64,000 nucleotides of DNA from Xestospongia bergquistia (Eukaryota > Porifera > Demospongiae > Haplosclerida > Petrosiidae), in assembly GCA_963965975.1 (NCBI GenBank), contig OZ014411.1:2501-66500 (forward strand), written 5' to 3'. Shown in pieces: positions 1 through 64,000 of the stretch (positions within the stretch are counted from its first letter, which is position 1; the number at the start of each line of letters is the position of its first letter). Made by a program: the position numbers and the translations under genes. Under the pieces are notes generated by a model that saw nothing but the letters and a program-made list of their open reading frames with translations, had not been told where the DNA came from and made no database searches.

Positions 1-177
1 AAAAAAGTTTGAATAATGGTGTTTTTTCCCCCATTCAAAGAAAAAAGGCCGTATGGCCCTGTTTCAAAAGGAAATTTTTATGGTTTCACAATAAGCCCCA
101 CCTACCAGGGTGTTCATAACAACCAATAAAATTTTCCAGGGTTACTTCGATTACTTATTATTTAATATTATTTTAAA

Positions 178-1370
178 GGGCCATATGGCCCTATAGAATT
201 TTCCAACTTTCATTACACATGTACACACAATTGGTTCAGGGATTCCAATGATGTATGAACAATTTTCCAGGGTCAACTCATTACTGAAATATTTGCCAAA
301 AACTGTAGGGCCATATGGCCCTATCAATGTTTTTATTTTTTATTGGAAGATTGTATTGTGCCTTGTTCTGTGGGTGGCATGATACATGAAATTTTTTCCA
401 GGGTCAACCCATTATTGAAATATATGCCAAAAACTGTAGGGCCATATGGCCCTATCAATGTTTTTATTTTTTATTGGAAGATTGTATTGTGCCTTGTTCT
501 GTGGGTGGCATGATACATGAAATTTTTTCCAGGGTCAACCCATTATTGAAATATATGCCAAAAACATTAGGGCCATATGGCCCTATCAATGTTTTTATTT
601 TTTATTGGAAGATTGTATTGTGCCTTGTTCTGTGGGTGGCATGATACATGAAATTTTTTCCAGGGTCAACCCATTATTGAAATATATGCCAAAAACATTA
701 GGGCCATATGGCCCTATCAATTTTTTTATTTTTTATTGCAACATTATATTGTGCCTTGATGTAGAGGTGGCATGATACATGAAATTTTTTCCAGGGTCAA
801 CCCGTTATTGAAATATATGCCAAAAACTGTAGGGCCATATGGCCCTATAAATTTTTTTATTTTTTATTGCAACATTGCATTGTGCCTTGATGTAGAGGTG
901 GCATGATAAGTGAAATTTTTTCCAGAGTCAATCCGTTATTGAAATATTTGCCAAAAACTGTAGGGCCATATGGCCCTGCATAATTTTTTAATTGTTATTG
1001 CAAGATTGTTTTGTGCATTTTTGTAGGAGTGGCGTGATACATAAAATTTTTTCCAGGCTCAATCCGTTATTGAGATATTTACCAAAAACTGTAGGGCCAT
1101 ATGGCCCTATCAATGTTTTCACTTTTTATTGCAATATTGTATTGTGCCTTGTTGTAGGGGTGGCATGATACATGAAATTTTTTCCAGGGTCAACCCGTTA
1201 TTGAGATATTTACCAAAAACTGTAGGGCCATATGGCCCTATGAATTTTTTTAATTTTTATTGCAACATTGTATTGTGCGTTGTTTTAGGGGTAGTATGAT
1301 ACATGAAATTTTTTCCAGGGTCAACCCATTATTATGATATTTATCAAAAAATTTAGTATATGGCCTTATA
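178..1370 (+). repeat. 131-bp palindrome minisatellite, D unit 1
   Basis: About ten copies of the palindrome GGGCCATATGGCCC recur. Copies with CCATATGG at 311, 442, 573, 704, 835, 966, 1097 and 1228 are exactly 131 bp apart; the first (181) is 130 bp from the next and the last (about 1359) is decayed. Between palindromes lie a T-rich stretch, TGATACATGAAATTT and TTCCAGGGTCAACCC. The same array recurs in the other units at about 4079-5271, 7980-9172, 11881-13073 and 15780-16972. It occupies the place of the 131-bp array of element B and the 142-bp array of element A, so it is probably the left subterminal region of the element. Confidence 0.9.
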
Positions 1371-1470
1371 TGGCCCTATCAAAAATGAAAATAATTATAT
1401 ATGTAAATCGATGTGCAGCACATGTGCAACATAATGAACTGATTTATCCTAACCAGGGTAATTTTCAGAA

Positions 1471-1510
1471 AAGGGGCCATAAGGGCCACATGTATGGCCC
1501 TCTGGCCCTC
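1471..1510 (+). repeat. Inner-edge palindrome cluster of the D left end
   Basis: A dense group of GGGCCATAAGGGCC and ATGGCCCTCTGGCCC closes the left array on its inner side. Elements A (22790-23085) and B (31940-31975) have an equivalent cluster in the same relative place. It recurs every 3901 bp. Confidence 0.65.
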
Positions 1511-1554
1511 TTCAGAAAATTTTTGCAAAATACTTCATTCATTGAACTTATCTT

Positions 1555-2640
1555 GTTGACAACAAAATTATTAATCCTACTTCTTTTCTTAATCAAATTT
1601 TTTGACATATTTAATTTAGCATATATTCTGACATCTATGGTAATAATCTAATATGTTAAGTGTATTCAAACATTATTTACAAATAAATAGGTGTGGTGAT
1701 AAAAAAATTGTTGAGAAAAACATGATTAATGGCCAATTGAGTTAGTTAAAAAGTGATTAATACTGGAAAGATATTTTTACATAACTTAGTAACATCTATG
1801 TTGTATTTGGATTATTGCTTGATTTTAGGCAGTTAAACAATTAGTGTTACATGTAGTACCACTCATATAGTTTATTAACTACCTTTACCAATATATTGAG
1901 TCAACTATATAATAATTTAAATGTATTTTTTATCACTTAAAATCATATAGCATGTTTTCAGCTAGCATGTTGACAACAAAATTATTAATCCTACTTCTTT
2001 TCTTAATCAAGTTTTTCGATATATTTAATTTAGCATATATTTGGACATCTATGGTAATAATCTAATATGTTAAGTGTATTCAAACATCATTTACAATTAA
2101 ATAGGTGTGGTGATAAAAGAATTGTTGAGAAAAAAACACTTATCCCTTAATTTATACCATATTAAATTGCTTTCAGCCATTTACATTTCGTTAGGTGTGG
2201 CCTATTGAGTTTGTTAAAAAGTGATTAATACTGTGAAGATATTTTTACATAACTTAGTAACATCTATGTTGTATTTGGATTGTTGCTTGATTTTAGGCAG
2301 TTAAACAATTAGTGTTACGTGTAGTACCACTCATATAGTTTATTAACTACCTTTACCAATATATTGAGTCAACTATATAATAATTTAAATGTATTTATTA
2401 TCACTTAAAATCATATAGCAAGTTTTCAGCCATTTTTATATGAATAAGTGTGGTCAACTGAATGAATTCAACGTATTTAGTTTTACCTAATTTAAAGTAG
2501 CATTTATGTTGTAGTTGGATGTTACTTCTGTTTGTCATTTTATCTGAATTGGGGTAGTTATTACATTTTAGGCAGTTTTTAAACAATTATTGCTTGTTAT
2601 CATATTGTTATGTTCTATGCGACCCATATAATGGATAATC
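1555..2640 (+). repeat. AT-rich spacer with diverged ~415-bp duplications
   Basis: The segment beginning GTTGACAACAAAATTATTAA at about 1555 recurs at about 1970, and shared sub-blocks (AGGTGTGGTGATAAAA, ACTATATAATAATTTAAATG) recur again to about 2640. No convincing coding sequence was seen in either strand. The spacer lies between the left array and the last-exon relic, where A and B keep their gene. The same block occurs in all five units, and a diverged fragment of it is found inverted at 41745-41875. Confidence 0.7.
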
Positions 2641-2698
2641 TCTTTTTACCTATGTATTGAGTCAAATATGGCAATAATTCAATAATTTAAGTGTATTT

Positions 2699-2884
2699 CG
2701 CCGAAGACGACACCAGGAAAATCTTCAACTTCAAAAATTACATGCAAAAATCAGAAACCTAGCCACCATGGGTATCTGCAGGCAATTTCTTGGGAGTAAC
2801 CAATTGTCATCAACAAGGACTCCCAAACAAATACAGGACAAGGTGTATAACCTACAAAAAAAATTAAAATACCTTAACATTTAG
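2699..2884 (+). pseudogene. Last-exon relic of the SET-recombinase gene (D unit 1)
   Basis: An open frame of 61 codons ends in TAG at 2882-2884. Its second half contains CRQFL, then about 15 residues, then TPKQIQDKVYNL. This is the signature of the C-terminal domain of genes A, B and C in this window (for example CRAFL followed by SPKQIQDKVANII in C). No SET, zinc-finger or recombinase exon lies upstream in the unit, so this is the surviving 3' end of a deleted gene. It also shows which strand and end of the unit is the element's right side. Chance resemblance is unlikely because motif order, spacing and position next to the right end all agree. Confidence 0.75.
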
Positions 2885-3289
2885 TCATCATCAATAACTA
2901 TATAATAAACAGTAGTCATTTATCCAAATACTATAATCATTAATTGTATTTTACACTGTCATCACATCAAGCCAACAAATATATTAAAAATTACAGTTTT
3001 AACATCTACCCAAACTAAAAAGAAACAATAAACAAAACTATAAATTCTGGGGCCCCGTATTGTAAAAATTGATCAAAGGCTGTAAAAATGGATAAAACAA
3101 AGAAGACCACATTTTAAAAAAATTAGATTGATATCTTGACATAAAGCAAATCATGGGTAAAAGAGAGTACTTGGGAAGAAAGACAATATTTTAATTGCAA
3201 GTCACAAAAACAGTGAGAAAGGGAAACATTAAGGCTACATTTTTCAAAATAGGCAACAGGCAATAAAGACAAGGGGAGGGAGGACCATG

Positions 3290-3680
3290 TCGAGGCCACA
3301 TTATTTAAAAAGCTGGCCTAGGGCCATAAGGGCCAAAAAGGCCATAAACATTTCCCATTAAGGCTACATTTTTCTAAATAGGCAACAGGTAATAAAGACA
3401 AAGGGAGGGAGGACCATGTCGAGGCCACATTTTTTAAAAAGCTGGCCTAGGGCCTTAAGGGCCAAAAAGGCCACAAACTTTTCCCATTAAGGCTACATTT
3501 TTCTAAATAGAAAACAGACTATAAAGACAAGAAGAGGGAGGGCCATATCGAGGCCACATCTTTCAAAAAGCTGGCCCCGGGCCATAAGGGCCATAAAGGC
3601 CATAAAATTTTGCCTCGGGACGTAAATATGGCCCTAAAACACCCAAAAGGCCATAAAAAAGGCCATACCCAAAGGGCTAT
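3290..3680 (+). repeat. Right subterminal motif cluster of D (unit 1)
   Basis: Three diverged ~120-bp direct repeats (starting TTAAGGCTACATTTTTC) are followed by a run of GGCCATAA, GGCCATAAA and GGGCCATAAGGGCC motifs. The cluster ends in CCCAAAGGGCT at 3680. In units 1-4 the next bases are ATATCCCTG, the start of the following unit. The motif core GGCCATA is the same as in the D left palindromes. Confidence 0.75.
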
Positions 3681-6599
3681 ATCCCTGTGACTACCAATTT
3701 GAGGTTTTTCCAGGGCTGACTGGATATGCACAGGAAATGAGCTCAGGATCATTTTTGTTTTTATTTTTTTTCAAAGTTTGAGAGGCTGTAACTTGCTTTT
3801 GAAAAGAGCCACACCCACTTTTTTTTTTCAAAATGTAGCCCCATCCTTTTTCTACCTAACCCCATTGTGACGTCTCAAAACCCCAGCTTCGTTTTATGAG
3901 AAAAAAAGTTTGAATAATGGTGTTTTTTCCCCCATTCAAAGAAAAAAGGCCGTATGGCCCTGTTTCAAAAGGAAATTTTTATGGTTTCACAATAAGCCCC
4001 ACCTACCAGGGTGTTCATAACAACCAATAAAATTTTCCAGGGTTACTTCGATTACTTATTATTTAATATTATTTTAAAGGGCCATATGGCCCTATAGAAT
4101 TTTCCAACTTTCATTACACATGTACACACAATTGGTTCAGGGATTCCAATGATGTATGAACAATTTTCCAGGGTCAACTCATTACTGAAATATTTGCCAA
4201 AAACTGTAGGGCCATATGGCCCTATCAATGTTTTTATTTTTTATTGGAAGATTGTATTGTGCCTTGTTCTGTGGGTGGCATGATACATGAAATTTTTTCC
4301 AGGGTCAACCCATTATTGAAATATATGCCAAAAACTGTAGGGCCATATGGCCCTATCAATGTTTTTATTTTTTATTGGAAGATTGTATTGTGCCTTGTTC
4401 TGTGGGTGGCATGATACATGAAATTTTTTCCAGGGTCAACCCATTATTGAAATATATGCCAAAAACATTAGGGCCATATGGCCCTATCAATGTTTTTATT
4501 TTTTATTGGAAGATTGTATTGTGCCTTGTTCTGTGGGTGGCATGATACATGAAATTTTTTCCAGGGTCAACCCATTATTGAAATATATGCCAAAAACATT
4601 AGGGCCATATGGCCCTATCAATTTTTTTATTTTTTATTGCAACATTATATTGTGCCTTGATGTAGAGGTGGCATGATACATGAAATTTTTTCCAGGGTCA
4701 ACCCGTTATTGAAATATATGCCAAAAACTGTAGGGCCATATGGCCCTATAAATTTTTTTATTTTTTATTGCAACATTGCATTGTGCCTTGATGTAGAGGT
4801 GGCATGATAAGTGAAATTTTTTCCAGAGTCAATCCGTTATTGAAATATTTGCCAAAAACTGTAGGGCCATATGGCCCTGCATAATTTTTTAATTGTTATT
4901 GCAAGATTGTTTTGTGCATTTTTGTAGGAGTGGCGTGATACATAAAATTTTTTCCAGGCTCAATCCGTTATTGAGATATTTACCAAAAACTGTAGGGCCA
5001 TATGGCCCTATCAATGTTTTCACTTTTTATTGCAATATTGTATTGTGCCTTGTTGTAGGGGTGGCATGATACATGAAATTTTTTCCAGGGTCAACCCGTT
5101 ATTGAGATATTTACCAAAAACTGTAGGGCCATATGGCCCTATGAATTTTTTTAATTTTTATTGCAACATTGTATTGTGCGTTGTTTTAGGGGTAGTATGA
5201 TACATGAAATTTTTTCCAGGGTCAACCCATTATTATGATATTTATCAAAAAATTTAGTATATGGCCTTATATGGCCCTATCAAAAATGAAAATAATTATA
5301 TATGTAAATCGATGTGCAGCACATGTGCAACATAATGAACTGATTTATCCTAACCAGGGTAATTTTCAGAAAAGGGGCCATAAGGGCCACATGTATGGCC
5401 CTCTGGCCCTCTTCAGAAAATTTTTGCAAAATACTTCATTCATTGAACTTATCTTGTTGACAACAAAATTATTAATCCTACTTCTTTTCTTAATCAAATT
5501 TTTTGACATATTTAATTTAGCATATATTCTGACATCTATGGTAATAATCTAATATGTTAAGTGTATTCAAACATTATTTACAAATAAATAGGTGTGGTGA
5601 TAAAAAAATTGTTGAGAAAAACATGATTAATGGCCAATTGAGTTAGTTAAAAAGTGATTAATACTGGAAAGATATTTTTACATAACTTAGTAACATCTAT
5701 GTTGTATTTGGATTATTGCTTGATTTTAGGCAGTTAAACAATTAGTGTTACATGTAGTACCACTCATATAGTTTATTAACTACCTTTACCAATATATTGA
5801 GTCAACTATATAATAATTTAAATGTATTTTTTATCACTTAAAATCATATAGCATGTTTTCAGCTAGCATGTTGACAACAAAATTATTAATCCTACTTCTT
5901 TTCTTAATCAAGTTTTTCGATATATTTAATTTAGCATATATTTGGACATCTATGGTAATAATCTAATATGTTAAGTGTATTCAAACATCATTTACAATTA
6001 AATAGGTGTGGTGATAAAAGAATTGTTGAGAAAAAAACACTTATCCCTTAATTTATACCATATTAAATTGCTTTCAGCCATTTACATTTCGTTAGGTGTG
6101 GCCTATTGAGTTTGTTAAAAAGTGATTAATACTGTGAAGATATTTTTACATAACTTAGTAACATCTATGTTGTATTTGGATTGTTGCTTGATTTTAGGCA
6201 GTTAAACAATTAGTGTTACGTGTAGTACCACTCATATAGTTTATTAACTACCTTTACCAATATATTGAGTCAACTATATAATAATTTAAATGTATTTATT
6301 ATCACTTAAAATCATATAGCAAGTTTTCAGCCATTTTTATATGAATAAGTGTGGTCAACTGAATGAATTCAACGTATTTAGTTTTACCTAATTTAAAGTA
6401 GCATTTATGTTGTAGTTGGATGTTACTTCTGTTTGTCATTTTATCTGAATTGGGGTAGTTATTACATTTTAGGCAGTTTTTAAACAATTATTGCTTGTTA
6501 TCATATTGTTATGTTCTATGCGACCCATATAATGGATAATCTCTTTTTACCTATGTATTGAGTCAAATATGGCAATAATTCAATAATTTAAGTGTATTT

Positions 6600-6785
6600 C
6601 GCCGAAGACGACACCAGGAAAATCTTCAACTTCAAAAATTACATGCAAAAATCAGAAACCTAGCCACCATGGGTATCTGCAGGCAATTTCTTGGGAGTAA
6701 CCAATTGTCATCAACAAGGACTCCCAAACAAATACAGGACAAGGTGTATAACCTACAAAAAAAATTAAAATACCTTAACATTTAG
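6600..6785 (+). pseudogene. Last-exon relic, D unit 2
   Basis: Copy of the relic described at 2699-2884, displaced by 3901 bp and apparently identical. Confidence 0.75.
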
Positions 6786-9700
6786 TCATCATCAATAACT
6801 ATATAATAAACAGTAGTCATTTATCCAAATACTATAATCATTAATTGTATTTTACACTGTCATCACATCAAGCCAACAAATATATTAAAAATTACAGTTT
6901 TAACATCTACCCAAACTAAAAAGAAACAATAAACAAAACTATAAATTCTGGGGCCCCGTATTGTAAAAATTGATCAAAGGCTGTAAAAATGGATAAAACA
7001 AAGAAGACCACATTTTAAAAAAATTAGATTGATATCTTGACATAAAGCAAATCATGGGTAAAAGAGAGTACTTGGGAAGAAAGACAATATTTTAATTGCA
7101 AGTCACAAAAACAGTGAGAAAGGGAAACATTAAGGCTACATTTTTCAAAATAGGCAACAGGCAATAAAGACAAGGGGAGGGAGGACCATGTCGAGGCCAC
7201 ATTATTTAAAAAGCTGGCCTAGGGCCATAAGGGCCAAAAAGGCCATAAACATTTCCCATTAAGGCTACATTTTTCTAAATAGGCAACAGGTAATAAAGAC
7301 AAAGGGAGGGAGGACCATGTCGAGGCCACATTTTTTAAAAAGCTGGCCTAGGGCCTTAAGGGCCAAAAAGGCCACAAACTTTTCCCATTAAGGCTACATT
7401 TTTCTAAATAGAAAACAGACTATAAAGACAAGAAGAGGGAGGGCCATATCGAGGCCACATCTTTCAAAAAGCTGGCCCCGGGCCATAAGGGCCATAAAGG
7501 CCATAAAATTTTGCCTCGGGACGTAAATATGGCCCTAAAACACCCAAAAGGCCATAAAAAAGGCCATACCCAAAGGGCTATATCCCTGTGACTACCAATT
7601 TGAGGTTTTTCCAGGGCTGACTGGATATGCACAGGAAATGAGCTCAGGATCATTTTTGTTTTTATTTTTTTTCAAAGTTTGAGAGGCTGTAACTTGCTTT
7701 TGAAAAGAGCCACACCCACTTTTTTTTTTCAAAATGTAGCCCCATCCTTTTTCTACCTAACCCCATTGTGACGTCTCAAAACCCCAGCTTCGTTTTATGA
7801 GAAAAAAAGTTTGAATAATGGTGTTTTTTCCCCCATTCAAAGAAAAAAGGCCGTATGGCCCTGTTTCAAAAGGAAATTTTTATGGTTTCACAATAAGCCC
7901 CACCTACCAGGGTGTTCATAACAACCAATAAAATTTTCCAGGGTTACTTCGATTACTTATTATTTAATATTATTTTAAAGGGCCATATGGCCCTATAGAA
8001 TTTTCCAACTTTCATTACACATGTACACACAATTGGTTCAGGGATTCCAATGATGTATGAACAATTTTCCAGGGTCAACTCATTACTGAAATATTTGCCA
8101 AAAACTGTAGGGCCATATGGCCCTATCAATGTTTTTATTTTTTATTGGAAGATTGTATTGTGCCTTGTTCTGTGGGTGGCATGATACATGAAATTTTTTC
8201 CAGGGTCAACCCATTATTGAAATATATGCCAAAAACTGTAGGGCCATATGGCCCTATCAATGTTTTTATTTTTTATTGGAAGATTGTATTGTGCCTTGTT
8301 CTGTGGGTGGCATGATACATGAAATTTTTTCCAGGGTCAACCCATTATTGAAATATATGCCAAAAACATTAGGGCCATATGGCCCTATCAATGTTTTTAT
8401 TTTTTATTGGAAGATTGTATTGTGCCTTGTTCTGTGGGTGGCATGATACATGAAATTTTTTCCAGGGTCAACCCATTATTGAAATATATGCCAAAAACAT
8501 TAGGGCCATATGGCCCTATCAATTTTTTTATTTTTTATTGCAACATTATATTGTGCCTTGATGTAGAGGTGGCATGATACATGAAATTTTTTCCAGGGTC
8601 AACCCGTTATTGAAATATATGCCAAAAACTGTAGGGCCATATGGCCCTATAAATTTTTTTATTTTTTATTGCAACATTGCATTGTGCCTTGATGTAGAGG
8701 TGGCATGATAAGTGAAATTTTTTCCAGAGTCAATCCGTTATTGAAATATTTGCCAAAAACTGTAGGGCCATATGGCCCTGCATAATTTTTTAATTGTTAT
8801 TGCAAGATTGTTTTGTGCATTTTTGTAGGAGTGGCGTGATACATAAAATTTTTTCCAGGCTCAATCCGTTATTGAGATATTTACCAAAAACTGTAGGGCC
8901 ATATGGCCCTATCAATGTTTTCACTTTTTATTGCAATATTGTATTGTGCCTTGTTGTAGGGGTGGCATGATACATGAAATTTTTTCCAGGGTCAACCCGT
9001 TATTGAGATATTTACCAAAAACTGTAGGGCCATATGGCCCTATGAATTTTTTTAATTTTTATTGCAACATTGTATTGTGCGTTGTTTTAGGGGTAGTATG
9101 ATACATGAAATTTTTTCCAGGGTCAACCCATTATTATGATATTTATCAAAAAATTTAGTATATGGCCTTATATGGCCCTATCAAAAATGAAAATAATTAT
9201 ATATGTAAATCGATGTGCAGCACATGTGCAACATAATGAACTGATTTATCCTAACCAGGGTAATTTTCAGAAAAGGGGCCATAAGGGCCACATGTATGGC
9301 CCTCTGGCCCTCTTCAGAAAATTTTTGCAAAATACTTCATTCATTGAACTTATCTTGTTGACAACAAAATTATTAATCCTACTTCTTTTCTTAATCAAAT
9401 TTTTTGACATATTTAATTTAGCATATATTCTGACATCTATGGTAATAATCTAATATGTTAAGTGTATTCAAACATTATTTACAAATAAATAGGTGTGGTG
9501 ATAAAAAAATTGTTGAGAAAAACATGATTAATGGCCAATTGAGTTAGTTAAAAAGTGATTAATACTGGAAAGATATTTTTACATAACTTAGTAACATCTA
9601 TGTTGTATTTGGATTATTGCTTGATTTTAGGCAGTTAAACAATTAGTGTTACATGTAGTACCACTCATATAGTTTATTAACTACCTTTACCAATATATTG

Positions 9701-10500
9701 AGTCAACTATATAATAATTTAAATGTATTTTTTATCACTTAAAATCATATAGCATGTTTTCAGCTAGCATGTTGACAACAAAATTATTAATCCTACTTCT
9801 TTTCTTAATCAAGTTTTTCGATATATTTAATTTAGCATATATTTGGACATCTATGGTAATAATCTAATATGTTAAGTGTATTCAAACATCATTTACAATT
9901 AAATAGGTGTGGTGATAAAAGAATTGTTGAGAAAAAAACACTTATCCCTTAATTTATACCATATTAAATTGCTTTCAGCCATTTACATTTCGTTAGGTGT
10001 GGCCTATTGAGTTTGTTAAAAAGTGATTAATACTGTGAAGATATTTTTACATAACTTAGTAACATCTATGTTGTATTTGGATTGTTGCTTGATTTTAGGC
10101 AGTTAAACAATTAGTGTTACGTGTAGTACCACTCATATAGTTTATTAACTACCTTTACCAATATATTGAGTCAACTATATAATAATTTAAATGTATTTAT
10201 TATCACTTAAAATCATATAGCAAGTTTTCAGCCATTTTTATATGAATAAGTGTGGTCAACTGAATGAATTCAACGTATTTAGTTTTACCTAATTTAAAGT
10301 AGCATTTATGTTGTAGTTGGATGTTACTTCTGTTTGTCATTTTATCTGAATTGGGGTAGTTATTACATTTTAGGCAGTTTTTAAACAATTATTGCTTGTT
10401 ATCATATTGTTATGTTCTATGCGACCCATATAATGGATAATCTCTTTTTACCTATGTATTGAGTCAAATATGGCAATAATTCAATAATTTAAGTGTATTT

Positions 10501-10686
10501 CGCCGAAGACGACACCAGGAAAATCTTCAACTTCAAAAATTACATGCAAAAATCAGAAACCTAGCCACCATGGGTATCTGCAGGCAATTTCTTGGGAGTA
10601 ACCAATTGTCATCAACAAGGACTCCCAAACAAATACAGGACAAGGTGTATAACCTACAAAAAAAATTAAAATACCTTAACATTTAG
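10501..10686 (+). pseudogene. Last-exon relic, D unit 3
   Basis: Third copy of the relic, again apparently identical. Confidence 0.75.
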
Positions 10687-13600
10687 TCATCATCAATAAC
10701 TATATAATAAACAGTAGTCATTTATCCAAATACTATAATCATTAATTGTATTTTACACTGTCATCACATCAAGCCAACAAATATATTAAAAATTACAGTT
10801 TTAACATCTACCCAAACTAAAAAGAAACAATAAACAAAACTATAAATTCTGGGGCCCCGTATTGTAAAAATTGATCAAAGGCTGTAAAAATGGATAAAAC
10901 AAAGAAGACCACATTTTAAAAAAATTAGATTGATATCTTGACATAAAGCAAATCATGGGTAAAAGAGAGTACTTGGGAAGAAAGACAATATTTTAATTGC
11001 AAGTCACAAAAACAGTGAGAAAGGGAAACATTAAGGCTACATTTTTCAAAATAGGCAACAGGCAATAAAGACAAGGGGAGGGAGGACCATGTCGAGGCCA
11101 CATTATTTAAAAAGCTGGCCTAGGGCCATAAGGGCCAAAAAGGCCATAAACATTTCCCATTAAGGCTACATTTTTCTAAATAGGCAACAGGTAATAAAGA
11201 CAAAGGGAGGGAGGACCATGTCGAGGCCACATTTTTTAAAAAGCTGGCCTAGGGCCTTAAGGGCCAAAAAGGCCACAAACTTTTCCCATTAAGGCTACAT
11301 TTTTCTAAATAGAAAACAGACTATAAAGACAAGAAGAGGGAGGGCCATATCGAGGCCACATCTTTCAAAAAGCTGGCCCCGGGCCATAAGGGCCATAAAG
11401 GCCATAAAATTTTGCCTCGGGACGTAAATATGGCCCTAAAACACCCAAAAGGCCATAAAAAAGGCCATACCCAAAGGGCTATATCCCTGTGACTACCAAT
11501 TTGAGGTTTTTCCAGGGCTGACTGGATATGCACAGGAAATGAGCTCAGGATCATTTTTGTTTTTATTTTTTTTCAAAGTTTGAGAGGCTGTAACTTGCTT
11601 TTGAAAAGAGCCACACCCACTTTTTTTTTTCAAAATGTAGCCCCATCCTTTTTCTACCTAACCCCATTGTGACGTCTCAAAACCCCAGCTTCGTTTTATG
11701 AGAAAAAAAGTTTGAATAATGGTGTTTTTTCCCCCATTCAAAGAAAAAAGGCCGTATGGCCCTGTTTCAAAAGGAAATTTTTATGGTTTCACAATAAGCC
11801 CCACCTACCAGGGTGTTCATAACAACCAATAAAATTTTCCAGGGTTACTTCGATTACTTATTATTTAATATTATTTTAAAGGGCCATATGGCCCTATAGA
11901 ATTTTCCAACTTTCATTACACATGTACACACAATTGGTTCAGGGATTCCAATGATGTATGAACAATTTTCCAGGGTCAACTCATTACTGAAATATTTGCC
12001 AAAAACTGTAGGGCCATATGGCCCTATCAATGTTTTTATTTTTTATTGGAAGATTGTATTGTGCCTTGTTCTGTGGGTGGCATGATACATGAAATTTTTT
12101 CCAGGGTCAACCCATTATTGAAATATATGCCAAAAACTGTAGGGCCATATGGCCCTATCAATGTTTTTATTTTTTATTGGAAGATTGTATTGTGCCTTGT
12201 TCTGTGGGTGGCATGATACATGAAATTTTTTCCAGGGTCAACCCATTATTGAAATATATGCCAAAAACATTAGGGCCATATGGCCCTATCAATGTTTTTA
12301 TTTTTTATTGGAAGATTGTATTGTGCCTTGTTCTGTGGGTGGCATGATACATGAAATTTTTTCCAGGGTCAACCCATTATTGAAATATATGCCAAAAACA
12401 TTAGGGCCATATGGCCCTATCAATTTTTTTATTTTTTATTGCAACATTATATTGTGCCTTGATGTAGAGGTGGCATGATACATGAAATTTTTTCCAGGGT
12501 CAACCCGTTATTGAAATATATGCCAAAAACTGTAGGGCCATATGGCCCTATAAATTTTTTTATTTTTTATTGCAACATTGCATTGTGCCTTGATGTAGAG
12601 GTGGCATGATAAGTGAAATTTTTTCCAGAGTCAATCCGTTATTGAAATATTTGCCAAAAACTGTAGGGCCATATGGCCCTGCATAATTTTTTAATTGTTA
12701 TTGCAAGATTGTTTTGTGCATTTTTGTAGGAGTGGCGTGATACATAAAATTTTTTCCAGGCTCAATCCGTTATTGAGATATTTACCAAAAACTGTAGGGC
12801 CATATGGCCCTATCAATGTTTTCACTTTTTATTGCAATATTGTATTGTGCCTTGTTGTAGGGGTGGCATGATACATGAAATTTTTTCCAGGGTCAACCCG
12901 TTATTGAGATATTTACCAAAAACTGTAGGGCCATATGGCCCTATGAATTTTTTTAATTTTTATTGCAACATTGTATTGTGCGTTGTTTTAGGGGTAGTAT
13001 GATACATGAAATTTTTTCCAGGGTCAACCCATTATTATGATATTTATCAAAAAATTTAGTATATGGCCTTATATGGCCCTATCAAAAATGAAAATAATTA
13101 TATATGTAAATCGATGTGCAGCACATGTGCAACATAATGAACTGATTTATCCTAACCAGGGTAATTTTCAGAAAAGGGGCCATAAGGGCCACATGTATGG
13201 CCCTCTGGCCCTCTTCAGAAAATTTTTGCAAAATACTTCATTCATTGAACTTATCTTGTTGACAACAAAATTATTAATCCTACTTCTTTTCTTAATCAAA
13301 TTTTTTGACATATTTAATTTAGCATATATTCTGACATCTATGGTAATAATCTAATATGTTAAGTGTATTCAAACATTATTTACAAATAAATAGGTGTGGT
13401 GATAAAAAAATTGTTGAGAAAAACATGATTAATGGCCAATTGAGTTAGTTAAAAAGTGATTAATACTGGAAAGATATTTTTACATAACTTAGTAACATCT
13501 ATGTTGTATTTGGATTATTGCTTGATTTTAGGCAGTTAAACAATTAGTGTTACATGTAGTACCACTCATATAGTTTATTAACTACCTTTACCAATATATT

Positions 13601-14401
13601 GAGTCAACTATATAATAATTTAAATGTATTTTTTATCACTTAAAATCATATAGCATGTTTTCAGCTAGCATGTTGACAACAAAATTATTAATCCTACTTC
13701 TTTTCTTAATCAAGTTTTTCGATATATTTAATTTAGCATATATTTGGACATCTATGGTAATAATCTAATATGTTAAGTGTATTCAAACATCATTTACAAT
13801 TAAATAGGTGTGGTGATAAAAGAATTGTTGAGAAAAAAACACTTATCCCTTAATTTATACCATATTAAATTGCTTTCAGCCATTTACATTTCGTTAGGTG
13901 TGGCCTATTGAGTTTGTTAAAAAGTGATTAATACTGTGAAGATATTTTTACATAACTTAGTAACATCTATGTTGTATTTGGATTGTTGCTTGATTTTAGG
14001 CAGTTAAACAATTAGTGTTACGTGTAGTACCACTCATATAGTTTATTAACTACCTTTACCAATATATTGAGTCAACTATATAATAATTTAAATGTATTTA
14101 TTATCACTTAAAATCATATAGCAAGTTTTCAGCCATTTTTATATGAATAAGTGTGGTCAACTGAATGAATTCAACGTATTTAGTTTTACCTAATTTAAAG
14201 TAGCATTTATGTTGTAGTTGGATGTTACTTCTGTTTGTCATTTTATCTGAATTGGGGTAGTTATTACATTTTAGGCAGTTTTTAAACAATTATTGCTTGT
14301 TATCATATTGTTATGTTCTATGCGACCCATATAATGGATAATCTCTTTTTACCTATGTATTGAGTCAAATATGGCAATAATTCAATAATTTAAGTGTATT
14401 T

Positions 14402-14587
14402 CGCCGAAGACGACACCAGGAAAATCTTCAACTTCAAAAATTACATGCAAAAATCAGAAACCTAGCCACCATGGGTATCTGCAGGCAATTTCTTGGGAGT
14501 AACCAATTGTCATCAACAAGGACTCCCAAACAAATACAGGACAAGGTGTATAACCTACAAAAAAAATTAAAATACCTTAACATTTAG
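14402..14587 (+). pseudogene. Last-exon relic, D unit 4
   Basis: Fourth copy of the relic; the frame and stop are the same. Confidence 0.75.
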
Positions 14588-17500
14588 TCATCATCAATAA
14601 CTATATAATAAACAGTAGTCATTTATCCAAATACTATAATCATTAATTGTATTTTACACTGTCATCACATCAAGCCAACAAATATATTAAAAATTACAGT
14701 TTTAACATCTACCCAAACTAAAAAGAAACAATAAACAAAACTATAAATTCTGGGGCCCCGTATTGTAAAAATTGATCAAAGGCTGTAAAAATGGATAAAA
14801 CAAAGAAGACCACATTTTAAAAAAATTAGATTGATATCTTGACATAAAGCAAATCATGGGTAAAAGAGAGTACTTGGGAAGAAAGACAATATTTTAATTG
14901 CAAGTCACAAAAACAGTGAGAAAGGGAAACATTAAGGCTACATTTTTCAAAATAGGCAACAGGCAATAAAGACAAGGGGAGGGAGGACCATGTCGAGGCC
15001 ACATTATTTAAAAAGCTGGCCTAGGGCCATAAGGGCCAAAAAGGCCATAAACATTTCCCATTAAGGCTACATTTTTCTAAATAGGCAACAGGTAATAAAG
15101 ACAAAGGGAGGGAGGACCATGTCGAGGCCACATTTTTTAAAAAGCTGGCCTAGGGCCTTAAGGGCCAAAAAGGCCACAAACTTTTCCCATTAAGGCTACA
15201 TTTTTCTAAATAGAAAACAGACTATAAAGACAAGAAGAGGGAGGGCCATATCGAGGCCACATCTTTCAAAAAGCTGGCCCCGGGCCATAAGGGCCATAAA
15301 GGCCATAAAATTTTGCCTCGGGACGTAAATATGGCCCTAAAACACCCAAAAGGCCATAAAAAAGGCCATACCCAAAGGGCTATATCCCTGTGACTACCAA
15401 TTTGAGGTTTTTCCAGGGCTGACTGGATATGCACAGGAAATGAGCTCAGGATCATTTTTGTTTTTATTTTTTTTCAAAGTTTGAGAGGCTGTAACTTGCT
15501 TTTGAAAAGAGCCACACCCACTTTTTTTTTAAAATGTAGCCCCATCCTTTTTCTACCTAACCCCATTGTGACGTCTCAAAACCCCAGCTTCGTTTTATGA
15601 GAAAAAAAGTTTGAATAATGGTGTTTTTTCCCCCATTCAAAGAAAAAAGGCCGTATGGCCCTGTTTCAAAAGGAAATTTTTATGGTTTCACAATAAGCCC
15701 CACCTACCAGGGTGTTCATAACAACCAATAAAATTTTCCAGGGTTACTTCGATTACTTATTATTTAATATTATTTTAAAGGGCCATATGGCCCTATAGAA
15801 TTTTCCAACTTTCATTACACATGTACACACAATTGGTTCAGGGATTCCAATGATGTATGAACAATTTTCCAGGGTCAACTCATTACTGAAATATTTGCCA
15901 AAAACTGTAGGGCCATATGGCCCTATCAATGTTTTTATTTTTTATTGGAAGATTGTATTGTGCCTTGTTCTGTGGGTGGCATGATACATGAAATTTTTTC
16001 CAGGGTCAACCCATTATTGAAATATATGCCAAAAACTGTAGGGCCATATGGCCCTATCAATGTTTTTATTTTTTATTGGAAGATTGTATTGTGCCTTGTT
16101 CTGTGGGTGGCATGATACATGAAATTTTTTCCAGGGTCAACCCATTATTGAAATATATGCCAAAAACATTAGGGCCATATGGCCCTATCAATGTTTTTAT
16201 TTTTTATTGGAAGATTGTATTGTGCCTTGTTCTGTGGGTGGCATGATACATGAAATTTTTTCCAGGGTCAACCCATTATTGAAATATATGCCAAAAACAT
16301 TAGGGCCATATGGCCCTATCAATTTTTTTATTTTTTATTGCAACATTATATTGTGCCTTGATGTAGAGGTGGCATGATACATGAAATTTTTTCCAGGGTC
16401 AACCCGTTATTGAAATATATGCCAAAAACTGTAGGGCCATATGGCCCTATAAATTTTTTTATTTTTTATTGCAACATTGCATTGTGCCTTGATGTAGAGG
16501 TGGCATGATAAGTGAAATTTTTTCCAGAGTCAATCCGTTATTGAAATATTTGCCAAAAACTGTAGGGCCATATGGCCCTGCATAATTTTTTAATTGTTAT
16601 TGCAAGATTGTTTTGTGCATTTTTGTAGGAGTGGCGTGATACATAAAATTTTTTCCAGGCTCAATCCGTTATTGAGATATTTACCAAAAACTGTAGGGCC
16701 ATATGGCCCTATCAATGTTTTCACTTTTTATTGCAATATTGTATTGTGCCTTGTTGTAGGGGTGGCATGATACATGAAATTTTTTCCAGGGTCAACCCGT
16801 TATTGAGATATTTACCAAAAACTGTAGGGCCATATGGCCCTATGAATTTTTTTAATTTTTATTGCAACATTGTATTGTGCGTTGTTTTAGGGGTAGTATG
16901 ATACATGAAATTTTTTCCAGGGTCAACCCATTATTATGATATTTATCAAAAAATTTAGTATATGGCCTTATATGGCCCTATCAAAAATGAAAATAATTAT
17001 ATATGTAAATCGATGTGCAGCACATGTGCAACATAATGAACTGATTTATCCTAACCAGGGTAATTTTCAGAAAAGGGGCCATAAGGGCCACATGTATGGC
17101 CCTCTGGCCCTCTTCAGAAAATTTTTGCAAAATACTTCATTCATTGAACTTATCTTGTTGACAACAAAATTATTAATCCTACTTCTTTTCTTAATCAAAT
17201 TTTTTGACATATTTAATTTAGCATATATTCTGACATCTATGGTAATAATCTAATATGTTAAGTGTATTCAAACATTATTTACAAATAAATAGGTGTGGTG
17301 ATAAAAAAATTGTTGAGAAAAACATGATTAATGGCCAATTGAGTTAGTTAAAAAGTGATTAATACTGGAAAGATATTTTTACATAACTTAGTAACATCTA
17401 TGTTGTATTTGGATTATTGCTTGATTTTAGGCAGTTAAACAATTAGTGTTACATGTAGTACCACTCATATAGTTTATTAACTACCTTTACCAATATATTG

Positions 17501-18300
17501 AGTCAACTATATAATAATTTAAATGTATTTTTTATCACTTAAAATCATATAGCATGTTTTCAGCTAGCATGTTGACAACAAAATTATTAATCCTACTTCT
17601 TTTCTTAATCAAGTTTTTCGATATATTTAATTTAGCATATATTTGGACATCTATGGTAATAATCTAATATGTTAAGTGTATTCAAACATCATTTACAATT
17701 AAATAGGTGTGGTGATAAAAGAATTGTTGAGAAAAAAACACTTATCCCTTAATTTATACCATATTAAATTGCTTTCAGCCATTTACATTTCGTTAGGTGT
17801 GGCCTATTGAGTTTGTTAAAAAGTGATTAATACTGTGAAGATATTTTTACATAACTTAGTAACATCTATGTTGTATTTGGATTGTTGCTTGATTTTAGGC
17901 AGTTAAACAATTAGTGTTACGTGTAGTACCACTCATATAGTTTATTAACTACCTTTACCAATATATTGAGTCAACTATATAATAATTTAAATGTATTTAT
18001 TATCACTTAAAATCATATAGCAAGTTTTCAGCCATTTTTATATGAATAAGTGTGGTCAACTGAATGAATTCAACGTATTTAGTTTTACCTAATTTAAAGT
18101 AGCATTTATGTTGTAGTTGGATGTTACTTCTGTTTGTCATTTTATCTGAATTGGGGTAGTTATTACATTTTAGGCAGTTTTTAAACAATTATTGCTTGTT
18201 ATCATATTGTTATGTTCTATGCGACCCATATAATGGATAATCTCTTTTTACCTATGTATTGAGTCAAATATGGCAATAATTCAATAATTTAAGTGTATTT

Positions 18301-18486
18301 CGCCGAAGACGACACCAGGAAAATCTTCAACTTCAAAAATTACATGCAAAAATCAGAAACCTAGCCACCATGGGTATCTGCAGGCAATTTCTTGGGAGTA
18401 ACCAATTGTCATCAACAAGGACTCCCAAACAAATACAGGACAAGGTGTATAACCTACAAAAAAAATTAAAATACCTTAACATTTAG
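18301..18486 (+). pseudogene. Last-exon relic, D unit 5
   Basis: Fifth copy. It lies about 800 bp from the true right end of the array at 19280, similar to the distance from the gene C stop to its right end. Confidence 0.75.
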
Positions 18487-18891
18487 TCATCATCAATAAC
18501 TATATAATAAACAGTAGTCATTTATCCAAATACTATAATCATTAATTGTATTTTACACTGTCATCACATCAAGCCAACAAATATATTAAAAATTACAGTT
18601 TTAACATCTACCCAAACTAAAAAGAAACAATAAACAAAACTATAAATTCTGGGGCCCCGTATTGTAAAAATTGATCAAAGGCTGTAAAAATGGATAAAAC
18701 AAAGAAGACCACATTTTAAAAAAATTAGATTGATATCTTGACATAAAGCAAATCATGGGTAAAAGAGAGTACTTGGGAAGAAAGACAATATTTTAATTGC
18801 AAGTCACAAAAACAGTGAGAAAGGGAAACATTAAGGCTACATTTTTCAAAATAGGCAACAGGCAATAAAGACAAGGGGAGGGAGGACCATG

Positions 18892-19280
18892 TCGAGGCCA
18901 CATTATTTAAAAAGCTGGCCTAGGGCCATAAGGGCCAAAAAGGCCATAAACATTTCCCATTAAGGCTACATTTTTCTAAATAGGCAACAGGTAATAAAGA
19001 CAAAGGGAGGGAGGACCATGTCGAGGCCACATTTTTTAAAAAGCTGGCCTAGGGCCTTAAGGGCCAAAAAGGCCACAAACTTTTCCCATTAAGGCTACAT
19101 TTTTCTAAATAGAAAACAGACTATAAAGACAAGAAGAGGGAGGGCCATATCGAGGCCACATCTTTCAAAAAGCTGGCCCCGGGCCATAAGGGCCATAAAG
19201 GCCATAAAATTTTGCCTCGGGACGTAAATATGGCCCTAAAACACCCAAAAGGCCATAAAAAAGGCCATACCCAAAGGGCT
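18892..19280 (+). repeat. Right end of the D array
   Basis: Same motif cluster as 3290-3680, but here GGGCT is followed by AAACCCT repeats instead of ATATCCCTG. This is the only copy that shows a right end joined to the telomere-type repeat, and it marks the boundary of the array with element A. Confidence 0.8.
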
Positions 19281-19315
19281 AAACCCTAAACCCTAAACCC
19301 TAAACCCTAAACCCT
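19281..19315 (+). repeat. Five perfect AAACCCT repeats (TTTAGGG type)
   Basis: Exactly five copies of AAACCCT stand between the right end of D and the left end of element A. The heptamer is the plant-type telomere repeat rather than the TTAGGG hexamer common in animals. Because sequence continues on both sides this is an internal tract, not a chromosome end. Related tracts lie at 29597, 38107 and 61907, always between a right end and the DNA that follows it and always with the same polarity. Confidence 0.9.
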
Positions 19316-19590
19316 TATACCTTCTGGAAGGCTACTAAACCCCAAGTAGAGGGGTGTGGCTTAAAATCATTTTCTGACAAAGGCGAGTCTTTTGAGACCA
19401 CATGTTTTTATAAGGGGGTGGGGTTTTGGGGTTTAACCCCAGCAAACCCCAAACCACAAAAATGTGATATTTACATTAGATAGGAGGTGGGGAATCTTTT
19501 TGGGTTTTTGGGGTTTGGGGTATACCAAAAAAGGGGTTGGGTTTATAAAGGATTTGACAACAAATAATCGCATATTTTTCAGTAAGCTAC
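19316..19590 (+). mobile_element. Left terminal region of element A
   Basis: Begins TATACCTTCTGGAAGGCTAC directly after the AAACCCT tract and contains G-rich runs such as GGGGTTTTGGGGTTT with nearby C-rich complements. A near-identical copy starts at 61928, also directly after AAACCCT repeats. Two copies with the same start next to the same heptamer support this being a true element end. No gene was seen. Confidence 0.7.
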
Positions 19591-22500
19591 ATTCAGTTTG
19601 TGTCCCTCGCAAATGTGGCCCTGCCTTCCAAAGTCGAATATAAAATCAGATGAGTGTCAAATTGAAACCTCATTAGTATAATATTAGCCATGCACTAATT
19701 GGTGATCTAAATTAATTTTCTGGGATTCCTACACGCAAGATTTTTAGAGAGGGACACAAAGATTTATCCACTGTAAAACATGTGTGTCCCTCAAACAAGG
19801 TCAATAAATTTAGAAGACACACTCCCTCATTAATCAATTCAAAATTTTGTGTCCCTCATATGTGTCCCTCAGCAATAACAAATCTACAAATTGTGAAAAG
19901 AATTCAAAATTGTCACCATTGGAAACCTTCCAGCAAATGTACTTTGCATTGGGGTTTTGGGGTTTATAAACCTATTCGTTTCAAAAAGGGCCACAAAATC
20001 TGTGTCCCTCATTCTCTTAAAATTGCTACAGAGCATACTAGGATTCCAAAACATTCACCATTGGAAACCTTATTTCAAATGTATTTTGCATTGGGGTTTT
20101 GGGGTTTGTAAACCTATTTGTTTCAGAAAGGGCCACAAAATCTGTGTCCCTCATTTTCCTAAAATTGCTACAGAGCATACTAGGATTCCAAAACATTCAC
20201 CATTGGAAACCTTATTTCAAATGTATTTTGCATTGGGGTTTTGGGGTTTGTAAACCTATTCGTTTCAGAAAGGGACACAAAATCTGTGTCCCTCATTCTC
20301 TTAAAATTGCTACAGAGCATACTAGGATTCCAAAACATTCACCATTGGAAACCTTATTTCAAATGTATTTTGCATTGGGGTTTTGGGGTTTATAAACCTA
20401 TTCGTTTCAAAAAGGGCCACAAAATCTGTGTCCCTCATTCTCTTAAAATTGCTACAGAGCATACTAGGATTCCAAAACATTCACCATTGGAAACCTTATT
20501 TCAAATGTATTTTGCATTGGGGTTTTGGGGTTTGTAAACCTATTTGTTTCAGAAAGGGACACAAAATCTGTGTCCCTCATTTTCCTAAAATTGCTACAGA
20601 GCATACTAGGATTCCAAAACATTCACCATTGGAAACCTTATTTCAAATGTATTTTGCATTGGGGTTTTGGGGTTTGTAAACCTATTCGTTTCAGAAAGGG
20701 ACACAAAATCTGTGTCCCTCATTCTCTTAAAATTGCTACAGAGCATACTAGGATTCCAAAACATTCACCATTGGAAACCTTATTTCAAATGTATTTTGCA
20801 TTGGGGTTTTGGGGTTTATAAACCTATTCGTTTCAAAAAGGGCCACAAAATCTGTGTCCCTCATTCTCTTAAAATTGCTACAGAGCATACTAGGATTCCA
20901 AAACATTCACCATTGGATACCTTATTTCAAATGTATTTTGCATTGAGGTTTTGGGGTTTGTAAACCTATTCGTTTCAGAAAGGGCCACAAAATCTGTGTC
21001 CCTCATTTTCCTAAAATTGCTACAGAGCATACTAGGATTCCAAAACATTCACCATTGGAAACCTTATTTCAAATTTATTTTGCATTGGGGTTTTGGGGTT
21101 TGTAAACCTATTCGTTTCAGAAAGGGCCACAAAATCTGTGTCCCTCATTCTCTTAAAATTGCTACAGAGCATACTAGGATTCCAAAACATTCACCATTGG
21201 AAACCTTATTTCAAATGTATTTTGCATTGGGGTTTTGGGGTTTGTAAACCTATTCGTTTCAGAAAGGGCCACAAAATCTGTGTCCCTCATTCTCTTAAAA
21301 TTGCTACAGAGCATACTAGGATTCCAAAACATTCACCATTGGAAACCTTCTTTTAAATAGATTTTGCATTAAGGTTTTGGGGTTTATAACCCCTTTGTTT
21401 TGTAAAGGGCCACAAAATCTGTGTCCCTCATCCTCCTAAAATTGCTACAGAGCATACTAGGATTCCAAAACATTAACCATTGGAAACCTTGCTCTAAATG
21501 CATTTTGCATTGGGGTTTTGGGGTTTGTAAACCCATTCATTTCAAGAAGGGCCACAAAATCTGTGTCCCTCATTCTCTTAAAATTGCTACAGAGCATACT
21601 AGGATTCCAAAACATTCACCATTGGAAACCTTATTTCAAATGCATTTTGCATTGGGGTTTTGGGGTTTGTAAACCTATTCGTTTCAGAAAGGGCCACAAA
21701 ATCTGTGTCCCTCATTCTCCTAAAATTGCTTAAGAGCATACTAGGATTCCAAAACATTAACCATTGGAAACCTTGTTCTAAATGCATTTTGCATTGGGGT
21801 TTTGGGGTTTGTAAACCCATTCATTTCAAGAAGGGCCACAAAATCTGTCTCCCTTATTCTCATTAGACCCTTACAGATGACACCATTAGAAACCTTGTTT
21901 CATATGCATTTTGCATTGGGGTTTTGGGGTTTGTAAACCTATTCGTTTCAGAAAGGGACACAAAATCTCTGTCCCTCAATCTCCTAAAATTGCTACAAAG
22001 CATACTAGGATTCCAAAAAATTCACCATTAGAAACCTTGTTTCATATGTATTTTGCATTGGGGTTTTGGGAGTTGCAAACCTATTCGTTTCAGAAAGGGA
22101 CACAAAATCTGTGTCCCTCATTCTCCTAAAATTGCTACAAAGCATACTAGGATTCCAAAACATTCACCATTAGAAACCTTGTTTCATATCCATTTTGCAT
22201 TGGGATTTTGGGGTTTGTAAACGTATTCGTTTCAGAAAGGGCCGCAAAATCTATGTCCCTCATTCTCTTAAAATTGCTACAGAGCATACTAGGATTCCAA
22301 AATATTCACCATTAGAAACCTTGTTTCAAATGCATTTTGCATTGGGATTTTGGGGTTCGTAAACCCTTTGAATCCAAGAAGAGCCGCAAAATCTGTGTCC
22401 CTCATTCTCAAAAATTCCCTACAGGTCGCATTAAGACTTCAAAACAGTCACCATTGCAAACCTTCTTTTAAATAGATTTTGCATTGGGGTTTTGGGGTTT

Positions 22501-22700
22501 GTAAACCTATTCATTTCAGAAAGGGCCACAAAATCTGTGTCCCTGATTTTCCTAAAATTGCTACAAAGCATACTAAGACTCCAAAACATTCACCATTGGA
22601 AACCTTGTTTGAAATGCATTTTGCATTGGGGTTTGGGGGTTTGTAAACCCATTCATTTCAAGAAGGGCCACAAAATCTGTGTCCCTCATTCTCATTAGAC
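19590..22700 (+). repeat. 142-bp palindrome minisatellite of element A
   Basis: About 19 units of 142 bp, regular from about 19915 onward and more diverged after 21350. Each has an interrupted palindrome, GGGACACA (or GGGCCACA), five bases, then TGTGTCCC, plus GGGGTTTTGGGGTTTGTAAAC and a CATTCACCATTGGAAACC block. In the first part, variants repeat every third unit (426 bp), for example the units at 19957, 20383 and 20809. Open frames of 70-110 codons run through the array in two frames only because 142 is not a multiple of 3; I do not take them as genes. It occupies the position of the 131-bp arrays of B and D. Confidence 0.9.
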
Positions 22701-22789
22701 CCTTACAGATGACACTAATGCTCCAAAACTGTTGCCATTGGAAACCTTGTCACATAACAACTTTATGCAATTTTTAGATTGGTTTCAAT

Positions 22790-23085
22790 TCCCCACCAAT
22801 TTAGAGAGGGACACAATGTTGTGTCCCCCCAATTCAGGGTGCACTGCAAAGAAGACTATTCTTACTGTTAAGTATTTTTTAAATTTTGTGTCCCTGTCCA
22901 AATTTCTTGAAGCCGTAAAAAATTACACAGTAAGCCTTGCACCTTCTCATCACTTCCATCATAAACCATGTGTTGTTGTGATGTTGACAAATATATATAT
23001 ATGTCCATATTTTGTAGAGGGACACACAATTTTGTGGCCTTCAATTGTGGCCTTTTGTGTCCCTTTGTGTCCCTCATCCAGAAAA
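22790..23085 (+). repeat. Inner-edge palindrome cluster of the A left end
   Basis: After the regular units stop, GGGACACAATGTTGTGTCCC, GTGTCCCTGTCC, GGGACACACAATTTTGTGGCC and TTGTGTCCCTTTGTGTCCCTC follow. All are variants of GGNCACAA or its complement. An inverted, partly diverged copy of about 22600-22990 lies at 41345-41735. Confidence 0.65.
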
Positions 23086-23169
23086 TATCCAGGAGCTTCA
23101 AAGAAATAGCTTTCAACACTTGACACTATGAAAATTTAATATAATTAAATCTTGCTCTAAAAGAAGTGT

Positions 23170-23445
23170 GGCCAGACAGATAGGTAGATAGGGAGATAGG
23201 TATACAGATGGTTAGATAGATAGATATATAAATAGATAACATAAGGTTAGATAGACAGATAGATAAATAGATAGATAGATAGATATATAGATAGATAGAT
23301 AGATACATAGATACATAGATACATAGATAGATAGATAGGTCGACAGACAGACAGACAGTCAGATATATAGATAGCTAGAATAGATAAGTTAGTAGATAGA
23401 TAGATAGATACATAGATAGATAAATTGATACATATATAGACATAT
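23170..23445 (+). repeat. GATA-type microsatellite
   Basis: Long imperfect run of GATA/TAGATA with GACA interruptions. Open frames on the minus strand here (YLSIYLSIYLS) are products of the repeat. Confidence 0.9.
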
Positions 23446-24078
23446 TAACTTTTTTCTTTTATAATAGTAACATAAAAACAAATGTTTACTACTAATGGTA
23501 ATAAATAATTATACTAATATGATGCCAAATACATAATCAACATTAATGCACACAAGTACACCAAAGTAAGTAACTTTGCAATTACACAGCAAAATGTACT
23601 ATAAGGACCCTTTTTACTTTTTAATATCAATCAGCCATGTTGAATTCAATGAGCATGCTCAGTTACTTCTTTTGTGGTTTTCAAGAGAAAAGTTAAGAAA
23701 TTGTATCTGCTTTTCTTTGTGAATTTAAAGTGTTTGCAGAGTCACAAATCATTCGTTTGTCTGTAAGTTTAATTAATAGTTTTATTGAGATATATTTTTT
23801 GTGTTGGTAAGCTTTTTTCACTAGTACAAAAGCTAAATTACTTCTATGTCAAATTTCAAACATTTGTGGCAGACATTTTGATTTTAATTAGGCGATTTTA
23901 TGCATAAATTAGGATTTTTGGTTACTATTGGACTGACTAACTATGGGTGATTCAAGTGGGGATGATTGTCCTCAGACACGCAGCCAATCAAATAAGTAAG
24001 TGATAAATCATAAACAAATATTAGCAATTTTCTTAGATTGTAGTCTTTTTTTCACCAAAAGAAATTGTATTTAATGTC

Positions 24079-24210
24079 TAGATAGATAGATAGATAGATA
24101 AAGATAGATAGATTGATAGATATAGATAGGTCAATGGATGGATGGATGAACAGATAGATAGATACACAGATAGATAGACAGATTGATTGATAGATAGATA
24201 GATAGAAACA
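24079..24210 (+). repeat. Second GATA-type microsatellite
   Basis: Imperfect GATA repeats with GGAT and GATT variants, inside the proposed first intron of gene A. Confidence 0.88.
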
Positions 24211-25938
24211 TACACAAAAAATCTCTCTTAGTTACAGAAATCTCATTATTTGAAAGGTATGTCAGTTAATAAACCAGCAAGTATGAGTATATTTGCTTTT
24301 TAAAAGGTGTGGTTAGGCCATTCTTCATTATTGCAAAATTGATTAGGTAGTCAATATATTACTAAGGTGTAGGTAGTAATAGTATATGGACTAAACATTT
24401 CTAAAAAGAGCCTGGAATAATTAGAATTCATTGAAAGGAGGACTATCGATGAGGTAGGGACTTTCTTTGTTATTGGTGTAGTATTGGTAAAAATTGTACT
24501 TTAAGTGAAGATTTTATAGCTTTATTGTAATTTGAAAACCTAACAGTTATTGATAAAAGTATTATACTTCTTCTATAAGTATAAAATTAATTTCATGGAT
24601 ACATTATCTTTTCTACATTAACCTATGCAAAGCAGTGATAACATAAGCAGTGACGAGGCAAGACCTCAAACCAGAAGCCTTAGAAAACGGTATATGGCTA
24701 TCACTCAGAAATATTATTTAATATAATAATAACAGGCTTAACGAATTTCTTACTCCGAAAGAGGTTGTAATATATGGATTGTCAAAAAATATTGACGCCC
24801 CTCTGACCATTAAAGCATCAACGGTATGTCAGGGGAGGGGTGTCTTTGCCACTGAAGATATTCCTTCCAATACATACCTCTGTGAATACAGAGGTGATGT
24901 AATTTTTGATAAGCAAATTTTACGTGAAAGGGAAGAAGAGTACAAGAAAGACAATGAAGGGTGTTTCATTTTTGAAACAACAACAGCTGATGGTACCTTC
25001 ATAGCCATTGATGCAACCAGGAAAATGACGTCAATTGCACGGTAGGTCAATCATTCAATCAATAATTTTGAAATAATGAAATATAGTTTAATCAATCATT
25101 CATCATCATCCCGGAACATTAATAGCCGATTCCTTCTACCAGTACTAATCAGAGGTAAATGGAGGATGGGCCTAATATCAACGAAACCAATAAAAAAGGG
25201 GGAGGAGGTTCTCTATGACTATGGAGTTCGGGATTCAGAAATCCCATGGTTGAAAAGTCGTACAACCTCAAAAACTAATGGTAAGTGAAACATATTTGTG
25301 CACTTTTAATGTATACAAAAATGAAACAGCTGTTCTTCCTGCAAACTCTCCTTCTATCACCTCAAGTATAGTTCTTCCTGTTCCTACTGCTACAACCTTG
25401 CACAACATGGAGGATTCTCCAACTTTTCCAGATGCTCCATATCTTTCAGATTGTCCATTCCTTCCTGATCTCACAGATCCTCAATCTGTTACAGGTTCTC
25501 AATCTCTTACAATGCTTCATCTATACTATCTCTTCCAGATTGTCAATCTCATTTTGTATCTACGTGTCCTTTAGATGAGACATGTGATTCATCTCATTCA
25601 GATCATTCATCCATTCCAGATCCTGCACTTTCATCTATAATATCTCTTCCAGATGTTCCATCTCTTTTTAGTTCTCAATGTCCTATAGATGAGACAAGTG
25701 GTCCATCTCTATCAGAACATCCATTCTTTGAAGATCATACAGATCATCAATATCTTACAAATCCAACAGGTTCTCAATCTCTTCCAGATGCTTAGTCTTT
25801 ACTATCTATTCCAGATTGTACATCCCTTTTACCTCCTTCATCTCCTTTATTTTTAGATGAGGCAGGTGGTCCAGCTCATTCAGAAAATGATTGTGAGTTA
25901 AATATATTCATGTCAGTGATTTTATGTATGATCTTCAG

Positions 25939-26078
25939 CATTGTGTTGTGTGTGCAAAAGGGTAATGCAAGGTAGTCATTTTTGTAAATGTTGCCTAAAA
26001 CAATGCCATCCCTTTTGTGGAGATACTCATGGCAATGAGGGATATGGATGTAATGTTACATGCTTTAATTGCACGGGG
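25939..26078 (+). other. PHD-like Cys/His module in gene A
   Basis: Exon with the pattern CCVCKRV, HFCKCCLKQCHPFC and GCNVTCFNC, i.e. C-x2-C, H-x-C-x2-C-x4-H-x2-C and C-x3-C-x2-C. This suggests a zinc-binding fold of PHD/RING type. Genes B and C have no counterpart. Splice acceptor CTTCAG and donor GGGGTAAGT flank it. The function is unknown; such modules often bind histone tails or protein partners. Confidence 0.6.
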
Positions 26079-26673
26079 GTAAGTATTAATTATATATATA
26101 TATTTTTTTTTTTTTTAATTCATTTATATATTCAGAAAGAAGAAGACCTTCTGCTGGTAGAAGATGCTAGCAAACCCTCAGCTAAAGTCATGGTATCTTC
26201 AGGTGAGTTTCCTCTGTGATATATAATTGCTTATTTGGTTTCATAGATTCAGAAGATGACATACGTATCATCACAAAGAAGTCAAAAATATCATTATCAT
26301 CTGGTAGGTCTTTTACTTTGAACAATGTTCATGTGGGTTCACAGATTCTGAGGACAACATTTCATCAGTAAATAAAACCAGGAAGCGCCTCTTATCCTCA
26401 AGTAAGTCTTTTAGTTTGAATCATGCTTATTTGTTCTCAGGTTCTGAAGAGGAGCTAATAAAATCTTCCAGACCACCTAAAGGTACCTCTCTTTTGCACA
26501 AAATATATTATATTCAAATTTCAACACTAGGTTACAAATCAATCATAGAAAGTAAAGTTAGAATCCTAATGACTACATATAAAACATATCTTTTAGTCAG
26601 TGACTCAGACTCAGCTAACCCAAGAAAAGGCAAGATATCTTGAAAATGTTAATCATTGTTCCCATTACTGTAG

Positions 26674-26825
26674 CAAAGACATACAATCGTGAAAAATACA
26701 GATATTTCCGCCTTTGCCCACTTAGTGGTGAGTGTGGCAACACACATCCTCTCAGAAAATTGAGCAACCATTTCGTATGTAAACATCCAAATGTGTCTAA
26801 AGAAGATCGTGCAAAATACCTCAAA
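26674..26825 (+). other. C2H2 finger exon of gene A
   Basis: Shows LCPLSGECGNTHPLRKLSNH then CKH, matching the C-x4-C ... H-x4-H finger that in genes B and C begins YFCP and also contains KLSNH. It precedes the recombinase in all three genes and is a candidate DNA-binding part. Confidence 0.65.
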
Positions 26826-28709
26826 GTAACTAGACATCAAGCAAAAACTTGACTTTCCTTGTTGTCAATAGTCAGCAAAAAAAATTCATCCAGCTTTGAG
26901 AAACAGGCAACAAAGAGAGGAAGCCGGCCCATCACAATCAACCATAGAGATTTCTTTTAAAAAATCCATGACCAAACCACCAGAGGTCGATATATCAACC
27001 TTTGGCAAGCGAAAAGGATACACTTATCATTATAACAAATTCTCCTTAGCAAACAAGGAGTTGCAAGATTTCTCTAACTTTTTACAGACACCAGATGGTG
27101 GTGGTAGGGGCCCAGATGTTGCAAAAGAGGTGAGGTTATTTTCTTAACAGCATTTTCATTTAATGCACAGATTGTTACTGATGTGTCCAAATATCTATAT
27201 TTTTCTCTGCCGACAACGATTGACTTCAGCTCCTTGCTAAACAAGGAACTGATTTTAAGATATATTGACAGGCTACAAGTAAGTCAATAAATACACAAAT
27301 CATGATGATACTTTATATTTTCAGAAAGACTTTGTTGGAGTCAGAGGTCAATTGACAAAATTAGAGAGACTAGACCATGGACTAGATTACTTGATGGAGC
27401 TTCCAGATCCTCCACATAATGAAATTGCTGGAATGAAAAACAAGCTACAGAAATGGAGGAAAGTTTTGAGACGAAAAGTGGCAGGGGAAAGGGAGGCAAG
27501 ACTTGAGAAAGATGTAGAGGCTGCATACACATTTGACAGCCTTCACAAGTTTTTAAACTCCAAAGAGCTATGGCATCTGGCCAACAAGGCCTGTAAAAAA
27601 GCCATAGAGGGCACTCAATCAAGTAAAGATAGTGATGACCTGGCCACATTTTTATTTGCACAAGTAATGAACAAATAACTACATTTTCTCTTATCTCAAA
27701 TATATCCTAGCTCATGTACACAAACACTCAACGTCCAGGAGCTATCATACACATGCTCATGGATGAGTTCAAAAATAGGGTGGAGATTGAAGGGAGAGTC
27801 ATCGTTAGGGTAGAAAATCATAAGACTGGCACTACATATGGTGCAGCAAAGATTGTGCTCACCAAAGAACTGGAGAAACTGGTCGAAACATATCTCATCC
27901 ATTTAAGGCCTCAGACTGAAGCTGAGGAGCTGTTCATAACATCTCAAGGAGCTAAATACATTGACTATGTACATAAAATAAAAAGTTTGGCAAAAAGGTA
28001 CAATCTGGAAATGCCCATCACAGCAACAACAGCTAGAAAACTTGCAGCAACTAAAGCTCATGAGACATTGACAACCACAGACACAAGACGCCTAGCTAAG
28101 CACATGGGCCATGCATTAGAGACAAGTGACCGTTACTATCAAGCCATCGATACTGCTAAATCAACGGTCAAAGTGCACACAATGATACAATCATTAATTT
28201 CAGGTAAAGACATACAGTAAAATGTTTTTTATTAATTATTTATTACAACCTTTTCAAAACCTCAAAAAGGTGACAATGGTAGGTTGTTCAGGTTGGATAT
28301 TATCCCTTTATACTATTTCAGATTCAGCCATGCTGCATTCAACCCCAGCAGCAATGACATCAATTCCTAATGAAGAGAAACCAATGCCAATTCAAGCAAC
28401 AGATTCAAGTATATCTAGATCATGAAGTTATCATTTTTTTAATGTCCTAAAAGGTACTGTTGATCCCTCAACTACTTTAGACAGTAAACGTAAGCAAAAC
28501 AATGATCATTAAACATTTAATGCCAAATTCATAGCTCAACAAAGAGTCTTTTATAATGACGAAGAAGTCAAACTTATCAAGGAATACTTCAAGGCATTCA
28601 TATCAATGAGTGAGGTCAGGAAACCACCAATCTCGGTCTGCAAGGAGTTTTGTCTCAAACATAAATTAACAACTCATGGAGATAAGCCAATAATCATTCA
28701 GGCTCGCAA

Positions 28710-28990
28710 AATACAGGATAAAGTTAGAAATATTATAATCATGTCCTCAAAGTAAGCTGCCTCAGATGTGTATAATAATTAATTGTGAATAGGTAATCCA
28801 TATATCAATGACATCATATATTCAAAGGTACTACCGTTATTTACTACTCTCATCTATTCTAAATATGTAATATTTAATTTGTAATTACTTTAAAAGTACA
28901 GGACAAACTTGGGAATATTATAATCATGGCCTCAAAGTAAGCTGCCTGAGATGTGTATAATCATTATTTGTGAATAGGTGGTCTATCTTT
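28710..28990 (+). repeat. Tandem duplication of the 3' end of gene A
   Basis: The stretch ATATTATAATCATGTCCTCA with its stop codon and about 80 following bases is repeated about 185 bp downstream (from about 28897), with several substitutions. Only the first copy is in frame with the gene. Confidence 0.7.
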
Positions 28991-29039
28991 GTCATTATCT
29001 ACTCAAAATAACTACTGTTATTTACTACTCTCATTTATT

Positions 29040-29345
29040 TTCATTACTTAACCCCCTTTATATGCCATAGATGGTATGTTAAGTAAATGATGATACTAAA
29101 ATATAAATATTAGTAATACCAATGAAATTAATGATAATGCATAATAATAATTATATCAATGATACCAATCAAATTAATAATGATGATGCCAATAAAATTA
29201 ATAGTGTACAGCAAATACATTATCAAATAATAATTACAATATCAATGATACCAATAAAATTAATAATAATGATAAAAATAAAATTAATAATTTACACTAA
29301 CAATTACATTATCATCATCAATAATTAAAATAAAAATTGATAGTA
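29040..29345 (+). repeat. AAT-rich low-complexity tract
   Basis: Degenerate runs of AATAAT, AATTAATAATGAT and ACCAATAAAATTAAT. No coding signal was seen. Confidence 0.75.
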
Positions 29346-29444
29346 AATAATTAATGCTAATGATGTTTCGAGACACAAATATTGACTTTCAAGACCAGTT
29401 TCAAGAACCATGTATACTTCAGATGAAGCACAGCTCTCAGAATG

Positions 29445-29596
29445 GACAAGGCCACAACAGCGTCAACAAAGGCTACAGGGACACAATTTTCCAATTTTTC
29501 CGAAGGACACAAGAAGGACACAAAAATCGGAATGCGGGGCCACAAAGGCCACAATTAGGGCTTCCGGGACACAAAAAGGGACACAATCAGATAGCT
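29445..29596 (+). repeat. Right subterminal motif cluster of element A
   Basis: Eight direct copies of GGNCACAA within about 150 bp (GGCCACAAC, GGGACACAAT, AGGACACAAG, AGGACACAAA, GGGCCACAAA, AGGCCACAAT, GGGACACAAA, GGGACACAAT), ending in GATAGCT. The motif is the half-site of the palindromes in the left array of the same element and differs from the motifs of B and D. Confidence 0.8.
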
Positions 29597-29603
29597 AAAC
29601 CCT
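29597..29603 (+). repeat. Single AAACCCT between elements A and B
   Basis: One heptamer follows GATAGCT, and then ATATACCTCACC, which resembles the TATACCTTCTGG start of the A and E left ends. The same arrangement as at 19281, reduced to one copy. Confidence 0.55.
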
Positions 29604-30374
29604 ATATACCTCACCGCCAAAAATCCCCAAATTTCGAGGGCGGTGTTCATTGTGTTCTACTTCACACCCCCTTTAACCACACCCCCTAAATTGTCAATGG
29701 AACCGCCCATTTTTGCATAATGGGGCCTTTAATGAAGTTCACCTTATCATTTTTATCTTTTTTTTGGTGCTTTATAAAATTTTGAAAAAATAATCAACAT
29801 GTGCACAAATGATGTGCCTAATATCAAAAAAATAATCCTACAAAAATCTCTTTCCATTTCAGAGATATCACTCAAAAACTTTAAGATAAATTTTTAAAAT
29901 CTGATTTTTTTAATATTTTTGTAATTCAAAAATCAATAAAAAATCAGAGGTAATGCCTAAAAATAAATAAAAATATGGGAAAGGTAGACAAATTATCTTT
30001 CTATCTAATCCCTTTGGTCCCACTCAATTCCCTAAACTGGTTGAGGAGTTATAAAAGAACTCCCAACTCTGTTTCGAAGGTCCTTTCACCAAAACTGATA
30101 TAAGGAAGCTTCAATTCCAGGAAGTAAGCATACCAATCAATTCGTCTCATCGTTTGCAATTCATTGCATTATTCAAACTAATGAAAATCATTATAGGAAG
30201 TAAGATAAAAGTCGTTAAATATTGACTACACATATTAGAATTAGTAATGACGAAATTGCTTCATAGTGATATCACATACCGTGCATACTCAAGTGGTTCA
30301 TAAACCCAAAAACCCCATGAATCCCCACATATTTAACTGAGTTATAGCAGTTTGTAAGTTTACAAACTGAACTA
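29604..30374 (+). mobile_element. Left terminal region of element B
   Basis: AT-rich DNA with C-rich patches (ACACCCCCTTTAACCACACC) between the AAACCCT unit and the 131-bp array. No gene was recognised. Confidence 0.45.
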
Positions 30375-31700
30375 TGTCCTTATATGTCCCATACTTCCAA
30401 AAGTGGCCCTAAACTCATAAAATTTAGCCCTGGAGGGAAAAACAGATATTTCATGTATCCTTGCCACCCCCTCTAAATAATGAAACCTGTTAAAATCAAA
30501 ACCCTATCTGGGACATATGTCCCAGGTGGGGTTTGTAAAAAAAATTATTGCATAAGAACCCTCTACTTCAGCATTACCAAGGCCCACCCCTAAACATCTG
30601 CAGGGTTACTTCTAAACCAAGTTTTTGACAAAACCCCAAAGGACCATATGTCCCAGGTGGGGATTCTAAAAAAATTCCTTCCAAAGTAACCATCTACATG
30701 AGTATTGCTAAACCCCACCCATAAAAGTTTCCAGGGTTACCCTTGAACCTAGTTATTCACAAAACCCCAAACGGCCATATGTCCCGGGTGGGGTTTCTAA
30801 AATACATCATGCCATAACAACCATCACCTTCAGCACTACTAACCCCAACCCTTAAAAGTCACCAGGGTTTCCCCTACACCAAGTTTTTAACAAAACCCCA
30901 AAAAGCCATATGTCCCAGGTGGGGTTTATAAAAAACGTCATTTCTTAATAACCATCTACTTCTACACTACTAAGCCCAACCCTTAAAAGTTACCAGGGTT
31001 TCCCCCAAGCCTAGTTATTCACAAAACCCCAAACGGCCATATGTCCCAGGTGGGGTTTCTAAAAGACGTCATTCCATAATAACCATCTCCTCTTACACTA
31101 ATAAACCCCACCCCTAAACATCTCCAGGGTAACCCCTAAACATAGTTGTTCACAAAACCCCAAAAGGCCATATGTCTCGGGTAGGGTTTCTAAAATACAA
31201 CAGTCCATGATAATCATCTACTTCAGAAATACTAAGCCCCATCCTTAAAAGTTTCCAGGGTTTCCCTTAAACCTGGTTATTCCCAAAACCCCAAACGACC
31301 ATATGTCCCAGGTAGGGTTTTTAAAAGGCGTCATTCCATGATAACCATCTACTTCGGAACTACTAAGCCCCTCCCTTAAAAGTCTCCAGGGTTTCCACAA
31401 AGACTAGTTATTCACAAAACCCCAAAGGGCCCTATGTCACGGGTGGGGTTTCTAAAAGACGTCATTCCATGATAACCATCTACTTCACTACTACTTTGTC
31501 CAAAACCTAAAAGAATCCAGGGTTTCCCCTGCACCTAGTTATTCACAAAAACCCAAACAGCCATATGTCCCAGGTGGGGTTTCTAAGGAAATACTTTTTA
31601 TGTGATCCATCTTCTTCAGCACTGCTAAGCCCCACCCCTAAAATTCTCCAGGGTCCCCCCCCAAACCTAGTTATAAACAAAAAGTCAAGGGACATAAGTC
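30375..31700 (+). repeat. 131-bp palindrome minisatellite of element B
   Basis: Nine palindromes of type GG(A/C)CATATGTCCC have CATATG at 30514, 30645, 30776, 30907, 31038, 31169, 31300, about 31431 (mutated) and 31562: exactly 131 bp each time. The palindrome sits between outer inverted arms AAACCCCAAA and TGGGGTTT, so each unit can fold into a longer imperfect hairpin. Other shared blocks are TCTCCAGGGTTTCCCC and CATGATAACCATCTACTTC. The period equals that of the D array although the unit sequences differ, and both place CCAGGGT upstream of the palindrome. Confidence 0.92.
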
Positions 31701-31939
31701 TGTCATTTGATTACAACAAAATTAAATGGGTGTGTCCACAAGATCTCACTATGCTATATTCAACATTTTTGAACTTCCAGGGTTAATGCACAAAAATGTT
31801 ATTGATCCTAAAATCTCTTTTGGGGACATATTACGAAAACTTTCTGGCAAAACCAAAAAATTGCAAGATGCATTTTGGATGATGATGTACACACCGACTA
31901 AGTGTGAATGTATTTGTTTTTGAAACTTCCATGACTCCC

Positions 31940-31975
31940 CTTTGTAAATAGGACATAGGACATATATGTCCCATA
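31940..31975 (+). repeat. Inner-edge palindrome of the B left end
   Basis: AGGACATAGGACATATATGTCC closes the B left array at the place where A and D carry similar clusters. Confidence 0.6.
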
Positions 31976-32099
31976 TTACTCACTCTCCTTAAAAATGACT
32001 TATTACGCCCGGTGAACCCCATAATGCACCACACAAAAATTCCTCCCCTCAACATTCCACCACCATCAAAAATTTCCATTTTTTCGTATGATTAAGTTA

Positions 32100-32813
32100 A
32101 ATAAATTAAATTGGTTTGTTTAATAGCAACTAAAACTAAAACTATTTTTTTAATGGCCAAATAGTTGTCTTTGACCTGATTTGTGAAAAATAACCTGATC
32201 AAACATCTCAATAAATTGTTTTGTATACTGACCGTTGTTATGTATGCATAACTATTCTATATGTATGCAAAACTGTTTTTAATATTTTTTAACATTGTTT
32301 ATTATCATAAATCAGGTAACAAATGTTTTGACAGAGGTGCCCTCTTTTCACAAATCAGGTCTCACATGATTTACAATTAATAACAAAAACTAAAATTTCA
32401 AAAAAGTGGTTGTGAACTTTAACCATTTCATAGTTGTCAATTTTAGCCATTTCATTTCCAGATTTCATACAATCAGATCAGCTAATCATTCAAAATTTCA
32501 AATGCGTAAACATTCTGATGATGATGGCTACAGCTACTTTTTCAATTGCTGGAAATGCATGTAGTGGGAAAGGAAATCGTCAAAGTGGCAAAACCTTGAA
32601 AGAGAAGTATTATTCAAAAATAACAAGGATTACTTGCATGTTTTACATGTAGTAAATTTATTACCTTGTTTGGTTTATTGATTTATAATAACAATAACTA
32701 AAAACCTATTAATATGACTAAATTTAAAATTTATGGATTTTTTGTCAACAAATTAATAACTACGTCAATAATTACAACAAATGCTTTAAAATAACAATAA
32801 CTAAAATGCAAAT
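32100..32813 (+). other. AT-rich spacer, nothing recognised
   Basis: Between the B left array and the SET-fragment repeats. A 72-codon open frame at 32434-32652 has no recognisable motif and I do not call it. A direct repeat of AAATCAGGT-like segments at 32170-32365 is visible. Confidence 0.6.
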
Positions 32814-34030
32814 CAATTACTTTTATAACATTGGTGAATACCCTTTAAGTCTTAATATAAGTGTCAGTAATTTTATTGAAATAAGACAACATCAGAGGTT
32901 TGCAGCTCTCTCAATTTGCTTGGATAAATGTGATTTTTTCTTTCCAATTTCATAAAAAGGTCGATGTAAAATGCAATGCAAAACAGATAAGTCAGCCATA
33001 CTGAAGTTTCTTTGTATTCCTCAATTGAAAGATATAGTTGCCACAGTAGAAGCCAAAGTGGATGACAGGGTCATGTTCTTTGATGGAACAAGACGACTAA
33101 CTCAGTTTGGATGCAATAATAATAATTAAAACACAAATCCATTACTTTTACAAAATTAGTGGATATCCAGTAAGGCTTAATATAAGTGTCAGCAAAAATT
33201 TTATTGAAGAAAGACAACATCAGAAGCTTGCAGCTCTCTCAAATAGCTTCGATAAGTGTGAGTTTTTCTTTCGAATTTCATAAAAAGGTCAATGTAAATG
33301 TAATGCAAAACAGATAAGTCAGCCATACTGAAGTTTCTTTATATTCCTTAATTGAAAAATGGTTGCCACAGTAGAAGCCAAAGTGGATGGCAGAGTTGTG
33401 TTCCTTGATAGAACAAGACGACTAAATCAGTTTGTTTATAATAACAATAACTGCAATACAAATCCATTACTTTGACAACATTAGTGGATATCCTTTAAGG
33501 ATTAATATATACAAGTGTCGGCCACTTTCTTGAAATAAAACAACATCAGAGGTTTGCAGCTCTCTCAATTAGCCTTGATAAATGTGAGCATTTATTTCAA
33601 ATTTCATAAAAAGGTCAATGCAAAACAGATAAGTCAGCCGTACTGAAGTTTCTTTGTATTCCTCAATTGAAAGAAATAGTAGCCACAGTAGTAGCTAAAG
33701 TGGATGGCAGAGTCGTGTTCTTTGATGGAACAAGACGACTAAATGAGTTTGTTTGCAATAACAATAACTGAAATACAAATCCATTACTTTTACAACATTA
33801 GTGGATATCCTTTAAGGGTTAATATATGTGTCGGCCATTTTATTGAAATAAGATAACATCAGAGGTTTACAGCTGTTTCGATTAGCTTGGATAAATGTGA
33901 GTTTTTCTTTCCAATTTCATAAAAAGGTCAATGTAAAATGTAATGCAAAAGCAGAAAAGTCAGCCATACTGAAATGTCTTTGTATTCCTAAATTGTCCTC
34001 ATTTGGAGTCTTGCATTTTACTATATATTG
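32814..34030 (+). repeat. Four ~320-bp repeats carrying SET-exon fragments
   Basis: Units start near 32814, 33136, 33462 and 33777. The first three contain, at 33031-33110, 33361-33434 and 33671-33751, a piece of the gene B SET exon (GCCACAGTAGAAGCCAAAGT through GACGACTAA.TCAGTTTG; the source is 35324-35401). The fourth has lost it. The fragments lack the SAM-binding and NHS motifs and have no open reading frame of their own. They lie just upstream of gene B, on the same strand. Confidence 0.8.
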
Positions 34031-34087
34031 TATCATTGATTCAGTGCTTTCCATTAGTAACTTTAAATTGAGGACAGTTGTCATAAT

Positions 34088-37000
34088 ATGGAGTCTTATC
34101 CTCTAAAGAATATTTTTACTGACACAGAGAACTCAGACAGGTTAGAATTATGTAAATGACACTACTGATATTTATTCCATTTACAGTGACATCGAACCAA
34201 CTTTAACTAGGAGAGTCAGGTAATACCTATTCAGTTAATGTCATTGATGTCAAATCACTTCTTTACACTAAAGGATGAGGAGAATTGAAGATGAATCAAG
34301 TGATTCTTGTAAGGAATAAGGTGTTTTACAAATTCACATATTTTCTAACAGCAAAAGGTGATATACAAGATGACGATATCATTGACTTGGAGATCGACTC
34401 AGAGGAATCACATAATTGTTAGCAATCCATTATTCTTTACACTAAATACTTAATTTTCAGCTGCTCATTTAACTTCAACTGCTCTGAAGATCTCAAGTGA
34501 TAGTATGTTTCAGTTTTGTGGTAGTTTATTAAATTTACTTGCATTCCAGCACCTTATAGTAATGATAAAGAGGAGTTTCACGATTGTAAGCACACTTTAA
34601 CTTCGTATACAGCATTTTGTTTATTCCAATAGCTAGAGAAGACATAGAAACAGAACGATCATACAATGGTAAAGAATTCCTATCCTGTACCTAATATTTC
34701 TAACCACTCATTTCACTATAGTCATTGAGAAAAGTATCAGCAATGGTTAGCGTTTGTCATCTCAATATTAACTTACATGCATTTCAGCTTGTACCAGTGA
34801 TGAAGAAGACACTGATAGTAGTTAGCATTGTTTTCACTTAATAACCCAATATTTTGTCCTTTTCTTTAGCGGAATACCCTGCAAGTGTACAAGAGCTGTC
34901 TTTACCAGAAGACAACTGTAAGTACTAATTATCTAGTAGTGCATATTTACCTACATCTAGTTGCTTCTAGTGATGAGGATACACGATCTTCAATAAGAAG
35001 ATCCCGCCGTGTCAAGTAATGTCAATATATGTAAAAATTATTTTAAAAGTAAAAAAATAGACATGTTCGTACCGTCAAAGAACTTACTATTGATGCACTC
35101 AACAGGGGTCTGGAGGCCCCAATTGAGGCAAGATTTTGTAAAGAGAAAGGTAGGGTTATGAATCTATGCCTCATATGTACTCTTTGGTGTTAGGCAAGGG
35201 GAGAGGTGTCTTCTCTCTAAGTGACATTCCGAGAGGGACATATATCTGTGAATACAAAACTACAAGTGTGTACTCCAAGAAGGAACATCTAAAACGAGAG
35301 ATGGAGTACTCCATCAATGAAGAAATTGTCGCCACCGTAGAAGCCAAAGTGGATGGCAGAGTCATGTTCTTTGATGGAACAAGACGACTCAATCAGTTTG
35401 GTTCATTACTTAATCATTCTCCCCAACCCAACTGCAAGCCATTTCCCCCAGTCTTTGTGAGAGGAAAGTATAGAATTGGATTTTTGGCATTACAAGATAT
35501 CTCCAAAGACACAGAATTGACTTGGGACTACAACTACAGGGATCCTAAGTGGCCCTGGCTCTATGGTATGGTCAACATTTCTCAACCACAATTTCAAAAC
35601 ATTATCACAGGTGCTAAAGTAGAAGAACCAGCTGATCCCAAGCCCACATCTACAATTGCTCCAACTGCAATTGGTCCATCTACAACTGCTCTGAAGAAAA
35701 AAGGTTAGCAATTACACTGTAACAAAAATTATTTTTATTATTTTAGTAACATCATTTGAAAGGTATAGAAGGAGCTATTTTTGCCCCGTGCCTAACTGCA
35801 AATCACGGGCACAAAAAAAATTGAGCAACCACCTCAAGAGTGTACATGGCATCGTCAATTCAGAGGAGAGGCACAGGCTGTTGAAAGAATCAAAAATACG
35901 GGGGCCTGCAAAGCACAAGGAGAGAAAGCTTACCATCACTCTCAAGGAATGTTTTGCTCGTGAAAAAGCCAGAAGTTGTGGTCTTGTTATTCCTAACATT
36001 GAGAAGAAACGTGGCTCAACTCGCCACTATCCGAGGTTCTCCATTGAATCAGAGGCCATTCTCACAAAGTTTTTTGACAACCTGACCTCTTTCGATGGTG
36101 GGTGTCGTTCTCTCCGTGAAGCAAGACAAATATGTGCTGATGTCAGCAAATGCTTAGCCTTTGTCAATCCAAACGCTTGCATTTGGACATCATTAACTAA
36201 TGTGGCACGTGTAAAGCTCTTCTTTGAGCAACTTACAGCAGATGGTATTGGAAGCGATGGGCTAACAACAAAAGTGGAGAGATTGCAGACTGCTTTAAAG
36301 TACTGCATTCGAGAAAACTCCAGTGGTGTTTCATTTGACGAGTGTACTGGCACAATTAGCCGTTTAAGCATGTGGAAGTCCACATTTTTAAAAAGTAAAA
36401 GATCCTCTCAGATCGAAAGAGAAATGTGTGCAAACAGGGAGGCAGAATCTAAATACCTCTCATGTATTGATGGCTTTTTTCAAAGCTGGCAGGTTCAGAA
36501 CTTTCTCAAGGAAGTTCATCAATGTCAGCACCTATCTGATGAAAACGTCACGTATCTTGCCACATATCTTTTTGCTAGTCTTACATATAAAAACTGGCAA
36601 AGGCCATCACCAGCTCTCCATCTCACCCTGTCTGAGGCAAATGAGGCAGTACTAATTGAAGGCAAGCTCACAATACACAGCCGCACCCACAAGACCGCAC
36701 ATACATATGGTCCAGCTATACTTGTCCTCGAGGGACAGGACATTGATCTCTTCAAAATGTATATGAATAGTGTACGGCCTAACATACCTACAAGCTCAAC
36801 AAATACAGTAGCCCTTTTAACAAGTAATGGGAGACCTCTGACTCATTACCGAGATCTCCTTTTGTCACTGACAAGGAAGTTGGGGCTGACAATGTTGCCA
36901 AACTTCTCTACCATCAGAAAGGCTGGTGCAACTGCCACTGTCAGTTCACAAGGGGCAAAGGGCCTTGAGATCATTAGTGAACACATGTCCCACTCTCGGA

Positions 37001-37516
37001 GTACATCAGAGAGGTACTACAGGATGCGAAAAAGGGATAAGGGTGCAGTCGAGGCATTCCAAACCATCAAAAATATCACATCAGGTAAATATATACATTG
37101 CAATAATGTCACTCGAACTTTTCTTAGAAACTACTGGGAATCCAACACAAACAATCTCTCCCCCAAATGCAGAACATTCAACACCTCCACCAAATCAAAC
37201 CAGCAAGGATATGATATCAGGTAAATATATTTATATGTTTATATATATTACAAGGATATGACTTGAACGTTTTTTAGAAACCACAGATAACCCAACACCA
37301 ACAACACCTCTCCCAAATCCAACACTTCCAATGCCTCTCCCAAATCCACAAGACACAATAAATACTTCATTAGAAGATTACTTTTGTAGCCACATAGCAA
37401 AAGGAAAGACGCCATCCTTGAAGGAGTGCCGTGCCTTTTTGATAGAGACAAAGGACAAACAAAAGTCTGGAAAACAAATCCAGGACAAAATTAGAAACAT
37501 CATAAAGAAACTGTAG
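34088..37516 (+). CDS. Gene B: KMT5A-like SET domain + C2H2 finger + tyrosine recombinase, intact
   Basis: Exons (all GT-AG, all in frame): 34088-34140, 34187-34219, 34274-34308, 34352-34417, 34461-34502, 34550-34585, 34633-34668, 34722-34745, 34788-34820, 34870-34917, 34961-35015, 35061-35149, 35194-35565, 35611-35703, 35747-37084, 37128-37220, 37278-37516; 894 residues. Residues 1-153 are acidic and Ser-rich, with IIDLEID. The SET region spans about 154-307 (GKGRGVF, FDGTR, LLNHS, WDYNYRD), and the C2H2 finger about 346-372. The recombinase spans about 420-775, with candidate catalytic Arg624 (QRPS), Lys654, Arg729 (STIRK), His754 (HMSH) and Tyr763 (RYY); the usual box-II His position is Ser. 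The C-terminal domain contains CRAFL and KQIQDKIRNI. By family the protein should cut and rejoin DNA as a Crypton-like integrase; the SET part may methylate histone or another lysine substrate. The 45-nt intron 35566-35610 is a multiple of 3, so keeping it would add 15 residues. The start was chosen because MESYPLKNIF aligns with gene C MEKYFPRMKIF. Confidence 0.85.
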
Positions 37517-37529
37517 TTTACAGCTTCTG

Positions 37530-37810
37530 TTTCTTACCATTCATTTAACTTGTGTTTATGATTCTATCTTACGAGCAATTTACCTTGCATTTATGTATAC
37601 ATCTTATAACCATTTCTTTATGTTTATATTTTACAAGCCGCATATTTATGTTCCTCCCTTACCAGCCATTTATGTTATCTTTATCATTTATATCTTTTCA
37701 GCCATATCTTAACAAATTGTATTTATGTTTATATCTTACGAGCCATTTTATTTATCTTTATAACATACTATTCATTAATAAATGTTTATATGCTACAAAT
37801 CTCTTAATTG
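37530..37810 (+). repeat. Degenerate TTTATGTTTATATCTTACAA repeats 3' of gene B
   Basis: About six diverged copies of a ~40-45 bp unit (TTTATGTTTATATYTTACRAGCCAT). An AATAAA at 37777-37782 could serve as a poly(A) signal, but such hexamers are expected by chance in DNA this AT-rich. Confidence 0.5.
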
Positions 37811-37869
37811 TATTTAAAAGAACATAAAAAATCCTAAAAAGTAAGAGACTATGTATTTGGCATATGCAA

Positions 37870-38106
37870 TATTTAAAGGACATCTAAAAAATTAATAGGA
37901 AATTATATTCAAGGACATGACAAAGTTTTTGTAGAGAGGACATATCTCCAAAGGTTTTAAGTAAACAGGACATGTATATGTCCCTAAGTAACTTTATATG
38001 GCCTTTTCGTAAATAGGACATATGGCCCAAGGTTCAAAGTAAAAAGGACAGGCATATGTCCCCAAAATAGCAAATAGGACATATCCCGGGACATTTCGAC
38101 AGGGCT
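37870..38106 (+). repeat. Right subterminal motif cluster of element B
   Basis: Seven or more GGACAT motifs (AAGGACATCT, AGGACATATC, AGGACATGTATATGTCCC, AGGACATATGGCCC, AGGACATATCCCGGGACATT), ending in TTCGACAGGGCT at 38106. The motif matches the CATATG palindromes of the left array of the same element. Gene C's right end closes in almost the same way (TTGTCAGGGCT at 61906). Confidence 0.8.
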
Positions 38107-38120
38107 AAACCCTAAACCGT
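38107..38120 (+). repeat. AAACCCT + AAACCGT after the B right end
   Basis: Two heptamers, the second with one substitution. What follows (38121 onward) is not a recognisable left end, so this may be where element B meets older or host DNA. Confidence 0.7.
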
Positions 38121-39000
38121 ACAGATACATTAGTCTTTGGTGATGATTAGCAAGGCTTTTGGGTATATTTCTGAAGCATTATTCTCTGTGCTAAACATTT
38201 AAAGTAATTATGCTTCGCACCAAAACACCAAAACAGCACAAGAGGACCACATTTAGATGTATAAATATAATTATTATGTCAATACTTAATGATTACATTT
38301 ATCTGTCAAGGGTAATGAACCATGAAATGAAATTTTGGTATAATGGAACTTCAAGGATACAATCTGAGAATTCAGAGTGGTGATCTTCAATTAACACTCT
38401 GAGGTAACTAGTGACATCATGTTAAACAACGGGAGCTAGTAGGTAGTCTATAATACTTAACAAAACCAAGAAATTCAGCCAATTTTTAATGATTATAATG
38501 TAAGTAATGGGATGTGGTGCTTTGGTACTACTAGCTGCCTACTTTGTTTACAATATTGAGTATCGAAGAGATTGTACAAATTTGTACATATTTCTTGAGA
38601 TCTTCTTTCTCAAAGCTACAACTGACAAAATGTCTCCTTCAGTTAAACATTTTCTTTCTAGTCTTTCTTGAATTATCTGAGACTTACTAAATTGTGGTTT
38701 TCATTTATTCAAATCAGTTAATAATTATTGTGTAATCAAATATATTGTAGGCAGTTACTACTGTGAGGCATCTTCTCAGCAACCATGCAATAATCAAATA
38801 TATTTAGCATCTGAAATGTGCTGTCTGAGTTGTTACTTGCCATTGATCATTGGTGATTTAGTTCCTAAAGATGATGACAATTGTCTGATTCATACCTTCC
38901 AAGTGTCATGCCTTGTGTGTGAGTATCATACCTTCATCATTATTCTCACAGTCATACAACCACTTTCTTTTGGCTATCACCCAACATAGCACATGTGTTC
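38121..39000 (+). other. Nothing recognised
   Basis: AT-rich DNA without palindrome arrays or a convincing coding frame. I looked for the left end of the next element here and did not find it. Confidence 0.55.
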
Positions 39001-39020
39001 TTTTTTCCATGTGGTGAGAG

Positions 39021-39348
39021 ATGGATTCTGATGATTCAGAGAATGAGACAGCCCTGGACCTTTAAAAGGAGCAAAAATTGGCACTAAAAAACAGAATCTA
39101 TAAGATTAAATTTAACCATGCTTGGAAAATGATTAATCCTTTCACTCAGGAAGTTAAAGGTGACCCATACAAGTTCTTTTCTACAACTTGTGGTCGAAGT
39201 GTATCATGTGAGATTCAAGGAAAACGTGATGTAGACAAGTGCTTAAAAAGGCAAAATCAGCAACATGAGAATACAATCAAGCCCATTCACAGAAGCATTG
39301 AGTTCATGTACGTAACTAAATTCAGTATATTGTTATATTTGTCAGTGT
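39021..39348 (+). pseudogene. BED/TTF-like zinc-finger fragment
   Basis: ATG at 39021 opens an acidic start (MDSDDSENETALDL) that hits a stop, then an open frame from 39060 with VKGDPYKFF, CGRSVSCEI and HENTIK. The GDPY-F-x2-C...H pattern resembles fingers at the N-terminus of hAT-type or related transposases. One Cys of the first pair reads Ser/Thr. Probably a transposon relic, not proven to belong to the pogo sequence downstream. Confidence 0.35.
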
Positions 39349-39449
39349 AATTGTTTTTTTGACCTGCTTCTCAGTTCAACATTTTCCATTTTACTAATTT
39401 TTTTTAAAAAATTTGAATTTTTTAACACCAGCGCTCCTCACTCCTGAAG

Positions 39450-40620
39450 TACCTATGACAAGGTTGTGTTGGAGAGGCTATTGCTGCTGTTGAACAAGGT
39501 GAATCTGATAGTCAAGCTGCTGATATCTATGGAGTGCTACGTTCAACTTTTCATGATCACTCTGTAGACAAATCTTAATTTGATTCCAAGTGTGTCCCTA
39601 AGCCTTACTTAACTGTTGGAGAGAAGGAGGAGCTAGTGAGGTTCCTTGATGTTCATTGTAGAATAGGTTACGCATATACTCAAAAGCATGTGCTGAGTAT
39701 TGTTCAAGAAGTTGTTGATTCAAAGGGTAAGTTTCCAACGGGTGGCAGAAAGCCTTTCTTAAAGGACACACTTCACTGACATTAAGAATAGCTGTACCAT
39801 TGTCAGTAGCAAAAACCATTGCCACTGATGAACATATGATAGAGTGCTACTTTGATAAGCTTGAAGAGACACTTGCAGCTAATAACATCTTTGATATGGC
39901 TAGCAACATCTTCAACTGCGACAAGACTGGCTTTGTTCCTGGCTCCTAAAACTCCTAAATTTGTTTGCACTGTAGGAACAAAAGCTGTTTCTCATTTTAC
40001 AAGTGACACCAAATCCCAGATTACTGTGCTAGTTTGCACTAGTGCCTCAGGCTATGCTTTTCCACCTTTTGTTATTTCAATAGAAAGACACTCAATCCAA
40101 AATTGACAGTTTGTGAAGTGCCAGACACACTATATGGTTTGTCAGCAAACTGGTGGATTGACAGAGATCTGTTTTCAGATTGTTTCTTCAACCATTTTTT
40201 GGTTTATGCTCCGTTACATCCATTATTAGTTATTTTAGATGGCCACTCCAGTCATTACTACCCAGATTTTATTCAAGCAGCATCAGAGCAACAGATTACG
40301 ATATTTGCTGCTGGATAAGGGAGCCTTTTCACCACTTATTTACCTTGGAGAGATGTGTGTCACAATTTTACTGTTAAGAATCCAGGAAGATGTGTATTTA
40401 GGTATGAATTTTCCAAGCTCTTTTCTGAGGCATGGTCTCAGACCATGACATTTAGAAATATCATTGCTGGGTTTGAAACGACAGGTATTCGCTCTTTTAA
40501 TAGATATGTGATTTCAGTGCTAGAGGGTACTTAGTTTCAGCCTATGGATGTTGTAAAGAAGTCTAATTTAGCTTATCATCCATTGTACAGCCCTAAAGTC
40601 TCAAGTAATATGCTCAGAGT
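39450..40620 (+). pseudogene. pogo/Tigger-type transposase relic
   Basis: A helix-turn-helix part (AIAAVEQGESDSQAADIYGV, STFHDHS) is followed by LTVGEKEELVRFL and GYAYTQKHV, then FNCDKTGF with the first catalytic Asp. Next come SASGYAFPPFVI, WWIDRDLF and LLVILDGHSSH with the second Asp. Stops and frame changes separate these blocks (for example after VPGS at about 39945 and at 40105 and 40315). No intact third catalytic block is visible. A Lys/Glu-rich tail is visible to about 40880. The order of motifs is that of pogo-type DDE transposases. It is not functional. Confidence 0.78.
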
Positions 40621-40879
40621 CACACTGTTTTAATTCTAGTGGTAGTAATGAAGATCGATCTATTGTACCATTTCCAAATGCACCAAGTATAGTAAAAATC
40701 CTCAGCAAATTCACAATTCCAACACATCCAAGCCAACTGTCCACCAAACCTAAGGGCTCTGGTTTAGTGTTAACTAATGATGAGAATTGACAAATGCTTG
40801 AAGAAGAGAAAGAAAAAGGATAAATTATTAAAGAAAGAAGAGCAGAAGAGGAAGATAAACAAAAAAGGCTTCTTTTGTA

Positions 40880-41330
40880 GTAAAATGACAAAAGCAAATG
40901 TTTTTACAAATGGAGGTGTGTTTTATAGTTAGTACTACAGTTATACAAATGTCTTATAGACATGATTTCTGGTGCAAGCCCTCATGAGAATCCAGTCACT
41001 CTTACTCCAGTCCCTACTGCTACAGGAAGACCCAAACAGAAGACTGGTAAGCAGTTTAATGTATAACTACTATACTTAGCAGCTGAGGCACTAGAATTAA
41101 GTAACATAGAGCAAATACTATATGTTGTTTCTACTAGATGAAGACCCAAGAACAAAAAACAAGAGTGGTAAGTACTTTAATGTATAGCCATTATATTCTA
41201 TTGTTTAGTAGCTGAACCACTGGAGTTAAGTGACATAGAACCAGTAATAGCTGTTCCTCCTGTTAGATGAAGACCTAAGAAGAAAACTGGTAAGAACTTT
41301 AATATATAACTATTATACTCTATTACTTTG
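40880..41330 (+). repeat. Repeated short exon-like units
   Basis: The block GCTGAGGCACTAGAATTAAG ... AGATGAAGACCCAAGAACAA ... GTAAGTACTTTAATGTATA is repeated twice to three times (about 41035, 41085 and 41205) with a ~115-120 bp step. Each ends in a good splice donor. They may be duplicated exons of a dead gene; no function is apparent. Confidence 0.45.
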
Positions 41331-41344
41331 ATAATAATTATGTA

Positions 41345-41735
41345 TTTGTTCACATCACGACAACACATGGTTTATGATGGAAGTGATGAAAAGGTGCAAG
41401 GCTTACTGTGTAATTTTTTACAGCTTCGAGAAATTTGGACAGGGACACAAAATTAAAAAAATACTTAACAGTAAGAATAGTCTTCTTTGCAGTGCACCCT
41501 GAATGAGGGGGACACAACATTATGTCCCTCTCTGAATTGGTGGGGAATTGAAACCACCCTAAAAATGCATAAAGTCGTTATGTGACAAGGTTTCCAATGG
41601 CAACAGTTTTGGAGCATTAGTTTAATCTGTAAGGGTCTAATGAGAATAAGGGACACAGATTTTGTGGCCCCTCTTGAAATAAATGGGTTTACAAACCCCA
41701 AAACCCCAATGCAAAATGCATTTAGAACAAGGTTT
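41345..41735 (-). mobile_element. Inverted fragment of an A-type left end
   Basis: The reverse complement matches about 22600-22990 of element A closely: GGGGTTTTGGGGTTTGTAAA, GGGGCCACAAAATCTGTGTC, the GAGAGGGACATAATGTTGTG block, and ACACAGTAAGCCTTGCACCT. It has the opposite orientation to the element copies in the window. Confidence 0.85.
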
Positions 41736-41744
41736 ACATTGGTA

Positions 41745-41875
41745 CAAAGAGATGATCAATTATATGGGTGGTACTGCACATAACAATGATCATAACAAAC
41801 AATAATTGTTAAAAACTGCCTAAAATGGAATAACTACGGCAATTCAGATAAATACACAATTAAAAAAATAGTTTA
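41745..41875 (-). mobile_element. Inverted fragment of the D spacer
   Basis: The reverse complement matches about 2520-2640 of the D unit (TATCTGAATT, TTTTAGGCAGTTTTTAA, ATTGTTTGTTATGATCATT) with substitutions. It adjoins the A-type fragment, so D-like and A-like sequence occur fused here. Confidence 0.7.
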
Positions 41876-42224
41876 TGAAAACAAGTTTTTTATTATATTG
41901 ACAGAGAAGTCTTTAACTTTTAATATAATTATTTACTAATTAAAACATTATACATGAAGCCTTTTGATTATGTTGAGGATGGCCTTTTCCAACAGTTGAC
42001 TTAGTCAAACCTCTCTCACATATGCTTGACCATATGTTCCTATGTACAAAGATGTTGGGAGGAGCTAGAAGACTGCAGAATGCATGCAACAACTGCAACA
42101 ACACCAGGGCAGAGAGCAAAGTGAGTTGATAGATAATGCAAATAGCAAGTACTTAGCTATATGAATTATATAAGTGTTTAAAGTGGGTGATGATCTCTAA
42201 GGTATTTTTTCCTTCACTCCAGAC

Positions 42225-43540
42225 ATGCACATGTATTGTTCTGTAATGATCTTACTGGTAATTCTACTTAAATTATATGCACAGCAGCAATATTGGTCAG
42301 CACAACAAGTTAATATATCATCAGATAGTAATGCAACATTTATTTGTTCTAACTTCACGCCTATTATTAAAACGGAAGAAATACTTCTACAATCAAAGGA
42401 AGAAAATATAGAGACAAATTTGCTCACTCTATTTTACTGACAGAATAGAATGGAGATTTTATTGTCAAGAGGAGAACAACACTATATTATTCTCTTCGTG
42501 ATTTTGGTTAGAAACAACAACTGGAGACTCTATTTCATACTATTGTGGTCACAACCACATCTGGTCTGGTTTTAAAACTATAAGAATCAGCAGTAGAGAA
42601 AGAATATGGACACTTTATTGTAGTCATATTCCTAATGATTGGTATGTCACTACTGAATGTAATAAATCTTATATGAAAGGATTTATGGAAACATTTTCAC
42701 CAACACTATCACCAAACAATTTCTACATAGGTATTTATTTGGACTACAAAGAAGGATATCAGTGAGTAGCTGTGTTTTTAAAGTAAACATCATAATGTTC
42801 TGTCTGTCTCAGAGGGTATACATGGAAGTTAGAATATTGTCTCATATCGGGTGAGTTGTTGACTTGTGGTAATTTTCATCCGTCCTCTAAAACAACTCCT
42901 TAATAGAGTCTAAATTGATTGTTATTATGCAGGCATTAGCTGCTTATTAACGCTAATAACAGTGACTATGTTATGACATACTACGTTCACATAGATAAGA
43001 TCATAATAATATGTTATGTATTTCATGCACAGAGACGCTAGACAATGGATATGCCATCGAAATAGATGGAATGATTGAATATTCTTGTACACAAGGTTAT
43101 CAAGTAATTGGACTTTCATTAATTCATGTTTCTACTATAAAACCTCATGTGCCCATATGCAAAGGTAATAGATTATTGACATAATAGTTATATATTTTGT
43201 GCAGAGTGCTGTGGTGAAGTGGACATTGTAGGATCTGAGACCATTCTTTGTCAATATGATAGTTTGAATGTTACATGCATGCAGGGTAGACGTTGGTCTG
43301 GTCCTGACCTGTTATGTTCGAGTGACTTCAACTCTACACTACATTCTTGTAAGAATTGATGACATGAGATAACATGAGACGGTATTTTTACTAAAGGTTG
43401 TCTTTATGATACTCAATTTAAAGATTGTGCAGAAATCAGTTGTAAAACTGGCAACACAGAATGTGTTAGTTGCAGCAACTCAACAGTCTTAAATAAAGCT
43501 AGAACTAAATGTGGTAGTAAGTATATCTTGTCAGTAGTAT
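42225..43540 (+). CDS. Sushi (CCP) domain secreted or surface protein, partial model
   Basis: Exon 1 starts at ATG 42225 with a hydrophobic leader (MILLVILLKLYA) fitting a signal peptide, followed by Asn-rich sequence. Further exons have CCP hallmarks: 43033-43164 has LDNGYAIEIDG, IEYSCTQGYQVIG and a closing C; 43205 onward has CCGEVD, LNVTCMQGRRWSGPDLLC. A further Cys-rich exon (CAEISCKTGNTECVSC) follows near 43430-43515. Exons between 42460 and 42800 read in frame only in part (a stop at about 42425 or an unseen intron). Sushi domains mediate protein-protein contact outside the cell. This looks like a host gene rather than a transposon, possibly decaying; its 3' end is unclear. Confidence 0.5.
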
Positions 43541-44027
43541 AATCCATTTTACAATTATTAGATAAAGGTCACGTGGTCTCGTTGTCACTTACAAAGAGCT
43601 CTTCTGACTATTCTTTTGCTGTATATTATGAATGTATTGGTACACATCCATTGTCCATTCATTAGTTTGATAATACTGTCAATGATGATAAGGAAATAAT
43701 GCTATTTCGTGATATAAAATTAGTACCAGTTAATACTAAAAATATTACAGCCAATGTTTATTGCAAAGTACATAATAAATATGGATCACATCACAAGAAT
43801 TTATCACTAGGTATGGATGGCTCAGTAGATAAGAGTATTTTAACTCTCCACTGTATATTCAAGTATATTAGAAAGCAGCAATCTCTGTGTAAAATAATGC
43901 TCACTGTTTTTTCATTACTTTAGACATGTTGATAGGAGGTTATGGTGTACCAACAGGTAATATAGAGCTTTTGTGAGTAAGAGCTTGTGTGTGCATTTGT
44001 GAATTCAGTATGAAATATTAATTTTAC

Positions 44028-44780
44028 ATGTATAGGTCTGGTATGTGGTGGAATGATATTGTCCTAAAGTCGTTTACACATCAAGAATGGGTTGAAAATT
44101 TCAGGATGAGCAAACAAACATTCAAATATTTATGTGCATCTTTGTCAACCACCTTACAGCAGCAGGATACAGTTATGCGTCAATCAATATCTGTGGAAAA
44201 ACGACTGGCAATTATGTTATGGTGCTTAGCAACACCCACTGAATATCGTACTATTGGCCATCTATTTGGTGTTGGCCGCTCAACTGTGTGTGAAATTGTT
44301 CACGAGACTTGCAATGAAATTGTCAAACAGCTATTAAAAACGTACATCAAATTTCCTCAAGGTTTTGAGCTCAATCATGTTGTGCTTATATTTAAAAGAA
44401 AATTTGGTGTTCCGCAATGTTTTGGTGCAATCGATGGTTGTCACATTCCAATATGTGTACCTGTTGGTAATTACACTGACTTTTACAACCGAAAAGGTTG
44501 GTATTCTATAGTTCTTCAAGGATTAGTGGATGCAAATTATCGGTTTATAGATATATATATTGGATGGCCAGGGAGCGTCCATGATGCCCAGATATTTGCT
44601 CACTCTTCACTGTATGACAAAATGACAAATGTAAATTTATTACCTAACAAAATTGAAAAGATTGATGGTGTTGATGTAACACTCTTTATGATCGGTGACT
44701 CAGCATATCCTCTTCAATCATGGCTCATGAAGCCTTTTCCACATACGAGTACATTAAACACAGATATACAAAGGTTTTAA
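44028..44780 (+). pseudogene. PIF/Harbinger transposase, truncated
   Basis: A 250-residue frame with the HARBI1-type order: WWNDIVLKSFTHQEW, FGVGRSTVCEIVHE (helix-turn-helix), FGAIDGCHIPI (first Asp), GWPGSVHDAQIF, and FMIGDSAYPLQSWLMKPF (second Asp). It stops soon after LNTDIQRF, before the block that holds the catalytic Glu. The frame is otherwise clean, so the truncation is probably recent or the last exon is lost. The companion MYB-like protein of Harbinger elements was not seen nearby. Confidence 0.85.
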
Positions 44781-46060
44781 CAGTGTTTACTGTTAGTCTA
44801 GGATGTAAGTTCAAACTTTTTATTTGGTCCAGCTACCTTGGTTTTATACCTTCTCACATCTCTTAATATTGAATTGTTTTGTTTTAGCTATTTATGATAG
44901 TAAGATGGATTTCTTTATATAGACTTTTTAAGCTTTAAGCATTGTTATATTGATATGCATAGATAAGATAATTGCATGAACTCTTTGTATCTTCTCTAAT
45001 CCAAAGTGTTAGACTTGTCCATTAAAGTAATATTTTTTAATAGGATGATGTACAAGAGTCAGAGTCAGAGAAAGGAAATGATAAAGTAATATTCCTATTA
45101 TTGCTAATTCTACTCTGCGCTCCAATTAAATTTTTAATGTGACTCTATTCTTTTAAATAGGAAATAGAATTTAATGAAGATAGTAGTGAAGATGAATTGG
45201 AAACAGAAACAGATGAAGTAAGTTAAGATGATTAGAATATTATATATCATTTGTCCCTTTTTAATTTTCTAAGTAGGAGGTTCATAGTTGTGTTCCAAAG
45301 GTAAGATAAACAAACTGATACATTTCAAAATTTGCTGCACGACAAAACCTTTATTTTCCTTCTTTACTTTGCTCAAGTGTGGACTATATGTTGATTGCTA
45401 TGTAAAAAGAGTGATGAAGTGATCCAGGGATAAACCAAAACAAGTAAGTTATTGGTTTACTTTTGTCAAAAACTTCCATCAAAATACACAGGATGAAATT
45501 AATGTAAGTCTGTACGAGCGACTCAGACTAAAAAAACACAAAGAAACTCCAATCTGGTAAATTCAATTGTTACAAAATGCTTAGTTTTAGTTGTATTTAT
45601 TGTTAAGGTCACTTTTGAAATCTTAAATTCACAAAAAAAGGCAAAAAAACTATATAGTAGATCTAATTATTTTTTTACTCAGTATTCATTTTATCTATCT
45701 ACTAACAAAAGTAAAAATAAAAAAAAAATTTCTAAAAAAATTTAAAAACATGTAGGGATGCTGCTATAAAAACTAAAGAAACAAGATCATGATAGGGATG
45801 ACAATAGTAGGTTATCATCACTACATAGCAGCACAGTGAAACAATACCATTGGACTAATCAATATAACAAACATAAGTTGGTGACAACATTGATTGTTGG
45901 ATCTATTTGTAATTGAATGTTAAAAGTGAGATAAAATTGTTAATCCTGCTTATCAAGATCAGCATCTTGCAGTACTGCAATGAAACGTTACCAAATTTTG
46001 TAGTTTTGTCATATGCAAAATAAATGAAACTACCACTGGAGTAACTTGAACTGTTGAACT
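44781..46060 (+). other. Intergenic, a few acidic exon-like pieces
   Basis: At 45045-45085 and 45161-45218 short pieces bounded by splice-like sites read DDVQESESEKGNDK and EIEFNEDSSEDELETETDE. They resemble the acidic micro-exons of the SET-recombinase genes, but no domain follows. The rest is AT-rich with nothing recognised. Confidence 0.3.
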
Positions 46061-47166
46061 GTGTCAGATCCTCCTGTTCATCCTTCTTCTGATCCCCCAA
46101 TTCGTCAATTGAAATTAAAAAAAGCACGCCAAAAGTTTAAGGACCATGAAAATAGTCAAGCCCACAGAGAATCCATGTTTTCACATCTGGCATCAACACA
46201 ACCAACAGTAATATCAATGGCAAACTTAGTAGTTAGGAAAGATCAAGAGACAAGGCGAAACATGTTGTTGAAACAACTGGAATACTTAAGATATTTGCTG
46301 CGACAAGGACTGGCAATAATTTGGACCAGTTATTAAAGGTGAGAGCAAATAATATTCCTCAATTGGCTAATTGGTTACATGCCAAAAAATATCATTCTCA
46401 AATGGAGTTAATGGCTACTCAGGTGTTACAGTCATGGTTGGATGACATAAAAGCACAAGCTGCACAACTACTGCTTGCTTTGATTGTCAATGAAACGGAT
46501 ATTTGTGGTGTTGAACAGTTTGCAATATGCATTAGGTGGGTGAATCAATCTTATGAATTATGTTGTAATCTTCCTCTAGCTGGATGTTATAGCCAAGCAT
46601 ATGATGGGGCAGCCAACATGGCTGGCCATTTGAATGGAGTAGCTGCACACGTTCAGCAAACAGAACCAAAAGCCATTTTCATCCACTGTTTAGCACATTC
46701 ACTTAATCTGTGTTTGCAAGAGTGTGCAAAGCAATCCAAGCCAATACGTGATGCACTTGCTTTAGTCAATGAGCTGCATAATCTGATAAAATTATCTCCA
46801 AAAAGGTTATCTCTTTTTAAACAAATACAAAGTGACATTGACATATCTGCACATTTGCCTTCTATAAAGCCTCTGTGTCCAACACATTGGACAGTAAGGA
46901 CAGCTGCTATTGATTCAGTTTTGAAAAATTATTGTGTCCTGTTGGAGGTACTACAAAAATTAAGTGAGGATGCTAGCGGTGAAGCATCATCAAAAGCTGC
47001 TGGTTTAGCTACATCTTTAGAGCAGTTCCATACATACTTTGGGCTAAAGTTTGCTCATTTAGTTTTTAGCGCCACTGAGCAGTTGGCAACTACACTTCAA
47101 GGAAAGACCATGACAGCTGAGATTTGCATACAGGCTAGAGATACAGCTAGAGATATTTGTTTTTAA
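46061..47166 (+). pseudogene. hAT-type (TTF-finger/DUF4371-like) transposase relic
   Basis: Two frames overlap at 46321-46336 and together read as one protein. It has a finger part (KFKDHENSQAHRESM), LRYLLRQGLA, then after a frameshift NETDICGVEQFAICIRWVN, YSQAYDGAANMAGHLNGV, HCLAHSLNLCLQECAK and LCPTHWTVR. These are in the order of hAT transposases with a TTF-type finger. The first catalytic position (usually DET) reads NET, and the C-terminal dimerisation block is missing. It ends at TAA 47164-47166. Confidence 0.82.
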
Positions 47167-47419
47167 AGGAGAGCACAAGGAGGGCATTTTTTGATCATCC
47201 AGTCATCTTCATGGGTTATAATCTTGATTTTAATTTTTTAAAAGATATTTCTAAATTAATTCTCCTACATAAAATGCTTTAAAAGCAATTTTTTCCATTA
47301 TGCTATTGTACTTACTTTAGGTTTTTACATAAATGTTTTGTTTTAAATCAAGTTATTTTGAAAAGATATTATCATTAGTTAGGATGCTTTTCCAAAAACT
47401 TATGATGTAAGGTATATAT

Positions 47420-47640
47420 AATAGTTGGCAAATTATAAAAAGGCATCTTACAACAAAACACAATTATTAACAGAATTAGGACAGACACAATAATGACACA
47501 ATAGTTAAGAAGATCAATATTTATTCAATCCACAGACTTGACTAGAGCAAAACTGGCTACTGAAATTTTGATGATGGGCATGAGGGAACATGACCCAGTA
47601 CTTACTTGCAATGACATATTTCCTACATATCTTTCTTTCT
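47420..47640 (+). repeat. Upstream copy of a ~215-bp duplication (histidine-phosphatase exon)
   Basis: The sequence from ATAGTTGGCAAATTATAAAA to CTTGCAATGACATATTTC is repeated at 51560-51775 at about 90 percent or more by eye. It contains the reading DLTRAK...TEILMMGMREHDPV, here broken (a TAG replaces a CAG). The copies are in the same orientation, 4.1 kb apart. Confidence 0.8.
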
Positions 47641-48553
47641 CTAACATACTCTAACTCTTTTGTCTGGCCGTGTACTTGAATGTTGCTGTCACTACTTTCA
47701 TCCATGCACTTTGCCCTACTCAAGCTAGTATTTTGGTAGCCTATAAATGATATGTCTAGAATGCTGTTGATATTCTCAAATTTTTCAAATCAATAATATC
47801 TATTCCAAGATACTTGGAATGTTTGGGAGTTGCCAATGAGTGATCATCACAGGTATCTTGTGTTGCTATAGGTTAACTTGTTACATGGTTACTTGTGACA
47901 TGACCTAGCTGTCACTATATAGATGAAAGTATGCTGTGTATTAGAAGCTTAGTTGATTTTGGTCAAACTCTATTTTGAAATATAATTTTCTAAAAATATT
48001 ATTTCATTTGATATAGAGCTATTGGTTTTCATTATACCTTTAGAAAGAAATGCCTTTGTCAAAAGAACAAACAGTTAAATATTATTCAAGAAGCAGAACA
48101 AAATTAATGGTAGATTGTCCTTCATCAACCTTAACAGGGGAGGGGGGCTGGCAAGCAAGGCTATAGAAGCATGCAATGCATGCTCAGTGGTTATATGACT
48201 AATTGTCATATTTTCTGCTGGCAGCATTTTAGATAAAATCATTGACACAAAGAAGCTAAACTCCAGTAGACATATTTACTCCATCATTGATGGTTTAGCT
48301 GAAAATGTAGGTGTGTGCATTATCAAAAGTGACCTAAAGCCAAAAATGCGGTAATGTACCTTCAAGATCTTCTTTAATAGCTATTTGTCACATTAATCAA
48401 TCATTTGTGTTCATAAATACTAATTGCTAGCTTGGTGTCAAAGTATAATTAAAACTATTTTGTTCCTTTCATTGTTTCAACAAAATTACTATTTTGATTA
48501 AACTGTTTTGTGCTCAATCAGTGTCATCACATAGACCGCTTCATTTAACTTGT
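47641..48553 (+). other. Nothing recognised
   Basis: AT-rich DNA between the duplication and the CACTA relic. Possible exon at 48225-48352 (HFR*NH-like frame with KLNSSRHIYSIIDGLAENV); not identifiable. Confidence 0.4.
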
Positions 48554-49306
48554 TTAGAAATGTGATTGACATCTTGATAGCAACAACACCAACTTAATTG
48601 ACTTGATTGGTATGTACAACAAATAAGACTTCTTAGTCAGAGACCAAACCTGTACTGGTTTTCCAAAAAAGTAACAATATTCATGTAGCATGAACACAGA
48701 CACTTTTGCAATCCAAAATCTTGTAATTTCATGAGACTCTTTTACAACTTTTAATCCAACAAATTGTTCTACTTCATATAATGACTCTGCGATGTTGAGC
48801 TCAATACTCTCAATAAAAAGTAATGATGATTTGAAATATTTTGACAATGATGATCCAATCACCAAATCATTAACCTTTATTGCCAAAGATACTTTAAATA
48901 ATAGAAGAACTTGACAAGAAGGAAACATTGACAAAACAACATTTAAAGCTAGTTGATGCTCTTCTTTCAAGAACGCATCTTCATATACTTCATATATGGG
49001 TGGAATTGGAGTTATTATAAAATCTGATGACAGCTCTGTTTCTAAAGTACTTTGTTTCAAAGATCCTACATTACATTTACACTTACTTACAACAGGATAA
49101 AATGTGTCTATCATGTCTTGAGGCCATTTATATGTAGAGTACAAGTCATGATCCCAAAATCGTGTCATCAACTGGACTGAAATGTTTTGGGAGTTGGCAT
49201 GGTATGATCCCAATATACCATTAAGTCTTTCATAGGGAAAAAGCAAAAATGAATAAACAGGTCCATAGTCTTGAATCACCGATGCTAAGTGTCCATGAAG
49301 ATGCAT
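48554..49306 (-). pseudogene. CACTA (EnSpm) transposase C-terminal fragment, DUF4218-like
   Basis: The 250-residue minus-strand frame starts MHLHGHLASVIQDYGPVYSF, then LLFPYERLNGILGSYHANSQ and QLMTRFWDHDLYSTYKW. The pattern H-L...I-x-D-Y-G-P-V-Y-S-F...F-E-R-x-N-G-x-L-G is that of the region after the catalytic core in animal CACTA transposases. The catalytic DDE part upstream (higher coordinates on this strand) is not visible, so this is a fragment. The rest of the frame matches nothing I recognise. Confidence 0.72.
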
Positions 49307-49739
49307 ATTTGGAGTAATAATGATTTACCATAAAGGTTAACAAAAGACCAAGAAAACTCCATTATTATTAAAAAGGCTTCTGTAGAAGCACAAATTTGGG
49401 GACGAGGGACGATTAAAGATTTACAGCCTTCACGCCTCAAACATATACATGATAGAGTCAGTGTTACTAGTCTTTCTCAAATTAGTTAATCTAATGATAG
49501 ATATGCAGCCAATGTCCATCTCTGAAAGGACATGAACAACAAATAGACAAAATATTGTCTAAATCTCTAATCAAAGCCAAGTATTATCACCAAAGGGTAC
49601 ATTAAAATTATTGTAGATTTTGATTAGTTTTTCTTTAGAAAGGAAAAAGTGCAAGCCAAGATATGAAGGTATGCAAAGTTTGTTAATCAAACAATAATAT
49701 GCTTTAATAGACCATGTATAGAGAGGAAAGAGCTACAAG

Positions 49740-50830
49740 GTCAGTTATTGTCAGATGTAATAAATACACAAAACACTTTAGAAAATAAAAATGACAAAAA
49801 AACAAAGATACTATCTCCTTCCCCTTCAAACACCTCAAGTAACTCAAGTAGTGATATTAAAGGAAAGGTCAGGATATATATACACCTGTTTAGTTCTCAC
49901 TGTTTTACAGGAAATAAAAAGAAGGGTTAGAATACTTTTGAATACAAAATATGCTATACATCTTAATAGGGTAAAGACTCAATGGAAAATTCATCAGCTA
50001 TTCATAAATCAAAGGTAACTTCCAAGTATTAATGCATTAGCATTAACACCTTTCATTGCAACGAATCTGTTGATAGGGTAAAAGACCTGCTAAAAAGCTC
50101 AAAGCAAAGGTTACTACTATATACTATCATCTCTCTAATATTTTAGATTTATAATAGGGCCATCTAAAGAGAGAAGGTGTAACCACGGTTAACTAATGTT
50201 AAATGCTTTGTATTACTTATAACAATATTTACATAAATGCATCAAAAGGACAAAGATATTGAAAAAGGATGTCAAAGGTAACCAATACTTTTGCAATGTT
50301 ATCATCCAACCTATGCTCATATATACAGTGTTCTTCTAGTGGCTCAGATGAGTTGGAGGTATAACATATAGATATGTGGTTTGATTATTAATATAACTAC
50401 AGGAGTGCATAGAAACTCAAAGTTGTTCTGGAATAGGAAAAGTATGTTGTTTCTATGTGGTACTCATTTTTCTTTCATAACATGTACAGAAAAAGAAGCA
50501 GTCTAAAGGAGATCCTGAGAGTTTAAGGCCTGATAATAAGGTTGTATTGAATAGAAAACATAACCATATATATAACAAATCTAGGAAAAATCAAAAACGA
50601 AGAGAAGGTCAAAGGTATTTGTTATTAAACTCTGTTAACTTAATATTGTCAAGCTACAGAGTGCTAGTGTGGATTGTGGGTCCAAGTTGAAGACAGGGTA
50701 TTTAGCCTACAAGACAATTTATTGGATGCATATGATGCAACAATTGTTGATCCTGAATCGCCAAAGGAAGTCGGAAACAAAACGCATTTCAATCATCTCG
50801 AGATTTGTTAATCTATTATAACATGATTAT
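49740..50830 (+). CDS. Unidentified multi-exon gene, low-confidence model
   Basis: A series of short exon-like pieces with good splice sites. About 49742-49868 reads Ser/Asn-rich (LSPSPSNTSSNSSSDIKGK); 49911-50014 is basic (EIKRRVRILLNTKYAIHLNR); pieces near 50330-50360 (CSSSGSDELE), 50403-50436 (ECIETQSCSGIG) and 50490-50540 (KKKQSKGDPESLRPDNK) follow. Phases agree between some neighbours but I could not close a full frame. No domain is recognised. It may continue into the repeated coding block at 50855-51226. Confidence 0.3.
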
Positions 50831-50854
50831 ATATCAGGTATAAATTAACTTTTA

Positions 50855-51226
50855 CAGAAGGGTGATGTATTTCTGTGGAAAACAGAAAGAATAAAGGAAA
50901 ATGTAGCTAGTGGAGGATATATTATTGGTGTACCACCTTCAAAAGACATCTTTGTGCCCTCTGTTGGAGACTGGTAAAAGAATACCAAAACACTTTTACA
51001 GAAGGGTGATGTATTTCTGTGGAAAACAGAAAGAATAAAGGAAAATGTAGCTAGTGGAGGATATATTATTGGTGTACCACCTTTACAGAACGGTGATGTA
51101 TTTGTGTGGAAAACAGAAAGAATAAAGGAAAATGTAGCTAGTGGAGGATATATTATCGGTGTACCACCTTCAAAAGACATCTTTGTGCCCTCTGTTGGAG
51201 ACTGGTAAAAGAATACCAAAACCAAA
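50855..51226 (+). repeat. Tandem duplication of a coding-like block
   Basis: A ~145-bp block occurs at 50855-50995 and 51080-51226, with a partial copy (~90 bp) between them. On the plus strand each reads GDVF-WKTERIKENVASGGYI then IGVPPSKDIFVPSVGDW and stops. The best open frame on the minus strand (135 codons) is the shadow of this repeat. The conserved reading suggests a duplicated exon of an unidentified gene. Confidence 0.65.
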
Positions 51227-51559
51227 AAAAAAAACAATGGACATTTAATCACTGACTAAAAGTACCTGTTTTCTGGATTTGATTGTGTTAATTTATATGT
51301 ACCCACAAAAACTTATCATTTCATTTTAATATAATTAATATATACAGTTAAATATACCTAGTCAACTGTGCAATATATGTCAGCTGAAATTGCAATGATT
51401 TTCAGACAAATTTTATATTTATTTTAGATATTTTGTGCTGCACAAAATCAAATACTTTCCAGATAGTTTGGGATGTTTTTTCAATATTTTTCCAATACTT
51501 TTCAACTAAAGCTTTCAATTATTCTTCAATGAAATTCAGATACATCAGTTCAGTAGTGA

Positions 51560-51960
51560 TATAATAGTTGGCAAATTACAAAAAGGTGTCTGACGACAAA
51601 ACACATTAACAGAATTAGAACAGACACAATAATGACACAACAGTTAAGAAGATCAATATTTATTCAATGTTCAGATTTGACTAGAGCAAAACAGACTACT
51701 GAAATTTTGATGATGGGCATGAGGGAACATGACCCAGTACTTACTTGCAATGACATATTTCAAGAAGTTGACTTCAAAAGCTGCCCATACATCCTAACCA
51801 GTATTATTTTCTTGATATGTATATTCATTCACTTTGGGAATTATATTGTGTTATTACTGTCAGAATGAGGCATATTCAAAGAGAGCAGTTGATGTATTAA
51901 AAGACATACTTAGTTTTAATGAAGAATATATATACTTTGAAAATGAAGCAACATGTATCT
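51560..51960 (+). pseudogene. Histidine-phosphatase (PGAM-like) fragment, downstream copy
   Basis: The open frame 51632-51868 includes SDLTRAKQTTEIL and a later QEVDF, matching the S-D-L-x-R-A-x-x-T-a-e-I-L and E-x-D-F blocks of the histidine phosphatase superfamily (phosphoglycerate-mutase fold). The N-terminal RHG catalytic block is absent and the frame runs into a hydrophobic, probably intronic, tail. A following piece (RAVDVLKDILSFNEEYIYF, about 51880) may be the next exon. The first 215 bp duplicate 47420-47640. Confidence 0.55.
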
Positions 51961-52239
51961 ACATAAAAATTTAATTCAGTTTCTAGTCTCAAAGTAAGAT
52001 GCTCTAATGTAGTGCTCAATAATTACTATAATTAAAGATCCAAATAACTTGCATACAATATAACATTATAATCCATTATTATTATGATTTAATTGCCTAA
52101 ACCTTTCTTTGTATCAGGATTTTATGTTTCCTTTGTTGTATTAGGATTCTTAATGTCCCACTTGTTGATATGACGAAAGAACCACAATTTTAAAGAAATA
52201 GAGGATAAAGTGGAAAAATGTATATTAACTATATACTCA

Positions 52240-52775
52240 CACAGTTCCAAAAGCTGAAATGGCTGAAATCTCAAATGTGATAACAAGCGAAGTCCATAGA
52301 ATTCCAGTCAAAGCTATATCAAGAAGTTACAAGCTGCTAGTACCATTTGCACAGTTAATTGGAATCTTCCAACTGCCAAGGATATATGATAGTAGCACAA
52401 TATCTCGGAAAAAAGGTTACTAGGTCTTGCTGACTATTATGCACATTGTCAAAGGTTTGAGGATGACAAAGGATGAGTTTCTCAACAATATAAGGAAAAA
52501 AAGGACTATCAACGTCACTAGAAAGTTTACCAGATATAAATGACACGGAAACTACGTCACTAGAAAGTTTACCTGATGTAACTGACATGGAAGCTACTAA
52601 CCCCTCACAATACCAACAGTGTGAATCATTTACTGAGAGTTCATCAAAAAGTGAAGACTCACCATTGAAATCGGTTGAAATGCAGAAGTCTAAGAAGGGT
52701 AGAAAGAGACTTCTCTCAGATTCCTGGATGTCTGAGGAACTAACAGATGAGATAAAGAAATTGAGAGTTTTATAA
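52240..52775 (+). CDS. Unidentified exon-like region
   Basis: 52280-52410 reads VITSEVHRIPVKAISRSYKL and LLVPFAQLIGIFQLPRIYD; 52587-52775 reads MEATNPSQYQQCESFTESSS, KKGRKRLLSDSWMSEELTDE, then a stop. Ser/Glu-rich and basic patches are typical of nuclear proteins. Two direct copies of CACTAGAAAGTTTACC lie at 52515 and 52559. No domain was recognised and the relation of the pieces is unclear. Confidence 0.3.
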
Positions 52776-53478
52776 ATGTCCCTTCAATCATGAACATCGA
52801 GGAGCTCCACTGACACCTGCCACAGTAAAGAAGACTCTCCAACACAACCAAAGTAAGACAAATGTTGTCGAGTGGATCTACTGATTAATGTATCATTTTT
52901 ATTTTATAGTGTTCCTCGATTATTGTAGAAGGAATGGCCACAACACTAGTATCATAGTATTATTAGTTGTATATACCAGTTTGAAGTTTGCCATTTCGTT
53001 TAAGTTACTTTTTAAAAGTTTTGCTGCTGATAGATTAGAATTTAGTCTTCTCTAGTATACACATTTCAATGTGATGCAAATAACATTTCAGTGTGGTGAA
53101 ACAATTGTAATAATTATATGCATGACCATTACCATCAAAGTACGTATAGGCATACCATGTATCCTATGTCACTAAACTATCTATTTATACTATTCATATC
53201 CTACCTTCGATGTCAATACTATCTTTCTTACTATGATGCAAACTCAGTTCCCTTTTAATCCATCGACCTTTGTTAAAGTATAGCCGTTTGTGTTTTCTAA
53301 AAGTTTTAATAGTAACTCGGTTCTCACAATGTGGGCAGTAAGTAAGATAAGCTGGAGACAAGCACAAACGCTTTTGGTCCATTTCCCTCGAGACCACACC
53401 CTTTTAATTTATGCATGCGCAACAACCACGAGGTATATAGCACAAGGTGACAGCGGCAAATTTTGAACTCGATTAGTT
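52776..53478 (+). other. Intergenic, nothing recognised
   Basis: AT-rich spacer. A small minus-strand frame at 53194-53397 has CPHCENRVTIKTFRKHKRLYF, a possible lone C2H2-like finger (C-x2-C ... H), directly upstream of and divergent from the gene at 53479. It could be the 5' exon of a minus-strand gene but is too short to call. Confidence 0.35.
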
Positions 53479-54572
53479 ATGTCTGAATTTGAAAGTTCTT
53501 TTGAAGATGCATCTGCTCGTGATACATCATTCCCGAACATGAAGTGGAATGGAAGGACATACGTAATACAAACCAGCTGTTCAGAAACAGAAAGTGAAGC
53601 TGATCAGGACACAGCTGCTATGCCAAGACAATCTACTCCTCAGTCCAAAAGTGAGTCACAATCATACTTATACCTTCAGGTATTGTACAATATAGGTAAT
53701 GATGTTACTTCCAAAAAAGGTAAACCTAAAGAAATAAATGTATGCATCATGAAAAGGTTCTTAGGCACTTCTGCTGCTATCACTTCAGCCATAAAGAAAC
53801 ATTTACAACCAAGCAAACTTTCAGCAGCCTTCAGAAATAAAGGTAAACTAAAATTAGATAAAAGGTGGTAAATTCATAGTAGAATATTATGGTAATTATT
53901 TAATTAATAGAAAGAAAGCGAGACTTGTCGCCTGTATTGTTTGAAGAAGAAAATGAAGAAGTTGATAAACAAATCAGTGAAAGTATACATATATACAATT
54001 ATTTACAATTAATGTGATTACAACTTAACTAGGACAAAAACAGCAATGTTTAGAAGATACGCCAGAGTTGCCTGAAATATTTGACACAGGTACATATCAT
54101 GTGTCTTGTTTTATAGTGTTCATATCTAGTAGCTAGTGAAAGTGAATCATTAACTCAATCTGTTTTGAGACAATTAAAAGCAAATTCTGATATGTTAGAA
54201 GCATTACTATCTCAAACACAAAAACATCAAGAAGAGATCGTTGTCATTAAAGATAATTTGTTAAAAATACAGTCAGCAAACAGCAGTATTAAGAATAAAA
54301 GAACTGTACCTAAATGCATTAGTCTAAGTATTAAAGATAGCTATGTACAGTGTATTATATGTTCTATGCAGAGAGAAGTTCGAAGAGGTTATAAATTATT
54401 ACTTGAAGATGATGATTTTGGTGGGTGGCAAGTTGGAAATGGGTATATTTAAATCTTTATATATATACTTATTTTTAATTATTTTTTTCTCAGAAAAACT
54501 TATGGAAGTACTGAACATAGAAATATTTTGAATAAATTAGTTAAAGAAGTGGTCTCTCAACAAAGACTTTGA
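53479..54572 (+). CDS. Unidentified nuclear-type protein with coiled-coil segment
   Basis: Proposed exons: 53479-53650, 53697-53842, 53911-53982, 54033-54089, 54130-54442, and a last exon from about 54495 to TGA 54570-54572; phases agree at each junction I checked. The N-terminus is acidic and Ser-rich. The middle has a helical heptad stretch (LRQLKANSDMLEALLSQTQK, EEIVVIKDNLLKIQ) that should form a coiled coil. The end has VQCIICSMQREVRRGYKLLL and LVKEVVSQQRL. I do not recognise the family. The exon style (short, Ser/Glu-rich first exons) is like the SET-recombinase genes, but no SET or recombinase motif is present. Confidence 0.45.
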
Positions 54573-54634
54573 AACTGATGATATCAAGGGTAAAGAAAAT
54601 AATTCCACTTACATTAGTTAATTGTGTGTAACAG

Positions 54635-55031
54635 GTGCTGCTTATAGATTCTATAGAAGCAAGTGTGAAATTGCTTCTGCAGAGAGAAGAGGAAAAGCAA
54701 CTAATAACACCATAAGAAGACGACGATATGAAAGGAAAAGTCAGGTATGTACTAAGCTATGTTTGTGTTACTTTACTGATGACTAGAAACTGGAAGAAAG
54801 AAAAGCTTCTCTGCTTAAATTAAACTTTAAAGAAGAGACTCATAAAGAAAAATGGATGAAAGCAATGACTATCGACTTGATGTCAAGCGAAGAAAGCGAT
54901 AAAGAAGAAGACGTAATTGTTGTCCGACCACTTAATTGGAGATCCAAAGGAACAGAAAAGATGATAAAAACATTGGATGATGTCATACTAAAGAAGAGGT
55001 CAGAACAATCAAAAAGACAATTAAAGAAAAG
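54635..55031 (+). CDS. Basic protein fragment with MSSEES and RPLNWRS blocks
   Basis: Two exons, 54635-54744 and 54787-55031, joined through a 42-nt GT-AG intron. The first reads AAYRFYRSKCEIASAERRGK and RRRRYERKSQ; the second has KLEERKASLL, IDLMSSEESDKEEDVIVVRP, LNWRS and EQSKRQLKKR. An M-S-S/D-E-E-S block followed by R-P/S-L-x-W-R-S is, to my recollection, common in uncharacterised sponge and cnidarian proteins, often near transposons. The N-terminal exons are not resolved; they could include some of the gene just upstream. Confidence 0.4.
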
Positions 55032-55505
55032 GTAATTGGAGAGTTCTCTGATCGTAGTCGTCCTGATAACTTACCAACATGGATTTAACAGCTTTAACTT
55101 ATTATAAATTCCTAACACCAAAACACACAACATTCTAATTATTTCTTTTAAATTATAATTTGAAGTCATTGTTTTGGCATATAAAAGGTACAAAAAAACT
55201 ATTGGATATTGCCACTTCCCAGCTCTAGGAAATGTCAACAGTAGTGTATTGAACATCCAAAGAATTGCTTTTGGATATATCAACAGTAATGTATAGAATT
55301 CATTATAGGAAATGTCAAATGTAGTGCATACAAACATCATAAGGAAATGTCAAGGATCATCTATTGGATATGGAAAGGATAAATCACATTTCAAGTACAT
55401 AATAGGTGAAGGATATTGCGCCTTATACTATCATAAGGATACATAAAGGATATGTGCATCTATCATGCATGACAAAAATCTCAGGAAACATGAACTATCA
55501 TTGAC

Positions 55506-55700
55506 ATGTCATTAACAAAAAATGGTACAGAAAATTCGAAACTTTTACCAGTGAGACCGGGAGGTATTGTCAACATGACACTATCTGAGGCAGAAATGCT
55601 ACAACTGAAGGAGACTGCCTGCTCATTAAATCACATGAGCACAAGACAGCAGCAACACATGGCCCTGCCATATATTGTCTCAAAGGTATACAATGTTTGT
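55506..55700 (+). pseudogene. Possible tyrosine-recombinase fragment
   Basis: A frame from ATG 55506 reads LLPVRPGGIVNMTLSEAEML. It resembles the box-I region of genes A-C (QRPGAIIHML, QRPSAIIIMTLSEA), where the catalytic Arg lies in RP. The rest of the frame (to 55892) is hydrophobic and probably not coding. No other recombinase box was found nearby. Confidence 0.35.
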
Positions 55701-55866
55701 TATATAGTACACTCTGTCATCATTTATGTAGGAGAAGACATTGCAATATTTTTTAACTCTTTAACGCAAAATTGCATTTGCTGGTGTATTAATTATTTGC
55801 GCGGTAATGCAAAATTGCATTTGCAACTGCTTAGCAACAGCAGCAGTTTACTATTGTATTTTCTGA

Positions 55867-56094
55867 ATGATGAAGAGAGCAAGAAGCTATAGCAAGGGCA
55901 GTAAGAGATACCTAAGCTCTGATCCAGAGAGTATTCTTCAATATTTAGACGGGATTACAAGTGACGAGGACTCTGGGTCAGAATTTGAGGGATACGTTAC
56001 AGAAGATGACAAATTGGAAGACGCTTTTGGCTTTAGCCAGGGGTATTCCTCTGGCCTTGCTGCTCCGACCTTCTGTAAATATAGCTTCAACTGA
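55867..56094 (+). CDS. Short acidic protein or first exon, unidentified
   Basis: ATG 55867 opens a 75-codon frame with RARSYSKGSKRYLS, ILQYLDGITSDEDSGSEFEG and YVTEDDKLEDAFGF. Acidic D-S-x-S-E-F-E-G-Y starts are seen on some piggyBac-type transposase-derived proteins and other transposon proteins, but no transposase core follows. It is not possible to decide between a true small gene and an orphan first exon. Confidence 0.3.
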   Translation: MMKRARSYSKGSKRYLSSDPESILQYLDGITSDEDSGSEFEGYVTEDDKLEDAFGFSQGYSSGLAAPTFCKYSFN

Positions 56095-56304
56095 GTATTG
56101 AGTATTTATTTCAGTACCATCGCCATTCAGGGCTTCATACCTAAAAAAACACAAAAGTAATACTCATGATACTAAAATATAAAGATAAGGAAATGATTAC
56201 TACAACACTCAACACCAGTAGAAAATGAAAATGGATGATGGAAGTAGATTAAGATTGACTTACATGTACATGTGGAAACCATCTTTGCTTTTACAACGAA
56301 TGTA

Positions 56305-57070
56305 GGCGTGTCCGAATGGGTGGAGCTTCCAAGCAAGTCTGACTCCCTCTTTTTTTGCCTTCTTTTCTCTCTTTCTGAATGTTTTTTCTTTCCCAAAAGT
56401 TGTACAGACTTGGAAAAAAGTCTACGTAACAGATTTGTATAATCAAATTGCTTCGGTTTTAGGTTTGAAGTATTTCCTGTCGAGTGAGTTGATCGTCGAT
56501 CTTTTCTCTCTATGTTTGGCAGTATATCTCACTTCTACTACTTTACTAAAGCTTATAAGTAAGTCATACTGTGCTGGTATCATTGCTAAAGAGATTCAAA
56601 TGTCATTTGTGTGCAGCAATAGCTGCGTTCTTGCAATTAGTAAGTTGCTTCACAACTCTGTATAATAGTTGCAGAAACCATCACATAAAGTAGGCGTGTC
56701 CGGATGGGTGGAGCTTCGAGGCAAAAAGTGATTCATGTTTATTTGCCTTCTTTTCTCTACTTGTGTATGGTTTTTCTTTCAAAAAAGTTGTACAGACTTG
56801 AAAAAACATCTACCTAACAGATTTGTATAATCAAATTGCTTCGGTTTTAGGTTTGAAGTATTTCCCGTCGAGTGAGTTGATCGTCGATCATTTCTCTCTA
56901 TGTTTGGCAGTATATCTCACTTCTACTACTTTACTAAAGCTTATAAGTAAGTCATACTGTGCTGGTATCATTGCTAAATGTCATTTGTGTGCAGAAAACA
57001 CTGCTTTTTTGCATTTGGCAAGTTGCATCACAACACTCTAAAATGGTTGCCATCGTGAGAAGAGCGTTTC
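56305..57070 (+). repeat. 388-bp direct tandem duplication
   Basis: 56305-56690 is repeated at 56690-57070, starting TAGGCGTGTCCGAATGGGTG (second copy with one change) and including GCTTCGGTTTTAGGTTTGAA. The copies differ by scattered substitutions and a ~20-bp gap. The frames in both copies are short and unconvincing. Confidence 0.8.
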
Positions 57071-57452
57071 CCAAAAAATTTTTGTCTTTGTCAAACAACT
57101 TTCATCACTGAGCCATCAATAATATTTAGGTCTAAAATTTGTCCAATCCCAACACTAAATCTCATTTTGTCTAAAATGTATGCATTTATGTCCAAATTAA
57201 GCTAAATGAAATGAATTATAAACAAAAATTGTCTTTTATTTACCAATGCTTAGACATAAACTGACATTTAATTACATATAGATCATACAATTTTAAGTAG
57301 AGATTTTTACATACTGCAAACATCATAAGTGTGTATAAATATTTCAGAAGTGTACAAAAGCAATGGATAGATATTCTTTGTAATTTTTGCGAATAAATAA
57401 AATTGAATACTTTTGAGTAGTCAATTATTAAAAAATTTGCAGTCCTATAGTA

Positions 57453-60400
57453 ATGGAGAAGTACTTTCCAAGGATGAAAATTTTCTTCTCTGATTCAGAC
57501 AGGTTGAATTATTTCATAGTAACAGCATGTCATTGATCTCAAAATTTATAGTGATTATGACACTACTTCACAACCTGGCCCAAACAAGAGGACTAGATCG
57601 AGTGTACAAAGGTTTTATATATTTTGGAATGACAATGTTTTTTTTAATTTTTGGCTTTGCAGTCCTACAGCAATTGAAAAGTAATTTCCAAGAATGAAAA
57701 AGGTTTTCTCTGACTCAGAAAGGTTAGATTATTTTATAGTAACAGCATGTCGTTTAATCTCAAAATTTATAGTGATGCTGACACTATTTTAGAACATGGC
57801 CCAAACAAGAGGACTAGATCAAGTGTAAAAAGGTTTTATATATTTTGTAATGACAATCTTATTACTTTTTACATTTTTAATGGGGCCTTAGGAAGTTTTT
57901 AAAAATGACAAGGTAGTGATTTTAAAAAAACATTTTCCTTTATAACTTCAAAATAGAACAAACGCTAAGAAAGCACATGATATAGATGTAACAGATGTTG
58001 AGAAGAGTGAAGATAATAATGATGATATCAAAGTGATAGAGAGTGACGATGATGAAAACTCAGGTTTGCAAAGAAAGTCAGTTCATCTCACACTCACATG
58101 TCCCTGTGCAGTTTATAGTTGTACTAAACATCAACAAGACACAGTTAACAAATTAAATCTGCAAAGTGATATACCCAGCCTTGAGAATAGTCAAGATGAA
58201 AGTGATGACATTGGTATAAAAGAAAACGATGATTAACAACAATCTGGTTTGCGACCATTGCATAAGATATTTCAAATTTTTCTAAGCACTATCGATTACT
58301 CACATTTCTCTTGCAGATTTAAATCAGCTGGAACATGAACCAGATGTAAATAATGAACAAAGTGAAGATAGGTGCAATGACATGGATATCAAAGACAGTG
58401 ATGATAATGAACCATCAGGTTTGTGATCTTTGAATGATCACAATTCTTAATGCACCTTTAAAAAATACTAAGCAAACATGTATAATTAATGAAAGTCAAA
58501 TGTTTGTAAACATTGCTTATATTTTAAATACTTTACATTCAAGATGTACAATCAAATGGGGAAGACTGGAGGAGTGAGCAAGAAACCTCGATGACTGAAG
58601 ACCAATGTAGGTATATTATTACTCTTAAGTTAGCTTGCAATTTTTCTGCAGTTTCTAGCGAGGAAGACACCAAAACATCGCTACGACATTCTTCTCATGT
58701 CAGGTAAGCAAATTATTGATGAAATCTATATAATGTGTCTTTTAGACATGTAATAACACCAAAAGAGATGGCACTTAATGCCTTGGCTCTTGACCTTGAG
58801 GCACCCCTAGAAATCCATTTTTGCAAAGAAAAAGGCAGGCTTCTTTTATTAATGCAACTGTTTATAAACTTTCTTAGGCAAAGGAAGAGGCGTCTTTGCT
58901 CTTCAAAATATTCCTAAAGGATCCCTCATATGCGAATACAAAACAACTGGTGTCTACTCAACACATGTTTTTAAAACTCGTGAGCTTGAATATAAACACA
59001 ATGAGGAGGTCTCTGCTTCTGTTGAAGCTAAAGTTGATGGCAAGATATTACATTTCGATGGTACAAGACAATTTAATCAATTTGGTTCATTCATAAACCA
59101 CTCCATTGACCCAAATGTCAAGCCTTTTCCTCCACTTCTAGTGAGAGGTAAATACAGAATTGGTTTTTTTTCTCTACTAGAGATATAACACAAAACGAAG
59201 AACTTCATTGGGATTACAATTACCGTGACCCCAAGTGGCCCTGGCTATATGGTGAGTTCTCATTAATTAGAATGAATGCAATTATTTTGAATAAAATTTT
59301 TCTCATAATATTTCAACAAAATGGTTTGTTGTAAAAGTGTGCTCGGTTTAAATTGTACTACAAAATCTACTTAATATTGCAACCAATTTTTGGCCTTAGG
59401 GATAAAGGAAGAAGTGCAACCTGTACCAGAGATGACTGCAACAGCAATACCTACCTCAAAATCCAAACCAAAAACATTCGAGAAATATCGAAAGTCTTAC
59501 TTTTGCCCTATCGGTGGGTGCAAATCAGGAACAGCATTAAAAAAACTTTCAAACCATCTTACTGATGTCCATCATGTATTGGACAATAGTAGAAGAAACG
59601 AACTTCTGGCTCAAGCAAAGGAGGGTGGTCCTGTCAAGTCTGGACAGAGAAAGGTGACAAAAACTCTTGACAATCTTTTTCAAAAAATAGAAGCATCAGC
59701 TCCAAAATTACTTGTACTTCCTTCAGTAAAATCAAAGCATGGTAGCACTAAGCATTACCCTCATTACAACATCGATAAACAACCACTGATCATGGCATTT
59801 ATTGCTAACTTATGTACGGCTGATGGAGGGTTGAGAGAGCACAATGTTGCAAGAGACATAGCATGTGACGTCTCTAACTTCTTAGCGTTTGCTAACATGA
59901 GTGTCTGTATGTGGCAGAGCCTTCTAAACATAAAGAAGCTCAAGGCCTTTCTTGCCCAGCTTGAAAAAAATGGCATTGGACCTGATGGCATCACTACAAA
60001 GTTAGACAACATCGAGACTGCCATGAAATATGTTTGGAGGGAACAGCTAATCAAAGATTTCCCTCAATCGTTGTTTGATAGGATTTCTTTATGGAAAACA
60101 TCTTACAAAAAGAAAAAACCTGCTCTAGAAATTGAAAGGCAGGTGCAACCTCCCTCTCAGAATGCTCTTCTACAAGTGAAAGTGTTCCTTGAAAACACCT
60201 CTTTAATAAAAAAAATTACTGATATTGAGTCAAAAATAGTGAAAAACGAAAGTTTGTCTGACCCAGAAATAACTCAGCTGGTAACATATCTATTTATGTG
60301 CTTAGCTTACAAAAATTGGCAAAGACCATCAGCCATCATAATAATGACCTTGTCTGAAGCTCAATCATTTACAGAAAATGATGGCAAACTTGTGTTACAA

Positions 60401-61049
60401 TGCAGAGCAAACAAGACTGGTAAAACATATGGACAAGCTGTAATGGTACTGGAAGGCAATGACATTGAACTTTGGAAGCTCTTTTTCACCAAAGTTAGAC
60501 CAGCCATTCAAGGAGTAAAGGATGTAGCTCTCATCACTAGTAGTGGGTTTTCTTTGAGCCACTACAGGGATCTTGTAAAATCTCTTACCAGCCATTTTGG
60601 CATAAGATCATTTCCCAACATCGCAACTGTTCGTAAAACTGGAGCAACTGCAGCCGTCTCTAGTCTGACAGAAGAATCTATGGAAAAAATAAGTAAGCAT
60701 ATGTCTCATAGCATAGCTACGTCCAAAAGATATTACCGAATGCGCAATAGGCATTCCTCAGCCATTGCGGCATTTTTAGATATTAAAATCATCACAGGTA
60801 AGGTAAACATTTCAATGTTATGTATTATGCTTTTTCCTCACAGGTGCCTCCAGTTCAAAAGAAGAACCCAAAAAGGGTTTTTCTAAAGACACAGTAGAGA
60901 CAGTTCAAAACTTCTTTTCCACTTCCATTGCAAAGAAAAAGACACCAAGTCTTGAAATGTGCCGAGCTTTCCTGAGAAAGCAAAATATTACAAACAAATC
61001 CCCAAAACAAATTCAGGACAAAGTTGCAAATATAATAAAGTATACATAA
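57453..61049 (+). CDS. Gene C: SET / C2H2 / tyrosine-recombinase protein with one 2-nt break
   Basis: Exons: 57453-57502, 57552-57611, 57957-58063, 58112-58213, 58317-58418, 58544-58606, 58652-58703, 58746-58834, 58878-59251, 59400-60797, 60844-61049. All phases fit, except that the SET exon is 374 nt against 372 nt in gene B. The excess falls at a T8 run (59164-59171) and leads to a stop at 59186-59188. Without those two bases the total is 866 residues. The SET part shows GKGRGVF, FDGTR, FINHS and WDYNYRDPKWPW. The C2H2 finger has YFCPIGGCK and KLSNHLTDVHH. The recombinase has NWQRPS, NKTGKTYG, ATVRKTG, HMSH and RYY; the box-II His position is Ala. The C-terminal domain has CRAFL and PKQIQDKVANII. 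The intron at 58835-58877 begins with GC instead of GT. Gene B's intron before the finger is absent here. Upstream lie copies of the first exons; downstream lie a hairpin and the element's right end. Confidence 0.8.
57655..57840 (+). repeat. Duplicated copy of gene C exons 1-2
   Basis: 57440-57615 is repeated about 215 bp downstream (CAGTCCTACAGCAATTGAAA, TTTCTCTGACTCAGAAAGGT, CCCAAACAAGAGGACTAGAT). In the copy the start codon reads TTG and frames are broken. It falls within the 57612-57956 intron of the model. Confidence 0.75.
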
Positions 61050-61077
61050 GCAACCATTTTCAATTAACATTATACCA

Positions 61078-61140
61078 GAAAATCGTCACTATAATATCCT
61101 CCCTCAAATGATGAAGGAAGATATTATAGTGATGATTTTC
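61078..61140 (+). promoter_or_regulatory. Perfectly paired 21-bp hairpin just after gene C
   Basis: Arms 61078-61098 (GAAAATCGTCACTATAATAT + C) and 61120-61140 are inverted repeats with a single G-T pair, separated by a 21-nt loop. The stem could extend a few pairs further on the loop side. It starts 29 bp after the stop codon, so it lies in the 3' untranslated region. It may be an RNA stem or a small inverted-repeat element. Genes A and B show no such hairpin. Confidence 0.6.
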
Positions 61141-61439
61141 TGATCATTTATTTCAATAATTATTGTTCATTTAGCTCTAATATTCCACAATGAATAGAAT
61201 AACTTACACGCTTTCAATCTTCATTGTACACTCACATTGATCACACTGGTGTAAAACATGAGAGAGGTTTAAAATATATCAGTACATTAACAGATAACTG
61301 AAAAAAGAATGGGATAGATATAAAGACAATATATATATAAACAATGACAAAACATAAAATTTAACTAGTAGAAGATTATGTACTTTAAAAAGCAAAAATA
61401 AACTAAATAATTGAAAAGAGTAAAAAGGAAAAAATTATA

Positions 61440-61906
61440 TACAAAAACTTTAATACTTTATGTCCTCTTAAAGGAATTACACAAAAAGTATTTACAGGAC
61501 ATCAATTGATTACATAAAATGACATGATCATTTCATAGATTTTTTTCAAGAAATTCCAGCAGCAGATATGTCCTTTCACTCCATTGAATTTTTAGGAAAA
61601 GGAAATACTTATGAACATCAAACCCAAAAAAAATTAAAAAAAGATAATCAATGCACATAAGTATAAACACTTACAGAGAAAATACAAAACATTTATCCTA
61701 TTGAAGATATTATTTTGAAAAATTAAAGAGGACATATAAATATTATGTCCTTAACAATTTTACAAAATGACATACAAAAGGACATACATGTCCTTTAAAG
61801 TAATTCCGGGACAGGGACATATGTCCTTTAATTTTTTCCAAAAAAAGGACATAAAATGTCCCTCCCAAGCCAAAAAGGACATATCCCAGGACAGGTTGTC
61901 AGGGCT
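61440..61906 (+). repeat. Right subterminal motif cluster of element C
   Basis: GGACAT motifs become denser toward the end: AGGACATATAAATATTATGT, AAGGACATACATGTCCTTT, GGGACATATGTCCTTT, AAGGACATAAAATGTCCCTC, AAGGACATATCCCAGGACAG, then GTTGTCAGGGCT. The flavour is that of element B, as expected from the close relation of the two genes. Confidence 0.8.
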
Positions 61907-61927
61907 AAACCCGAAACCCTAAACCCT
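61907..61927 (+). repeat. Three AAACCCT-type heptamers after the C right end
   Basis: AAACCCG, AAACCCT and AAACCCT follow GGGCT directly; the next bases begin the left end of another A-type element. Same order and polarity as at 19281. Confidence 0.85.
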
Positions 61928-62500
61928 TATACCTTCTGGAGGGCTACTAAACCCCAAGTAGAGGGGTGTGGCTTAAAATCCATTTCAGACAAAAGCGAGT
62001 CTTTTGAGACCACATGTTTTTATAAGGGGGTGGGGTTATGGGGTTTAACCCCAGCAAACCCCAAACCACAAAATGTGATATTTACATAGGAGGTGGGGAA
62101 TCTTTTTGGGTTTTTGGGGTTTGGCAAACAAGAGGTTGGATTTATGAAGGATCTGACAACAAATAATCACATATTTTTCAAAAGGCTACATTCAGTTTGT
62201 GTCCCTCGCAATTGTGGCCCTGCCTTCCAAAGTCGAATATAAAATCAGATGAGTGTCAAATTGAAACCTCATTAGTACAATATTAGCCATGCATAAATTG
62301 GTGATCTAAATTAATTTTCTGGGATTCCTACACGCAACATTTTTAGAGAGGGACACAAAGATTTATCCACTGTAAAACATGTGTGTCCCTCAAACAGGGT
62401 CAATAAATTTAGAAGCCACACTCCCTCATTAATAAATTCAAAATTTTGTGTCCCTCAGCAATAACAAATCTACAAATTGTGTAGAATTCAAAATTGTCAC
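61928..62500 (+). mobile_element. Left terminal region of a fifth element (E, A-type)
   Basis: Nearly the same as 19316-19900 (TATACCTTCTGGAGGGCTAC, GGGGTGTGGCTTAAAATC, GTGTCCCTCGCAATTGTGGC). Small deletions distinguish it from A. The gene of this element is beyond the window. Confidence 0.8.
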
Positions 62501-64000
62501 ATTGGAAACCTTCATGCAAATGTACTTTGCAATGGGGTTTTGGAGTTTATAAACAAATTCGTTTCAAAAAGGGCCACAAAATCTGTGTCCCTCATTCTTC
62601 TAAAATTGCTACAGAGTATACTAGGGTTCCAAAACATTCACCATTGGAAACCTTATTTCAAATGCATTTTGCATTTGGGTTTTGGGGTTTGTAAACCTAT
62701 TTGTTTCATAAAGGGCCAAAAAATCTGTGTCCCTCATTCTCCTAAAATTGCTACAGACATACTAGGATTCCAAAACATTCACCATTGGAAACTTTGTTTC
62801 AAATGCATTTTGCATTGGGATTTTGGGATTTGTAAACCCATTCATTTCAAGAAGGGCCACAAAATCTGTGTCCCTCATTCAACAAAATTCCCTACAGGTC
62901 GCACTAGGACTCCGAAACAGTCACCATTGCAAACCTTCTTTTAAATGGATTTTGCATTGGAATTTTGGGGTTTATAAACCTATTCGTTTCAAAAAGGGCC
63001 ACAAAATCTGTGTCCCTCATTCTCCTAAAATTGCTACAGAGCATACTAGGGTTCCAAAACATTCACCATTGGAAACCTTATTTCAAATGCATTTTGCATT
63101 GGGGTTTTGGGGTTTGTAAACCTATTTGTTTCATAAAGGGCCAAAAAATCTGTGTCCCTCATTCTCCTAAAATTGCTACAGACATACTAGGATTCCAAAA
63201 CATTCACCATTGGAAACTTTGTTTCAAATGCATTTTGCATTGGGATTTTGGGATTTGTAAACCCATTCATTTCAAGAAGGGCCACAAAATCTGTGTCCCT
63301 CATTCAACAAAATTCCCTACAGGTCGCACTAGGACTCCGAAACAGTCACCATTGCAAACTTTCTTTTAAATGGATTTTGCATTGGAATTTTGGGGTTTAT
63401 AAACCTATTCGTTTCAAAAAGGGCCACAAAATCTGTGTCCCTCATTCTCCTAAAATTGCTACAGAGCATACTAGGGTTCCAAAACATTCACCATTGGAAA
63501 CCTTATTTCAAATGCATTTTGCATTGGGGTTTTGGGGTTTGTAAACCTATTTGTTTCATAAAGGGCCAAAAAATCTGTGTCCCTCATTCTCCTAAAATTG
63601 CTACAGACATACTAGGATTCCAAAACATTCACCATTGGAAACTTTGTTTCAAATGCATTTTGCATTGGGATTTTGGGATTTGTAAACCTATTCATTTCAA
63701 GAAGGGCCACAAAATCTGTGTCCCTCATTCAACAAAATTCCCTACAGGTCGCACTAGGACTCCGAAACAGTCACCATTGCAAACCTTCTTTTAAATAGAT
63801 TTTGCATTGCGGTTTTGGGGTTTATAAACCCTTTGTTTCATAAAGGGCCACAAAATCTGTGTCCCTCATTCTCCTAAAATTGCTACAGAGCATACTAGGA
63901 TTCCAAAACATTCACCATTGGAAACCTTGTTCCAAATGCATTTTGCATTGAGGTTTTGGGCTTTGTAAACCCATTCATTTCAAGAAGGGCCACAAAATCT
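62500..64000 (+). repeat. 142-bp palindrome minisatellite of element E
   Basis: About ten units like those of element A. A three-unit higher-order repeat of 425 bp is clear: the units at 62823 and 63248, and those at 62965 and 63390, are near-identical. It runs off the end of the window. The long open frames in it are repeat products. Confidence 0.88.

What the first reader, a model, noticed from the sequence alone, without database searches (positions are those of the whole stretch)
34088..37516. A mobile-element protein that joins a SET methyltransferase to a tyrosine recombinase
Gene B splices cleanly into 17 exons with an N-terminal acidic region, a KMT5A/SETD8-like SET domain, a C2H2 finger, a tyrosine-recombinase domain with R, K, R, H and Y in place, and a conserved C-terminal domain. 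Genes A and C repeat the same order. Known Cryptons carry a recombinase and simple DNA-binding parts; I know of no described family with a built-in histone-type methyltransferase. Such an element could mark the chromatin where it lands, or modify its own recombinase.
Basis: partly seen in the sequence, partly recalled or inferred. Interest (0 to 1): 0.92.

Follow-up and report, generated by a model that had tools for sequence, protein, structure and literature searches.

The report
Telomere-targeting recombinase fused to a methyltransferase
This animal genome carries a mobile DNA element whose one recognised protein joins a histone-type methyltransferase to a DNA-cutting tyrosine recombinase, and such elements and their gene-less offspring sit precisely inside telomere repeats at several chromosome ends.

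Summary
Gene B splices into 17 in-phase exons at 34088-37516 (893 aa): acidic N-terminus, SET, C2H2, tyrosine recombinase (R623 K653 R728 H753 Y762), conserved C-terminal domain. The fusion recurs at the start of contig C13 and in predicted proteins P0023-P0026 from unnamed sources; a model of one matches SET8/MLL1 and Cre/Xer. Seven 3.62-kb derivatives of a SET-YR element (100% identical; two cut by contig ends) and 2.75-kb derivatives of element B itself (29602-38107), lacking the whole gene, lie at other chromosome ends beside telomeric arrays; tandem junctions show a CTA core. Best explanation: a telomere-specific YR DNA transposon with a built-in SET domain. Telomere-targeting YRs are known in endogenous nimaviruses and target-specific Cryptons exist; a SET-armed one did not turn up in my searches. 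Against: 16 of 34 YR matches are internal; spread by recombination between telomere arrays is not excluded; SET activity is untested; there are no transcripts.

The parts
29602..38107 (+). Element B, 8.5 kb, from the CTA core at its outer (chromosome-end side) terminus to the CTA core at its inner terminus
   Evidence: Six homologous copies on C10 (3), C8, C5, C2 begin at window 29595 or 29602; copies on C10 and C5 end at 38107-38121; tandem copies on C10 join 38105-38107 to 29602-29604
29595..29604 (+). Junction of element A inner end and element B outer end: CTAAACCCTA, one telomere repeat unit from one CTA core to the next
34088..37516 (+). Gene B, 17 exons, 893 aa: acidic N-terminus, SET, C2H2, tyrosine recombinase, C-terminal domain
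34088..35149 (+). Exons 1-12, acidic region and pre-SET segment
   Evidence: 41 D/E versus 16 K/R in residues 1-150
35194..35565 (+). Exon 13, SET domain (GRGV, EY, DGTR, NHS, WDY motifs)
   Evidence: PF00856 1.1e-18; motif alignment
35611..35703 (+). Exon 14, linker between SET and finger
35747..37084 (+). Exon 15, C2H2 finger and tyrosine recombinase; R 36601-36603, K 36691-36693, R 36916-36918, H 36991-36993, Y 37018-37020
   Evidence: fold
37128..37220 (+). Exon 16, linker
37278..37516 (+). Exon 17, conserved C-terminal domain (KQIQDKIRN)
37878..38094 (+). Subterminal GGACAT/ATGTCC motifs of element B, 9 in 37800-38108; the densest such stretches of the window are the inner ends of B and C
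38102..38118 (+). Inner terminus GGGCTA and a remnant of about one and a half telomere repeats
32397..37779 (+). Segment missing from the 2.75-kb gene-less derivatives of element B on C10 (its two borders abut there)
24736..25280 (+). Gene A SET exons (24736-25041, 25087-25280), KMT5A-like
26619..28752 (+). Gene A C2H2-like finger, YR with R, K, R, H, Y, and C-terminal domain, read from open frames
19303..29597 (+). Element A; outer end approximate, inferred from a second copy whose match begins at C1:64405; inner end at 29597
58878..59251 (+). Gene C SET exon with one frameshift near 59160-59185
59400..60797 (+). Gene C C2H2 and YR exon
60844..61049 (+). Gene C C-terminal domain
61600..61919 (+). 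Inner end of gene C's element with 9 GGACAT/ATGTCC motifs in 61600-61908 and GGGCTAAA followed by telomere-like repeats
   Evidence: its outer end was not found

Best explanation
Gene B is the only gene I recognised in an 8.5-kb tyrosine-recombinase DNA transposon that inserts into the host's telomere repeat. The YR domain recombines a circular form of the element (joint AGG-G-CTA-TATACC) with CTA in the telomeric AACCCTAAACCC, so that copies land in one register and, because telomere repeats are directional, with the gene's 3' end facing the chromosome interior. The C2H2 finger and C-terminal domain probably bind the subterminal GGACAT motifs or the telomere (inferred). The N-terminal SET domain is an intact-looking lysine methyltransferase that travels with the recombinase and most likely methylates histones (or the recombinase, or telomere proteins) at the landing site, either to open telomeric chromatin or to quiet the insertion (inferred, untested). 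Shown: gene model, fold, conservation, shared termini, telomeric junctions, derivatives without the gene, tandem joints. Inferred: circle, catalysis, mobilisation of derivatives in trans, role of SET.
For: Fusion; 50 (C13 copy, from before SET to the C-terminal stop in one spliced frame); 62, 65, 66 (P0023-P0026, predicted proteins of 720-747 aa with PF00856 and YR); 108 (a model of P0024 matches MLL1/SET8 and Cre); 114 (20 of 23 SET matches followed by YR within 4 kb). Constraint: pN 0.31-0.45 against saturated pS in both domains. Telomere: C2 ends in a TTTAGGG array, and so does C15 as far as fetched (342 bases short of its end); 1667 overlapping exact 35-mers, reversed control 0. Target: 7 copies of a 3.62-kb element 100% identical over what they share of a 3401-base query (5 cover all of it, 2 are cut by contig ends), identity stopping at telomere repeats. 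It is a SET-YR element of C13 type minus about 4.8 kb. Element B derivatives on C10 lack 32398-37778, the whole gene, and keep both ends. Tandem joints on C5 and C10 show the core without a telomere repeat. Orientation: 18 of the 18 YR matches within 120 kb of an end point 3' inward.
Against: 16 of 34 YR matches are not near ends: C4 5.05-5.11 Mb (7), C7 5.97-6.02 Mb (5), C7 4.28 Mb (1), C1 0.44-0.54 Mb (3); 15 of these 16 have stops inside the match (some may be introns), and the five C4/C7 loci fetched hold only 2 telomere 7-mers in all. The matches are not independent. The gene-less element on C10 near 7.303 Mb, with 2 of the 16 matches to an end-plus-telomere motif, has the opposite orientation; that motif contains telomere repeats, so its nearness to ends proves little. 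C2 and C8 share the order B derivative, telomere array, 3.62-kb element, as exchange between chromosome ends would also give. No transcripts. Gene C is frameshifted. The 100%-identical, hence youngest, copies have no SET. YR relatives without a visible SET exist (P0012-P0015, P0027).
Confidence: 0.78

Rival explanations
1. A subtelomeric gene family: SET-YR is a host (domesticated) protein, and copies and gene-less segments spread between chromosome ends by recombination within telomere repeats, as yeast Y' elements do (recalled), not by the recombinase.
For: 17 exons; divergent paralogues clustered at one chromosome end; telomere repeats on both sides would also give identity ending at the junction; C2 and C8 share a two-element order.
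Against: Families with little shared DNA end at the same place of the 7-mer with related terminal motifs; tandem joints lack any telomere repeat and meet at CTA; derivatives lose the gene and keep both ends; catalytic residues kept (R, K, R, H, Y read in A, B, C, C13; the C13 copy has F for the Tyr just before the catalytic one).
Confidence: 0.14
2. The YR is the active mobile enzyme, and the SET domain is carried without an enzymatic role, as a binding module.
For: No activity evidence; gene B's SET is diverged from solved SETs; YR relatives without visible SET exist.
Against: EY, NHS and DY kept in 9 of 9 aligned fused proteins and GRGV in 8 of 9 (C13 reads GRSV); pN well below pS.
Confidence: 0.25
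3. SET and YR are adjacent independent genes wrongly joined by splicing on paper.
For: No RNA data; the linker exon is short.
Against: Same intron position in B and C; C13 joined in one frame through ten exons; P0023-P0026 are single predicted proteins elsewhere (their DNA was not seen); 20 of 23 SET matches are followed by YR.
Confidence: 0.04

Closest known systems
Telomere-specific tyrosine recombinases of endogenous nimaviruses (majani-, pemoni-, some whispoviruses), Kawato et al. 2023, PMC10871703 (abstract and passages read)
   Same: YR typically with a C2H2 domain; insertion into the host telomere repeat; authors call it not closely related to Cryptons, DIRS or Enterprise
   Different: Carried by viral genomes (majaniviruses 278-401 kb) in crustaceans; 'SET domain' and 'methyltransferase' occur 0 times in the main text. 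Sequence relation not tested here
Cryptons (Kojima and Jurka 2011, PMC3212892, passages read), including CryptonV, some families specific to microsatellites (Kapitonov and Jurka 2012, seen only as cited in PMC8869645)
   Same: YR gene, no long direct or inverted terminal repeats, short direct repeats at termini, proposed circular intermediate; target specificity in CryptonV
   Different: Domains named in the passages are GCR1_C, HTH, C48 peptidase and a mariner DDE; 'methyltransferase' occurs 0 times; no telomere-repeat target in the passages seen
SETMAR/Metnase (search listing and abstract starts only; rest recalled)
   Same: SET methyltransferase joined to a transposon enzyme
   Different: A primate host gene that gained a mariner (DDE) transposase; not mobile as a unit
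KMT5A/SETD8
   Same: SET motif set and PWL tail; best solved match of gene A
   Different: Stand-alone H4K20 enzyme (recalled)
TRAS/SART-type telomere-targeting retrotransposons (TRAS1 seen only in the reference list of PMC8869645; rest recalled)
   Same: Insert into telomere repeats
   Different: Non-LTR retrotransposons with endonuclease and reverse transcriptase

Membership tests
Crypton (YR DNA transposon) | Tyrosine recombinase with R, K, R, H, Y and YR fold | tested here: met
   Residues; fold; the HxxR box lacks its H
Crypton (YR DNA transposon) | Short (4-6 bp) terminal direct repeats, no TIRs or long direct repeats | tested here: inconclusive
   CTA (B) or CCTA (3.62-kb family) is shared by both ends and target, 3-4 bp; TIRs were not searched for systematically
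Crypton (YR DNA transposon) | YR falls within a Crypton clade in a tree | not tested
   No Crypton reference sequences in hand
Crypton (YR DNA transposon) | Circular intermediate | tested here: inconclusive
   Tandem joints have the sequence expected of a circle joint; no reads
Nimaviral telomere-specific YR | C2H2-YR element inserted in the host telomere repeat | tested here: met
   C2H2 residues
Nimaviral telomere-specific YR | Belongs to the nimaviral YR clade | not tested
   No sequence of that family in hand
Nimaviral telomere-specific YR | Carried by a large viral genome | tested here: not met
   Element B is 8.5 kb with one recognised gene
KMT5A-type SET methyltransferase | DATR...NHS...DY motif set and closest match to KMT5A | tested here: inconclusive
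   Gene A: yes. Gene B: DGTR for DATR, best solved match ASH1L
KMT5A-type SET methyltransferase | H4K20 monomethylation | not testable with these tools
   Needs an enzyme assay
Myb/telobox DNA-binding domain (C-terminal domain) | Significant profile match to Myb/SANT | tested here: inconclusive
   PF13837 in 2 of 11 members, best E 0.061; no Myb among the PDB sequence matches; helices predicted

The most novel reading that the evidence does not exclude
A lineage of DNA transposons carries its own chromatin writer: a SET methyltransferase fused to a telomere-specific tyrosine recombinase. It uses a methyl mark (for example H4K20me) to gain or keep access to telomeric chromatin, and by stacking insertions outward in telomere arrays it builds the subtelomeres of its host, possibly helping to lengthen chromosome ends.
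Probability: 0.38. Interest if true: 0.93.

Novelty: new variant of a known kind. Interest (0 to 1): 0.87.

Why it matters
If right, this is an animal DNA transposon whose recombinase is built together with a histone-type methyltransferase, a combination that did not turn up in the searches made here, and a small non-viral element that targets telomere repeats with a tyrosine recombinase. It makes two old questions testable in one protein: how mobile elements use chromatin marks to choose and keep a niche, and how subtelomeres are built. The defined joint and target also suggest a tool for directed insertion at telomeres.

Tried and rejected
Local artefact: made unlikely by the C13 copy, P0003 and P0023-P0026. 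Telobox/Myb nature of the C-terminal domain (suggested to me by its QDKVRN motif, recalled): not supported, 2 of 11 members at E about 0.06, no Myb in PDB sequence searches; left open. Relatives with contigs: genome contigs with P0003 (27 pattern stretches, none confirmed), viral contigs with P0006 (11 stretches, none confirmed). PDB sequence search with the YR exon: 0 matches up to E 10. Rfam on the window at gathering scores: 0. dN/dS: dS saturated, so only pN and pS are given. Inversion of an outer 870-bp segment between CCCTA sites: suggestive, but no match beyond it, so not claimed. Whether P0024 and P0003 lie in this genome: four searches unanswered and a fifth; within the loci held, P0023-P0026 match at 43-47% at best, P0003 at 85% over 168 aa on C4, P0002 at 82% to gene C, and P0007 is the C1-end gene itself, so the protein sources include this species or a very near one. 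Literature searches; subscription papers, Repbase Reports and preprints are not in that library, so absence is weak.
Full report

THE FUSION. (a) In genes B and C the SET exon ends at the same place, after WPWLYG. (b) A copy near the start of contig C13 runs from before SET to the C-terminal stop through ten exons in one frame. (c) Protein searches found P0003 (665 aa, PF00856 and YR; it seems to read through two short introns) and P0023-P0026 (720-747 aa, PF00856 at 1.6e-17 to 1.2e-20, each with finger, YR and C-terminal domain); P0028 is a shorter relative with part of a SET. Their DNA was not seen and their sources are unnamed; P0007 is the C1-end gene of this genome and P0002 is 82% identical to gene C, so some sources are this species or near it, while P0023-P0026 match no fetched locus above 47%. 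(d) A model of P0024 (mean pLDDT 68.5, low in the SET half) lists MLL1 (1.5e-5), Cre (3.2e-5) and SET8 (4.5e-5) among its best Foldseek matches. (e) 20 of 23 SET matches in the genome have a YR match within 4 kb downstream on the same strand; three of the 20 are SET fragments inside element B; the three without are C14:4979892 (perhaps a host SET gene), C4:5121612 and C4:5082962. (f) In trees of the fused proteins B, C13, C1-end and P0003 group together in both domains, as do P0023-P0026, with gene A apart; in the SET tree gene A falls beside KMT5A and ASH1L, so one origin of the fusion is compatible with the trees but not shown, and YR proteins without a visible SET (P0012-P0015, P0027) branch near P0023-P0026 and gene A with weak support. 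YR matches without SET also exist in this genome: the C7 cluster, C1:88338 and the seven telomeric derivatives.

CONSTRAINT. Between B, C, C13 and C1-end, YR identity is 39-45%, pN 0.40-0.45, pS 0.81-0.84; for SET (B, C13, C1-end) identity is 49-62%, pN 0.31-0.39, pS 0.93-0.95 (gene C left out of SET because of its frameshift). Nine fused SETs keep EY, NHS and DY; eight keep GRGV and C13 reads GRSV.

HOST AND PLACE. The window is C1:2501-66500 of a 146.5-Mb genome of 21 contigs, 15 of them of 5.4-28.2 Mb. Wnt matches at three places mark it as an animal. C2 ends in a TTTAGGG array, and C15 does as far as fetched; the 35-mer of that repeat has 1667 overlapping matches, its reversed control 0. 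Of 34 YR matches, 18 lie within 120 kb of a chromosome end, all 18 with the gene's 3' end inward; 16 lie elsewhere (C4 7, C7 6, C1 0.44-0.54 Mb 3), 15 of them with stops inside. The matches are not independent, since one gene can give several and tandem copies exist.

TELOMERIC INSERTION. Seven copies of a 3.62-kb element, on C2, C5 (three), C8 (two) and C15, are 100% identical over what they share of a 3401-base query; five cover it all, two are cut by contig ends. On C2, C15 and the start of C8 both borders were seen, 3622 bases apart, with telomere repeats on either side. Identity ends at the borders; further inward the flanks differ, except that C2 and C8 share 752 bp, which is the outer part of an element B derivative, and C5 and C15 share an 83-85% satellite. 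On the gene strand the inner end reads AAAGTCAGG-CCTA-AACCC and the outer end AAAC-CCTA-TATACTTGACC. Two tandem copies on C5 meet as AAAGTCAGG-CCTA-TATACTTGACC, with no telomere repeat. This is what a site-specific recombinase gives if a circle with that joint recombines with CCTA of the telomere. The 3.62-kb element holds only the last part of the YR frame and matches the C13 SET-YR copy in three segments (85.4, 88.8 and 91.9%), lacking about 4.8 kb between two of them. The C13 copy and the C1-end copy also border telomere repeats at their inner ends; their outer borders were not seen.

ELEMENT B. Six copies of its outer end, on C10 (three), C8, C5 and C2, begin at window 29595 or 29602, after telomere repeats where I looked (C10 twice, C5, C2, C8). 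Its inner end is followed by telomere repeats on C10 and C5. On C10, 32397 is joined directly to 37779: a derivative of about 2.75 kb that lost the whole SET-YR gene but kept both ends, three times complete (two in tandem, joined at CTA), with partial copies beside, and with fewer internal repeats than the window copy. One of these elements (C10 near 7.303 Mb) has the orientation opposite to the rest. The window copy is flanked inward by about one and a half telomere repeats and then a 280-bp dispersed repeat, and outward by the inner end of element A, one telomere unit away. On C2 and C8 a 3.62-kb element lies outside a B derivative with a telomere array of 518 and 432 bp between them, so insertions are stacked outward; that both ends share this order could also reflect exchange between them. 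GGACAT/ATGTCC motifs are densest in the window at the inner ends of elements B and C (9 in 309 bp each, against 0.95 per kb overall; 0 of 5000 letter shuffles of the B end reached 9), and the 3.62-kb element has 33; these are likely protein-binding sites (inferred).

HOW IT WORKS. Shown: one gene, both folds, shared termini, target register, orientation, derivatives without the gene. Inferred: excision as a circle, YR catalysis in trans on derivatives, DNA binding by finger and C-terminal domain, methylation by SET. The role of SET is open: histone marking at the landing site, self-methylation, or methylation of a telomere protein. The C-terminal domain is conserved among the relatives aligned, but no known family was recognised with confidence.

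COMPARISON. Telomere-specific YRs with a C2H2 domain are described for endogenous nimaviruses, and their authors found them not closely related to Cryptons (PMC10871703, abstract and passages). CryptonV elements specific to microsatellites are cited in PMC8869645 (passages). In the passages seen, Kojima and Jurka 2011 give short terminal direct repeats and accessory C48 peptidase and GCR1_C domains; 'methyltransferase' and 'sponge' do not occur in the main text. SETMAR is a host gene (listing; recalled). No listed paper joining SET to a YR element came up, several of which were capped listings; of the two papers holding all four terms, the one opened (PMC9406493, passages) uses them separately and the other was not opened. 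It works like a target-specific Crypton or a nimaviral telomere YR; membership in either is not settled, since no tree with those sequences could be made.

LIMITS. No transcripts, no assay, host unnamed, sequence near chromosome ends partly masked, and spread by recombination between telomere arrays is not excluded for individual copies. Gene C is broken or mis-sequenced in SET; gene A was modelled only in part. On checking I lowered the main confidence from 0.80 to 0.78 and the novel reading from 0.40 to 0.38, because the DNA of P0023-P0026 was not seen and because C2 and C8 share a two-element block.

Noticed in passing
   Followed up: partly
C1:76.3-77.1 kb and 90.8-91.7 kb (L010-L012): The outer 870 bp of the 3.62-kb element lies inverted there, bounded by inverted CCCTA sites; could be a recombinase-made inversion.
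   Followed up: partly
window 33028-33750: Three short fragments of the SET exon, about 320 bp apart, upstream of gene B inside element B.
   Followed up: no
window 44022-44780: ORF with DDE_Tnp_4 (PF13359, 7.5e-17), harbinger-type by recall.
   Followed up: no
window 46237-47166 and 39579-40534: ORFs that look by eye like hAT and a broken pogo/CENPB-type transposase (names recalled, not searched).
   Followed up: no
window 38119-38398: 280-bp dispersed repeat starting right at the inner junction of element B; 96-97% copies on C7, C13, C4 and C1, two of them near the old C4 and C7 clusters.
   Followed up: no
G000:C4 5.05-5.12 Mb and C7 5.97-6.02 Mb: Internal clusters of SET-YR/YR copies, most with stops, with almost no telomere repeat in the loci fetched; perhaps former chromosome ends or another target.
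   Followed up: partly
contig ends C2, C15: Telomere repeat is TTTAGGG in an animal genome (Wnt present), whereas a TeloBase passage gives TTAGGG for chordates and other major animal groups.
   Followed up: partly
window 19915-22700 and 62500-63600: Repeats of about 142 bp spacing shared by element A and its second copy, also inverted at 41.3-41.7 kb.
   Followed up: no
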